Below are positions 1 to 44,352 of a DNA stretch of 44,352 nucleotides, piece by piece. The stretch is from Pleomorphomonas sp. (GTDB lineage Bacteria > Pseudomonadota > Alphaproteobacteria > Rhizobiales > Pleomorphomonadaceae), in NCBI GenBank assembly GCA_030603685.1, contig JAUVXG010000017.1, positions 1 to 44,352 on the forward strand. Direction: 5' to 3'. Position 1 is the stretch's first letter. Each line of letters starts with the position of its first letter. The position numbers and the translations under genes were made by a program. The notes under the pieces were generated by a model that made no database searches, was not told the DNA's origin, and saw nothing but the letters and a program-made list of their open reading frames with translations.

Positions 1-43
1 CAAGCACGGAGGTCTCTTTTATACTGTGTAGAACCCATCCAAT

Positions 44-71
44 CCTCCACCATAGGTGGAGGTTTTCTTCT
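44..71 (+). terminator. Rho-independent terminator of an upstream gene
   Basis: Perfect 8-bp stem CCTCCACC / GGTGGAGG with an ATA loop, followed by TTTTCTTCT. The T tract lies on the plus strand, so it should end a plus-strand transcript that enters from left of the window. No gene is visible in positions 1-43. Confidence 0.7.
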
Positions 72-75
72 GATG

Positions 76-105
76 AAAAAAGGGGCGGGAAGACGGTCCC
101 GCCCC
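76..105 (-). terminator. Rho-independent terminator of the pentitol operon
   Basis: Read on the minus strand this is a 9-bp G+C stem (GGGGCGGGA / TCCCGCCCC) with a 6-base loop, followed directly by six T. It starts 23 bases after the stop codon of the binding-protein gene, the last gene of the operon. Confidence 0.85.
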
Positions 106-127
106 AGTCGGTCGATCAATCCATCAA

Positions 128-1084
128 TTACTTGATGGCGCCCGACTTCTTGTGGATCTCGATGAACTCGGCCACGTTGTCCTTGGTCACCAGCGGGCAG
201 TCGATGTCGGTGTCGATCTGTTCGATCTTGCCGGTCAGCAGGTCGTGAGCGACGCTGATGTTCTTGGCAGCGAGGTCATAGGCGTTCTGCAGCGCCGTGG
301 AGGTCATGCGGCCTTCCTGGATCAGCAGCATGGCCTCGGCAGTGCCGTCGACGCCGTAGGCGAGCATCTTGTCGAACTTCGGATCGTCCTTGACGACTTC
401 CAGAGCACCGGCGGCCATGTTGTCGTTCATGGAAACGACGGCATCGATCTTGTCGTTGGCCTGGACCCAGTCCTCCATGAAGCGCATGGCTTCTTCCTTG
501 TTCCAGTGCGCGATCTGCTCGCCGACGATCTTCACGTCCGAACGCTTGTCGAAGAACTCCTTCTGCCAGGCGTCGCGGCGCATGTCGGCGTGCATGTTGC
601 CCGACGGGCCGTTCAGCACGACGACATTGGCGCCCTGCGGGATCTGCTCGAGCGCCAGACGGGCGTTCACGGCAGCCTGCTCATACGGATCGGCGTCGAC
701 CGACGACGAGCCGGGGATGTCCTTGATGCGGGCATTCGTCGTGATGACCTTGACGCCATCCTTGACGGCCTGCTCGACATAGGGACGCTGGGCTTCGCCG
801 TTGTTCGGCTGGACGATGATCAGGTCGTACTTGTTGGCGACGGCGTTCTCGATGAACGCGTTTTCCTTGGCGTCGTCAGCCTGCGCGTCCATGACGTCAA
901 CGGTCATGTCCGGGTACTTCTTGACTTCGTCCATGATGCCGTTGGCCAGCCAGGCGGCAAAGGAGTCCGCCTGGGCGCGGGCGATGAAGGCAATCTTGTA
1001 GTTCTCAGCCTGAGCAACCGTCGTCGCGGCCAGACACAGGGCGGCCACAGCCGTGACGGTGCGGATCGATTTCATGAACTTCAT
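128..1084 (-). CDS. Sugar/polyol ABC transporter periplasmic binding protein
   Basis: A 318-residue ribose-type (Peripla_BP_4) binding protein. It should capture a sugar or polyol in the periplasm and pass it to the permease encoded just upstream. Residues 1-25 form a signal peptide (basic MKFMKS, hydrophobic core, cleavage near AQA-EN). The mature part begins YKIAFIARAQADSF and carries the family's typical stretches IIVQPNNGEA and VSMNDNMAAGA. The start was set at the ATG preceded by GGAGGAGA six bases upstream; a longer open frame exists but lacks a signal peptide at its N-terminus. It is the last gene of a five-gene operon whose enzymes point to xylitol or another pentitol as substrate. 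The substrate assignment rests only on those neighbours. Confidence 0.9.
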   Translation of the reverse strand: MKFMKSIRTVTAVAALCLAATTVAQAENYKIAFIARAQADSFAAWLANGIMDEVKKYPDMTVDVMDAQADDAKENAFIENAVANKYDLIIVQPNNGEAQRPYVEQAVKDGVKVITTNARIKDIPGSSSVDADPYEQAAVNARLALEQIPQGANVVVLNGPSGNMHADMRRDAWQKEFFDKRSDVKIVGEQIAHWNKEEAMRFMEDWVQANDKIDAVVSMNDNMAAGALEVVKDDPKFDKMLAYGVDGTAEAMLLIQEGRMTSTALQNAYDLAAKNISVAHDLLTGKIEQIDTDIDCPLVTKDNVAEFIEIHKKSGAIK

Positions 1085-1166
1085 TTGGTATCTCCTCCAA
1101 GATATCTGCTTGATGGGGGCATCTATCGATCGACATGAGCCCCGCGTTTCCTCCAAAGCGAACGCA

Positions 1167-2174
1167 CTAAGCTTTTGCCTCCTTTCGCTCATTCGGTAGC
1201 TTGGCAGCACCCAGGGTCTTCCGGGTACGATTGACCTTGGCCCACATGTCGTAGCCGACAGCCAGGGCAATGATGCCGCCCTTGATGACTTGCTGCAGAT
1301 ACGAGTCGACGCCGGTCAAATTCATGATGTTGTTGAGGAAGCCGACGATGAATGCGCCGGCGAGGGTTCCGCCGGCCGTTCCGAGGCCGCCAGAGAAGCT
1401 GGTTCCACCGATGATCGCCGCCGTCAGCGCCTCGAACTCGTAGCCCTGACCGGCATTGGGAGCGCCGACGTTGGTGCGGGCCATCAGCAGGATGCCGGCA
1501 AGACCGACGAAGGCGCCGTTGATGAGATAGGCGCCGATCTTGATCCGGCCGACGTTGATGCCGGAAGCGCGCGCCGCCTCTTCATTGCCGCCAACGGCGT
1601 AGAGCGAACGACCGAAGCTGGTATGACCGAGGATGTACCAGGTCACGATGCCGACGATGATCATGAAGAAGACCGGAAGCGGAACGAAGCCGATCTTGCC
1701 CTGCCCGAACCAGACGTAATCGCCGATCTGGTAGATGTTCTGGCCTTTGGTGAAGAGCAAGGCGATGCCGCGCGCCACTGTCATCATCGCCAGCGTGGCG
1801 ATGAAGGCCGGAATGTTGAAGCGCCGAACCAGGATGCCGTTGACGAAGTTGCAGAGCACGCCGACGATCAGGCCGACGGCGAAGGCAAGGGACAGCGAGC
1901 CCGTTTCCTTGAAGACATAGACCGACAGGACGCCCGCCAACGCCAGCACCGAGCCGCAGGAAAGATCCAGGAGGCCGCCGATGATGAGGATCGTTTCTCC
2001 GAAGGCCAGGATCGTCGTCACGGAGATCTGAGCCGAGATATTCGAGAGGTTTCGCGGCGAGAGGAAGTTCTCGTTCAGCAAATTGCAGACGATGATCATC
2101 ACGATAAGAACCAAGTAAATGGAGTATCGCGACTTGATGGTCTGCCACTTCTCCCTCGTCATCAGGTTGTTCAT
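1167..2174 (-). CDS. Sugar/polyol ABC transporter permease (RbsC type)
   Basis: A 335-residue inner-membrane permease of the ribose/xylose branch (BPD_transp_2). Hydrophobic segments cover most of the length, from YLVLIVMIIVCNLL near the N-terminus to VIKGGIIALAVGYDMW near the C-terminus. The family signature region ALTAAIIGGTSFSGGLGT lies around residue 245. I chose the second of two in-frame ATGs, because AAGGGGCGG lies a few bases before it while the first has no ribosome site. It lies 37 bases downstream of the ATPase gene and 82 bases before the binding-protein gene, so the three form one importer. Nothing looks truncated. Confidence 0.9.
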   Translation of the reverse strand: MNNLMTREKWQTIKSRYSIYLVLIVMIIVCNLLNENFLSPRNLSNISAQISVTTILAFGETILIIGGLLDLSCGSVLALAGVLSVYVFKETGSLSLAFAVGLIVGVLCNFVNGILVRRFNIPAFIATLAMMTVARGIALLFTKGQNIYQIGDYVWFGQGKIGFVPLPVFFMIIVGIVTWYILGHTSFGRSLYAVGGNEEAARASGINVGRIKIGAYLINGAFVGLAGILLMARTNVGAPNAGQGYEFEALTAAIIGGTSFSGGLGTAGGTLAGAFIVGFLNNIMNLTGVDSYLQQVIKGGIIALAVGYDMWAKVNRTRKTLGAAKLPNERKEAKA

Positions 2175-2211
2175 TTTCCGCCCCTTTTGCATCTCGTCGG
2201 CCAGTTAGCGA

Positions 2212-3714
2212 TCAGACCGCTTTCCTGGTCATGTTCATCGCGTAGCGCATGATTGCTTCTTGAGAGAACTCGGCTCTGTCGAGCTCCCCCGTTATCCGCC
2301 CCTCGGCCATCACGTACATGCGGTCACACATGCCGATCAGTTCCGGGAGTTCGGAGGAAACCATGATGATCGACTTCCCCTCTTTGACGAGGTTGGTCAT
2401 CAGCTTGTAGATCTCGAACTTCGCACCCACGTCGATGCCGCGCGTAGGTTCGTCAAGAATGAGGATGTCCGGATCCTGGAGCATCCACTTCGACAGGACG
2501 ACCTTTTGCTGGTTGCCACCGCTCAAGGTACTGACCTGTACATCGATGGACGCCATCTTCACGTTGATCTTCTTGCAGATCTCCTCGACCCGGCTTCTCT
2601 CCTTGCTCGCGTTCAAGCGTCCCTTCTGAAAGAACTGGTCCATCGAGGCGAGCGTCACGTTCTCCTTGACGTCCCGGATCGGAACGATGCCGTAGCGCCG
2701 CCGATCCTCCGACAGCATCACCACGCCATTCCTGATGCTGTCCTGGACGTTGCGAACCCTGACGGGAGCGCCATGCACCTTGACCGTTCCGCCGAACCGG
2801 TCGTCGAGCCCGAACAATGCCCGCATCACCTCGGTCCGCCCGGCTCCGACCAGGCCGGCGAAACCGACGATCTCGCCCTTCCTGACGTTGAAGGAGACGT
2901 TGCTGAAACCTGCCGGTCCGCTGAACCCTTCGACTTCCAGCACGACGTCGCCGACAGGAACCTCCTCCTTGGGATAGCCCTGCCCGAGCGCGCGGCCGAC
3001 CATTAGGGAGATGACCGAGTCGATGTCGAACTGATCCTTTGGCCGCGTCTCGATGACCTTGCCGTCGCGCAGGATCGAGATTTCATCGGCGATCCGAAAG
3101 ATTTCGTCCATCTTGTGCGAGATGTAGACGATGCCCTTTCCGCGCGCACGAAGGTCGGCAATCTTCTCGAAGAGGATTTCGATTTCCTTGTTCGTGATGG
3201 ACGACGTCGGCTCGTCCATGATGATGATGTCGGCGTCTCGAGAGATTGCCTTCAGGATCTCCAGCATCTGAAGATTGGAGATCGACAGGTCCTTCAGCTT
3301 GGTTTCCGGGTCGTAGGAGAGGTTTTCCTGCTTGAGCAGCTGGAGTGTCTTCTGCCGGATAGTCTTCCAATCGACCCGACCAAAGCTCTTCTTCGGCCAG
3401 CGCCCCGCGAACAGGCTTTCCTCGATTGTCATCTCGGGCGTGTAGTTCAGCTCCTGAAAGATCATCGAGACGCCGAGTTCACCCGCCTTGATCGGGGAGG
3501 TGATCTGCACTTTCTCGCCCTTGATCAACGTCTCACCGCCATCGGGCTGGTAGATGCCGTTGATGATCTTCATCAGGGTCGACTTGCCGGCGCCGTTTTC
3601 GCCGCACAGAACGTGAACCGAACCTTCCTTTACAGAAAAGCAGACGTCCTCGAGCGCTTTAACGCCCGGAAAGGACTTGCTTATGTTTCTGACCTCAAGA
3701 AGAGTTTTCTGCAT
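2212..3714 (-). CDS. Sugar/polyol ABC transporter ATPase, two-domain RbsA type
   Basis: A 500-residue ATPase with two nucleotide-binding domains, as in RbsA, XylG and MglA. The first domain has an intact Walker A (GENGAGKS), a degenerate signature (LSISNLQMLEI, usual for this family) and Walker B IIIMDEPTS. The second has a degenerate P-loop (GLVGAGRTE), an intact signature LSGGNQQKV and Walker B ILILDEPTRGIDVG. This split of intact and degenerate motifs is normal for the family. The start is the ATG preceded by AAGGA nine bases upstream; the longer frame adds 19 residues without a matching domain. It lies 53 bases after xylB. Confidence 0.92.
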   Translation of the reverse strand: MQKTLLEVRNISKSFPGVKALEDVCFSVKEGSVHVLCGENGAGKSTLMKIINGIYQPDGGETLIKGEKVQITSPIKAGELGVSMIFQELNYTPEMTIEESLFAGRWPKKSFGRVDWKTIRQKTLQLLKQENLSYDPETKLKDLSISNLQMLEILKAISRDADIIIMDEPTSSITNKEIEILFEKIADLRARGKGIVYISHKMDEIFRIADEISILRDGKVIETRPKDQFDIDSVISLMVGRALGQGYPKEEVPVGDVVLEVEGFSGPAGFSNVSFNVRKGEIVGFAGLVGAGRTEVMRALFGLDDRFGGTVKVHGAPVRVRNVQDSIRNGVVMLSEDRRRYGIVPIRDVKENVTLASMDQFFQKGRLNASKERSRVEEICKKINVKMASIDVQVSTLSGGNQQKVVLSKWMLQDPDILILDEPTRGIDVGAKFEIYKLMTNLVKEGKSIIMVSSELPELIGMCDRMYVMAEGRITGELDRAEFSQEAIMRYAMNMTRKAV

Positions 3715-3767
3715 CGAATAGGTCCTTGATCGACCGGAAAGCGAAATGTGAGATCGGCTGGCGTTCT

Positions 3768-5258
3768 TCAATTCACGCCATGCACGTCGGCGAGCCTTGC
3801 CCGATAGAGCCCGAAGGCCTCGTCGTAGGCGGACTTGCGGCTCGCAACCGGCGTCGTCGTCTTGTCCGCATCGAGGCTGACGCAGCGATCGGCGATGGCG
3901 GCAATATCCTCACCCGCCCCGGTGGACCGACCATAGGCCCAGATCGCCTGGATCGCCGCGCCGAGGCACCCGGCCTCGTCGCCCGTGGGAACGACGATCT
4001 CGGCGCCGGTCATGTCGGCGACCATCTGGCGCCACGGCTTGCTGCGCGCGCCGCCGCCGATCATGAACACGCGCTCGGCGGCCTTGTCGCCACGAATGCG
4101 GTGAAGTCCGGCGAGCACGCCGAACGTCACGCCCTCCACCATGGCCCGCATCAAGTTCTCCGGCGTCATGTTGACGGCGGACAGGCCGAGGATCGTTCCG
4201 CGAGCGGTCGGCAGGTCGGGGGTCCGCTCGCCATTGAGGAACGGCAGCATGGTAATGCCGCCGGCGCCTGGCGACGTACCTTCCAGCGCTTCCGAGACGA
4301 AACCGATGTCGCGGCCAAGCAGATGGGCGCCACCGGATGTGACGTTGGTGGCGTTCATGGTGCAGACGAGAGGCAGCCAGCCGCCACTCGACGAGCAGAA
4401 GGGAGCAACCGCGCCGCTCGGGTCGAGAACCGGCGTGTCCGAGTAGGAGAAGACCGTCGCCGAAGTGCCGAGACTGACGGTGACCACGCCCTCACGGACG
4501 TTGCCAGTGCCGATGGCGCCCATCATGTTGTCGCCACCGCCGGACGTAACCAGGCAGTCGGTGGTGAGGCCGAGCGCTTCGGCAGCGGCCGGCGTCAGCT
4601 TTCCAACGATGGCGTCGGGCGCAACGAGGTCCGGCAACGCTGCGGCGAGATGGCCGCTGCCACGGTCGATCAGCGACAGCGCTTCGGGCGCCCAGGCGCG
4701 CTTGCGAACGTCGAAGAAGCCGGTGCCCGAGGCGTCGCCGTATTCGGCGACGAAACGGCCGGTGAGCCAGTGGTTGAGATAATCGTGTGGCAGCAGGATA
4801 TGGGCGATGCGGGCGAAGTTGTCGGGCTCGCGGTCGGCAAGGAAAGCCAGCTTGGAGATGGTATAGCCGGTGAGAGGGATGATGCCGACTTTCTCGAACC
4901 ATGCCGCCGGTCCCCCGAAGGCGGCAACGATCCGCTCGTTGTCGGGCGCCGTCTCGGTGTCGCACCAGAGCTTGGCCGGCCGGATCACCGCTCCCTTGTC
5001 GTCGAGCACTGCGAGACCGTGCTGCTGTCCGGAAATACCGAGACAGCGGATCGCATCGGCGGGCAAGGCCGCTTCCTTGAGCGCCATGCGCACGGCGGCG
5101 ATCATCGCATCGACCCAGGTCGACGGATGCTGTTCGCGGGCGCCGCTGTCGCGCTCGATCAGGCCATGAGCGGCATGACCGCGGCCGCGCACCCGTCCAT
5201 TCTCGTCAATGACGAGCGCCTTGGTTCCCTGCGTACCGCAGTCCACTCCGATGAACAT
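3768..5258 (-). CDS. xylB: Xylulokinase
   Basis: A 496-residue FGGY-family sugar kinase that should phosphorylate D-xylulose to D-xylulose 5-phosphate, feeding the pentose phosphate pathway. The N-terminal phosphate-binding motif is FIGVDCGTQGTKA, followed by the XylB-type SGQQHG and the C-terminal ATP-site motif MIGGGARSKPW. GGGDNMMGAIG contains the probable catalytic Asp. Length matches XylB. A strong ribosome site (GGGAGG) lies nine bases before the ATG. Next to a xylitol-type dehydrogenase and a pentitol importer it completes a three-step route: import, oxidation to the ketose, phosphorylation. D-ribulokinase is a weaker alternative. Confidence 0.88.
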   Translation of the reverse strand: MFIGVDCGTQGTKALVIDENGRVRGRGHAAHGLIERDSGAREQHPSTWVDAMIAAVRMALKEAALPADAIRCLGISGQQHGLAVLDDKGAVIRPAKLWCDTETAPDNERIVAAFGGPAAWFEKVGIIPLTGYTISKLAFLADREPDNFARIAHILLPHDYLNHWLTGRFVAEYGDASGTGFFDVRKRAWAPEALSLIDRGSGHLAAALPDLVAPDAIVGKLTPAAAEALGLTTDCLVTSGGGDNMMGAIGTGNVREGVVTVSLGTSATVFSYSDTPVLDPSGAVAPFCSSSGGWLPLVCTMNATNVTSGGAHLLGRDIGFVSEALEGTSPGAGGITMLPFLNGERTPDLPTARGTILGLSAVNMTPENLMRAMVEGVTFGVLAGLHRIRGDKAAERVFMIGGGARSKPWRQMVADMTGAEIVVPTGDEAGCLGAAIQAIWAYGRSTGAGEDIAAIADRCVSLDADKTTTPVASRKSAYDEAFGLYRARLADVHGVN

Positions 5259-5638
5259 TGCTTTTCCTCCCTACCCCGGCGAGCAGCCAACTGACGGGAC
5301 ACACGATCGGCGGGCCTCCTCTGCCCGACATGTCGATTGCGGTCTTCCATCTTTCGCCACGACCGACTGCTCGTGAGCTGCCGGCGAGTCACGCACTCAA
5401 CGCGTATCAACTCTCATGATCGCTCGATTGCCCCGTATGGACGATCTTCCCTTCGTCCATCGGGAGCGCCTCACGGCGCGGCAATTTCGAACGATTAAGG
5501 TTCCGTCCGCATAAAACGGGCGAGACCATCTCGTCGACCGAGGCGCCAGCGGCACCGGAATATCCGAAACGGAGGCCTGCATTCATCATGCATACCTTGA
5601 TCGGTCATTCCCGAGAGGTGCCTTGCGCCGCTCGGTCC
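5259..5638. other. 380-base non-coding gap inside the pentitol operon
   Basis: No convincing gene. Two short minus-strand frames (about 60 codons) lack recognisable content. It contains an inverted repeat at 5437-5460 (ATGGACGA, 8 bases, TCGTCCAT), 179 bases upstream of xylB on its strand. That repeat could be an operator or an RNA hairpin. The gap is long for an operon otherwise spaced at 37-82 bases, so xylB may have its own promoter here; I see no clear -35/-10 pair. Confidence 0.5.
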
Positions 5639-6682
5639 TCAGAACGTGATCTGGACCTTGACGTCGGACGGGTTCTGCTGGGCGGCGCGCTCGAAGGCCT
5701 CGATCGACTTGTCGAAGGGATAGCTCGCCGAGATCAGCGGCTTGACGTCGATCTTGCCAGAGCCGAGCAGCGCCAGCGTGCGATCCCAGACGTTGGCATA
5801 GCGGAAGATGCCGGTCAGGCTGATTTCCTTGACCTCCAGCGCCACCACGTCGAGCGGAACCCGGTCCTGCGGCATGCCGACCAGAACCACCCGGCCACCC
5901 TGTGTCACCACATCCAGCATGTCGTCGAAGGCCTTGGGAGCGCCGCTCGCCTCGAAGAACAGGTCGGCGCCCTTGCCGGCCGTCCGCGCCGCCACCACGT
6001 CGGCCAGCTTTTCCTTGGTGAGGTCGACGGCCACGACGCCGGGGACCTTGGCGATGATGTCGAGCTTGGCCCTGGCGACGTCGCTGACGATCACCTCCGA
6101 GCAGCCCGATGCCAGGGCTGCGAAGGCCACCATCATGCCGATGGTGCCGGCGCCGGCCACGACGGCGATGTCGCCGGGACGGATGGCGCCCTTGGCGGCG
6201 GCATAGACGCCGATCGCCAGCGGCTCCACCATGGCCCCCTCGGCGAACGACACGCTGTCGGGCAGCTTGTAGGTGAGCGCCGCCGGATGGACGACTTCCG
6301 GCGTCAGGCAGCCGTGGATCGGCGGCGTCGCCCAGAAGCGCACGGCCGGGTCGAGGTTATAGTGGCCTTCCAGCGTCTGGCGCGAACCGAAGTCGGGAAT
6401 GCCGGGCTCCATGCAGACGCGGTCGCCGACCTTGAGGTGAGACACCTTGGCGCCGACCGCCGTCACTACGCCCGAGGCTTCATGACCGAGCACCATCGGC
6501 TCGTTGACGATGAAGTCGCCGATGCGGCCGTGCTTCAGATAGTGAACGTCGCTGCCGCAGATGCCCACCGCCTTGATGGCGACCCGAACCTCATCGGCCG
6601 CCGGTTCAAGAGACCCGGGAAGGTCGATGTCGCGAAGACGAACGTCTCCAATACCCTCGAGAACGACGGCTTTTACCTTCAT
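5639..6682 (-). CDS. Xylitol dehydrogenase-like zinc polyol dehydrogenase (D-xylulose reductase)
   Basis: A 347-residue medium-chain dehydrogenase that should oxidise xylitol (or a related pentitol) to D-xylulose with NAD. The catalytic zinc region shows Cys42 in GICGSDVHYLKHG and His67-Glu68 in GHEASG, and the Rossmann fold shows VVAGAGTIGMM. The usual four-cysteine structural-zinc loop is replaced by EPGIPDFGSRQTLEG, as in several bacterial xylitol dehydrogenases. GHYNLDPAVRFWATPP is typical of that group. Start chosen at the ATG nine bases after GGGAGG, an almost exact copy of the xylB ribosome site (GGGAGGAAAAGC in both). It is the first gene of the operon. Sorbitol or L-idonate dehydrogenase are alternatives. 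Confidence 0.85.
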   Translation of the reverse strand: MKVKAVVLEGIGDVRLRDIDLPGSLEPAADEVRVAIKAVGICGSDVHYLKHGRIGDFIVNEPMVLGHEASGVVTAVGAKVSHLKVGDRVCMEPGIPDFGSRQTLEGHYNLDPAVRFWATPPIHGCLTPEVVHPAALTYKLPDSVSFAEGAMVEPLAIGVYAAAKGAIRPGDIAVVAGAGTIGMMVAFAALASGCSEVIVSDVARAKLDIIAKVPGVVAVDLTKEKLADVVAARTAGKGADLFFEASGAPKAFDDMLDVVTQGGRVVLVGMPQDRVPLDVVALEVKEISLTGIFRYANVWDRTLALLGSGKIDVKPLISASYPFDKSIEAFERAAQQNPSDVKVQITF

Positions 6683-6830
6683 GGCTTTTCCTCCCGAGCC
6701 GCTGGCCTGCATTCTCAGACGGGCTTGCGCGGCTCTTGATGGAGGAGAGTATGAGCGCCGGAAGCTATTCCCGCTAAGCCAATTCAACAAATCTGTATGC
6801 ATTATTTTACATTTTGAAACCTAGACGAGT
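6683..6830 (-). promoter_or_regulatory. Probable promoter/operator region of the pentitol operon
   Basis: An AT-rich island (about 6780-6823) in an otherwise GC-rich window, 98-141 bases upstream of the dehydrogenase start. It contains an inverted repeat TTCAA (6782-6786) / TTGAA (6814-6818) and the palindrome ATGCAT at its centre. This is what a sugar-operon operator region often looks like, but no regulator gene is present in the window and no clear -35/-10 can be assigned. Confidence 0.35.
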
Positions 6831-6947
6831 TCCAAACCGGCATGCCGACCGGGGATTTCCAGCTTTGCGGCAAAAAGGGCGCCCCGGCGTCCAGACGTCG
6901 GCTGCCTCAATGCCCCTCTCCGCGCCGGCGAAGCGCGGCGATGCGAG

Positions 6948-6972
6948 GGAACCAATCTTGTCGCGGTCAGTT
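6948..6972 (+). promoter_or_regulatory. Putative EcfG (general stress sigma) promoter of glgX
   Basis: GGAAC at 6948-6952, 17 bases, then GTT at 6970-6972, matching the alphaproteobacterial EcfG pattern GGAAC-N17/18-GTT. It points toward glgX and leaves a leader of about 220 bases. No other gene is visible between it and glgX. Confidence 0.6.
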
Positions 6973-7196
6973 TCACGAACCACGAGTATGTTTTTCAGAT
7001 CCCCCCACCGGGCCCTGTTTGATGGCGTCTCAACTTGAAAGTCGATCCTTCCATCCACGGCGCTCGCCGATGCGGACCGCATCATCGCGTGACTATCCCG
7101 GGGTTCGAGCTATCGTGGGGCCGGCCGCGGTTCCTGCCCCGACCGGCCGGTCTTCCCGCATGCTGGCAATGGCAAGTCGTCCCGGAGAACACGTGA

Positions 7197-9320
7197 ATGC
7201 GTAAGGTGCTGCCTGGTTCGGCTTTTCCCCTGGGCGTGACGGTCGATGACAAAGGTGCCAACTTCGCGCTGTTTTCCGACAACGCGAGCGGCGTGACGCT
7301 TTGTCTGTTCGATCGCTTCGGCATCACCGAGACGGAGCGCATCGCCCTGCGCGAGTGCACCAATGGCGTCTGGCACTGTTACCTGCCCGGCGTCGGGCGT
7401 GGGCAGGTCTATGGTTGGCGCGTCCATGGGCCTTGGGCACCCGAAGCCGGTCATCGCTTCAACCCCAACAAGCTGCTGCTCGATCCCTATGCTCGCCAGC
7501 TCGTCGGCGACATCCGATGGAACGACACGCTCTACGGCTATCAGATCGGAGCCGGCGACGACGCCGATCTCATGATGGACGAGCGCGACAGCGCCGCCTT
7601 CATGCCCAAGGCGCGCGTGGTGGCGGGCACGCCGATGGTCACCACCCAGCATCCGCACGTGTCCTGGGCAAAGACGGTCATCTACGAAGGTCACGTACGC
7701 GGTCTGACCATGCTGCACCCGGTGGTTCCGAAGACGATCCGCGGTACCTTCACCGCGCTGGGACAGCCGGAATTCGTCGATTATCTGGTCGGGTTGGGCA
7801 TCACTTCGCTGGAGCTTCTGCCGATCCACGCCTTTCTTCAGGACAGGCATCTCGTCGAGAGCGGCCTTTCCAACTACTGGGGCTACAACACGCTCGGCTT
7901 TTTCGCCCCCGAACCACGCTACCTTGGCGACACCGGCCTTGAATCCAGAGGAGAGGCCGTCGATCTGCTCCACCAGGCCGGCATCGAGATCATCCTCGAC
8001 GTCGTCTACAATCATACCTGTGAAGGCAACCATCTGGGGCCGATGCTGTCCTTCAAGGGCATCGACAACGCGTCCTATTATCGCCTTCTGCCGGACAACG
8101 GCCGTTACTACGACAACCTGACCGGCTGCGGAAACGCGCTCAATACCGATCATCCTCGCGTCCTGCAGATGATTCTCGACAGTCTGCGCATGTGGGCCAC
8201 GGTCTATGGCGTCGACGGCTTCCGCTTCGACCTTGCCACGACGCTGGGACGCCGCCCCAGCGGCTTCGATCCGGGCCACGCCTTTTTCAACGCCATCCTG
8301 CAGGACCCACTGCTGGGAGGGCTGAAGCTGATCGCCGAGCCCTGGGACATCGGCCCAGGCGGCTATCAGCTTGGATCGTTTCCGCCCGGCTTTTCCGAAT
8401 GGAATGGCGACTACCGCGACAAGGTGCGCGGCTTCTGGAGCGGCGAGGAAGGACTGCTGCCGAGCTTTGCCACCCGCGTCGCCGCCTCGCAGGACATTTT
8501 CGCCGAAGGACGCCGTCGGCCATGGTCGAGCGTCAACTTCATCACCGCCCATGATGGTTTCACCCTCAACGACCTCGTCTCCTACAACCACAAGCACAAC
8601 GAGGCCAATGGAGAGGACAACCGCGACGGCCACGACGATAACAAGAGCTGGAACTGCGGCGCCGAGGGCGAGACCGATGACGAGGCCATCAACGCCCTGC
8701 GCCACAGGCAGAAGCGAAACCTGCTCGCCACGCTGTTCCTCAGTCAGGGCGTGCCGATGGTGCTTGCCGGCGACGAGTGCTCCAACACGCAAGGTGGCAA
8801 CAACAACGCCTACTGCCAGGATAACGAAATCGGCTGGGTCAACTGGTCGAACGACGACCCGGAGCTACCGAAGTTCGTGGCGCGGCTTGCCGACCTCAGA
8901 AAGAACCATTCTGCCCTCTCTCGGCCGGAGTTCCTGACCGGCGCCCGCAACGAGATGGGACAGCCGGACGTCGCCTGGTTCAACAATCACGGCGACCGAA
9001 TGACCGAGGCCGACTGGGAAAATCCGCATTCCAAGTGCCTGACGCTGCGCCTTGCACCGGTCCTGGAAAGCGAGACTCCGCTCCTGATCATGCTGAATGC
9101 CTCACATGTTCCGGTCGAGTTCCAGATCCCCCCGGGGCACCCAGGGGACTGGGAAGTGATCCTAGCCACGGACGGCGATCTCGAGGATGCCCGGCTCGGC
9201 GGCGATGCCACTTTCACCATGCCCGCCCGAACGCTCGTTCTCGCCGAGTGGCGGGAACAAAGCCCGATCGACTCCGTTCCAGAGGCAACCAAGCCGACGA
9301 ACGGAACGGACGACGATTGA
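7197..9320 (+). CDS. glgX: Glycogen debranching enzyme GlgX
   Basis: A 707-residue GH13 enzyme that hydrolyses alpha-1,6 branches in phosphorylase-trimmed glycogen in the cytoplasm. An N-terminal beta-sandwich (CBM48-like, about residues 5-110) precedes the catalytic barrel. The four GH13 regions are visible: DVVYNHTCEG (from Asp268), DGFRFDLATTLG (nucleophile Asp345), LIAEPWDIG (acid Glu381) and TAHDGFTLNDL (Asp453). QGGNNNAYCQDNEIGWVNW is typical of GlgX. Length matches the family. The start is an ATG with GGAG about ten bases upstream. treZ follows after 85 bases, which suggests that released malto-oligosaccharides feed trehalose formation. A putative stress promoter lies upstream. Confidence 0.94.
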   Translation: MRKVLPGSAFPLGVTVDDKGANFALFSDNASGVTLCLFDRFGITETERIALRECTNGVWHCYLPGVGRGQVYGWRVHGPWAPEAGHRFNPNKLLLDPYARQLVGDIRWNDTLYGYQIGAGDDADLMMDERDSAAFMPKARVVAGTPMVTTQHPHVSWAKTVIYEGHVRGLTMLHPVVPKTIRGTFTALGQPEFVDYLVGLGITSLELLPIHAFLQDRHLVESGLSNYWGYNTLGFFAPEPRYLGDTGLESRGEAVDLLHQAGIEIILDVVYNHTCEGNHLGPMLSFKGIDNASYYRLLPDNGRYYDNLTGCGNALNTDHPRVLQMILDSLRMWATVYGVDGFRFDLATTLGRRPSGFDPGHAFFNAILQDPLLGGLKLIAEPWDIGPGGYQLGSFPPGFSEWNGDYRDKVRGFWSGEEGLLPSFATRVAASQDIFAEGRRRPWSSVNFITAHDGFTLNDLVSYNHKHNEANGEDNRDGHDDNKSWNCGAEGETDDEAINALRHRQKRNLLATLFLSQGVPMVLAGDECSNTQGGNNNAYCQDNEIGWVNWSNDDPELPKFVARLADLRKNHSALSRPEFLTGARNEMGQPDVAWFNNHGDRMTEADWENPHSKCLTLRLAPVLESETPLLIMLNASHVPVEFQIPPGHPGDWEVILATDGDLEDARLGGDATFTMPARTLVLAEWREQSPIDSVPEATKPTNGTDDD
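9254..9278 (+). promoter_or_regulatory. Putative internal EcfG promoter for treZ
   Basis: GGAAC at 9254-9258, 16 bases, then CGTT at 9275-9278 (17 bases to GTT), inside the last codons of glgX and about 127 bases before the treZ start. Being inside coding sequence, it could be chance. Confidence 0.42.
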
Positions 9321-9405
9321 CGGGTAGCACGCCCGCCCGTCGATGAACGTTGTGCCGACTGCCGTACGATGCGGCTCGTCTCGCTGCTTTTGGAGGAGAC
9401 TCGCC

Positions 9406-11190
9406 ATGCCACCTCGCACCATTCGCCGCGAACAGGAGATGAAATTCGGCACGCAAATGACGCCGGACGGCGTTCGGTTCCGTCTTTGGGCGCCGCTTGT
9501 CCCGTCGGTCGAGCTGGAGGTCGATGGCTGGTCGCTGCCCATGCAGAAGGATGTGCGCGGGTGGTACGAAGTCGAGGTGCCCGGCGTGAGTCATGGCAGC
9601 CGGTACATGTTCTGCCTGCCGGATGGCAAGAAGGTGCCGGACCCCGCATCGCGTTATCAGCCGGAGGACGTCGACGGCCCGAGCGAGGTCGTCGATCCGC
9701 TCGTCTTCGAATGGACAGATCTCGGCTGGCGCGGGCGCCCCTGGGAAGAGTGCGTCTTCTACGAGCTGCACATCGGCACCTTCACGCCTGAGGGCACGTT
9801 CCGGGCAGCGGCGGACAAGCTTGAGTATCTCGCCGAACTCGGAATCACCGCCTTGCAGATCATGCCTCTCGCCGATTTCGCCGGGCGATGGAACTGGGGA
9901 TACGACGGCGTCTACATGTTTGCCCCGGACGCCTCCTACGGCCGCCCCGAAGACCTGAAGGCACTGATCAATCGCGCCCACGAACTCGGCATGATGGTCA
10001 TGCTCGACGTCGTCTACAACCACTTCGGTCCGAAGGGAAACTACATCCCCCTCTACGCGCCCATTCTCAATGACAAGGAAACGCCCTGGGGGCCGGGCCT
10101 GAATGTTGACGGCGAGAATGCCACCGTGGTGCGCGACCTCGTTCTCGCCAACGCGAGATTCTGGATCAACGAGTATCGGTTCGACGGTCTGCGCTTCGAC
10201 GCTCTGCACGCCATCGAGGACAGCGGCCCCAAGCATCTGATCCAGGATCTGGCGGAACAAACCCGGGCAGCGAGCGACGGTCGGCACATTCATCTCGTCG
10301 CGGAGAACTCGCACAATCAGGCCATCTGGCTGAGACGGCGCGACGACGGAACGCCCTGGCTCTACACCGCCCAGTGGAACGACGACCTGCATCACTGCCT
10401 GCATGCGCTGGTCACCGGGGAAAGCCAAGCCTATTACCAGCCCTACGCGGAGCGTATCGATCTCGTCGCCCGAGCATTGGCCGAGGGATTTGCCTGGCAA
10501 GGCGAGTACTTGGCGCGCGAGAACCGAACCCATGGCGAGCCGAGCGCCTTTCTGCCCCCGACCTCCTTCGTATCCTTCATCCAGAACCACGATCACACCG
10601 GAAACCGCCCGGCGGGCGAGCGCATCGGTCAAATGGTCCCGCGCGAAGCGGCCCGAATGCTGGCTGCAGTTTATCTGCTGTCGCCGCAGATTCCGATGCT
10701 GTTCATGGGCGAAGAGTGGGGAGCAAAGACGCGCTTCTGCTTCTTCTCCGACATCCGGGAGTTGGGCGACGCCATCCGCAGGAGTCGGGAGGAGGAGCTC
10801 AAGGAGTTCCCCCTGGCCGGCACAGGCGAGCACATCGACCCGATGAACGAGAGCGCCTTCCTAGGATGCAAGCTCGACTGGAACGAGCAAGCGTCACCGG
10901 AGAGTCGCGACATGCTGGAGCTCTACAAGGACCTGTTGCATGCGAGATCCACCGTCCTGATACCTCTCCTCGTCGGGATCGAGGGCAACAGCGGCTCGGC
11001 GGAAGTAATAGGGCCTCGAGCCTTTCAGGTTTGCTGGACACTCTCCGGCGGCACCCGCCTCAACCTTGCCGCCAATCTCGGCGCCACGCCGCAGACAGGC
11101 AAGTGGCACGACGTCTTTCCTCTCTGGTGCGAAGGCACGTTCTCGGCGGACACTCTCGGTCCCTACACAGCGTTGTTCTGGTTGTCCTGA
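9406..11190 (+). CDS. treZ: Malto-oligosyltrehalose trehalohydrolase TreZ
   Basis: A 594-residue GH13 enzyme that releases trehalose from maltooligosyl trehalose. After an N-terminal domain (KFGTQMTPDGVRFRLWAP) come the barrel motifs DVVYNHFGPKG (Asp201), GLRFDALHAI (nucleophile Asp265), LVAENSH (acid Glu300) and the TreZ-typical QNHDHTGNRPAGER (Asp396). WNDDLHHCLHALVTGE is also characteristic. The start is the ATG with GGAGGAGA six bases before it; an upstream frame adds 21 unrelated residues. treY, which makes the substrate and is usually next to treZ, is not in this window. TreZ needs a TreY partner, so one is expected elsewhere in the genome. Confidence 0.94.
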   Translation: MPPRTIRREQEMKFGTQMTPDGVRFRLWAPLVPSVELEVDGWSLPMQKDVRGWYEVEVPGVSHGSRYMFCLPDGKKVPDPASRYQPEDVDGPSEVVDPLVFEWTDLGWRGRPWEECVFYELHIGTFTPEGTFRAAADKLEYLAELGITALQIMPLADFAGRWNWGYDGVYMFAPDASYGRPEDLKALINRAHELGMMVMLDVVYNHFGPKGNYIPLYAPILNDKETPWGPGLNVDGENATVVRDLVLANARFWINEYRFDGLRFDALHAIEDSGPKHLIQDLAEQTRAASDGRHIHLVAENSHNQAIWLRRRDDGTPWLYTAQWNDDLHHCLHALVTGESQAYYQPYAERIDLVARALAEGFAWQGEYLARENRTHGEPSAFLPPTSFVSFIQNHDHTGNRPAGERIGQMVPREAARMLAAVYLLSPQIPMLFMGEEWGAKTRFCFFSDIRELGDAIRRSREEELKEFPLAGTGEHIDPMNESAFLGCKLDWNEQASPESRDMLELYKDLLHARSTVLIPLLVGIEGNSGSAEVIGPRAFQVCWTLSGGTRLNLAANLGATPQTGKWHDVFPLWCEGTFSADTLGPYTALFWLS

Positions 11191-11253
11191 CCGCCTTCCG
11201 GGCACTCTGTTCGCCGACGAGGCCAACGTACTGGCGCCACAGCCCAAAGCAAT

Positions 11254-11278
11254 CGCGGCCCCCTTTTGGGAGGCCGCG
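11254..11278. terminator. Hairpin between convergent treZ and the KGG gene
   Basis: Ten-base-pair G+C stem (CGCGGCC+CCC / GGG+GGCCGCG with one bulged A) and a TTTT loop. It lies between the ends of two convergent genes and could stop both transcripts, but neither side has a good T tract. Confidence 0.5.
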
Positions 11279-11359
11279 AGAGACATGGTGGGCACCCGGA
11301 GCACCCGCCGATCCGGTTGAATCAACCTGATCGAAAAGCGGCTGCTCCAACAGACAAAG

Positions 11360-11728
11360 CTAGTGCTGCCCCCCCTTGCGTCCGGCTTCTGCCGCCCGCT
11401 CGGGGTCGTTCTTGAAGTTGCCGCCGGACTCCTGACCGCCCCTGCGGCCGGCTTCGGCGGCACGCTCCGGATCGTTCTTGAAGTTGCCGCCGGATTCCTG
11501 ACCACCCTTCCGGCCAGCCTCAGCCGCCCGTTCAGGGTCATTCTTGAAGTTGCCACCGGATTCCTGGCCGCCCTTGCGACCGGCTTCGGAGGCGCGCTCC
11601 GGATCGTTCTTGAAGTTGCCGCCGGACTCGCGGCCACCCTGCGCGGCGATTTCCCGCTGCTTGTCGTCATCCATGGAAGCAAATCCACGACGGGAGGTGT
11701 CGCCAGTGCTGCTCTGTTGGTTAGGCAT
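11360..11728 (-). CDS. KGG-repeat stress protein (GsiB/hydrophilin-like)
   Basis: A 122-residue, highly hydrophilic protein with no cysteine. Residues 34-121 are four near-identical 22-residue repeats (core ESGGNFKNDPERA, then EAGRKGGQ), the KGG motif family that includes Bacillus GsiB and enteric YciG. Such proteins accumulate in starvation, desiccation or osmotic stress; the molecular role is uncertain, perhaps hydrophilin-like protection. An N-terminal stretch GFASMDDDKQREIAAQGG is a divergent first unit. The start follows AAGGAGA closely. A putative EcfG promoter sits about 50 bases upstream. The repeats differ by few residues, so repeat number may vary between strains. Confidence 0.88.
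   Translation of the reverse strand: MPNQQSSTGDTSRRGFASMDDDKQREIAAQGGRESGGNFKNDPERASEAGRKGGQESGGNFKNDPERAAEAGRKGGQESGGNFKNDPERAAEAGRRGGQESGGNFKNDPERAAEAGRKGGQH
11366..11629 (-). repeat. Four tandem 66-bp coding repeats
   Basis: Four in-frame 66-base units encode the 22-residue KGG repeats. Units are highly similar but show scattered third-position changes, so they are not a very recent expansion. Confidence 0.85.
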
Positions 11729-11776
11729 TGCTTTTCTCCTTGAGGGATCGTGCTGCCTTGTTGGTAGCGACATATA

Positions 11777-11801
11777 AACCCTCACCCCAACCAATTGTTC
11801 C
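11777..11801 (-). promoter_or_regulatory. Putative EcfG promoter of the KGG gene
   Basis: On the minus strand GGAAC (11801-11797), 17 bases, GTT (11779-11777), with the -10 end about 48 bases before the ATG. It lies in the 401-base gap 11729-12129, which is AT-rich at 11815-11935 and holds no convincing gene. Confidence 0.68.
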
Positions 11802-12041
11802 GTGTCGAATCTCGATTCTGACTCTCATTATTAAGTAATCGCAGGCAAGCGAGACGCGCAATACCAGTTTGTTGTAAGATAAATGTGACATTTATACAAA
11901 TCAGAAAATGTCAATATTATGTCTAATCGATCGCTCCGCTTCGCTACCTGCAACACATGGTTGGCTTTTTCTATCACAGCGTACGTTGTTCCTCCCGTTC
12001 CAAGCTGATCTCAACATTTATCGCGCCCCTTGGGCCCAAAT

Positions 12042-12067
12042 GGAACCGCGTGGATATCGAGACCGTT
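12042..12067 (+). promoter_or_regulatory. Putative EcfG promoter of the small acidic protein gene
   Basis: GGAAC at 12042-12046, 17 bases, CGTT at 12064-12067, ending 62 bases before the ATG. It diverges from the EcfG-type site of the KGG gene 240 bases away. Confidence 0.65.
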
Positions 12068-12129
12068 CTGGCATGGTGGATCATGCACGCCCGTGAGAGG
12101 CAGATCCGCTAACAGCGAAGGAGGCCGTG

Positions 12130-12477
12130 ATGACGATCAGAGTGAAGGAAATAAAGCCGCTCGAAGATGGCCGCTGCAGTGTGGAGTTCTGCCTGGTCGA
12201 CAATACGGTGGTTACGATCGCATTGCCGCCGGCGGAGAAAGACGCACCGAACGCGGACCCGACCGATCGCGCCGAAGCGGCCATCAAAGCCGTTTGCGCG
12301 GCCGTTTCCTCCGGACTGCGGGATGCCATCCCCACCACGAACGATGCCCGAGACAACCAGGATCGCGACACATTGGAGGAACAGCTTGAGGAAGGCCTCG
12401 AGGACAGCTTCCCGGCCAGCGACCCGGTATCGATCAGCGTGCCGTCCACGCTGCCCAAGACCGCAGGAAAGAGCTAG
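12130..12477 (+). CDS. Small acidic protein with DSFPASDP motif
   Basis: A 115-residue acidic protein of unknown function. The N-terminal half (MTIRVKEIKPLEDGRCSVEF) looks like a small beta-rich domain. The C-terminal part has LEEQLEEGLEDSFPASDPVS, a short motif recurrent in small stress-associated alphaproteobacterial proteins. I do not recognise a catalytic motif. The start is the ATG five bases after AAGGAGG (12118-12124); a GTG one codon earlier is too close to the ribosome site. A putative EcfG promoter precedes it, which together with the motif suggests membership of the general stress regulon. Confidence 0.78.
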   Translation: MTIRVKEIKPLEDGRCSVEFCLVDNTVVTIALPPAEKDAPNADPTDRAEAAIKAVCAAVSSGLRDAIPTTNDARDNQDRDTLEEQLEEGLEDSFPASDPVSISVPSTLPKTAGKS

Positions 12478-12574
12478 GCGAGCAGCCGTTCCAGCACAGG
12501 TGGTACCCCTTCCGTTTGATCTCGGCTCAGGCAGCGGGCTTCGGGCTGGCTGGCCTGTGCCCAGGCAGGGGTTT

Positions 12575-12622
12575 CCGCTTCCGTCAGGTCCCACACGGAA
12601 GGCCGAAACCTGGCGGAAGCGG
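12575..12622. other. 15-bp hairpin between convergent genes
   Basis: Inverted repeat with arms 12575-12589 and 12608-12622 (one G-U pair) and an 18-base loop. It lies in the 318-base gap between the small acidic protein gene and the SDR gene, which converge. There is no T tract, so it may be a bidirectional stop or an RNA-protecting structure. The rest of the gap shows no gene. Confidence 0.5.
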
Positions 12623-12795
12623 TGTGACGCAGCACTCATGACCGCTTGCCCCACGGGGCTGCAAAGCTTGAGGCGCGGTGCACCAGCCAGAGGCGCTGTC
12701 GGCTGGACGCGGTTGATCAAGCGTCTCACGTCGACCGCAGTTTCGCCAGCGTGGCCATGATGCGAAAGGACCGGCTTTCTGACGAACATCGCGGT

Positions 12796-13533
12796 TCAGC
12801 TCGTTGCCTGAATCTGCGGTTCGATGCGAAGGCTGACGACATCAGTCTGCCTGGACCGGGTCAATGCGAAATGGATGGCTTCGGCAATGTCCTCGGCATA
12901 CAGCATCTGCCCGTTGGCCAAAGCGTCCTTCTGTTCCTCGCCGGTTTTCGGCTGCATGGGCGTCGCAACCGAGCCGGGTGCGATGACCGTCACCTTGATG
13001 TTCTTGTCGGCAACCTCCTTGCGAAGCGTTTCTGCGAAAGCTTGAAGGCCGGCCTTGGTCGCCGCATAGACGCTCTCGCCCTCGGCCTTTATTTCGGAAC
13101 TGATGGAGCCGACAAACAGCAGATGGCCGCCACCTTCCTGCATGCGCAGAACGGCTTGGCGGGCGCAGGCCATGGCTCCGAGCAAGTTGGTTTCCACGAC
13201 ATAACGCCATTCGTCCTCCTCCATCTCGTGGATGGGCTCTGCGCCGAGCGCCGCGCAGGTGACCAACATGTCAATGCCGCCCAGTTTCTCGTCCACCGCG
13301 GCGAACGCCCTCTGGACGCCGCCCCGGGTGGCGACATCCGCCGTCAGTCCCACAACACTCCCTCTGCCGCCTTGCGCTGCGCCAATCGCCTCGTCCAGTT
13401 CGGGCCGATGTCGACCAAAGGTCAACACTCTTGCCCCCTCCCGAGCCAGAAGCGCGACGGTGGCTCTTCCGATGCCGGTTGTCCCACCGGTCACTAGGAT
13501 ACGCTTGCCTTCAAGGCTGGTGTGGTTGCTCAT
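12796..13533 (-). CDS. Short-chain dehydrogenase/reductase (SDR)
   Basis: A 245-residue classical SDR with the cofactor motif TGGTTGIG (around residue 15) and the YxxxK catalytic pair in SVYAATKAGLQAF, with the catalytic Ser in VGSISS. The familiar NNAG motif is replaced by TCAALG. GRHRPELDEA after strand 2 (Arg following the fold) suggests NADP use. The substrate is unknown. The start lies only four bases after the stop of the preceding six-hairpin gene and has GGGAG upstream, so the two are co-transcribed, probably from the EcfG-type promoter at 15806-15830. Confidence 0.87.
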   Translation of the reverse strand: MSNHTSLEGKRILVTGGTTGIGRATVALLAREGARVLTFGRHRPELDEAIGAAQGGRGSVVGLTADVATRGGVQRAFAAVDEKLGGIDMLVTCAALGAEPIHEMEEDEWRYVVETNLLGAMACARQAVLRMQEGGGHLLFVGSISSEIKAEGESVYAATKAGLQAFAETLRKEVADKNIKVTVIAPGSVATPMQPKTGEEQKDALANGQMLYAEDIAEAIHFALTRSRQTDVVSLRIEPQIQATS

Positions 13534-13537
13534 GCGT

Positions 13538-15763
13538 TCACTCCCAGATCAGTTGGATCTGGCCCTTCGCCGGTACGTGATAGGTAATGGAATCTGCCGA
13601 CCTGACATGCGGGCGAAGATCCCTGCCCTCCTCGGTCGCCACCTTGACGGTGCCGAGCTTGCGGTACTTGAGGCGCACCAGGGTGAGACTTGCGGTGCAG
13701 GTTTCGCCGCCATTCAATGTGATGGTGACCGCGCGCTCGCTCACCGGCTCGAACACCGGGACGAGCATGTCGCAGTAAAGGCGGAACGGCGCCCCGCCGA
13801 TGTGATGGAAGGCGCGGGTGGCGAAAATGAAGGCCGCGCCGGCACCATAGACCTCTTGGCCGACCTGTCCGGCCGGCTGCCCATCCGCGTAAAGATCTTC
13901 AACCGGGAAGCAGAGTTTGCGGTCGATATGCCCGTTGGTCTCGCGTTGGGTTGGTGACAACACCTCGGGCGGCAATGCGTCGGGGTAGTAGAACCAAGCG
14001 CGATCCAGCGCGTACTTGCAGTATTCGGTTACCAGCAGGCGCGCCGCGGGATCGACGTTCAGCCCGCCGTCCGAGAGATAGTGTTCGAAGGCGGCGAAGG
14101 AATCGAAACACTCGTAGATCGCCATATAGGGCGCATCCTGAAGGCAAGTCGCGGCCATGAAGTTCTTGTAATGCCTGGCCAACCCTATGTTGCTCTCCCA
14201 GAACTGACTGTTGTGGAAGAAGCTGGCGAGATAGACATAACTTTGCTCGAGATAGACCGGTTTGTTGGTAATCCGCCACAGTCGCATGCAGGCGGCGGCG
14301 CCCCACGCCGTCAGATTGGCCTGATAGTTGAGGTCGAAGCCGAGACCGGTCGCGGTGTCGATCGCTGCCCGCGCTTCATCGAGGAAGCGCTTGTCGTCGG
14401 TGAGTTCAAAGGCCTGCAGCATCACCCAGGCATAGACGCCGCCGACATCCGTCTGGCCGCGACCATCGGCTTCGGCCTTTTCGGTGATGACGCTGAAGTC
14501 GGTCACCTTGTACTGGACCGGCCACTCGTACTTGAAATGGTGCGCCACCTTGATGCCGAACTCGATCGACTTCATCAGCAGGTCGCGCGCCTCGTCATCC
14601 CCATCGAGCGCGAGGATGCCGAGGTTCAGCATGGGGTGGTAAAGATACCAGCTGTCGACCGCGTCGGCATCCTTGTCCTCTCCGACGTTGGGCAGATAGC
14701 GGCGCAAAGACCCGAGTTTCGGATCGTAGAACTTCTTCAGTCCCGTCTTGAACTGCGCCTCGAGCGGATGCGGCTCGCCACACCATTTTCCCCAGGCGTG
14801 GATCGCCTCGACGATGGACATCTGCACCATGATGTCCGGATATTCGGCATCGGTATAGGGATGAACATAACGGTATCCGTAGTGCCTGATCGTGGCCTCC
14901 GGCGCCTTGTCGAGGTCGCGCAAAGTCCGCTCAGCGCGCGCCAGCCAATCGCGGTACTCGGTGTCGGGACGCTCGATCACCTTGTAGGCGATGGCAAGCA
15001 TCTGAAGGAACTGTCGAGCGAACTCCCTCTCATGAGGTGGGGCGTCGTAGCGGAAGACGAGGATGGCATCCGAAAGTGTGACCTCGACGCCGGCCTTCAA
15101 CGCATCTGTTGGCGGGTTCACGCTTTGAACCGGAGCGGGCAAAAGATAGCCAAGTTCCGGCCATTGGCCGCCAACGGCCCTGTCGGGCTTGGTCTTGGTG
15201 GCGCGGAAATAGCCATTGAGGGCGGTTAGATTTTGGAAGTAAAGGACGTTGCCGAAAAACGGTTCGTCAACGTGGAAGAAAACCAAGCCGCTGTTGAGCC
15301 CGCGTTGGATTGCTTCGACGTTGCCTTTGGCACCCATGGGATCGTCGTTCTCGTCCAGCGGATAGACGTCGCGCGGCATAAAGGGAACGAGCATGGGAAC
15401 AGCGGGCGTGAAGTGCGCGGTTACCCGAAGATGGGCCAGGGCGCCCTCGCCAGTCCTCACGACAATCAGGTGTTCGCCGAGCGCGCTTTTGATTTTCAGC
15501 CTCGCGGCTTCGTCGGCCTTGCATGGCTCGGCGATGCAGTCGAACTCACCGGCCAGACACGCCGCACGTAAGGCAATGCCTCCCTTGCCCTTCCGGCGGA
15601 TGAACGCCCACACCGAATCCCCGAGAGCTCGCACTTCGATCTGCAAGGCACCAAGCTGAAAACCAGCGATCGGATCGACCTGCTTTTCCTCAAGCGCCTG
15701 CCGCAGTGCAAGAACATAGGAGCTGACCCCAACCAGATCGGGATTCAGCGTGCGTGTCGACAT
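13538..15763 (-). CDS. Six-hairpin-glycosidase-like protein of unknown function
   Basis: A 741-residue cytoplasmic protein (no signal peptide) that I cannot assign to a named family. Residues about 1-290 look beta-rich. From about 300 to 640 there are repeated aromatic alpha-helical segments such as DSWYLYHPMLNLGILAL, DVGGVYAWVMLQAFEL and LTAWGAAACMRLWRITN, spaced like an (alpha/alpha)6 barrel, followed by a C-terminal beta domain. This architecture is common in glycoside hydrolases, lyases and phosphorylases. The start has AGGAGGT six bases upstream; the longer frame has no ribosome site. It is co-transcribed with an SDR and lies close to glycogen/trehalose genes, so a carbohydrate role is possible but unproven. 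Confidence 0.75.
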   Translation of the reverse strand: MSTRTLNPDLVGVSSYVLALRQALEEKQVDPIAGFQLGALQIEVRALGDSVWAFIRRKGKGGIALRAACLAGEFDCIAEPCKADEAARLKIKSALGEHLIVVRTGEGALAHLRVTAHFTPAVPMLVPFMPRDVYPLDENDDPMGAKGNVEAIQRGLNSGLVFFHVDEPFFGNVLYFQNLTALNGYFRATKTKPDRAVGGQWPELGYLLPAPVQSVNPPTDALKAGVEVTLSDAILVFRYDAPPHEREFARQFLQMLAIAYKVIERPDTEYRDWLARAERTLRDLDKAPEATIRHYGYRYVHPYTDAEYPDIMVQMSIVEAIHAWGKWCGEPHPLEAQFKTGLKKFYDPKLGSLRRYLPNVGEDKDADAVDSWYLYHPMLNLGILALDGDDEARDLLMKSIEFGIKVAHHFKYEWPVQYKVTDFSVITEKAEADGRGQTDVGGVYAWVMLQAFELTDDKRFLDEARAAIDTATGLGFDLNYQANLTAWGAAACMRLWRITNKPVYLEQSYVYLASFFHNSQFWESNIGLARHYKNFMAATCLQDAPYMAIYECFDSFAAFEHYLSDGGLNVDPAARLLVTEYCKYALDRAWFYYPDALPPEVLSPTQRETNGHIDRKLCFPVEDLYADGQPAGQVGQEVYGAGAAFIFATRAFHHIGGAPFRLYCDMLVPVFEPVSERAVTITLNGGETCTASLTLVRLKYRKLGTVKVATEEGRDLRPHVRSADSITYHVPAKGQIQLIWE

Positions 15764-15805
15764 TGCCCGACCTCCTCTCACTTGACCAGAAGCAGGAGCA
15801 GTCAA

Positions 15806-15830
15806 AACGGAATGCCGAGAAGTATGTTCC
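15806..15830 (-). promoter_or_regulatory. Putative EcfG promoter of the six-hairpin/SDR operon
   Basis: On the minus strand GGAAC (15830-15826), 16 bases, CGTT (15809-15806), ending 42 bases before the ATG at 15763. It matches the full GGAAC-N16-CGTT pattern. Confidence 0.7.
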
Positions 15831-15958
15831 CCCGGCGGACGTGTTTTGACGTCGTTCCGGCCCCATAGCGCCTCGACACGCTGCGCAAGCGGAAAGGCCC
15901 GTCGCGAAACTCCCAACGAGGTCAATAGTTTGCCGCGCTTGAGGAAGATGATCGCAAG

Positions 15959-16555
15959 TCAGGTTGTTTGGCCGATCGCACGCGCCTGCTTGAGATCGTC
16001 GACGAACGCCTCAAAGGCGGCCTGTTTGGCGGCGCTATCGGGGATGCGCAAGAGATAGGACGGGTGGACCGTGAGGAAGCCCCGCCGGTTGCAGAAAGTC
16101 ATCGGCCCGCGCTCGCGGGTGACGGCGACGGGTCGTTCGGCGAGTGCCAAGCCGGCCGTCGCGCCAAGCGCCACGATGACGGTGGGACGCACCAGATCGA
16201 TCTCTCGCCACAGCCACCAGCGTTGGTGGACGATCTCGCCCGTTCTTGGCTTGCGGTGAATCCGTCGCTTGCCGCGCTCGGTGAAGTGAAACTGCTTCAC
16301 GGCATTGGTCATATAGGCCTCACCGCGATCGATTTCCGCCTCGACGAGGGCGCGATCGAGCAGGCGTCCGGCCGGACCGACGAAGGGCCGGCCCTCTCGA
16401 TCCTCGGCGTCCCCCGGCTGCTCGCCAACGAAGGCCATAGGCGCCAGAATTGAGCCCTCACCCGCCACGACGCCGCCAACTCCGGCCGCAGACGGGAATT
16501 CCCGCCGCATGGCGTCGTTGAGCTCCTCAAGCGAGGCAAAGTCCCGGTCGGTCAT
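15959..16555 (-). CDS. udgX: UdgX-like uracil-DNA glycosylase lacking Fe-S cysteines
   Basis: A 198-residue family 4/X uracil-DNA glycosylase. Motif 1 is GEQPGD (residues 44-49), then PFVGPAGRLLD, MTNAVKQFHF and HPSYLLR (His164). The R-loop GKRRIHRKP (His100) is the hallmark of UdgX, whose histidine forms a covalent bond with the abasic sugar after uracil removal. Family 4 and UdgX enzymes usually carry four cysteines for a [4Fe-4S] cluster; here only one Cys (155) exists, the N-terminal CxxC region is absent, and the later Cys position reads HQRWWLW. The ATG start was chosen; a GTG nine codons upstream adds no cysteine. It follows the DUF72 gene by 78 bases, likely in one transcript. Confidence 0.85.
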   Translation of the reverse strand: MTDRDFASLEELNDAMRREFPSAAGVGGVVAGEGSILAPMAFVGEQPGDAEDREGRPFVGPAGRLLDRALVEAEIDRGEAYMTNAVKQFHFTERGKRRIHRKPRTGEIVHQRWWLWREIDLVRPTVIVALGATAGLALAERPVAVTRERGPMTFCNRRGFLTVHPSYLLRIPDSAAKQAAFEAFVDDLKQARAIGQTT

Positions 16556-16633
16556 ATCGGGCCTCGAAACGGCCGGCCTCACCCAAACGTGCGCCGGCTT
16601 TGCGGCAACGCGCCGGGTCCCAGGCGGTTCCCG

Positions 16634-17539
16634 TCACATCAGCCGGCGACTGTCGGTCGGTCGCCATTCCAAACCCAGCTCCCGCATGATCGCGAGGGCG
16701 TCGTCGGGGGCGCGGAAGCCGTCGGTATTGTCGAAGAACAGGAAGACGTCGCGCGGACTGTTCGGTGCTTTGACATCGCTCGCGAAATCACCATCGTCCA
16801 TCGGCTCGCCTTTCGCCCATGCTGAAATGCGCCGCGCCCAGCGCTGACGTTCGGCACCGTCATAACCGGACCGGTAGAGATCGCGCGAACCATGCAGGCG
16901 GCAGTAGGCGAAGTCCGAGGTGACATCCATCAGGCGGGGCCATTCGACGGTATCGGCACAGACCAGGGCGATGTCCTGTTCGCGCAGAAGCTCGATGAAC
17001 GACGGATGGCGAAAGCTGTTGTGACGGACCTCAAGCGCATGGCGTAGGGGCTGTTTGGCTGGCCGCGTCAGGTCCGGATTGTCGATGTGATCATCGTGGC
17101 GACCAGCCAGGTCGGCGGCCGCGTCGGTGTTTCTCGGCAACAGAGACAGAAAGGCGCGCATCCGTTCGAGGTCCAGAACAAAACTTGGCGGAAACTGCCA
17201 GAGTATGGGACCGAGCTTTGCGCCGAGCCGCAACGGTCCGGAGGCGAAGAAGTTGGCGAGCGGTGCCTCGACATCCTTCAGACGCTTGACGTGAGTGATG
17301 AAGCGCGGTCCCTTGACGGCGAAGACGAAGTCATTCGGCGTCTCCGATGCCCATCGATCGAAAACGCGCGGCTTCTGCAGGCCGTAAAAGGTCCCGTTGA
17401 TTTCCAGAGACGGAAAGCGCGAAGCGGCATAAGCGAGCTCTTCGCTTTGCCGCAGCCCTTCCGGGTAGAAGCGGCCACGCCACGGCGCGTAGGTCCAGCC
17501 GGATATGCCGATGCGAATGAAACCGACCTTGGAAGTCAT
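16634..17539 (-). CDS. DUF72 family protein (YecE-like)
   Basis: A 301-residue DUF72 protein, a TIM-barrel family of unknown activity. Recognisable stretches are IGISGWTYAPWRGRFYP at the N-terminus, LEINGTFYGLQKPRVFDRWASETP, LGPILWQFPPSF, ALEVRHNSF and the C-terminal FLFFDNTDGFRAPDDA. Length is close to other DUF72 members. The start has GGAGG four bases upstream. A UdgX-like glycosylase gene follows on the same strand. DUF72 has been linked to nucleic acid processing only by context, so the pairing with a DNA-repair enzyme deserves attention. A putative EcfG promoter is 30-50 bases upstream. Confidence 0.88.
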   Translation of the reverse strand: MTSKVGFIRIGISGWTYAPWRGRFYPEGLRQSEELAYAASRFPSLEINGTFYGLQKPRVFDRWASETPNDFVFAVKGPRFITHVKRLKDVEAPLANFFASGPLRLGAKLGPILWQFPPSFVLDLERMRAFLSLLPRNTDAAADLAGRHDDHIDNPDLTRPAKQPLRHALEVRHNSFRHPSFIELLREQDIALVCADTVEWPRLMDVTSDFAYCRLHGSRDLYRSGYDGAERQRWARRISAWAKGEPMDDGDFASDVKAPNSPRDVFLFFDNTDGFRAPDDALAIMRELGLEWRPTDSRRLM

Positions 17540-17566
17540 GCTGCCTCCGGAAGTGTATCCGGAGGG

Positions 17567-17592
17567 AACGTCGCTTTCGCGCAGCGGGTTCC
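17567..17592 (-). promoter_or_regulatory. Putative EcfG promoter of the DUF72-udgX operon
   Basis: On the minus strand GGAAC (17592-17588), 17 bases, CGTT (17570-17567), ending 28 bases before the ATG at 17539. Confidence 0.68.
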
Positions 17593-17616
17593 TCGCCCGC
17601 CGTGCATCACGGCTGT

Positions 17617-17640
17617 CCAAGGGGGTGGTTGCCCCCTTGG
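17617..17640 (-). terminator. Probable terminator hairpin after phoX
   Basis: Perfect 9-bp stem CCAAGGGGG / CCCCCTTGG with a 6-base loop, 19 bases beyond the phoX stop codon on its strand. The T tract is poor (ACAG follows), so termination may be incomplete. Confidence 0.55.
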
Positions 17641-17658
17641 CTTTCAGGAGCCGGATCG

Positions 17659-19569
17659 TCAGCCGACGAGCGCGTGATCGTCGCGCCGGATCGCCACGAT
17701 GGTCGAGCGCGGCAGCTTGCCTTCGCCATCGGGGAAAGGCGCACCGGGATGCTGGATGCCGACGAACAGCGTCCGCTTGTCCGCCGACCAGGTCATGCCG
17801 GTGACTTCGCCGCCCTTCGGACCGGTCAGGAAGCGTTCGATGCGGCCGGTCGCCGGATCGCCGGCGAGCATCTGGTTGTTACCCTGGCCGAGGAAGTCGC
17901 CTTCGTTGCTGTCCTCACCGTCCGTCTGGATCCACAGAAGGCCGGTCGAGTCGAACATCATGCCATCAGGCGAGTTGAACATGTTGCCGGAGTTGATGTT
18001 GGACGAGCCGGCATAGGCGTCGTTGTGGACGTCCGGATTGCCGGCCATGACGAACAGGTCCCACTTGAACTTGCCGTCGGCATGATCGTCGTTGTCCGGA
18101 TACCAGCGGACGATCTGGCCATACTCGTTCTTCTCGCGCGGGTTGACGGCGTTGAGCGCCATCTCGTCGCCGCCGGCATTGGCGCGCAGCTTGCCATCCT
18201 TCATCTCGCCACGCCGGCTGTTGTTGGTCAGCGCGCAATAGGCCTCGATGGCGATCGGGTTCACGGCAACCCACTCGGGCCGGTCCATCGTCGTGGCGCC
18301 GACCTTGGAGGCCGCCTGACGGGTGAAGACGGAAATCTCGTCCGGCTTCATGCCGGTCGTCTCCGGCGTCAGCGCCAGCCACTCGCCATGGCCGTCGTCG
18401 GAGAACTTGGCGACATAGAGCGTACCCTCGTCGAGCAGCCTGGAGGTGTCGCCGCCCGGCACATAGATGCCGTTCGAAACGTACTTGTAGAGAAACTCGC
18501 CCCGCTCGTCGTCGCCCATATAGACGACCACGCGACCGTCGCGAGCGACCGCGACGGCGGCATTCTCGTGCTTGATACGGCCGAGGGCAGAGCGCTTGAT
18601 CGGCGTCGAGGAGGCGTCCGACGGATCGATCTCCACGATATAGCCGGCGCGGCGCGGCTCGTTGGGATTTTTGGAGACGTCGAAGCGAGGATCGAAAGCC
18701 TCGTAGCCGTAGCGCGTTTCGGCGGCGATGCCGTAGCGCTTGTAGTCATCGGGCATGGCGAAGTTCGGATCGGTGGAGCCGAAGTAGCCGTTGAAGTTTT
18801 CCTCGCAGGTCAGGTAGGTGCCCCAGGGCGTCTTGCCGGCGCCGCAGTTGTTGAAGGTGCCGAGGCTGTCGGTGCCGTTGGGATCGGCTGCGGTCTTGAT
18901 GAGATCCGAACCGGCGGCAGGGCCGGAAATCTTCATGGGCGTCAGATGGGTGATGCGGCGGTTGAACGGGCTGTCCAGCACGATCTCCCAGCCGTCCTTG
19001 CCTTCGGCGACTTCCATGACGGTGACGCCCTGCAGATTTTGCAGGATTTTCACGTCGTCAGCGCTCTTCGGCATACCCTTTTCGTTGTGCGGAAGGTTGG
19101 TCTCGTTGTTTACGTATTCATGGTTGACGGCGATGACCTGACGGCCACCGATCACGAACAGTTCCATGCCGTCGGTGTTCTCGCCGAAGACCTTGTCGGA
19201 GTTCTCCAGGCTGACGCCGTTGACCGGATCGATATCCGGAACACCCGAGAACAGCGGTTGTCCCCACTTGGCGAGCGGCTTCCAGGCATAGCCCTCGGGA
19301 ACGTGCACGGTGCTGTCGGTAAAGATCGGGATCGGCTTGAAGGCGAAGCGGCCGGACATGCCCTGGGCATGGGCGGCGGTGGAGCTCATCAGGTTGCCGA
19401 GCGTTCCCATGGCTGCGGCAGCCGAGCCAAAAGCCAGGACGCCGCCGAGAAAGCCGCGACGCGAGACTGCCTTTTCGACAACGCGGTCGAAATCGGTCAC
19501 GGCCGGCGGCGGGTTCTGCAGTTCATCCCACTCGTCCCAAGACAGCTTATTGGTGTCGATGTTCGTCAT
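17659..19569 (-). CDS. phoX: PhoX-family alkaline phosphatase, Tat-exported
   Basis: A 636-residue PhoX (DUF839) phosphatase that should release phosphate from organic phosphomonoesters in the periplasm using iron and calcium. A Tat signal is visible: SRRGFLGGVLAFGSAAAAMG from residue 36, with cleavage near AHAQG. Downstream are the family stretches VNHEYVNNE, NNCGAGKTPWGTYLTCEENF, GYIVEIDP and the C-terminal region DPATGRIERFLTGPKGGEVTGMTWS. The long stretch before the RR pair is usual for PhoX. It is a single-gene unit with a PHO-box-like sequence upstream, which fits induction by phosphate starvation. The next gene upstream on the same strand ends 93 bases away. Confidence 0.92.
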   Translation of the reverse strand: MTNIDTNKLSWDEWDELQNPPPAVTDFDRVVEKAVSRRGFLGGVLAFGSAAAAMGTLGNLMSSTAAHAQGMSGRFAFKPIPIFTDSTVHVPEGYAWKPLAKWGQPLFSGVPDIDPVNGVSLENSDKVFGENTDGMELFVIGGRQVIAVNHEYVNNETNLPHNEKGMPKSADDVKILQNLQGVTVMEVAEGKDGWEIVLDSPFNRRITHLTPMKISGPAAGSDLIKTAADPNGTDSLGTFNNCGAGKTPWGTYLTCEENFNGYFGSTDPNFAMPDDYKRYGIAAETRYGYEAFDPRFDVSKNPNEPRRAGYIVEIDPSDASSTPIKRSALGRIKHENAAVAVARDGRVVVYMGDDERGEFLYKYVSNGIYVPGGDTSRLLDEGTLYVAKFSDDGHGEWLALTPETTGMKPDEISVFTRQAASKVGATTMDRPEWVAVNPIAIEAYCALTNNSRRGEMKDGKLRANAGGDEMALNAVNPREKNEYGQIVRWYPDNDDHADGKFKWDLFVMAGNPDVHNDAYAGSSNINSGNMFNSPDGMMFDSTGLLWIQTDGEDSNEGDFLGQGNNQMLAGDPATGRIERFLTGPKGGEVTGMTWSADKRTLFVGIQHPGAPFPDGEGKLPRSTIVAIRRDDHALVG

Positions 19570-19622
19570 AACGGCTCTCCCCTGTTTGGAACAATTCCAG
19601 CCAAGGGGTTTACATCTGTAAA

Positions 19623-19640
19623 AATACAGATCGATGACAA
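19623..19640 (-). promoter_or_regulatory. PHO-box-like site upstream of phoX
   Basis: On the minus strand TTGTCAT-CGAT-CTGTATT, matching 11 of 14 positions of the PhoB tandem CTGTCAT-N4-CTGTCAT. It lies 54-71 bases before the phoX start. It overlaps an inverted repeat (ATCTGTA/TACAGAT, 19614-19631) that could also be a weak stop for the upstream gene. Confidence 0.6.
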
Positions 19641-19662
19641 GCCGGGAAGCTCGATCGTGGGA

Positions 19663-20628
19663 TCAGACGGAAAGCCCCAAATCGCTGAGGTCGGGGCCGC
19701 GCGGCACGATGCGCTGCGGATTGAGCGCCTTCATCGAGTAGTAGCCATGCTTGATGTGGTCGATGCTGACCGTTTCCCGGATGCCCGGAAATTCGAGAAC
19801 GCGCTTCAAGTAACCGCTGAGGCCGGGATAGTCGGCAATGCGGCGAAGATTGCATTTGAAAAGACCGTGATAGGCGGCATCGAAGCGGATCAGCGTGACG
19901 AACAGCCGGACGTCCGTCTCCGTGAACCGATTGCCATGCAGATAGAGGCGACCGTCGGCGAGCCGGGCCTCCAGTTCATCGAGCATGTCGAAGACGTCGG
20001 TGAACGCCTCGTCATAGGCGGCCTGCGTGGTGGCGAAACCCGCCCGATAGACGCCATTGGTGAGACGCGGATAGATGCGGTCGTTGAGCGCATCGATCTC
20101 CGCCGCCAGATCGGCCGGATAGAGATCGAGGTCCGACGTTGCGAGATCGCCAAAGCCGGAGTTGAGCATCCTCAGGATATCGGCCGACTCGTTGTTGACG
20201 ATGGTGCCGCGCTTCTTGTCCCACAACACCGGCACGGTGGCGCGGCCGGTGAAATGGGGATCGGCCTTGGTATAGATCTGATGAAGATAGGTGGCGCCAT
20301 TGACCGGGTCATCGGTCGCACCTGGATAATCGCCGAAGCGCCAGCCCTCATCGGTGATCATCGGCTCGACAACCGATAGGGAGATGACGCTTTCCAGCCC
20401 CCTCAACTTGCGGCCGATCAGCGTTCGCGAGGCCCAGGGGCAGATCAGCGCGATGTAGAGGTGATAGCGGCCCGCCTCGGCGGCAAAACCCGCGTCGCCG
20501 GTCGGTCCGGCCGCGCCGTCGGGCGTCACCCAGTTGCGAAAGCTGGAGGTCTGGCGGACGAAGCCGCCCTTCTCGTCCGTCTTTTCAACCGGCTTCCACT
20601 CCGCCGTCCATTTGCCGTCGACGAGCAT
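19663..20628 (-). CDS. Glutathionyl-hydroquinone reductase (Xi-class GST)
   Basis: A 321-residue Xi-class glutathione transferase of the YqjG/PcpF type, which removes glutathione from glutathionyl-hydroquinones through an active-site cysteine. The CPWA motif is at residues 63-66 (ALICPWASRTL), as in the family. Other marks are FVRQTSSFRNW near the N-terminus, VPVLWDKKRGTIVNNESADILRML, and GVYRAGFATTQAAYDEA. Length matches the family. The start has AGGAG about six bases upstream. It stands alone on the strand, with a putative EcfG promoter 66-90 bases upstream, consistent with an oxidative-stress role. Confidence 0.9.
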   Translation of the reverse strand: MLVDGKWTAEWKPVEKTDEKGGFVRQTSSFRNWVTPDGAAGPTGDAGFAAEAGRYHLYIALICPWASRTLIGRKLRGLESVISLSVVEPMITDEGWRFGDYPGATDDPVNGATYLHQIYTKADPHFTGRATVPVLWDKKRGTIVNNESADILRMLNSGFGDLATSDLDLYPADLAAEIDALNDRIYPRLTNGVYRAGFATTQAAYDEAFTDVFDMLDELEARLADGRLYLHGNRFTETDVRLFVTLIRFDAAYHGLFKCNLRRIADYPGLSGYLKRVLEFPGIRETVSIDHIKHGYYSMKALNPQRIVPRGPDLSDLGLSV

Positions 20629-20693
20629 GGAGGTCTCCTGTCTGGTTGGTGGGATGGACACGAGCGCTGTGTTCGATCCGATATCGTAACCGT

Positions 20694-20718
20694 AACTGCT
20701 CGTTGCAACCCAGGTTCC
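20694..20718 (-). promoter_or_regulatory. Putative EcfG promoter of the glutathionyl-hydroquinone reductase gene
   Basis: On the minus strand GGAAC (20718-20714), 17 bases, GTT (20696-20694). It lies in the 270-base gap between this gene and the divergent ABC operon. Confidence 0.5.
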
Positions 20719-20869
20719 ATCGAATGATGCGAACGGCGCCGGGGCGAAGGCGATCGTATCTTCCGCGGAGGCGCCGCGCGTTCCGCTGCGTTCCGCTCAG
20801 CCTCTGTCATCGGGCTGTAACGATCGGCGTCTATCGGAAGAAGCCAGGACGGAACGAACTGCAAGGACG

Positions 20870-20887
20870 CTTGCACAGCTGTGCAAG
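20870..20887. promoter_or_regulatory. Perfect 18-bp palindrome, likely LacI-family operator
   Basis: CTTGCACAGCTGTGCAAG is a perfect palindrome ending 11 bases before the ATG of the first gene of the plus-strand operon. Symmetry, length and TTG...CAA ends fit a LacI-family operator, and the operon encodes a LacI-type regulator (24972-26024). Binding here would also mask the ribosome site region. Confidence 0.6.
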
Positions 20888-20898
20888 GCGCTGGAAGA

Positions 20899-22053
20899 AT
20901 GACCGACGACGCCTACCTCAACCTTCGCGGCATCGACGCCGGTTACAGCCGGACACGGGTGCTCGAGGGCATCGACCTCTCGATCGGCAAGGGCGAGTTC
21001 GTGGCGCTGCTCGGCGCCTCGGGCTGCGGCAAGACGACGCTTCTGCGCACCATCGCCGGCTTCGCCCTGCCCAGCGCCGGCAGCATCCAGGTCGGAGATC
21101 GCGACGTCACCCGCCTGCCACCCGACAAGCGCGGCATGGCCATGGTGTTCCAGTCCTATGCTCTCTGGCCTCACATGACGGCCGCGCGCAACATCGGCTA
21201 CGGCCTTCGCCTCAAGGGCTGGCGGCGCGAGGCGATCGCCGCCCGTGTCGCCGAGATGGAGGCCCTCCTCGGTCTCGAAGGGCTCGGCGCTCGCAAACCG
21301 TCGGAACTGTCCGGCGGCCAGCGCCAGCGTGTCGCGCTCGGCCGAGCTCTGGCGGTCGATCCGGACATCCTGCTGCTCGACGAGCCGCTGTCGAACCTTG
21401 ATGCCCGCATCCGCCTGACGGTGCGTCACGAAATCCGCGCCCTGCAGCAGCGGCTCGGCATCACCACCATTCACGTCACCCACGATCGCGAGGAGGCCAT
21501 GGTGATGGCCGATCGCATCGTCATTCTCGACAAGGGGCGCATCGCCCAGCTCGGCACGCCCCAGGCCATCTACACCCGGCCGGCGTCGGCCTTCGTCGCC
21601 GCCTTCATGGGTGCCGAGAACGTCGTCCATCTCGATGCCATCTGCTCCGGCCAACGCGTCGACATCGCCGCCGGGCCGCTCTTCAGGGCGGCCAGTCTCC
21701 TGCTCGATCAGCCAGCGCCCGCCAGCGGCAGGCTTGAGGCGCGGTTCCGCTCCGAGCGGCTGCACCTCCGGCGCCTCGACGAGATATCTCCGGAAGACGG
21801 CAACGCCATCGAGTTGATCGGCCGCGTCGAGGCCGTCGTCTATCCCGGCGGCGAATGGCGTCACACCGTCCGCATCGGCGATGGCTCGGTTCTCGTCGAC
21901 GGCACCGAAGCCCTGCCTCCCGGCACTGAAGTGATCGTCCGGGTCCCGACCAACGGACTCTTTCTGTTTGCCTCGCCGGTCGATGCGCCGACCGGCACCC
22001 CGCCATCCGCAACCGACGAGCCTTCGCCGGTTCGGGAACGACTGACCGCCTGA
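20899..22053 (+). CDS. ABC transporter ATPase (MalK/PotA type)
   Basis: A 384-residue ATPase that drives import by the two permeases encoded downstream. Walker A is GASGCGKT, the Q-loop FQSYALWPHMT, the signature LSGGQRQRVALGRAL, Walker B ILLLDEPLSNLD and the switch histidine HVTHDREEA. The C-terminal 130 residues are a TOBE-type regulatory domain (ELIGRVEAVVYPGGEWRHTV). I chose the ATG; a GTG six codons earlier would put the 18-bp palindrome partly inside the gene. The order ATPase, binding protein, two permeases resembles iron, polyamine and phosphonate/glycerophosphate importers. Confidence 0.9.
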   Translation: MTDDAYLNLRGIDAGYSRTRVLEGIDLSIGKGEFVALLGASGCGKTTLLRTIAGFALPSAGSIQVGDRDVTRLPPDKRGMAMVFQSYALWPHMTAARNIGYGLRLKGWRREAIAARVAEMEALLGLEGLGARKPSELSGGQRQRVALGRALAVDPDILLLDEPLSNLDARIRLTVRHEIRALQQRLGITTIHVTHDREEAMVMADRIVILDKGRIAQLGTPQAIYTRPASAFVAAFMGAENVVHLDAICSGQRVDIAAGPLFRAASLLLDQPAPASGRLEARFRSERLHLRRLDEISPEDGNAIELIGRVEAVVYPGGEWRHTVRIGDGSVLVDGTEALPPGTEVIVRVPTNGLFLFASPVDAPTGTPPSATDEPSPVRERLTA

Positions 22054-22089
22054 CAACCAGAATCCAACGATCGAAATCGGAGTCGCGTC

Positions 22090-23229
22090 ATGAACAAGCT
22101 GTTGCTCAACTCCACGGTGGCGCTCGCCATCCTCGCCTCGCCGGCCGCTGCCGCCGAGCTGACCGTGATCACCGCCGGCGACCAGAACATGGTCGATTAC
22201 ATCAACGATTACCTGGCCCCGCTATTCGAGCAGCAGAATCCGGGCAACACCGTCCGCGCCGTCGGCACGGGTCCGGGCGACGCCGGTTCGCAGAAGATCC
22301 TCGAGCGCTTCGACGCCCAGGCCAAGGCCGATGCCGCCACCTGGGACACCGACGTCGCCATCGTCCACGAGAAGTTCGCCGGCCCGATGGTCCAGGCCGG
22401 TTATCTCGAGGCCTATCGCGACAAGATCGCTACCGGCAAGCTGGTGACGCGCGCCAACGCCGACAATGCCCTGGGCACGGACGTCAAGGGCTACGTCATG
22501 CCGATGTTCAACAGCCAGACGGCCGTCGCCTACAACCCGGCGCTGGTTCCGAACCCGCCCAGGAGCTATGCCGAGATCGCCGAATGGGCGAAGGCCCATC
22601 CCGGCCAGTTCGGCTACAACGGCATCAAGGGCGGCGCCTCGGGCGTCAGCTTCGTGATGGGCTGGGTCTACGCCTTCTCGGGCAGCGATGCCCAGAAGCT
22701 GATGTACGGCCCGTTCGACAAGGCCGAGGAAGCCAATTGGGACGACGCCTTCGCCGGTCTCAAGGAGTTCACCAAGTCGGCCACGCTGACGCCGGGCAAC
22801 GCCGGCACGCTGGACCTTCTGTCGCGCGGCGAGATCGCCCTCGGGCCGGTTTGGGTCGACATGTTCTACTCCTGGCAGGCCGACGGCCGCCTTCCGCCCG
22901 AGCTGAAGCTGGTGCTTCCCGCCCCCGGCATGCCCGGTCAGCCGATGCACTACGTCATCCCGGCCAAGGCTCCGAACAAGGAACTTGCCGAGAAGTTCGT
23001 CGAACTGGCCACCTCGCCGAAGGTGCAGGCCGAGGGCATCGTCAAGAAGTTCAACTGGTACCCCGGCATCGACGCCGACAAGGTCAAGGCCGAGCTGGAC
23101 GACGCCACGTGGAACAAGCTGTTCGTCGACATCACGCCGGCCGATCTCGCCGAGAAGGGCAAGCCTTTCCCGCTCGCCCCGTACAACACGGCCATTCTCG
23201 AGGCTTACGAGGCCAAGGTCGCCAACTGA
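22090..23229 (+). CDS. ABC transporter periplasmic binding protein (family 1)
   Basis: A 379-residue extracellular solute-binding protein. A signal peptide (MNKLLLNSTVALAILASPAAAAE) is cleaved near residue 22. The mature protein begins LTVITAGDQNMVDYINDYLAPLF and carries YNPALVPNPPRSYAEIAEWAKAHP, typical of family 1 proteins that bind polyamines, iron complexes or organophosphates. The ligand cannot be read directly; the downstream phosphatase and phosphodiesterase suggest a phosphorylated compound. It is 36 bases after the ATPase gene and followed by a hairpin before the permease genes. Confidence 0.88.
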   Translation: MNKLLLNSTVALAILASPAAAAELTVITAGDQNMVDYINDYLAPLFEQQNPGNTVRAVGTGPGDAGSQKILERFDAQAKADAATWDTDVAIVHEKFAGPMVQAGYLEAYRDKIATGKLVTRANADNALGTDVKGYVMPMFNSQTAVAYNPALVPNPPRSYAEIAEWAKAHPGQFGYNGIKGGASGVSFVMGWVYAFSGSDAQKLMYGPFDKAEEANWDDAFAGLKEFTKSATLTPGNAGTLDLLSRGEIALGPVWVDMFYSWQADGRLPPELKLVLPAPGMPGQPMHYVIPAKAPNKELAEKFVELATSPKVQAEGIVKKFNWYPGIDADKVKAELDDATWNKLFVDITPADLAEKGKPFPLAPYNTAILEAYEAKVAN

Positions 23230-23246
23230 GTAGCCCATCCATGAGG

Positions 23247-23271
23247 GACCGCTCCGCCCTGCGGGGCGGTC
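23247..23271 (+). other. Intercistronic hairpin after the binding-protein gene
   Basis: Nine-base-pair stem (GACCGCTCC / GGGGCGGTC with one G-U pair) and a 7-base loop between the binding-protein and permease genes. Such structures often protect the 5' part of an operon mRNA so that the binding protein is made in excess. Confidence 0.55.
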
Positions 23272-23301
23272 TCCTTCACCAAACGCTTTCCGGATAAGCC
23301 G

Positions 23302-24120
23302 ATGGCACGTCTTCTCGGCCCACTGCTGGTCTCACCGGCGCTGATCATCATTCTCCTTCTCTTCATGCTGCCGCTCGCCGCCTCGGTGATTGGCGCGTTC
23401 GAAGTGGAAGCAGCCTATGGCCTCGGCAACTTCACCAAAGCCTACGATTTCTCCACGCAGGACATCGTCTTCACGGCGGTGATCGTCGGCCTGTCGGCGC
23501 TTCTGACCGGTCTTCTCGCCATTGCCATCGGCGGCTATCTGACGCTTGGCGAGAATCCCACCGCCGTCGCCATCCTGCGCTGGCTCTATCGCTGGCCGAT
23601 GTTCATTCCGTTCATCGTCGTCGGGCAGATCCTGCGCACCTTCCTCGCCAAGAGCGGTCTGCTCAATTCGACGCTCATCGCGCTCGGCCTCATCGATCCG
23701 CTTTCCGCCACGAGCTACCTCGACTGGCGCGGCGTCGTCATCGCCTTCGTCTGGAAGCAGACGCCCTTCGTGGCGCTGATGGTGGCCGGCGCCATGGCCT
23801 CGCTCGACCGCGGCACCATAGAAGCGGCTCGCAACCTCGGCGCCTCCCGCCTGCGCATCCTTGTCGAAATCATCGTGCCGCAGGTGACGACCACGCTGCT
23901 GGTCGGCCTCGTTCTGTCCTTCGTCACGATGATGGGCGTGCTGTCGGTCCCCCTGATGATCAACGCTCAGGCGCCCACCATGATCACCGCCGACATCGCC
24001 TTCCGTCTCAGCACCTACCGCGACTATGGCGTCGCTAACGCGCTTGGCCTGATCTCGCTGGCCATCAGCGGCGTCGCGGCCTGGTTCTATCTCCGCGTCA
24101 ACATGAGGCAGGGCCGATGA
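23302..24120 (+). CDS. ABC transporter permease 1
   Basis: A 272-residue binding-protein-dependent permease with about six membrane segments, from LLVSPALIIILLLFMLPLAASVIGAF to ALGLISLAISGVAAWFYLRV. The ATPase-contacting EAA loop reads EAARNLGASRLRILVEIIVPQ (around residues 174-194). Its stop overlaps the next start by four bases (ATGA), so the two permeases are translationally coupled and likely form a heterodimer. Confidence 0.9.
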   Translation: MARLLGPLLVSPALIIILLLFMLPLAASVIGAFEVEAAYGLGNFTKAYDFSTQDIVFTAVIVGLSALLTGLLAIAIGGYLTLGENPTAVAILRWLYRWPMFIPFIVVGQILRTFLAKSGLLNSTLIALGLIDPLSATSYLDWRGVVIAFVWKQTPFVALMVAGAMASLDRGTIEAARNLGASRLRILVEIIVPQVTTTLLVGLVLSFVTMMGVLSVPLMINAQAPTMITADIAFRLSTYRDYGVANALGLISLAISGVAAWFYLRVNMRQGR

Positions 24121-24962
24121 GCGCCGTTTTTGCCGCCCCTCGCGATGTGGTTTCCCTGCGCAACTTCCTTTGGTGGATACTGCGCGCGGCCATCCTCGGC
24201 GCGCTGGCTTTCGTCATCTTCGGACCGCTGTTCAACATGCTGATCTGGACGGTGGCCGAGCGCTGGTACTTTCCGCATACGCTGCCCATCGACTACGGCT
24301 TCAGCTACTGGGGCCGGGTGTTCTCACCGCGCGGCAACGCGCTGCAGTCGCTCGTCGCCTCGATCAGCATCGCGCTGTTCACCGTGGCAGGTTCGTTGGC
24401 GCTCGCCATTCCGGCCGGCTATGCCCTCGCCCGCCTGAAGCTGCCGCTGAGGAGCCTTGTGTTGCTCGCCTTCCTGCTGCCGCAGGCGTTTCCCAACCTG
24501 CCGGTCTACGTCAACATCGCGAGACTGTTCTACGAGATCGGCCTCAACGGCACCGTCCTCGGCGTCGTGCTGGTGCACGTGACGCACGGCCTCGTCTATG
24601 CCGTCTGGATTGCCTCGGCCGCCTTCTCCGCCGTGGACCGGGATCTGGAACTGGCCGCCCGCAACCTCGGCGCTTCCGGCCTCAAGGCCTTCGCCGACGT
24701 GACGCTGCCGCTGGCTGCCCCCGGCCTGATGGCCAGCGCCATCTTCGTCTTCCTTGAGTCGCTCGACGAGTTCACCGGCAGCTATTTCGTCGGCGCGCCG
24801 GACGTGACGACCCTGCCGCTCTTGCTTTACTCGGCGGGTGCCGGCGGCAACTACCAGATCGCCTCGATCACCGCGCTGCTGCTGCTCGTCCCGTCCATCG
24901 CCTTCATGCTGGTGGTGGAGAAGTTCCTGCGAGCCGATGTGCTCGCCAAGGTGGGGCAGTAG
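24117..24962 (+). CDS. ABC transporter permease 2
   Basis: A 281-residue permease, partner of the preceding one. Membrane segments begin at ILRAAILGALAFVIFGPLFNML and end at ALLLLVPSIAFMLVVEKFL. The EAA-like loop is ELAARNLGASGLKAFADVTLPLAAPG (about residues 179-204). The LacI-type regulator gene starts nine bases after its stop. Confidence 0.9.
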   Translation: MSAVFAAPRDVVSLRNFLWWILRAAILGALAFVIFGPLFNMLIWTVAERWYFPHTLPIDYGFSYWGRVFSPRGNALQSLVASISIALFTVAGSLALAIPAGYALARLKLPLRSLVLLAFLLPQAFPNLPVYVNIARLFYEIGLNGTVLGVVLVHVTHGLVYAVWIASAAFSAVDRDLELAARNLGASGLKAFADVTLPLAAPGLMASAIFVFLESLDEFTGSYFVGAPDVTTLPLLLYSAGAGGNYQIASITALLLLVPSIAFMLVVEKFLRADVLAKVGQ

Positions 24963-24971
24963 GCTTTCTCC

Positions 24972-26024
24972 ATGACCGACGCCCCCAACGGCAAAAGCCA
25001 CCCTGCCCCGCGCTTCGTGAGCGCCCGCGACGTCGCCGAACTTGCCGGCGTGTCGCGATCGGCCGTCTCGCGTGCCTTTACGCCAGGGGCTTCCGTCGCG
25101 CCGGAAACGCGCGAGAAGATCATGGAGGCCGCCACCCGTCTCGGCTATCAGGTCAACGACCTCGCCCGAGGGTTGCTCGCCAATCGCAGTCGAATCGTCG
25201 GCTTGGTCGCCACCAAGCCGGAGGTAGGCTTTCGCGCCCACCTGACCGCCGCGCTGGCCGCCGTGCTGATCCGGCGCGGCTCGGTCCCCGTGCTCATCAA
25301 CGCCGGCGAGACGACTGAGGAGACCGAGGCGGCCCAGCGCACTCTGTTCGGCCACCGCGCCGAGGCCGTCATCGTGCTGTCGGGCTCTCCACCGTCCTCC
25401 TTCATCGAGCTCGCCCGATCGAATGGTCTGCCGCTGGTCGCCATTGGCCGCGAGGCGCCGGAAATCGACCTCATCCAGACCGACAACGCCGCCGCCGCGC
25501 GGGCGCTTGCCGCCGCATTCGTCGAGGCCGGACACAAGCGCCTGGCCTTTGCCGGGTCGGAGAGCGGCACGCCGGCCATCGTCGAACGCGAGCAGGCCTT
25601 CGTCGCCGAGGCAACCCGGCTGGGCGCCGACGTCGCCGTGGCGCGCGGGCCCGACACGGACTACGCGGGAGGCCTTCTGGCGGCGGAGCGCCTGTTCACG
25701 GCGGACGAAAGACCGAGTGCCGTGTTCGCCGTCAACGACCTCGTCGCCTTTGCGCTGATCGATCACCTGAAGGGCCGGCTCGGCCTGCGCATTCCCGAGA
25801 ACGTAGCGGTGGTCGGCTTTGACGATCTGCCGGAAGCCGCCTGGCTCGGCTACCGCCTCACCACCTTCCGTCAAGATCCGCTGGATCTCGCCGAACAGGC
25901 GGTCGCGCTGCTGGAAAACCGCGCCGCCGAACCGTCCGCCGCGCCGGTAAGCCTGCGCATCGAAGCCCGGCTGATGATACGCGACACTTTCCGGCCGGTG
26001 GCCGATGGAGCACCCGCATCTTGA
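24972..26024 (+). CDS. LacI-family transcriptional regulator
   Basis: A 350-residue LacI/GalR-type repressor. The helix-turn-helix is at about residues 17-40 (SARDVAELAGVSRSAVSRAF), followed by the hinge region (DLARGLLANRSRIVGLV) and a periplasmic-binding-protein-like sensor domain ending VAVVGFDDLPEAAWLGYRLTTF. It lies inside the importer operon, between the second permease and the phosphatase, so it probably controls its own operon through the palindrome at 20870-20887. The effector is likely the imported compound or a breakdown product. Confidence 0.9.
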   Translation: MTDAPNGKSHPAPRFVSARDVAELAGVSRSAVSRAFTPGASVAPETREKIMEAATRLGYQVNDLARGLLANRSRIVGLVATKPEVGFRAHLTAALAAVLIRRGSVPVLINAGETTEETEAAQRTLFGHRAEAVIVLSGSPPSSFIELARSNGLPLVAIGREAPEIDLIQTDNAAAARALAAAFVEAGHKRLAFAGSESGTPAIVEREQAFVAEATRLGADVAVARGPDTDYAGGLLAAERLFTADERPSAVFAVNDLVAFALIDHLKGRLGLRIPENVAVVGFDDLPEAAWLGYRLTTFRQDPLDLAEQAVALLENRAAEPSAAPVSLRIEARLMIRDTFRPVADGAPAS

Positions 26025-26836
26025 ACATCCCCCATGACGTCCGCGTTCGTCTCGACCTTGCCCGCGACCTCGTTGGCGAAGCCGGCAAGCTGGCGCTCGG
26101 GCACTTTGCCGACCGTGCCCATCTCGGAATCGACGTCAAGCTCAATGGACAGGACGTCGTGTCCGCAGCCGACCGGGCCGTCGAAGTCCTGATCCGCTCG
26201 TCCGTGGCCTCCGCCTTTCCGGACGATGGCTTTCTGGGCGAAGAGTACGGTCTTCAGGAAAGCCGGTCCGGCTGGCGCTGGACCGTCGACCCGATCGACG
26301 GCACCAGTTGCTTCGTGCATGGCCTGCCAAGCTGGTGCATTTCCGTTGCGCTGTCGGATGCTCACGAACAGACGCGCTTCGGCCTGATCCTGGCGCCGGT
26401 CACGGGCGAACTCTACGAAGCCGTCCTGGGCGAAGGCGCCCGCCTCAATGGTCAGCCGATCTGCATCGACGACCAGGCAAGCCTTCAAACCGGTCTCATC
26501 GGCCTTGGCGCCAGTCATCGAGTCGCTGCGACCGATATCTCCGCCGTGCTTCAGGCGCTGCTCGAAAGTGGTGGCATGTTCGTCCGCTCGGGTTCCGGTG
26601 CGTTGTCGATTGCCGAGGTCGCAGCGGGGCGCCTCTGTGCCTACTACGAGCCGCACATCAACGCCTGGGACTGTCTCGCCGCTCTGCTGATCGTCCGCGA
26701 GGCCGGCGGATTTACCGCCGCGTTTCCTGGCGAAGGACGCTCCCTTCTTCAAGGCGGCCCGGTTCTGGCCGCCGCGCCTCAGATCGCCGAGCCGCTCAAC
26801 GAACTGATCGCCCATGCCCACCAACGCACCTCCTGA
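26021..26836 (+). CDS. Inositol monophosphatase-family phosphatase
   Basis: A 271-residue Mg-dependent phosphatase of the IMPase/SuhB superfamily. The metal-binding motifs are complete: GEEYG (residues 73-77), DPIDGT (90-95) and the C-terminal WD pair (216-217 in NAWDCLAAL). It should remove a phosphomonoester from a small molecule such as inositol phosphate, a sugar phosphate or 3'-phosphoadenosine phosphate. The start is a TTG overlapping the LacI stop by four bases (TTGA), i.e. translational coupling. Between an importer and a phosphodiesterase, a catabolic role is more likely than housekeeping SuhB function. Confidence 0.87.
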   Translation: MNIPHDVRVRLDLARDLVGEAGKLALGHFADRAHLGIDVKLNGQDVVSAADRAVEVLIRSSVASAFPDDGFLGEEYGLQESRSGWRWTVDPIDGTSCFVHGLPSWCISVALSDAHEQTRFGLILAPVTGELYEAVLGEGARLNGQPICIDDQASLQTGLIGLGASHRVAATDISAVLQALLESGGMFVRSGSGALSIAEVAAGRLCAYYEPHINAWDCLAALLIVREAGGFTAAFPGEGRSLLQGGPVLAAAPQIAEPLNELIAHAHQRTS

Positions 26837-26846
26837 GGAGATGAGC

Positions 26847-27602
26847 ATGAAACTGATCCAGGTCACCGATCCCCATCTGCGTGGGGATGGCCAGCCGATT
26901 TGTGGGCTGGACCCGGCGGCAAACCTCGCAAAGGCAGTCGCGGACATCAACCGCAACCATGCCGACGCCGACCTCGTCGTGTTCACCGGCGATCTCTCCG
27001 ACGATGGTTCACAAGCGTCTTATCGACTGCTCGCCGACCTTCTGGAGCCCTTGAGTCCACCGTTTCGCCTGCTGCTCGGCAACCACGACGACCGCTCGGC
27101 GTTTCGGGCCGTGTTTCCGGATGTGCCGGCCGAGGACGGGTTCGTTCAGTCGATCATGGATGCTGAGGCGGTGCGGCTCGTGTTCCTCGACACGCTCGAC
27201 CAGGGCGCCGTCGCCGGCCGGCTCTGCGACCGCCGCCTTGCCTGGCTCGATCGACAACTGGGCGAAGCCGCCAGTCCGGTCCTCGTCTTCATGCACCACC
27301 CGCCGCTCGACATTGGCATGCAGCCGCTCGACAACGTGAAGCTTGCCGATCCCCAGGCTTTCGCCGACGTTCTTGCCCGCCATGGCAAGGTCCGCCACAT
27401 CTTCGCCGGGCATGTGCATCGCCTTTGCGGAGGCACGTGGAACGGCGTCGCCTTCAGCACCGGGCGCGGCACGAACCATCAGAGCGCGCCACTGTTCGGC
27501 GCCAAGGACTTCGCAGTTGGCTTCGAGACGCCGACCTACAACGTGATCCTCATCGACGGACGGGACATTGTCGTTCACGCCCTGGAAATCGACCAGCACT
27601 GA
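26847..27602 (+). CDS. Metallophosphodiesterase (GpdQ/CpdA type)
   Basis: A 251-residue calcineurin-like phosphodiesterase. All metal motifs are present: DPH (residues 8-10), GDLSDDG (48-54), GNHDD (78-82), HHPPLD and GHVHRLCGG. This is the pattern of GpdQ (glycerophosphodiesterase) and CpdA (cyclic AMP phosphodiesterase). The start is the second of two ATGs: GAGGAG lies six bases before it but touches the first. It is the last gene of the importer operon, ten bases after the phosphatase, and ends seven bases from the convergent rpiR-type gene. Together with the phosphatase it could split and then dephosphorylate an imported phosphodiester. Confidence 0.88.
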   Translation: MKLIQVTDPHLRGDGQPICGLDPAANLAKAVADINRNHADADLVVFTGDLSDDGSQASYRLLADLLEPLSPPFRLLLGNHDDRSAFRAVFPDVPAEDGFVQSIMDAEAVRLVFLDTLDQGAVAGRLCDRRLAWLDRQLGEAASPVLVFMHHPPLDIGMQPLDNVKLADPQAFADVLARHGKVRHIFAGHVHRLCGGTWNGVAFSTGRGTNHQSAPLFGAKDFAVGFETPTYNVILIDGRDIVVHALEIDQH

Positions 27603-27609
27603 GGCGACT

Positions 27610-28527
27610 CTACTCCTCCGGCGACCAGTCCGGACCGGTGCTGCGCATCCAGGGATAGGCGAAACTCGCGAACTTCTCGGCCACTTCGGGAGCGCCCGGC
27701 CGCTGGCGCGCCACGGCGGCGATCAGCGCCTCGATCAGAGACAGGATCGCCGTGTCGGACGGCGGGTGCATGGAGTGATAGGCCGTCACGAACAGCGTCT
27801 GGTCGGCCAGCGGGACGAGCGGCGAATCCAGAAAATCGGTGATGGCCAGAACGGGGATGCCGGCCCGCCTCGCGTAGCGCGTCATGATGATGGTGTCGCG
27901 CATGTAGAGCGAGAAGGCGATCGGGATCAGCAGGTCGTTGGGGCCGTATTTGAACAGCTGCCGCGCCACGCCGACCATGCCGCCACCGTTTTCGGGGCTG
28001 CGCGTCGGGATGCCCGTCATTTCCAGCCCGCAAGCAAGCATTCCCGAGAGCTGGGCGGCGTTCTCAAAGCCCAGTACGAACACCTTCTCAGCCCGCGCGA
28101 TCATGTCGACGGCCCGTTCGGTCGTAGCCGGATCCAGGGAGCGCAGCGTCGCTTCGATGTTGGCGATATCCTCCCTGAGCGAGGCCTCCAGCACTTCGAA
28201 GGCGCTGCCCGCTTCGGCCCGATGCCTCTTCATCGCATCAACCGGCTCGAACAGCTTCTCAAAGCCCCGGATGAGCTCGGCACGGAACTCGGCGTAACCG
28301 GAAAAGCCGATCAGGCGGGCGAAGCGGTTGGCGGTGGCGACCGACACGTCGGCGCCCACGACGGCCTCGTGGATGCTCATGCGGGCGACCTTGAGCGGCT
28401 CGGCCTTTACGAGGTCGGCGAACCGCCGAACGGCGCCCGTCATCTCTCCGTATTTCTCAGCGATGCGCTGGGCCACGACCGTGGTGTCCGGCAAACGCCC
28501 CTGAGGATTTGACTGAAATTGTGGCAT
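27610..28527 (-). CDS. RpiR-family transcriptional regulator
   Basis: A 305-residue RpiR-type regulator: an N-terminal helix-turn-helix (about residues 1-85, with MSIHEAVVGADVSVATANRFARLIGFSGYAEF) and a C-terminal SIS domain that usually binds a sugar phosphate (VFVLGFENAAQLSGMLACGLEMTG and LPIAFSLYMRDTIIMTRYARRAG, IPVLAITDF). It is divergent from the NMT1-type importer genes and so is the likely regulator of that operon. Confidence 0.88.
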   Translation of the reverse strand: MPQFQSNPQGRLPDTTVVAQRIAEKYGEMTGAVRRFADLVKAEPLKVARMSIHEAVVGADVSVATANRFARLIGFSGYAEFRAELIRGFEKLFEPVDAMKRHRAEAGSAFEVLEASLREDIANIEATLRSLDPATTERAVDMIARAEKVFVLGFENAAQLSGMLACGLEMTGIPTRSPENGGGMVGVARQLFKYGPNDLLIPIAFSLYMRDTIIMTRYARRAGIPVLAITDFLDSPLVPLADQTLFVTAYHSMHPPSDTAILSLIEALIAAVARQRPGAPEVAEKFASFAYPWMRSTGPDWSPEE

Positions 28528-28576
28528 GGCTGCCTTTTCATCGCGCTTGGAATTCTAGTAACATATGCTAGCCTTG

Positions 28577-28596
28577 GATGTAACAATAAATACATC
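28577..28596. promoter_or_regulatory. Inverted repeat between rpiR-type gene and importer operon
   Basis: GATGTA - 8 bases - TACATC, perfect 6-bp arms, in the AT-rich 114-base divergent gap 28528-28641. The position 46 bases before the binding-protein start and 50 bases upstream of the regulator start fits an operator for the RpiR-type protein. Confidence 0.45.
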
Positions 28597-28641
28597 GAAC
28601 ATCGACCGCCAGCCCGTCAGATAGGAAAGGACGCCTCCTCG

Positions 28642-29676
28642 ATGCCTGTCGATCCCATTTTCTCCCCGATGTTGAGCCGCCGCCAACTCCTGCGCGCATC
28701 CGCAGCTGCCGGCCTTGCAACAATGCTGCCGGCTTCCCTGGCCTACGCCGCCACACCACTCAAGCTAGCCATGGGCTGGGTACCCAATGTCGAGCACGCC
28801 GGCGTATGGATCGCCCTGGAGAACGGATATTACGCCGCCGAGGGGATCGACTTCAGCTACAGCCCCGGCGGCCCGAATGCCCCCGACCCGCTCGTCGTGC
28901 TGGAATCGGGCAAGGCTCAGTTCGCCGCCAGCGACTGGCTACCATTCATCGACGCTTACGAGAAAAACAACGATCTGGTCATCCTGGCCTCGGCCTTCCC
29001 GACCAGTCCGGCGGCCCTGCTGTCGCTCGCCAAGAAGCCCGTGAGGGAGCCAAAGGACCTCGTGGGCGCCCGCCTTCTCGGCCAGACCCCCGCCAACAAG
29101 ACCATCGTCGAGATCATCCTGCGCAACGCCGGCCTGCCGCTCGAATACACCATGGTTCCCACCGGCTTCTCTCCGGAGCCGCTGCTGGCCGGCGATGGCG
29201 ACGCCTACTTCTGCTTTGCCACCAACCAGCCGATCACGCTGGAGAACATGGGCATGGTCGAAGGCAAGGACTTCTTCGTAACCTTGCAGGATACGCTCGG
29301 CTACAAGGCGCCTGGCGGCGTGCTGGTCGCCCACAAGTCCTTCGTCAAGGAAAACCGCGCTGCCATCGTCGGCTACTTCAAGGCCTACATCAAGGGCTGG
29401 AAGGAAAACGCCAGGGATCCCAAGGTGGCGGCCGAACTGACGGTCAACAAGTTTGGCGCCGATCTCGGGCTCGATATGGACCAGCAGATCCGCCAGAACG
29501 AGTTGCAGATTCCCCTGACCACGGCCGCCGGCTCGGACAAGCTGTTCTGGTTCGATCCGGCCCTGGTGGACGGCCCGATGGCGGAGGTTGCCCGCCTGTC
29601 CGGACACAAGAACGTGCCGCCGGCCAAGGATCTGATCGATCTCGGCCCGCTCGAAGAGGCGCTCGCCGCCAGTTGA
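28642..29676 (+). CDS. NMT1/ThiY-type ABC binding protein, probably Tat-exported
   Basis: A 344-residue NMT1/THI5-like substrate-binding protein. A twin-arginine signal is visible (LSRRQLLRASAAAGLA, residues 11-26, cleavage near AYAA). The mature part starts TPLKLAMGWVPNVEHAGVWIALENGYY, typical of proteins that bind thiamine precursors, pyrimidines or related aromatic compounds. The start was set at MPVDPIF; an upstream frame adds 41 residues that run through the divergent promoter region. Two palindromic elements separate it from the ATPase gene. The ligand is unknown; the deoxyribosyltransferase-like gene downstream hints at a nucleobase-like compound. Confidence 0.87.
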   Translation: MPVDPIFSPMLSRRQLLRASAAAGLATMLPASLAYAATPLKLAMGWVPNVEHAGVWIALENGYYAAEGIDFSYSPGGPNAPDPLVVLESGKAQFAASDWLPFIDAYEKNNDLVILASAFPTSPAALLSLAKKPVREPKDLVGARLLGQTPANKTIVEIILRNAGLPLEYTMVPTGFSPEPLLAGDGDAYFCFATNQPITLENMGMVEGKDFFVTLQDTLGYKAPGGVLVAHKSFVKENRAAIVGYFKAYIKGWKENARDPKVAAELTVNKFGADLGLDMDQQIRQNELQIPLTTAAGSDKLFWFDPALVDGPMAEVARLSGHKNVPPAKDLIDLGPLEEALAAS

Positions 29677-29711
29677 AAACGTCCCGTCAACGACACCCCG
29701 CCGGCCCCACC

Positions 29712-29790
29712 CTAGTGGAGCGAATTTGACATTTGAGTCCCGCCTGACATAGAGCGCTCGCTCAAATGTCAAATTCAAAAGCTCCACTAG
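29712..29790. repeat. Palindromic element A (79 bp)
   Basis: Long imperfect palindrome. Left arm CTAGTGGAGC (29712-29721) and 29723-29737; right arm 29761-29775 and GCTCCACTAG (29781-29790); loop 23 bases. The two arms differ only by a 4-base insertion near the middle of the right arm. Ends read CTAGTGG...CCACTAG, as in element B. Confidence 0.88.
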
Positions 29791-29802
29791 CCCAATAACT
29801 TG

Positions 29803-29879
29803 CTAGTGGTTCTCTTGACCGAGACATTTGCTCTGAGGCCAGTATCACGCGGATGCAAATGTCTCGGTCGAACCACTAG
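29803..29879. repeat. Palindromic element B (77 bp), related to element A
   Basis: Left arm CTAGTGGTTC (29803-29812) and 29817-29830; right arm 29856-29869 and GAACCACTAG (29870-29879); loop 25 bases. Arms are perfect apart from a TCTT insertion in the left arm. It shares CTAGTGG ends and the GACATTTG block with element A, 12 bases away, so both are diverged members of one family. They fill most of the 238-base gap before the ATPase gene. Confidence 0.88.
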
Positions 29880-29914
29880 GGGCCGACGAGGGCGTTCGCA
29901 GTTCGCAGGCATCC

Positions 29915-30694
29915 ATGTCCGACAAGCCCGCCATCCGCATCGATCGCGTCAGCAAGACCTTCCGCCTCGGCGACGGAAATGAACTGTCGGCACTGGTCGA
30001 TATTGACCTGACGATCGCCCCCGGCGAGTTCGTCGCCCTGCTTGGACCGTCAGGTTGCGGCAAGAGCACGATCCTCCGTCTCGTGGCCGCACTGGAAGGG
30101 GCGACGGCCGGTCGCGTCACCATCGAGGGCAAGGCACCGGCCGACCTCTGCCAAAGCCATCGACTTGGCGTGGCGTTCCAGGATCACGCCCTGCTGCCCT
30201 GGCTCGACATCGAGGCCAACGTCGCCTTGCCCTTCCATCTGGCCGGGCGATCGGTCGACAAAGCGCAGGTCAAGGACCTGATTTCCCTCGTCGGTCTGGC
30301 CGGTTTCGAGAAGGCCCGCCCCAAGCAACTGTCGGGCGGCATGCGCCAGCGTGCCTCCATCGCCCGCGCCCTGGTGCTGGAGCCTGAAGTGCTGCTGCTC
30401 GACGAGCCGTTCGGCGCTCTCGATGCCGTGACGCGCCGCCAGATGAATGTCGAGCTGCAACGCATCTGGAGCCGCCACAGCATCACGACGCTGCTGGTCA
30501 CCCATTCCGTCGATGAGGCTCTGTTCCTCGCCGATCGCGTGGTGGTGATGAGCGGCCGGCCGGGCCGGATCATCCTCGACTTGCCGGCGCCCTTCGCTCG
30601 CCCGCGCGCCCCATCGGTGATGCGAGACCCGGCATTCCACGACATGGTGGACCGGCTGACCGAAGCACTGGAGCCGGAGGGAGCGCACGCATGA
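29915..30694 (+). CDS. ABC transporter ATPase (NitT/TauT/ThiZ type)
   Basis: A 259-residue ATPase of the SsuB/TauB/ThiZ group. Walker A is GPSGCGKS, the Q-loop AFQDHALLPWLDIEANV, the signature LSGGMRQRASIARAL, Walker B VLLLDEPFGALD and the switch LVTHSVDEALFLADRVVVM. The ribosome site is weak (AGG six bases before the ATG). It overlaps the next gene by four bases (ATGA). Confidence 0.92.
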   Translation: MSDKPAIRIDRVSKTFRLGDGNELSALVDIDLTIAPGEFVALLGPSGCGKSTILRLVAALEGATAGRVTIEGKAPADLCQSHRLGVAFQDHALLPWLDIEANVALPFHLAGRSVDKAQVKDLISLVGLAGFEKARPKQLSGGMRQRASIARALVLEPEVLLLDEPFGALDAVTRRQMNVELQRIWSRHSITTLLVTHSVDEALFLADRVVVMSGRPGRIILDLPAPFARPRAPSVMRDPAFHDMVDRLTEALEPEGAHA

Positions 30695-31443
30695 CCTCCG
30701 CCCGAAGCCAATCCTTCGTACTGGGTTTGATCGGCGTTTCGCTGTTCCTGATCGCCTGGGAGGTGATCGGCACCTATCGCCTCGCCGGCCTCACCTGGCC
30801 GCCATTGTCGACCGTGCTCGCCTTCCTGACGACGCCGGCCAAGTTGCCGCTGTTCGGCCGGGCTGCCGCCGCAAGCTTCACCTCGGTGGCCATCGGCTAT
30901 CTTTGCGGCGCCTGCGGCGGGCTCATCCTGGCGCTTGCAAGTCACCTGATCGCGCCGGTCCGCCCCGGTCTCGACCGGCTGGTGGCTGTCATCCACGCCA
31001 TCCCGTCGATCGCGCTGGCACCGCTGCTGATCGTGCTGGCGAGCGCCGACGCGACGCCGCCCATCATTTCGGGTCTCGGCGTTGGCTACATCTTCTACGT
31101 CGCCGCGACTTCGGGGCTTGCAACGGCAAGCGCCACACACCGCGATCTCTTCGCGGTTCTGGGAGCGAGCCGGTTTTCGGTCACACTGAGGCTCGATTTG
31201 CCATCGGCGCTTCCGGCCATTGCCTCCGCCATGAAGCTGTCGGTGCCGATCGCCTTCATCGGCGCCATCATCGGCGAGTGGTTCGGCGCCTCGCGCGGTC
31301 TCGGCCTGCTGATCGTTTCGGCCATGCAGAACTTCCAGATTCCGCTCCTCTGGAGCGCGGTGTTGATCACCGCCGTCGCTTCGCTCGCCATGTTCGCGCT
31401 GTTTAGTCTCACCGAGCGCCTGGTTCAGGAGCGCATGCGATGA
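30691..31443 (+). CDS. ABC transporter permease 1 (NMT1-type system)
   Basis: A 250-residue SsuC/TauC-type permease with about six membrane segments (FVLGLIGVSLFLIAWEVIG at the N-terminus). Typical stretches are VIHAIPSIALAPLLIVL and FIGAIIGEWFGASRGLGLLIVSAMQNFQ. It overlaps both neighbours by four bases, so the ATPase and two permeases are translationally coupled. Confidence 0.92.
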   Translation: MTSARSQSFVLGLIGVSLFLIAWEVIGTYRLAGLTWPPLSTVLAFLTTPAKLPLFGRAAAASFTSVAIGYLCGACGGLILALASHLIAPVRPGLDRLVAVIHAIPSIALAPLLIVLASADATPPIISGLGVGYIFYVAATSGLATASATHRDLFAVLGASRFSVTLRLDLPSALPAIASAMKLSVPIAFIGAIIGEWFGASRGLGLLIVSAMQNFQIPLLWSAVLITAVASLAMFALFSLTERLVQERMR

Positions 31444-32195
31444 CCGCCGTCGTCTCCATCTCCAACCTGCTGCGCCGCTATTGGGCCGTGGCGCTGATCG
31501 TCGTCGGCTGGCAAATCTGGGTATCGGCGGCCGGACTGTCGTCCATCGTGCTGCCGGGGCCGCTGGCGGTCGCGACGGATTTTGCCGGCGACCCGCTGAG
31601 CTATGCCGGGCCGGCCGGCCTCACCTTTCTCGTCGCCATCGCGGGCCTGCTGCTGGGCTTTCTTCTCGGGGCGGGCCTGGCGATACTCAGTTGGTCGTCG
31701 CGCATCCTGAATGGCCTCTTGACCCCGCTCGGCCTGATCTTCACTTCGATCCCCGTGGTGACTCTGATCCCCATCATCGCCCGTCTTCTCGGCTATGACG
31801 TCCGGACGGTGGTCGCCATCGTCTCGCTGATCTGCTTCTTCCCTGCCTTCGTCTACGTCGGTGCCGGCCTCAGGGCCCTGCCGCCGGGCAGCGACGACCT
31901 CTTCCGGGTGTTCGGCGGTTCGCAGCTTCAGCGGTTCGTGCGCCTGGTGCTGCCGTCGGCGGTGCCCAACCTTATGCTGGCCTTTCGCCTGACCGCGCCC
32001 GAGGCCGTTCTTGCCGCCGTCGTCGCCGAGTTCCTGATGGGCACAGACGGTCTCGGCTACTTGTTTCGCAAGGCGGCCGGCGAGTTCGATACCGAGCGGG
32101 CGCTCGCCACCTCATTGATCGCCACCATCACATCGGTGGCCTGTTTCGGCCTGGCGCTCGCCGCCGAGCGCCGCGTTCTCCGCCGCTGGACCTGA
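31440..32195 (+). CDS. ABC transporter permease 2 (NMT1-type system)
   Basis: A 251-residue permease and probable partner of the preceding one. It shows VALIVVGWQIWVSAAGLSS near the N-terminus, IFTSIPVVTLIPIIARLLGYD and AVVAEFLMGTDGLGYLFRKAAGEF near the C-terminus. Two different permease genes in a NitT/TauT-type system suggest a heterodimeric channel. Confidence 0.91.
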   Translation: MTAVVSISNLLRRYWAVALIVVGWQIWVSAAGLSSIVLPGPLAVATDFAGDPLSYAGPAGLTFLVAIAGLLLGFLLGAGLAILSWSSRILNGLLTPLGLIFTSIPVVTLIPIIARLLGYDVRTVVAIVSLICFFPAFVYVGAGLRALPPGSDDLFRVFGGSQLQRFVRLVLPSAVPNLMLAFRLTAPEAVLAAVVAEFLMGTDGLGYLFRKAAGEFDTERALATSLIATITSVACFGLALAAERRVLRRWT

Positions 32196-32255
32196 TCCGG
32201 CGCGGCTCCAGATCATCCGGACACCGCTTTGACACAACGGGCGCTGGATCGAACC

Positions 32256-32276
32256 GCGGGCGGTTTGACCGCCCGC
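32256..32276 (+). other. Intercistronic 9-bp hairpin
   Basis: Perfect stem GCGGGCGGT / ACCGCCCGC with a 3-base loop, between the last permease gene and the RarA-C-like gene. No T tract follows, so it may attenuate or protect rather than end the transcript. Confidence 0.6.
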
Positions 32277-32301
32277 ATCAAGACAGTGAAAGGACAACAA
32301 G

Positions 32302-32883
32302 ATGGTCAAGGTTCAACAGCCCCCCGATCCGTGGCAGCGCACCACAACCGAGCACGGCTTCTTTGCCGACGAGGTCATTTCCGCCCTGCAGAAATGCACG
32401 CGGCGCGGCATGACAGACAACGTTCTGCTCCTCGGCTGGGAGATGTTCATCACCAGTCCGGAAATGGAGGAGATGATGTGGTCCCGCCTCTGCGTGATGG
32501 CGGTCGAGGACATCGGCCTCGGCAATCCCAACGCCCCCGTCCTCATCGAGACGCTTTACCAGCAGCACAAGCGTTATCCGCGCCCGGCCGGCGATCGCTT
32601 CCTGTTCGCCGCCCACGCCATCCGCGTCCTGACCAGGAGCGAGAAGGACCGCACCTCGGACGACATGGTCAACTGGGCCAAGCGCTCGATCGAACTCGGT
32701 GACAACCTGCCCGAAATCCCCGACGTGGCGCTCGACATGCACACTCGGCGCGGCCAGGAGATGGGCCGCGACTACCTGTTCTTCATGTCCGAGGCATCGA
32801 AGGTCATCCCCGAGATCAAGGACAAGGAGCAGAAATACAGGGACTGGATCATGAAGGCGCTCTCCGACGGGAGGCTGACATGA
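32302..32883 (+). CDS. Free-standing RarA/MgsA C-terminal-like domain protein
   Basis: A 193-residue soluble helical protein with no ATPase motif. The stretch MMWSRLCVMAVEDIGLGNPNAPVLIETLYQQH (residues about 54-85, shown by its core AVEDIGLGNP) and DRFLFAAHAIRVL resemble the C-terminal helical part of the RarA/MgsA AAA+ recombination factors, where ASEDIGLADP is conserved. The AAA+ domain itself is absent. AAAGGA lies seven bases before the ATG. Its stop overlaps the start of the deoxyribosyltransferase-like gene by four bases, so the two are coupled and may act together. Function unknown. Confidence 0.7.
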   Translation: MVKVQQPPDPWQRTTTEHGFFADEVISALQKCTRRGMTDNVLLLGWEMFITSPEMEEMMWSRLCVMAVEDIGLGNPNAPVLIETLYQQHKRYPRPAGDRFLFAAHAIRVLTRSEKDRTSDDMVNWAKRSIELGDNLPEIPDVALDMHTRRGQEMGRDYLFFMSEASKVIPEIKDKEQKYRDWIMKALSDGRLT

Positions 32884-33473
32884 GCCGGCCGCGCGCCTAT
32901 CTCGCCGGGCCGGAGGTGTTCCTCGCCGACGGCGCGGCCATCATCGCCGCCAAGAACGACCTCGCTCTCGCCTACGGCTTCCTGCCCAACGGCATCGCCG
33001 AGGACGAGCTCGACCCAGCCGGACTGTCGCTGTTCGAGTTCGGCCACCGCATCAGTCTTGCCAACGAGAAGGCCATGCGTGCATCGGACCTGATCATCGC
33101 CAACCTGACGCCATTCAGGGGCATCTCGGCAGACATAGGTACCGCCTTCGAACTCGGCTTCATGTGCGCGCTCGGCCGAGCCGCCTATGGCTATACCAAC
33201 ACCATACGCCCCTACTTCGAGCGCCTGAGGGACGACTTCTACCAAGGGGCCATCGCCAAGGCGGCCGACGGCGCGACGCGCGGTCCCGACGGCATGATGG
33301 TCGAGGACCACGGAATGGCGGACAACCTGATGATCGACGGCGGCATCGAGACGCTCGGCGGCATCCTGGTCCGGCGACAGGTCGAGCCGGACCGTATCTG
33401 GTCCGATCTCGCCGCCTTCGAGGACTGCCTCAGGGCGGCAGCCGTTCGCTTCGGATTGGCCGGCCCAGCCTGA
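32880..33473 (+). CDS. Nucleoside 2-deoxyribosyltransferase-like protein
   Basis: A 197-residue protein of the nucleoside 2-deoxyribosyltransferase (Ndt) fold. RAYLAGPEVFLADG opens the protein, and the active-site region reads RASDLIIANLTPFRGISADIGTAFELGF, with Asp70, Asp85 and probable nucleophile Glu91. Ndt enzymes move deoxyribose between bases; relatives hydrolyse nucleotides (DNPH1-type). It is larger than classical Ndt (about 160 residues), with an inserted segment after residue 100. It is coupled to the RarA-C-like gene and lies after an importer, suggesting salvage or breakdown of a nucleoside-like compound. The exact reaction is uncertain. Confidence 0.82.
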   Translation: MSRPRAYLAGPEVFLADGAAIIAAKNDLALAYGFLPNGIAEDELDPAGLSLFEFGHRISLANEKAMRASDLIIANLTPFRGISADIGTAFELGFMCALGRAAYGYTNTIRPYFERLRDDFYQGAIAKAADGATRGPDGMMVEDHGMADNLMIDGGIETLGGILVRRQVEPDRIWSDLAAFEDCLRAAAVRFGLAGPA

Positions 33474-33522
33474 GAACGCGCTCGAAGCTTGACAAGCGTC
33501 GAGCGAAGTTCTCCTCCGACCG

Positions 33523-33555
33523 GGATGTGGCGGCGATACAAGCGCCGCCACATCC
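33523..33555 (+). terminator. Strong 13-bp hairpin after the Ndt-like gene
   Basis: Perfect 13-bp stem (GGATGTGGCGGCG and its complement, 33543-33555) with a 7-base loop, 50 bases after the stop codon. No T tract, but stem strength makes a transcription stop or 3'-end barrier likely. Confidence 0.6.
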
Positions 33556-33709
33556 ATCTCGTCACAAGGACATCCATTGGAAGCGGCGGTAGCGAACCCG
33601 CAGCTTTCGCCTGCTCCTTGTATTGCCCGGAGCGAATGCCTATCCTCTTGCTTCGTGATCGTTCTTCACGGCCATGATCACCTGGATGACCGGGATCCAA
33701 GGAAGTGCG

Positions 33710-34762
33710 ATGCAAGAAAGACGGATTCAGCAGGCAAGCTTCGTCGTACTGCTGGTGCTGTCGTCGATCGCATTCATTTGGCTGATATTCCCCTTCTACA
33801 GCGCGATCTTGTGGGCGGTGGTCCTCGCAATCCTGTTTCATCCCTTCCACAGGGCCGTTTCTCTTCGGCTGCACGCACACCGCAACATCGCAGCCGGGAT
33901 CAGCGTGCTCGTCTGCGTCTTCGTTGTGCTCGTTCCCGCCGCCTTCGTCTTCACGGCGGTGGCGCGCGAGATATCGAGCCTCTACGAGTGGCTGTCCTCG
34001 AACAACATCGACCTGGCCTCGCTGGAGGAGCGCATTCGCGCGGCTTCGCCCGCCTTCATCATCGAGGCCTTCGACCACATCAGGCTTGGCTCGGTGGACG
34101 AGTTGCAGGAGCGCTTCAACTCGATCCTGGGACAGGTCACCCAATGGGCGGCACCGCAGGCCCTGGGCATCGGTCAGGGAGCCGCCCAGATCATCATCGT
34201 CGGCGGCGTGATGCTGTATCTGCTCTTCTTCCTTTTTCGTGACGGCGCCAGACTGTCGGTCGCCATTCGAAAGGCGAGCCCGCTGACAGATCAGCAGACA
34301 GACCGGTTTCTGAGGAAGTTCTCGGACGTGATCACGGCGACCGTCAAAGGCAACGTGGTGATCGCCCTCATTCAGGGGACGATCGGCGGGATCGTCTTCT
34401 GGCTTCTGGGCATCAACGGCGCACTCCTCTGGGGTGTGGTGATGGCGCTTTTCTCCCTGCTGCCGGTGGTTGGCGCGGCTGCTGTCTGGGTTCCCGCCTC
34501 AGGCTATCTGCTGCTGTCGGGAGAGTTTGCCAAGGGGCTGGCGCTCATCGCAGCCGGCGTGCTGGTCATCGGGCTGGTCGACAACCTCTTGCGGCCTCCC
34601 CTGGTCGGAAAGGGGGCGCGAATGCCGGACTACGTGGTCCTCATATCGACGCTCGGAGGCATTACGCTTCTCGGCGTCAATGGATTCATCGTCGGCCCGT
34701 TGATTGCGGCGCTTTTCATCACGGTCTGGTCCATGGCCTCGGACAGGTCGTCCTGGCCGTAA
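33710..34762 (+). CDS. AI-2E family transporter (UPF0118)
   Basis: A 350-residue membrane protein of the AI-2E family (autoinducer-2 exporter TqsA and relatives, but also Na+/H+ antiport-like members). About eight membrane segments: two N-terminal ones, a soluble middle stretch (REISSLYEWLSSNNIDLASLEERI), and a C-terminal group containing GVVMALFSLLPVVGAAAVWVPA and GLVDNLLRPPLVGKGARMPDYVVLIS, the family signature. The start is the ATG preceded by AAGGA. It is a single-gene unit convergent with the glycolipid operon. The substrate is unknown, and the AI-2 label should not be read literally. Confidence 0.88.
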   Translation: MQERRIQQASFVVLLVLSSIAFIWLIFPFYSAILWAVVLAILFHPFHRAVSLRLHAHRNIAAGISVLVCVFVVLVPAAFVFTAVAREISSLYEWLSSNNIDLASLEERIRAASPAFIIEAFDHIRLGSVDELQERFNSILGQVTQWAAPQALGIGQGAAQIIIVGGVMLYLLFFLFRDGARLSVAIRKASPLTDQQTDRFLRKFSDVITATVKGNVVIALIQGTIGGIVFWLLGINGALLWGVVMALFSLLPVVGAAAVWVPASGYLLLSGEFAKGLALIAAGVLVIGLVDNLLRPPLVGKGARMPDYVVLISTLGGITLLGVNGFIVGPLIAALFITVWSMASDRSSWP

Positions 34763-34804
34763 CGGCCGCATAGCCGACAACACCTCAAAGACGGAACGTG
34801 GCCG

Positions 34805-35488
34805 TCATTGGGTCGACAGTCGGCGCAGCTGGCGGATCTGTCCGATGAACCCCATGACGCCGATGGTGCGGGCAATGTCGGAGAGCATGGCCGCATCGGC
34901 GAGCAGGCCGCGCCAAAGGCCGCGCTTGGCGATCTTGGCAGGGCTTGCGACCTCCGGCCAATGCACGATGGCAATCGGCCGTCCGGTCGCGACGAGAAGT
35001 TCATTGAGGAAGACCTCGAAGCCGAAACGGCACAGATGATCTAGCGCCTCCAGCCGGCCGGCGATCAGCGCCATCGGCAGGACGCGCTCGCCGGAAATGT
35101 AGTCGATGCCGATGCGCCGCCAAACCCATGGCGAGTTTCCGCGCAACGACACTGATGCGTAAGCTGTCCCTGTCGCGACAGGGGCGATCAGCGAGCTGAT
35201 GACGGCCGGCGTCAGTCCGACAAGGTCGGCATCGATCAGCACGACATGGCTTGAGCGTATGGTTTCGAGACCGAGGCGAAGCGCGCGCGTCTTGCCGCCG
35301 TTGCACGGCGCGCGCAGCACCTCGGCACCGTATCGCAGGGCGACGTCACCGGTGCCGTCGGTCGAGCCATCGTCGACGACCACGACCCGCTCGAAACTCG
35401 GGTGGCCGACCACTGCGGCAAGGACGCCGGGCAGACGCTCCGCCTCGTTGAATGCCGGAACAAGGCAGGTGAAGCTAGGGTCGGTCAT
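34805..35488 (-). CDS. Family 2 glycosyltransferase
   Basis: A 227-residue GT-A glycosyltransferase without membrane anchor. FTCLVPAFNEAERLPGVL opens the fold, VVVVDDGSTDGT binds the nucleotide, and HVVLIDADLVGL holds the DxD-like metal site. It is short for a GT2 and lacks the hydrophobic C-terminus of dolichyl-phosphate mannose synthases. The start overlaps the end of the DedA gene by four bases; it is the last gene of the four-gene operon. Acceptor unknown; a lipid-linked one is suggested by context. Confidence 0.87.
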   Translation of the reverse strand: MTDPSFTCLVPAFNEAERLPGVLAAVVGHPSFERVVVVDDGSTDGTGDVALRYGAEVLRAPCNGGKTRALRLGLETIRSSHVVLIDADLVGLTPAVISSLIAPVATGTAYASVSLRGNSPWVWRRIGIDYISGERVLPMALIAGRLEALDHLCRFGFEVFLNELLVATGRPIAIVHWPEVASPAKIAKRGLWRGLLADAAMLSDIARTIGVMGFIGQIRQLRRLSTQ

Positions 35489-36063
35489 CGGTGAACTCGT
35501 CTGCGACGAAGATAGATGACGGTGAACAGGCCCAAGCCCAGCGCCAGCAGGATCAGGGCTGCCTCTCCCGACAGCCACTTGGCGATGGTTTCATAGGCGC
35601 TGCCGAACAGGTAGCCGAGAACCACGAAAAACAGGCTTTTGGGGATACTCGCCAGAGTGTTGGCGACAAGGAAGTCCGCGAAAGGCATGCGGGCGGCGCC
35701 GGCGGCCGTCAAGGCCGCGAAGCCGGCGGCGTGGGTCAGCTTGGCTGCGACGAGAATACGAGTGCCGTTGCGCCGGAAGCCGCGCATCAGACAGAACAGC
35801 CGCCGTCGCGACAGGCCCAACCGATCACGCCAAGTGGGGCCCAGGCTGCCAAGGGCCAGTCGACCGAGCAGATACATCAGGCTATCGCCGACAATGTCGG
35901 CGACGATGACCCAGGGAACGATCTGCCACAGACTGAGGATCGACAGGCTTGCCAGATAGCCGGCGATGACCGTGACGATAGGCCCCTCAAGCACCGCAAG
36001 TGGCGTCAGCACCCACAAGCCGTAGCTCGATATCATCGAGATGAGCTCGGCATGCTCAATCAT
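35485..36063 (-). CDS. DedA-family membrane protein
   Basis: A 192-residue DedA/SNARE-associated protein with about five membrane segments. EGPIVTVIAGYLAS and IVADIVGDSLMYLLGR are family hallmarks, as is the basic segment FRRNGTRILVAAKLTHAAGF. Several DedA proteins flip phospholipids or undecaprenyl phosphate across the inner membrane. The overlap of eight bases with the GT21 gene and four with the GT2 gene shows tight coupling. In this operon it could move a lipid substrate or product between leaflets (inference). Confidence 0.87.
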   Translation of the reverse strand: MIEHAELISMISSYGLWVLTPLAVLEGPIVTVIAGYLASLSILSLWQIVPWVIVADIVGDSLMYLLGRLALGSLGPTWRDRLGLSRRRLFCLMRGFRRNGTRILVAAKLTHAAGFAALTAAGAARMPFADFLVANTLASIPKSLFFVVLGYLFGSAYETIAKWLSGEAALILLALGLGLFTVIYLRRRRVHR

Positions 36064-37198
36064 GGTCGACCAGGACCGGCGTCATGGGTTCGTCGGAACC
36101 GTGCGGCGAAATGGCGTTGCCACGCCATTCGATGTCGCGCTTCAGGAAGGTCGCCAACCACAGGGCCGGCAGGAGCACGTCCCTGAGCGGCAGTGCCAGG
36201 ATGTCGCGCCACGCCGAAGGCCATCCGGCGCGTCGCATCAGAGCGATTTCGGCGCCATACCAGATCGTGGCGACGGCCGGCAGCAGCACGATGGACATGT
36301 CGAGCCGGGCAGCGGCGATCGCCGCCAGCGCGAATGGCACCATCGGCCCGTTCAACGGTTCGGCGGCGAACAGGAGCGGGAAGCCATCGCGGCGGACGCG
36401 GCTCCAGCGGAGTTGGCGGTTCCACACGTCGCGAAACGATCGCCGGCCGATCGGCTGGGCGAACGGCAGAGGCGTCAATCGCACCTTGAGACCGGCGGCA
36501 CGCACCAGCCTGGTCGCATTGACGTCCTCGGCAAGGTATCGCCCGAGCGCCTCGATGCCACCGGCCTCGTTCAGCATCTTGCGATTCCAGAACAGCGTCT
36601 TCCCCTGGGCGAAACCGTTGCCAAGGCTGTCGGAGGCGAGCTGCAAACGCGCCTGATTGCCGTTGAGAAAGGCGCATTCCAGCGAGCCCGCCAACCCTTC
36701 GGGCCGTTCCCCGATCGGGGGTGAGGAGACGAGGCCCGTCTCTTCGCCCCAGGATGCGACGACGGTGCTGAGATAATCGGGCGGAAGGCGCAGGTTGCTG
36801 TCGGCCATGCAGACCCAATCGGTGTCAGCCGCCTGCCATCCAGACCAGAGGTTATTGAGTTTTGGATTGTGGGTGACCCGCCGCTCGCCCGTGAAAAGGC
36901 GAGCCGGCCGGTTCCGATGCTCCGCGATCAGTTCCCGGAGCAGCGGCACCGACGGATCATCGTCCGACGGAGCACAGAAGATAACTTCGTAGTCGGGATA
37001 GTCCTGCTCGAACGAACTCGCCAGCGTTTCCCTGTCGAACGCCTCGCGGCCACAGACCGGGCGCAGCAGGGTCACCCGGGGCGTGCCGATCGTACCTTCC
37101 TGCGGCGTCTGCCGGCGCAAGCGAAAGAGATAAAGACTGACAGTGAGGAGATGAGCTGCAAGCAAGGCTGCGGCAAGAACGATCACGGCTTCTGTCAT
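36056..37198 (-). CDS. GT21 ceramide-glucosyltransferase-like / processive glycolipid synthase
   Basis: A 380-residue GT21 glycosyltransferase. An N-terminal membrane segment (AVIVLAAALLAAHLLTVSLYLF) is followed by the GT motifs APSDDDPS, MADSNLRLP, LAEDVNAT and the QxxRW-type RQLRW, then C-terminal membrane segments. This family includes ceramide glucosyltransferases and the processive enzymes of Agrobacterium and Mesorhizobium that make glycosyl-diacylglycerols. Next to a PlcP-like phosphoesterase, the second role is favoured: diacylglycerol released from phospholipid becomes glycolipid. HpnI-type hopanoid glycosylation is an alternative. It overlaps the upstream gene by four bases. Confidence 0.86.
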   Translation of the reverse strand: MTEAVIVLAAALLAAHLLTVSLYLFRLRRQTPQEGTIGTPRVTLLRPVCGREAFDRETLASSFEQDYPDYEVIFCAPSDDDPSVPLLRELIAEHRNRPARLFTGERRVTHNPKLNNLWSGWQAADTDWVCMADSNLRLPPDYLSTVVASWGEETGLVSSPPIGERPEGLAGSLECAFLNGNQARLQLASDSLGNGFAQGKTLFWNRKMLNEAGGIEALGRYLAEDVNATRLVRAAGLKVRLTPLPFAQPIGRRSFRDVWNRQLRWSRVRRDGFPLLFAAEPLNGPMVPFALAAIAAARLDMSIVLLPAVATIWYGAEIALMRRAGWPSAWRDILALPLRDVLLPALWLATFLKRDIEWRGNAISPHGSDEPMTPVLVDHD

Positions 37199-38037
37199 GC
37201 GTGGACCACCTGGGCTTCAGTGAGGAGGCCGGCGCCGGAAATCGACATGGCCCGGCCGTCGACCAGATGCAGGCGGCCATTGTAGTCTTCGGTCAGACAA
37301 GTCATGCTTGTAACCCAGTCGCCACAGTTGGCATAGAGCAGACCGTGGCGGTCGTGAATGCCGGCCATGTGGTAATGGCCGCAAATGACGCCATCGGCGT
37401 CGCGCTGCCTCGCCAGCTCGACCAAGCGGCGTTCGTGTCCCCGCCCGAAGTGCAGCGCGGTGTTGACCGCCGCGAAAGCCTTGTCGATCTTCCCGCCCCA
37501 GACCCGTGCGCGACAGTCTTCTGTCGGCACCACGGCGGCGCAGACCAGGCGGGCAAGACTCTCCAGATAGGTCCCGATGCGCGTCAGAAGATGGCTGCGA
37601 ATGAAAGCCCTGTCTTGGTGGTGACCATGAACCACCAGATATCGCCGTCCGTCGGCCGCGACATGAACGAACTCATCGCGAGCTTCCACCGGCAGGCGCC
37701 GCCCATTCGGGACGAGAGGCGGCTCAGGATCATGATTTCCGATGAGGTAAATGAGCTTGGCTCCTTCCGCATGCCGCCGGCGAAGGTGCTCGATCACTGC
37801 ATCGCAGGCCGTGGCGCGTCCCAGAGAGAACGGTACGCCGGCATCGAGGATGTCGCCAACGAGCATGTAGGTGTCGGCCCTGTTTTGCTCAAGGAAGCGC
37901 AGAACCAGATCGGCACGCGCTCCAATCGCACCAAGATGCAAATCGGAGAGGAACAGGGTGCGGTGGCGGCGGATCGGAGCCTTCTTGGGGGCGGGATCGG
38001 ACAAGGCGCTCTCCTTCAGTTCCTGCATCTTCTCCAT
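37195..38037 (-). CDS. PlcP/LpxH-like metallophosphoesterase
   Basis: A 280-residue calcineurin-like phosphoesterase with complete motifs: LFLSDLHLG, GDILDAG, GNHDPE, VVHGHHQD and CGHYHMAG. Automated annotation would call it UDP-2,3-diacylglucosamine diphosphatase, but the same family contains Sinorhizobium PlcP, which splits phosphatidylcholine to diacylglycerol under phosphate limitation. Overlap with a GT21 gene supports the PlcP role. First gene of a four-gene operon. A second ATG three codons in is possible, because the ribosome site before the first is weak. A putative EcfG promoter is 33-57 bases upstream. Confidence 0.8.
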   Translation of the reverse strand: MEKMQELKESALSDPAPKKAPIRRHRTLFLSDLHLGAIGARADLVLRFLEQNRADTYMLVGDILDAGVPFSLGRATACDAVIEHLRRRHAEGAKLIYLIGNHDPEPPLVPNGRRLPVEARDEFVHVAADGRRYLVVHGHHQDRAFIRSHLLTRIGTYLESLARLVCAAVVPTEDCRARVWGGKIDKAFAAVNTALHFGRGHERRLVELARQRDADGVICGHYHMAGIHDRHGLLYANCGDWVTSMTCLTEDYNGRLHLVDGRAMSISGAGLLTEAQVVHA

Positions 38038-38069
38038 GAACAGAAGATCGGCTGATTACCCGCCAAAGA

Positions 38070-38094
38070 AACTTTGCAGGATGATGACGGTTCC
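38070..38094 (-). promoter_or_regulatory. Putative EcfG promoter of the lipid-remodelling operon
   Basis: On the minus strand GGAAC (38094-38090), 17 bases, GTT (38072-38070), 33 bases before the ATG at 38037. A degenerate PHO-box-like stretch (CCGTCAT-N4-CTGCAAA) lies in the spacer but matches only 10 of 14 positions. Confidence 0.58.
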
Positions 38095-38375
38095 ACCGGA
38101 ATCGGCGACCGATGACCCGGACTCCCGCTAAACACACAGAAATATTCAGCCGGACGGGAGGAATACAATTCCGCCGCCGTAAATCCGCAATATTAGGCTC
38201 ATCCACCATTTTGTGGCGGAGAGTATGATTGCTGCAATACGGTGACATTGCGGCGCCGAACTGCAACGGACATCCTCTTGCGATGAAATGGATGTGATCG
38301 ACCGGCGGAACGACGCCTTGCCCTTCAGGCGAACATGATCTTTCCTGCGCGTCCGGACAGGACGGGAGCTTCAGC
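38095..38375. other. Non-coding divergent gap before the LuxR-family gene
   Basis: About 280 bases without a convincing gene, AT-rich at 38130-38260. It contains a small inverted repeat GGAAT-ACA-ATTCC (38160-38172). It should hold the promoter of the LuxR-family gene, but no -35/-10 pair stands out. Confidence 0.4.
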
Positions 38376-40733
38376 TTGAACATCCGCGACATCAGGACGC
38401 AGCGCTTGCTCGACCTCATCGAGGGGCGTGACGAGCCGTTGATCCTGATCGAGGCAATGGCCGGCATGGGAAAGTCCTGCCTGCTGGGCGACCTTGCCGC
38501 GGCGAAACAGGCTCTCCTCTTCCGAGGTAGCCGTCCGCCCGAGACATCCGATCGGCTTTGTCTCTGGGATGTCCCCTCCAGTGGTCATGTCGAACCCCTG
38601 CCCGACCTTGCCGGCAGCGACGGGTTGGTGATTGCCAAGCGTCCGGCCCGCCGGCTACCCGGTCTCGATCGGTGTGTCGCTTTCGGTGCCGTTCACCGAC
38701 TGCCCGAGGCGGCACTGCTCTACCAGACCGAAGAGCTCGTCGCCGCCTTCGGCGAGGTAAAGGGGACCGAGGTCGCGGCAACGACCGGGGGCTGGCCGCT
38801 GCTGATCGACGCGAACGGCATCCGCTCCGTCGAGCCGGCTGTGCTCACGCGCTTCATGGCCGACGAAATCCTGTCCGAGCTGCCGGCCGAGACCCTCATT
38901 CGCCTTGCCATGATGCTCGCAGGACGCAGGGTGGCCGATGTCGAACCACCGCTTCCACTCGCCCGCCTCGATGCCTCCGGCGCCTGGATGATCGGGGGTA
39001 CCGCACTCACCCTCCCGCTCGCCGACGCACTCGTGACCGAACAGCGCCGCCGCATCGCCGATCCGGTTCTACGAACGGAGTTGGTCGAGGCGGCCCGGAA
39101 GCTGGGGTCGGTCACCGAAACCATTCTCGACATGCAAAAGGCCGGCGAGTTCGAGGCCGCCGAGCATCTGCTGGAGGCCGAGCACAGCTGGTACTATCTC
39201 TATTTTCACGGCGCCGAAGCCTTTGACGCCGTTCTGGCCGGCTTTCACGATGAGGCAAGTCACCAAAGCGATACGGTTGCGCTCTGTCGGGCCCTGCAGG
39301 CGCTGAAACACGGCGAAGTTTCGCTTGCCCGCCGCTTGCTGGCCGACCGCTTCGGCAGTGAGACGCTCGATCCGGCCCGCGTTCTTGGCGACCGCAGACG
39401 CTATTCGGTGGAGTTCCGCAGCTTTCGTCTCGTCATGCTGATCTACGAGGACATCCCTCTCACCGACGAACTCCTGCACGTCGCCTTTGCCATTCTGGCC
39501 GACCTGCCGATCGAGGCGCACTTGCTGAGAGGCAGCATCTACAACGCGATCCTCGAGTTCTACCTCCGCTCGCGCCGGTTTGCCGAAGCGGACGATGTGG
39601 CCGAGAGGGCGCTGCGCCATTATCGATTTGCCGGGGCCAGCCTGCTCGCCTTCTATATTTCGCTGCACCTCGCCATCATGCGCCTGATGGCGGGGGACGC
39701 CAACGCCGCCGGCGAATGGGCGGACGAGGCCGAGCGCGACATCGCCAGTCTCGGCTTCGACAGCCCGCACGATGGGCTCCTTCTCAAGCTTCTCAAGGGA
39801 TGCGTCGGCTACGAAGCGGGCAACGACGAGGCGCTGATCCTGTTTCTCAATCGGGATCTCGAACTGTTTTCGCACGGCGAGATCTGGCCGACCCTCGTCG
39901 AGTTCGCACTTCAGTACGGCAGCCAGGCCCTGTCGCGGCGCTACTCGACCATCGCGGCCCGCTCCTTCCTCGACCGCTGGCGGGTATACCAAGTTCAGAA
40001 CCGTCAGTTCCAGATGATGATCGACAGCCGGGAAGTGATGGTGATGCAGAACGGCAATCGGTGGCGCGAAGCCGCCGACCGTCTCGCCCAGCTGCCGACG
40101 CCGGTCACGCAAGCCGTCGCGTCGAATGCCCGCCTGCTCGCCCGCCTCGGCGATCGCGACGAGATTGCCGTCGCTCTCTGCTGGCTGCGACACATGGTCT
40201 TCGAGACGCCGACGCGAGCCGACCTTGTCGAGTGCCTCGCCGCCATCGAGGCCAACCTGGCGCTCACGGCGCGCCAACGCATCGGCGTGCAGATCTGGAG
40301 CGCCTATGTCTTCAAGCGGCAACGCGACCTGACGCGGGCGCGCGCCCAACTGCAGACGACCTTCGAAACGGCGGCGCGCAACGGCTGTGTCGGCTCGTTG
40401 TCTGAAGAGCTTGTGTTTCTCGCCGACCTGCTCGCCAACCGTCGCATCGCCGATTTCCTGTCGACTGTGAGCGAGGCGCGCCAGGTGCTGCGCCGTCTGC
40501 GCGATTTCGGCCTCGGCAACTCGGGCCTAGGGTCTCGCAACGGCCTGTCGCGACAGGAGACCAAGGTGCTGATCATGGTCACCGAGGGCGCTTCCAACAA
40601 GTTCGTCGCCAAGATGTTGCAGATCTCCGAGCCGACGGTGAAGTTCCACCTCGGCAACGTCTATCGCAAGCTCGGCTGTAGCCGCCGCAAGGAAGCGATC
40701 GCCGCCGCCCGGGCGCTTGGGCTCGTCGGGTAG
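38376..40733 (+). CDS. Large LuxR-family regulator with P-loop (MalT/LAL-like)
   Basis: A 785-residue transcription regulator. A Walker A motif (AMAGMGKS, residues 27-34) opens an NTPase-like domain. A long helical middle part (about 240-690) resembles TPR-type sensor regions. A LuxR helix-turn-helix ends the protein (LSRQETKVLIMVTEGASNKFVAKMLQISEPTVKFHLGNVYRKL, given here by its ends LSRQE and VYRKLG). This is the plan of MalT and other LAL regulators, which activate transport or catabolic operons when bound to an inducer. The start is TTG with GGGAG upstream. No clear Walker B is seen. The peptide-type importer genes start 196 bases downstream and are the likely target. Confidence 0.85.
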   Translation: MNIRDIRTQRLLDLIEGRDEPLILIEAMAGMGKSCLLGDLAAAKQALLFRGSRPPETSDRLCLWDVPSSGHVEPLPDLAGSDGLVIAKRPARRLPGLDRCVAFGAVHRLPEAALLYQTEELVAAFGEVKGTEVAATTGGWPLLIDANGIRSVEPAVLTRFMADEILSELPAETLIRLAMMLAGRRVADVEPPLPLARLDASGAWMIGGTALTLPLADALVTEQRRRIADPVLRTELVEAARKLGSVTETILDMQKAGEFEAAEHLLEAEHSWYYLYFHGAEAFDAVLAGFHDEASHQSDTVALCRALQALKHGEVSLARRLLADRFGSETLDPARVLGDRRRYSVEFRSFRLVMLIYEDIPLTDELLHVAFAILADLPIEAHLLRGSIYNAILEFYLRSRRFAEADDVAERALRHYRFAGASLLAFYISLHLAIMRLMAGDANAAGEWADEAERDIASLGFDSPHDGLLLKLLKGCVGYEAGNDEALILFLNRDLELFSHGEIWPTLVEFALQYGSQALSRRYSTIAARSFLDRWRVYQVQNRQFQMMIDSREVMVMQNGNRWREAADRLAQLPTPVTQAVASNARLLARLGDRDEIAVALCWLRHMVFETPTRADLVECLAAIEANLALTARQRIGVQIWSAYVFKRQRDLTRARAQLQTTFETAARNGCVGSLSEELVFLADLLANRRIADFLSTVSEARQVLRRLRDFGLGNSGLGSRNGLSRQETKVLIMVTEGASNKFVAKMLQISEPTVKFHLGNVYRKLGCSRRKEAIAAARALGLVG

Positions 40734-40748
40734 AGGATCGACGCCAAG

Positions 40749-40802
40749 ACCTATACCTTTTTGCGCAAAACCTATCCGTCTGGTCACTTGAGAACCGTTC
40801 TC
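40749..40802 (+). promoter_or_regulatory. Repeats and palindromes upstream of the peptide-type importer
   Basis: The 196-base gap 40734-40929 contains two ACCTAT direct repeats (40749-40754 and 40770-40775, 21 bases apart, two helix turns), a perfect 12-bp palindrome TTTTGCGCAAAA between them (40759-40770), and an inverted repeat GAGAAC-C-GTTCTC (40790-40802). This density suggests a control region, perhaps for the LuxR-family activator encoded upstream. Confidence 0.45.
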
Positions 40803-40929
40803 GGGTTTCGCAACATCGTCACAAGTCAAGAGACGAGAAACGTCCGAAACGACCGCGACCACGGACAGGCTCCAGCAGCCGGTCCGACAACCAGCGGCGG
40901 CTCAGAACCAGCAAGAGGGGTCCCAATCC

Positions 40930-42495
40930 ATGAACCGCAAGTCCAGCATTCTTTCGACAGTCTTTGTTGCCGCCGCAGCCTCGGGGCTGGCCGGCGGCGC
41001 AACCCAGGCCAAAACCGTCGTCACCATGAACACCGTGCAGATCTTCGGCTCGATCGATCCGGCCAAGATCTCCGACTACACCGACTACATGGCGGCGGTG
41101 AACCTTTACGACGGGCTCGTCAACGTCGACCCGGCCGGCAACCTCGTTCCGGAACTTGCCGAAAGCTGGACGGTCTCCCCCGACACCAAGGAAGTCACCT
41201 TCAAGCTGCGCGCCGACGCCAAGTTCTCCGATGGCACCCCCGTCACGGCCGCCGACGTCGTCTACTCGGTCGAGCGTCTCCTGAAGATCAACCAGGGGCC
41301 GGCCAACCTGTTCGCCGATGTGCTGAAGCCCGGCGCGGTCACCGCCGTCGACGATCACACGGTGAAGTTCACCCTGTCGAAGACCTTCGCGCCGTTCCTG
41401 TCGACGGTGCCGGCGATCATGGTGCTGAACTCCAAGGTGGTCGAAGCCAATCTCGGAAGCGACGACGGCCAGACCTATCTGGCCACCCATGTCGCCGGAG
41501 CCGGCGCCTATACGCTGACGAGCTGGGACCGCGGCTCGCAGATGACCATCGCCCGCAATCCCGACTACTACAAGGGGTTCGGTGCCGGTCCGATCGACGA
41601 GGTGCGCTGGATCATCACCAACGACGAAGCCACCGTGCGCTCGCTGGCCGCTTCGGGCGAGCTGACCATGTCCTCGCAATACCAGTCGCCCGAGACCTAC
41701 AAGGCTCTCGAAGCCATGGGGCGCTTCAAGATCGTCGCCGAGGACACGCCGACCGCCTTCTATCTCAAGCTCAACTCGAAGGTGGCGCCGACCGACGACC
41801 TGCACATCCGCAAGGCCATCGCGCTTGCCACGGACTACGCCACCATCCGCGAGGTCATCGTGCCGGGCGGCGAACTCAACGGCCCGCTGCCCAAGAACTT
41901 CGCCGATTTCTACGCCAGCGACCTGCCGGCTCCCCAGTACGACCTTGAAGCCGCCAAGGCGGAGATCGCCAAGTCCAAGTATGCCGGGCAGAAGATACCG
42001 ATCACCCTCGGGTATGTCGCCGGCACCAAGTTCGAGGAAGAGATCAGCCTGCTGATGCAGGCCAATCTCGAACAGCTTGGTTTCGTCGTGACGCAGCAGG
42101 CCGATCCCTGGAATCGCATCACCGAGCTCGCGAGCAAGGTCGAGACGACCCCGGCGGTCAACCAGATCTTCTTCTCGCCGACCTACCCCTCGCCGGACTC
42201 CATGTTCTTCACGCAGTATCATTCCAAGGCCGCTGGCACCTGGGCGTCCATGGAATGGGTACAGGATCCGGAAGTGGACAAGCTGATCGACGACGCGCGC
42301 GCCACGACCGACAAGGCGGAGCAGTCAACGCTCTACAAGACGCTTCAGCACAAGCTCGTCGATCTGCAGGCCGATGTGTTCCTGCAGACCCAGACCGTGC
42401 AGCACGCCATGGACAAGTGCCTCGACGGGTTCAAGGCGGTGCCGATGCAGTCCTTCGACTACGACTTCACCAAGTATAGCTGGACCTGCCAGTAG
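40930..42495 (+). CDS. Peptide-type ABC transporter binding protein (family 5)
   Basis: A 521-residue family 5 binding protein (DppA/OppA type). A signal peptide (MNRKSSILSTVFVAAAASGLAGGATQA, cleavage before KTVV) is followed by FGSIDPAKISDYTDYMAAVNLYDGLV and LVPELAESWTVSPDTKEVTFKLR, the family signature. The protein should bind a peptide, opine, glycoside or similar ligand; the sequence does not tell which. GAGGGG lies about nine bases before the ATG. The permease gene follows after 136 bases. Confidence 0.92.
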   Translation: MNRKSSILSTVFVAAAASGLAGGATQAKTVVTMNTVQIFGSIDPAKISDYTDYMAAVNLYDGLVNVDPAGNLVPELAESWTVSPDTKEVTFKLRADAKFSDGTPVTAADVVYSVERLLKINQGPANLFADVLKPGAVTAVDDHTVKFTLSKTFAPFLSTVPAIMVLNSKVVEANLGSDDGQTYLATHVAGAGAYTLTSWDRGSQMTIARNPDYYKGFGAGPIDEVRWIITNDEATVRSLAASGELTMSSQYQSPETYKALEAMGRFKIVAEDTPTAFYLKLNSKVAPTDDLHIRKAIALATDYATIREVIVPGGELNGPLPKNFADFYASDLPAPQYDLEAAKAEIAKSKYAGQKIPITLGYVAGTKFEEEISLLMQANLEQLGFVVTQQADPWNRITELASKVETTPAVNQIFFSPTYPSPDSMFFTQYHSKAAGTWASMEWVQDPEVDKLIDDARATTDKAEQSTLYKTLQHKLVDLQADVFLQTQTVQHAMDKCLDGFKAVPMQSFDYDFTKYSWTCQ

Positions 42496-42631
42496 GCGAG
42501 CCGGGTAACCGACGGGCGCTGACGCCCGCCTCGTGAGTTCGCGGAAGTGCCCCCTGCTTTCGCGGCGCTGGGCCGGTGCGAAGACCAAACATCGCGCCGG
42601 CCCCATTTCCCGATGCCCTGGAGACCGCTCC

Positions 42632-43657
42632 TTGGAATTCCTTCGTTTTCTCCTGCGACGCGTCCTGTGGTCGCTGCTGGTTCTGATCGGGCTGTCGATG
42701 GTGATCTTCATCATCGCCCGCGCCGTTCCGGGCGATCCGGCCCGCATGGCGCTGGGGCCGACGGCGACGCAGGAGCAGGTCGCCGACCTTCAGAAGAAAC
42801 TCGGTCTCGACCGACCGATCGTCGAACAGTATGGCCTGTTCGTCGTCGGCCTAGCCCATGGCGACCTCGGCCGCTCGCTGCTCACCGAGAGACCCGTCAA
42901 CGACGACATCCGCGATACGTTCGCCGCGACGCTCGAACTGGTGCTGGCAACCGTCTTCATCGCCATGGTGCTCGGCGTGCCGCTTGGCGTCGTTGCCGCC
43001 TACTGGAAGGATCGCTGGCCCGACAATGTGGTGCGCATCGTCGCCATCTTCTCGGCGGTGACCCCGAGCTTCTTCCTGGCGCTGCTTCTGCAGATCCTTG
43101 CCGGTTACGTGCTGCACATCCTGCCGACAACCGGTCGTCTTCCACCCAACTTCGATTTCGCGCCATCCCATACCGGCCTGGTGCTGATCGATGCGCTGAT
43201 CGCCGGCCGACCGGATGCCTTCCTCGAAGGCTTGCGCTACCTCTTGCTGCCGGCCCTGGCGCTGGCGGCCGCCACCATGGGCCAGATGGCGCGCATCACC
43301 CGTTCCTCGATGATCGACGTGTCGAGCCAGGACTACATCGAGGCGAGCCGTGCCTTCGGCGTGCCAGAGTGGATCCGCGTCTGCAAGTACATGCTGCGTC
43401 CGAGCTTCGTGCCGCCGCTCACCATTCTCGGCCTCGAATTCGCGTCGCTGATCGGCAACGCCTTCGTGGTGGAGCTGGTGTTCGCATGGCCCGGCATGGC
43501 CGCCTATGGCATCCGCACCATTCTCCAGAAGGACCTCAATGCCGTCATGGGCGTGGTGATGGTTTCCGGCGTGTTCTTCGTTCTGGTCAACCTCGTCATC
43601 GACCTGCTGGTCGGCCTCGTCGATCCGCGCGTGCGCATTCGGGGGAGCCGGCAATGA
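42632..43657 (+). CDS. Peptide-type ABC transporter permease 1 (DppB type)
   Basis: A 341-residue DppB/OppB permease. It begins with the classical FLRFLLRRVLWSLLVLIGLSMVIFIIARAVPGDPAR and contains MARITRSSMIDVSSQDYIEASRAFGVPEW and VVELVFAWPGMAAYGIRTIL. The start is taken as a TTG preceded by GGAG, because this puts the first membrane segment at the family's usual position; the upstream ATG would add 33 polar residues. It overlaps the next permease by four bases. Confidence 0.9.
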   Translation: MEFLRFLLRRVLWSLLVLIGLSMVIFIIARAVPGDPARMALGPTATQEQVADLQKKLGLDRPIVEQYGLFVVGLAHGDLGRSLLTERPVNDDIRDTFAATLELVLATVFIAMVLGVPLGVVAAYWKDRWPDNVVRIVAIFSAVTPSFFLALLLQILAGYVLHILPTTGRLPPNFDFAPSHTGLVLIDALIAGRPDAFLEGLRYLLLPALALAAATMGQMARITRSSMIDVSSQDYIEASRAFGVPEWIRVCKYMLRPSFVPPLTILGLEFASLIGNAFVVELVFAWPGMAAYGIRTILQKDLNAVMGVVMVSGVFFVLVNLVIDLLVGLVDPRVRIRGSRQ

Positions 43658-44352
43658 GCGACGAAATGGTTCTTCGCGAAGACGCGCCGCGCCTCTCCAG
43701 CGCCTATCAGAGCTGGTATCGGTTCTCGCGCAATCCCACGGCGATGATCGGCCTCGTCATCGTGACCGTCTGCGTCCTCGCCGCCCTTCTGGCGCCCTGG
43801 ATCACGCCCTACCCCGACCACATCGGCGCGGTGGTCAACTTCCGCGCCCGCCATCTGCCGCCGTCGACGGAGTACTGGTTCGGCACCGACAACGTCGGTC
43901 GCGACATCTTCACCCGCGTCATCTTCGGCTTCCGCGTGTCGCTGCTGCTGGCCGTGGTCGTGCTCGGCACGGCCATCCCGATCGGCACCATCCTCGGCCT
44001 GACGGCCGGCTACTTCGGTGGCTGGACGGAAATCGTCATCATGCGGTTCACCGACATCGCCCTCGCCATTCCGCCATTGGTCATGGCGCTGGCGGTGGCG
44101 GCGGTGCTGTCGCCCGACCTCATCAACTCCATGCTGGCCATCGCCGCCCTGTGGTGGACCTGGCACACCCGCCTCATCTACTCGATCACCCGTCAGCTCA
44201 GGGGGCGCGAGTTCGTCGAGGCGGCGGAAACCCTCGGTGCCAGCAAGTTCCACATCCTGTTCCGCGAAATCCTGCCCAACTGCGTCTCGGCCATCGCGGT
44301 GAAGACCTCGCTTGACTGCGGCTTCGTCATTCTGGTCGGCGCCTCCCTGTCC
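43654..44352 (+). CDS. Peptide-type ABC transporter permease 2 (DppC type), cut by window end
   Basis: The first 233 residues of a DppC/OppC permease. It shows SWYRFSRNPTAMIGLVIVTVCVLAALLAPW, then WFGTDNVGRDIFTRVIFGFRVSLLLAV and the EAA loop FVEAAETLGASKFHILFREILPN. The frame is open to the last base of the window, so the C-terminal 50-70 residues and probably the ATPase genes lie beyond. Confidence 0.9.
   Translation, partial: MSDEMVLREDAPRLSSAYQSWYRFSRNPTAMIGLVIVTVCVLAALLAPWITPYPDHIGAVVNFRARHLPPSTEYWFGTDNVGRDIFTRVIFGFRVSLLLAVVVLGTAIPIGTILGLTAGYFGGWTEIVIMRFTDIALAIPPLVMALAVAAVLSPDLINSMLAIAALWWTWHTRLIYSITRQLRGREFVEAAETLGASKFHILFREILPNCVSAIAVKTSLDCGFVILVGASLS

Follow-up and report, generated by a model that had tools for sequence, protein, structure and literature searches.

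A cluster of eight predicted EcfG-type promoters in a variable gene block of Pleomorphomonas

Promoter sites and their placement

In a 44,352-nt stretch of Pleomorphomonas sp. DNA (the window), eight genes lying within 13.8 kb are each preceded by an exact match to the general-stress promoter pattern GGAAC-N17/18-GTT. The sites, their placement and conservation, the turnover of genes around them, and the nesting of one gene tree among those of another order are direct observations. Taken together, they point to a cluster of EcfG promoters whose eight genes would be induced jointly, lying between fixed flanks where genes are swapped mostly with their promoters and where one gene, encoding a six-hairpin protein, was imported. 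We put the probability of this explanation as a whole at about 0.88. The island features are listed below; for minus-strand sites, the single number quoted in the text is the 5' end of the site.

6948..6972, plus strand: predicted EcfG-type promoter of glgX (N17), exact match; long leader, with the ATG 249 nt from the first G
7197..9320, plus strand: glgX, glycogen debranching enzyme (TIGR02100, 986.8 bits, cut-off 640.9)
9254..9278, plus strand: predicted EcfG-type promoter of treZ (N17), exact match, within the 3' end of glgX
9343..11190, plus strand: treZ-type enzyme, malto-oligosyltrehalose trehalohydrolase family (TIGR02402, 659.5 bits, cut-off 538.8)
11360..11728, minus strand: KGG-repeat protein, 122 aa (PF10685, 1.3e-37, five stretches, scored on a longer open frame)
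11777..11801, minus strand: predicted EcfG-type promoter of the KGG gene (N17), exact match
12042..12067, plus strand: predicted EcfG-type promoter of the DSFPASDP gene (N18), exact match
12130..12477, plus strand: DSFPASDP protein, 115 aa (translation)
12796..13533, minus strand: SDR oxidoreductase (PF00106, 7.5e-48)
13538..15763, minus strand: six-hairpin (helical barrel) protein, 741 aa (predicted model, pLDDT 91.2, pTM 0.92)
15806..15830, minus strand: predicted EcfG-type promoter of the six-hairpin gene (N17), exact match
15959..16555, minus strand: udgX, cross-linking uracil-DNA glycosylase family (TIGR03914, 223.4 bits, cut-off 189.95)
16607..16631, minus strand: predicted EcfG-type promoter of udgX (N17), exact match, absent from an earlier note on this DNA
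16634..17539, minus strand: DUF72 protein (PF01904, 4.6e-67, longer open frame)
17567..17592, minus strand: predicted EcfG-type promoter of the DUF72 gene (N18), exact match
17659..19569, minus strand: PhoX-family phosphatase (PF05787, 8.1e-181)
19663..20628, minus strand: GST-fold protein, called glutathionyl-hydroquinone reductase (GHR) in the earlier note (PF13410 and PF13409, GST domains)
20694..20718, minus strand: predicted EcfG-type promoter of the GST/GHR gene (N17), exact match

The window holds 11 exact matches compared to a mean of 2.03 (sd 1.46, largest 7) in 100 dinucleotide shuffles; an earlier rough estimate had been fewer than three chance matches over both strands. These 11 matches represent nine positions and two reverse-strand mates, the palindromic sites being those at 9254 and 17592. 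All seven sites proposed in the earlier note (6948 +, 9254 +, 11801 -, 12042 +, 15830 -, 17592 - and 20718 -) are exact, and each lies on the right strand ahead of a start codon that is 53 to 249 nt from the first G. The count of seven was nonetheless one short: the udgX site at 16631 - had been overlooked, and the island total is eight. DUF72 and udgX had also been grouped behind the one site at 17592 -; since a site is found directly ahead of udgX, the two genes are predicted to have separate promoters. The distance from first G to start codon is 249 nt for glgX, 89 nt for treZ, 73 nt for KGG, 88 nt for DSFPASDP, 67 nt for the six-hairpin gene, 53 nt for DUF72, 90 nt for GST/GHR and 76 nt for udgX. 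Counting sites on the gene's own strand no more than 260 nt ahead of it, 8 of 10 island genes have one versus 1 of 26 other window genes (Fisher P 1.3e-5, with island borders set after the sites were known).

As a control, 848.5 kb of this genome, sampled in 60 stretches, yielded 41 strict matches. Eighteen of these were placed, meaning that a start called by a crude purpose-made gene finder follows within 250 nt, which corresponds to 0.30 per 14 kb. Some genes escape this gene finder: the real nepR site of this genome was left uncounted as placed. The reversed pattern produced 48 matches with 8 placed, and each of six other altered patterns had between 2 and 13 placed matches, with GGAAC-N17/18-TTG at the top (13 of 55). 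This last pattern was rejected as a control because it is also satisfied by GTTG one base earlier; in the surveys described below it scored at 8/46 sphingomonad-type six-hairpin loci, 5/16 KGG loci and 2/11 DSFPASDP-like loci. An equal density of placed matches elsewhere in the genome had been named as a possible refutation of the island; its density is ~27 times that of the control. The number of placed sites expected in 13.8 kb is 0.29, giving a Poisson P(≥8) of 1e-9, or ~3.5e-7 when 344 windows are allowed for. Over the whole genome the bare pattern is barely enriched (256 matches versus 223 for the reversed pattern), and thus a match carries no weight unless placement and conservation back it.

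One further match, also overlooked previously, lies outside the island:

38070..38094, minus strand: possible EcfG site, exact match; its GTT is 33 nt ahead of a phosphoesterase gene (37195-38037, minus strand)

This site is identical at 25/25 positions in the genus genome G019. The phosphoesterase gene was not found in three other stretches compared, and the site is therefore weak.

Conservation of the sites

Across nine genus genomes, the eight island genes have 56 orthologous copies, of which 55 are preceded by a strict site, while the spacers average 64% identity (29 equal-length comparisons, G014 excluded) and shift in length between 17 and 18. The base before GTT in 56 aligned sites is C in 28, G in 19, A in 7 and T in 2; these aligned sites include that of a relic treZ in G007, which is not in the gene-copy count, and neither glgX of G016 (contig end) nor the udgX remnant of G019 was counted. 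The site was found in 7/7 glgX orthologues with enough upstream DNA (9-16 of 17 spacer positions identical), 7/7 treZ copies, 8/8 KGG orthologues (first G to start always 73-75 nt), 8/8 DSFPASDP orthologues (spacer 17 or 18), 4/4 genus copies of the six-hairpin gene (one at another locus), 6/6 udgX orthologues (spacer 17 or 18), 8/8 DUF72 orthologues (first G to start 50-64 nt) and 7/8 GST/GHR orthologues (90-107 nt in five, 284 nt in two). The remaining GST/GHR gene, in G008, has no site even when one mismatch is allowed. Promoter copies that retain their positions across related species despite changed spacers suggest that the little-known genes behind island sites are very probably stress-survival genes.

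The treZ site is a special case, as it is spelled within glgX in the less-used codons CGG.GAA.CAA and GTT and is kept in G007, where treZ is reduced to a 29-residue relic; part of its conservation may thus be coding. The long glgX leader does not resemble a known RNA element, with no Rfam match anywhere in the window. The GST-fold protein had no match in NCBIfam. PhoX has no EcfG site within 300 nt even with one mismatch, 0/3 whole genus copies have a site, and the gene occurs in 3/8 island regions; its membership of the cluster is uncertain.

KGG, DSFPASDP and trehalose genes

The DSFPASDP protein had no match in Pfam (116-aa version) or NCBIfam, and the stretch from the DSFPASDP motif through TLPKT is invariant across eight orthologues. 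In other genera of the order, 500 nt before the matched motif were scanned, and the site was found at 13/16 KGG loci and 6/11 loci of DSFPASDP-like genes. Controls were lower: 1/16 and 0/11 loci for the reversed pattern, 3/16 and 2/11 for the opposite strand, and at most 2/16 (13-14 base spacing) and 1/11 for altered spacing. The KGG sample comprised 18 of 30 loci (the rest being further repeats within genes already included, or from the window itself), of which two were too short and left out; of 13 DSFPASDP-like loci, two were excluded, L271 for an internal stop and the one in the window. Several loci come from one genus or genome and are thus not independent.

The nature of the products had been offered as an argument for an EcfG regulon. 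This survey supports the KGG and DSFPASDP part, and the trehalose part is weak: TreY exceeded its cut-off in 0/14 genus genomes (assemblies 86-100% complete) and is present in 5/6 other genomes of the family. Lacking a TreY partner for treZ in the genus, a "trehalose" role is unproven.

Sphingomonad affinity of the six-hairpin gene

The six-hairpin protein had no match in Pfam or NCBIfam and only two weak sequence matches in the PDB (E 0.08 and 0.09). Foldseek searches with its predicted model returned remote matches to barrel phosphorylases, epimerases and hydrolases. A phage tail protein ranks first, and barrel enzymes make up most of the remaining matches; TM-scores by query length are ≤0.34 among the 50 matches listed. 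Matches this remote assign the protein a fold class and no function.

In a tree of 62 rows, the four copies from Pleomorphomonas group together (100/99), nested in sphingomonad clades (100/98, 97/89). The rows are 60 of 66 loci plus two, with L040, L044, L057, L065, L020 and L030 (the last two with internal stops) left out. The site survey covered 65 of the 66 loci (L040 out), with L057, titled Arthrobacter, counted with the sphingomonads. A strict site was present at 15/46 sphingomonad-type loci and absent from 31/46, compared to 0/46 for the reversed pattern, 0 and 1 for altered spacings and 2 for GCAAC. Among the nearest sphingomonad copies, 8/10 have the same promoter. This nesting, with a promoter mostly shared by the nearest copies, suggests that the gene was most likely acquired from sphingomonads jointly with its promoter.

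The adjacent SDR gene probably forms one transcription unit with the six-hairpin gene. It has no EcfG site of its own (0/3 whole genus copies), and at many sphingomonad loci an SDR gene comes after the six-hairpin gene; in G007 the SDR gene is placed behind udgX and the six-hairpin gene is absent. Compared with G014, the island DNA is 94.8% identical up to the DSFPASDP stop codon, after which 3.5 kb replaces ~0.18 kb and alignment resumes at 15981.

A predicted stress promoter ahead of udgX

The udgX product contains both the GEQPG motif and the KRRIH loop, and 6ail, named Uracil DNA glycosylase X, is among its best PDB matches. Across the class, 25 UdgX loci were surveyed; L221 and L236 have a site immediately ahead of udgX, and L219 has one ahead of a DUF72-udgX pair. 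With sites at so few loci, there is no class-wide EcfG-udgX rule. LexA/SOS control was considered and rejected, as GTTC-N7-GTTC has 2 matches in the window versus 1.83 expected and none near udgX. No joint mention of EcfG and uracil-DNA glycosylase was found in the literature searched.

Gene turnover and alternative explanations

The island flanks are fixed in most genus members, with fggy/adh on the left and an ABC operon on the right. Between them, the presence of treZ, udgX, DUF72, PhoX and the six-hairpin/SDR pair varies from species to species; each of these genes is accompanied by a promoter, SDR and PhoX excepted. The alternative that fares best is neutral clustering, in which an inherited block of neighbors, each in the regulon by chance, is no collecting place for stress genes. 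The order of glgX, treZ, KGG and DSFPASDP is constant in all seven island regions having all four, as expected of any conserved block. Against this, gene content varies between the flanks, genes other than SDR and PhoX move with their promoters, and the six-hairpin gene nests among those of another order. We regard neutral clustering as a serious possibility, though one we would not bet on.

It is unlikely that these sites are read by a different sigma factor, whether a paralogue of EcfG or some other ECF sigma with a GGAAC -35 box. The genome does encode further related sigma genes, the nearest to EcfG at C93 (47% identity) and C147 (39%), and a similar -35 box is used by many ECF sigma factors. 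However, the same genome encodes phyR and nepR-ecfG, both preceded by similar GGAAC-type sites, and this likeness and the -10 GTT favor the EcfG type; a paralogue would in any case remain a general-stress reading. An EcfG reading, as first proposed, also draws support from the conserved sites with diverged spacers and from KGG and DSFPASDP-like genes elsewhere.

That the block is a mobile element bearing stress genes is very improbable: species-specific insertions and one horizontally acquired gene would fit, but the window contains no tRNA, no integrase, transposase or other recombinase was found among the island genes scanned, and flanks and core are stable in most genus members compared. 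Chance matches or codon-use by-products in a GC-rich genome, with a lucky stretch picked, could draw on the slight genome-wide enrichment and the two palindromic sites, yet this least credible explanation is largely refuted by sites that persist across species while spacers diverge, and by their placed density.

A model for the island and its implications

Under stress, PhyR would be expected to bind NepR, thereby freeing EcfG. In the favored reading of an EcfG promoter cluster, uptake of NepR by PhyR would release EcfG in this strain, and EcfG-RNA polymerase would initiate at each GGAAC-N17/18-GTT site. The joint output would comprise GlgX, the TreZ-type enzyme, the KGG and DSFPASDP proteins, the six-hairpin protein (probably with SDR), DUF72, UdgX and the GST-type reductase. 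Between species, genes of the block are acquired, lost or exchanged singly or in pairs, mostly with their promoter. EcfG binding, stress induction and a clustering upheld by selection or recombination are what we infer from the arrangement.

We suggest tentatively, at slightly less than even odds, that the island is an accretion hotspot where stress genes of various lineages settle singly, each with an EcfG promoter of its own that it brought along or acquired, and that UdgX is a DNA-protection factor in non-growing or dried cells. If so, the regulon would grow by importing gene-plus-promoter units between orders that have EcfG in common, and UdgX, a covalent trap of uracil DNA, would be under its own stress promoter. 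The compact block proposes five little-known members (DSFPASDP, six-hairpin, SDR, UdgX and DUF72), all examinable in one strain, offers a case of a regulon seemingly gaining a gene and promoter from another bacterial order, and links UdgX to a condition where it may be needed.

Comparison with known systems

The EcfG regulon is already known; the island and several of its members appear new in the literature consulted. Searches on EcfG with genomic islands, clustering or horizontal transfer returned no comparable island among the matches listed. The udgX, DUF72, six-hairpin/SDR and DSFPASDP genes are not named as members in the portions of the EcfG regulon descriptions compared. In the available part of a Sphingopyxis study, function is predicted for just 37% of stress-regulon genes, other regulons also being rich in unknown genes (PMC7083833).

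The island udgX has in common with known UdgX enzymes the profile, GEQPG and KRRIH, and differs in its stress-type promoter. Its motif B reads HPSYLLR, with tyrosine at one position, whereas the motif in the source excerpt is HPS(S/A)(L/V)(L/V)R (PMC10359453). Enterobacterial KGG proteins belong to the RpoS regulon, whereas the KGG promoter here is of an unrelated sigma-factor type. Papers on RpoS-regulated genes mention KGG (PMC5437024, PMC7161692).

In S. melonis Fr1 the glgX/treZ cluster is EcfG-dependent, according to the accessible text, and here glgX and treZ likewise have EcfG-type sites (PMC6599016). The S. melonis trehalose cluster (genes 1273-1276) includes treY and a glucanotransferase, in contrast to the 14 genus genomes in which treY was not found, and its glgX is described there as a putative indirect EcfG target, whereas here glgX and treZ are each behind their own strict site.

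The GGAAC -35, 17-18 spacing, GTT -10, mostly short leaders and phyR/nepR/ecfG genes are common to the alphaproteobacterial EcfG (ECF15) system and the island genome. The island sites agree with the motifs given in the portions available for S. melonis (GGAAC-N17-20-GTT, PMC6599016) and Sphingopyxis (GGAAC-N16-CGTT, PMC7083833), the latter also reporting some flexibility in the -10 box. Counting against the EcfG reading, just half of the aligned sites (28/56) have the C of the CGTT consensus. The direct Sphingopyxis regulon is 79 units in all, per the same excerpt (PMC7083833). Compared with known EcfG regulons, what sets this island apart is eight separate promoters within 13.8 kb.

Promoter sites in the window

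The window is part of contig C176 in a 4.75-Mb genome and holds 11 matches to GGAAC-N17/18-GTT (the strict site), where 2.03 were expected from shuffling. Eight site positions fall between 6948 and 20718, each on the strand of its gene and starting 53-249 nt 5' of the start codon. An earlier note had read this region as an island of stress genes with seven promoters for the general-stress sigma factor EcfG; a pattern scan bore out all seven sites, and the count rises by one that the note had missed.

16607-16631, minus: eighth site, promoter of udgX
6973-7196: long leader of glgX
38070-38094: further strict site, 33 nt 5' of a phosphoesterase gene

In seven genomes, 218-265 nt separate the first G of the site from the glgX ATG, and a scan of the whole window gave no Rfam match. 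The site at the phosphoesterase gene is identical at 25/25 bases in another member of the genus (G019), and glycosyltransferase and VTT genes lie downstream of that gene.

Across the genome, the bare pattern is scarcely commoner than its control (256 matches against 223), and therefore placement and conservation have to decide. Placement was measured in 60 control stretches of the same genome (848.5 kb), with starts predicted by a crude home-made gene finder. There, 18 of the 41 matches had a predicted start no more than 250 nt downstream, compared to 8 of 48 matches with the reversed pattern and between 2 and 13 placed matches with six other altered patterns. The island has eight sites so placed against 0.29 expected; the maximum per control stretch was three, reached by two stretches, one of which contains the ecfG locus.

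Conservation of the sites

The island region was compared with those of seven further genus members (G014, G008, G010, G007, G019, G016 and G017), to which the DUF72-udgX part alone of G009 was added. The strict site was found upstream of 55 of the 56 copies of the eight genes.

Copies with an upstream strict site in the genus comparison
glgX: 7/7 (copies with enough upstream DNA)
treZ: 7/7
KGG: 8/8
DSFPASDP: 8/8
six-hairpin: 4/4
udgX: 6/6
DUF72: 8/8
GST/GHR: 7/8

SDR and PhoX lacked a strict site in all three whole copies of each in these regions. Spacer identity averaged 64% over 29 equal-length comparisons (close relative G014 left out), and spacer length alternates between 17 and 18 bases among genus copies. 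The treZ site lies inside glgX codons that eleven window genes use at low frequency for the residues concerned (0.19, 0.34, 0.18 and 0.14; product 0.0016), which suggests selection beyond the protein sequence of glgX, although the site is also kept in G007, which has only a treZ relic.

Beyond the genus, scanning 500 nt before the matched motif found the strict site at 13 of 16 KGG loci in other genera of the order (reversed pattern, 1/16) and at 6 of 11 DSFPASDP-like genes (0/11). Sphingomonad-type six-hairpin loci had it in 15 of 46 cases (reversed pattern, 0), and six-hairpin homologues in Bacteroidota in 0 of 17 loci; EcfG is not expected there, as the available text of PMC3892343 describes it as exclusive to Alphaproteobacteria. 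No general rule of an EcfG-type site upstream of udgX emerged across the class. At three loci of other alphaproteobacterial families DUF72 precedes udgX, directly at L219 and L228 and by 0.8 kb at L216, with an EcfG-type site at the DUF72 start in L219. In a genome of another family, KGG and DSFPASDP-like genes (L250, L269; G407:C30:38515-39117) lie no more than 0.6 kb apart, each with an upstream strict site.

Gene turnover and origin of the six-hairpin gene

The flanks are constant in most members compared, with fggy and adh on the left and an ABC transporter on the right. Inside, this genome, G008 and G007 have a whole SDR gene and G010 has a fragment of one; G019 keeps a udgX remnant, the regions of G016 and G017 gave no udgX, and that of G017 gave no DUF72 either; and PhoX occurs in this genome, G014 and G008 only, among the regions compared. 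Identity to G014 is 94.8% up to the DSFPASDP stop codon, beyond which 3.5 kb do not align until 15981, and is lower at the udgX 3' end, a pattern as expected from segment exchange by homologous recombination.

The six-hairpin gene occurs in 4 of 20 family genomes (in G019 at a different place). Its identity is 92% to the copy of P. diazotrophica and 72% to that of P. oryzae, and the closest relatives with a name belong to Pleomorphomonas. The Pleomorphomonas proteins form a single clade nested inside sphingomonads, and of ten sphingomonad loci in the surrounding 14-row clade eight carry the strict site, which in seven ends 9-50 nt before the six-hairpin start. Because of this nesting and these neighboring sites, the gene most likely arrived together with its promoter; independent gain of the site is conceivable but less probable. 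A sphingomonad-like six-hairpin gene (58%) also occurs on a contig titled Arthrobacter (L057), perhaps a mislabelled genome. In Bacteroidota L048, L052, L053 and L064, an SDR gene follows closely 3' of a distant six-hairpin homologue, so the six-hairpin/SDR pair may be old.

Gene products

The predicted six-hairpin structure is of high confidence (pLDDT 91.2), with beta-rich parts and a helical barrel that appears remotely like those of glycoside phosphorylases, epimerases and hydrolases. GlgX and TreZ both score above NCBIfam cut-offs. The earlier note had counted trehalose products in favor of an EcfG regulon, an argument that is not secure because a search of 14 genus genomes gave no TreY above the cut-off (5 of 6 other family genomes have it). 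Since two TreZ genes nevertheless pass the family cut-off here (9343-11190 and G000:C220:3567-5249), these enzymes would have to have another role or another substrate source. UdgX exceeds the TIGR03914 cut-off and has the KRRIH loop, described in the available text of PMC10359453 as unique to its class. The putative hydroquinone reductase has GST domains; the reductase name is the earlier note's own.

Regulator and relation to known regulons

In this genome nepR adjoins phyR and an EcfG-type sigma gene, and phyR and nepR have divergent upstream sites of the same form as those of the island. Other related sigma genes are present (nearest 47% and 39% identity), so the island may be read by EcfG or by one of these. 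Taken together, the island of EcfG-type promoters is confirmed, and the comparison across species supports reading it as EcfG-dependent. Among the literature matches listed, we met neither an island of this form or gene turnover with promoters, nor UdgX and DUF72 as members of an EcfG regulon. The EcfG regulon itself is of a known kind, and the island motif agrees with the EcfG motif of Sphingomonas melonis in the available text of PMC6599016 and with the motif of Sphingopyxis granuli in that of PMC7083833.
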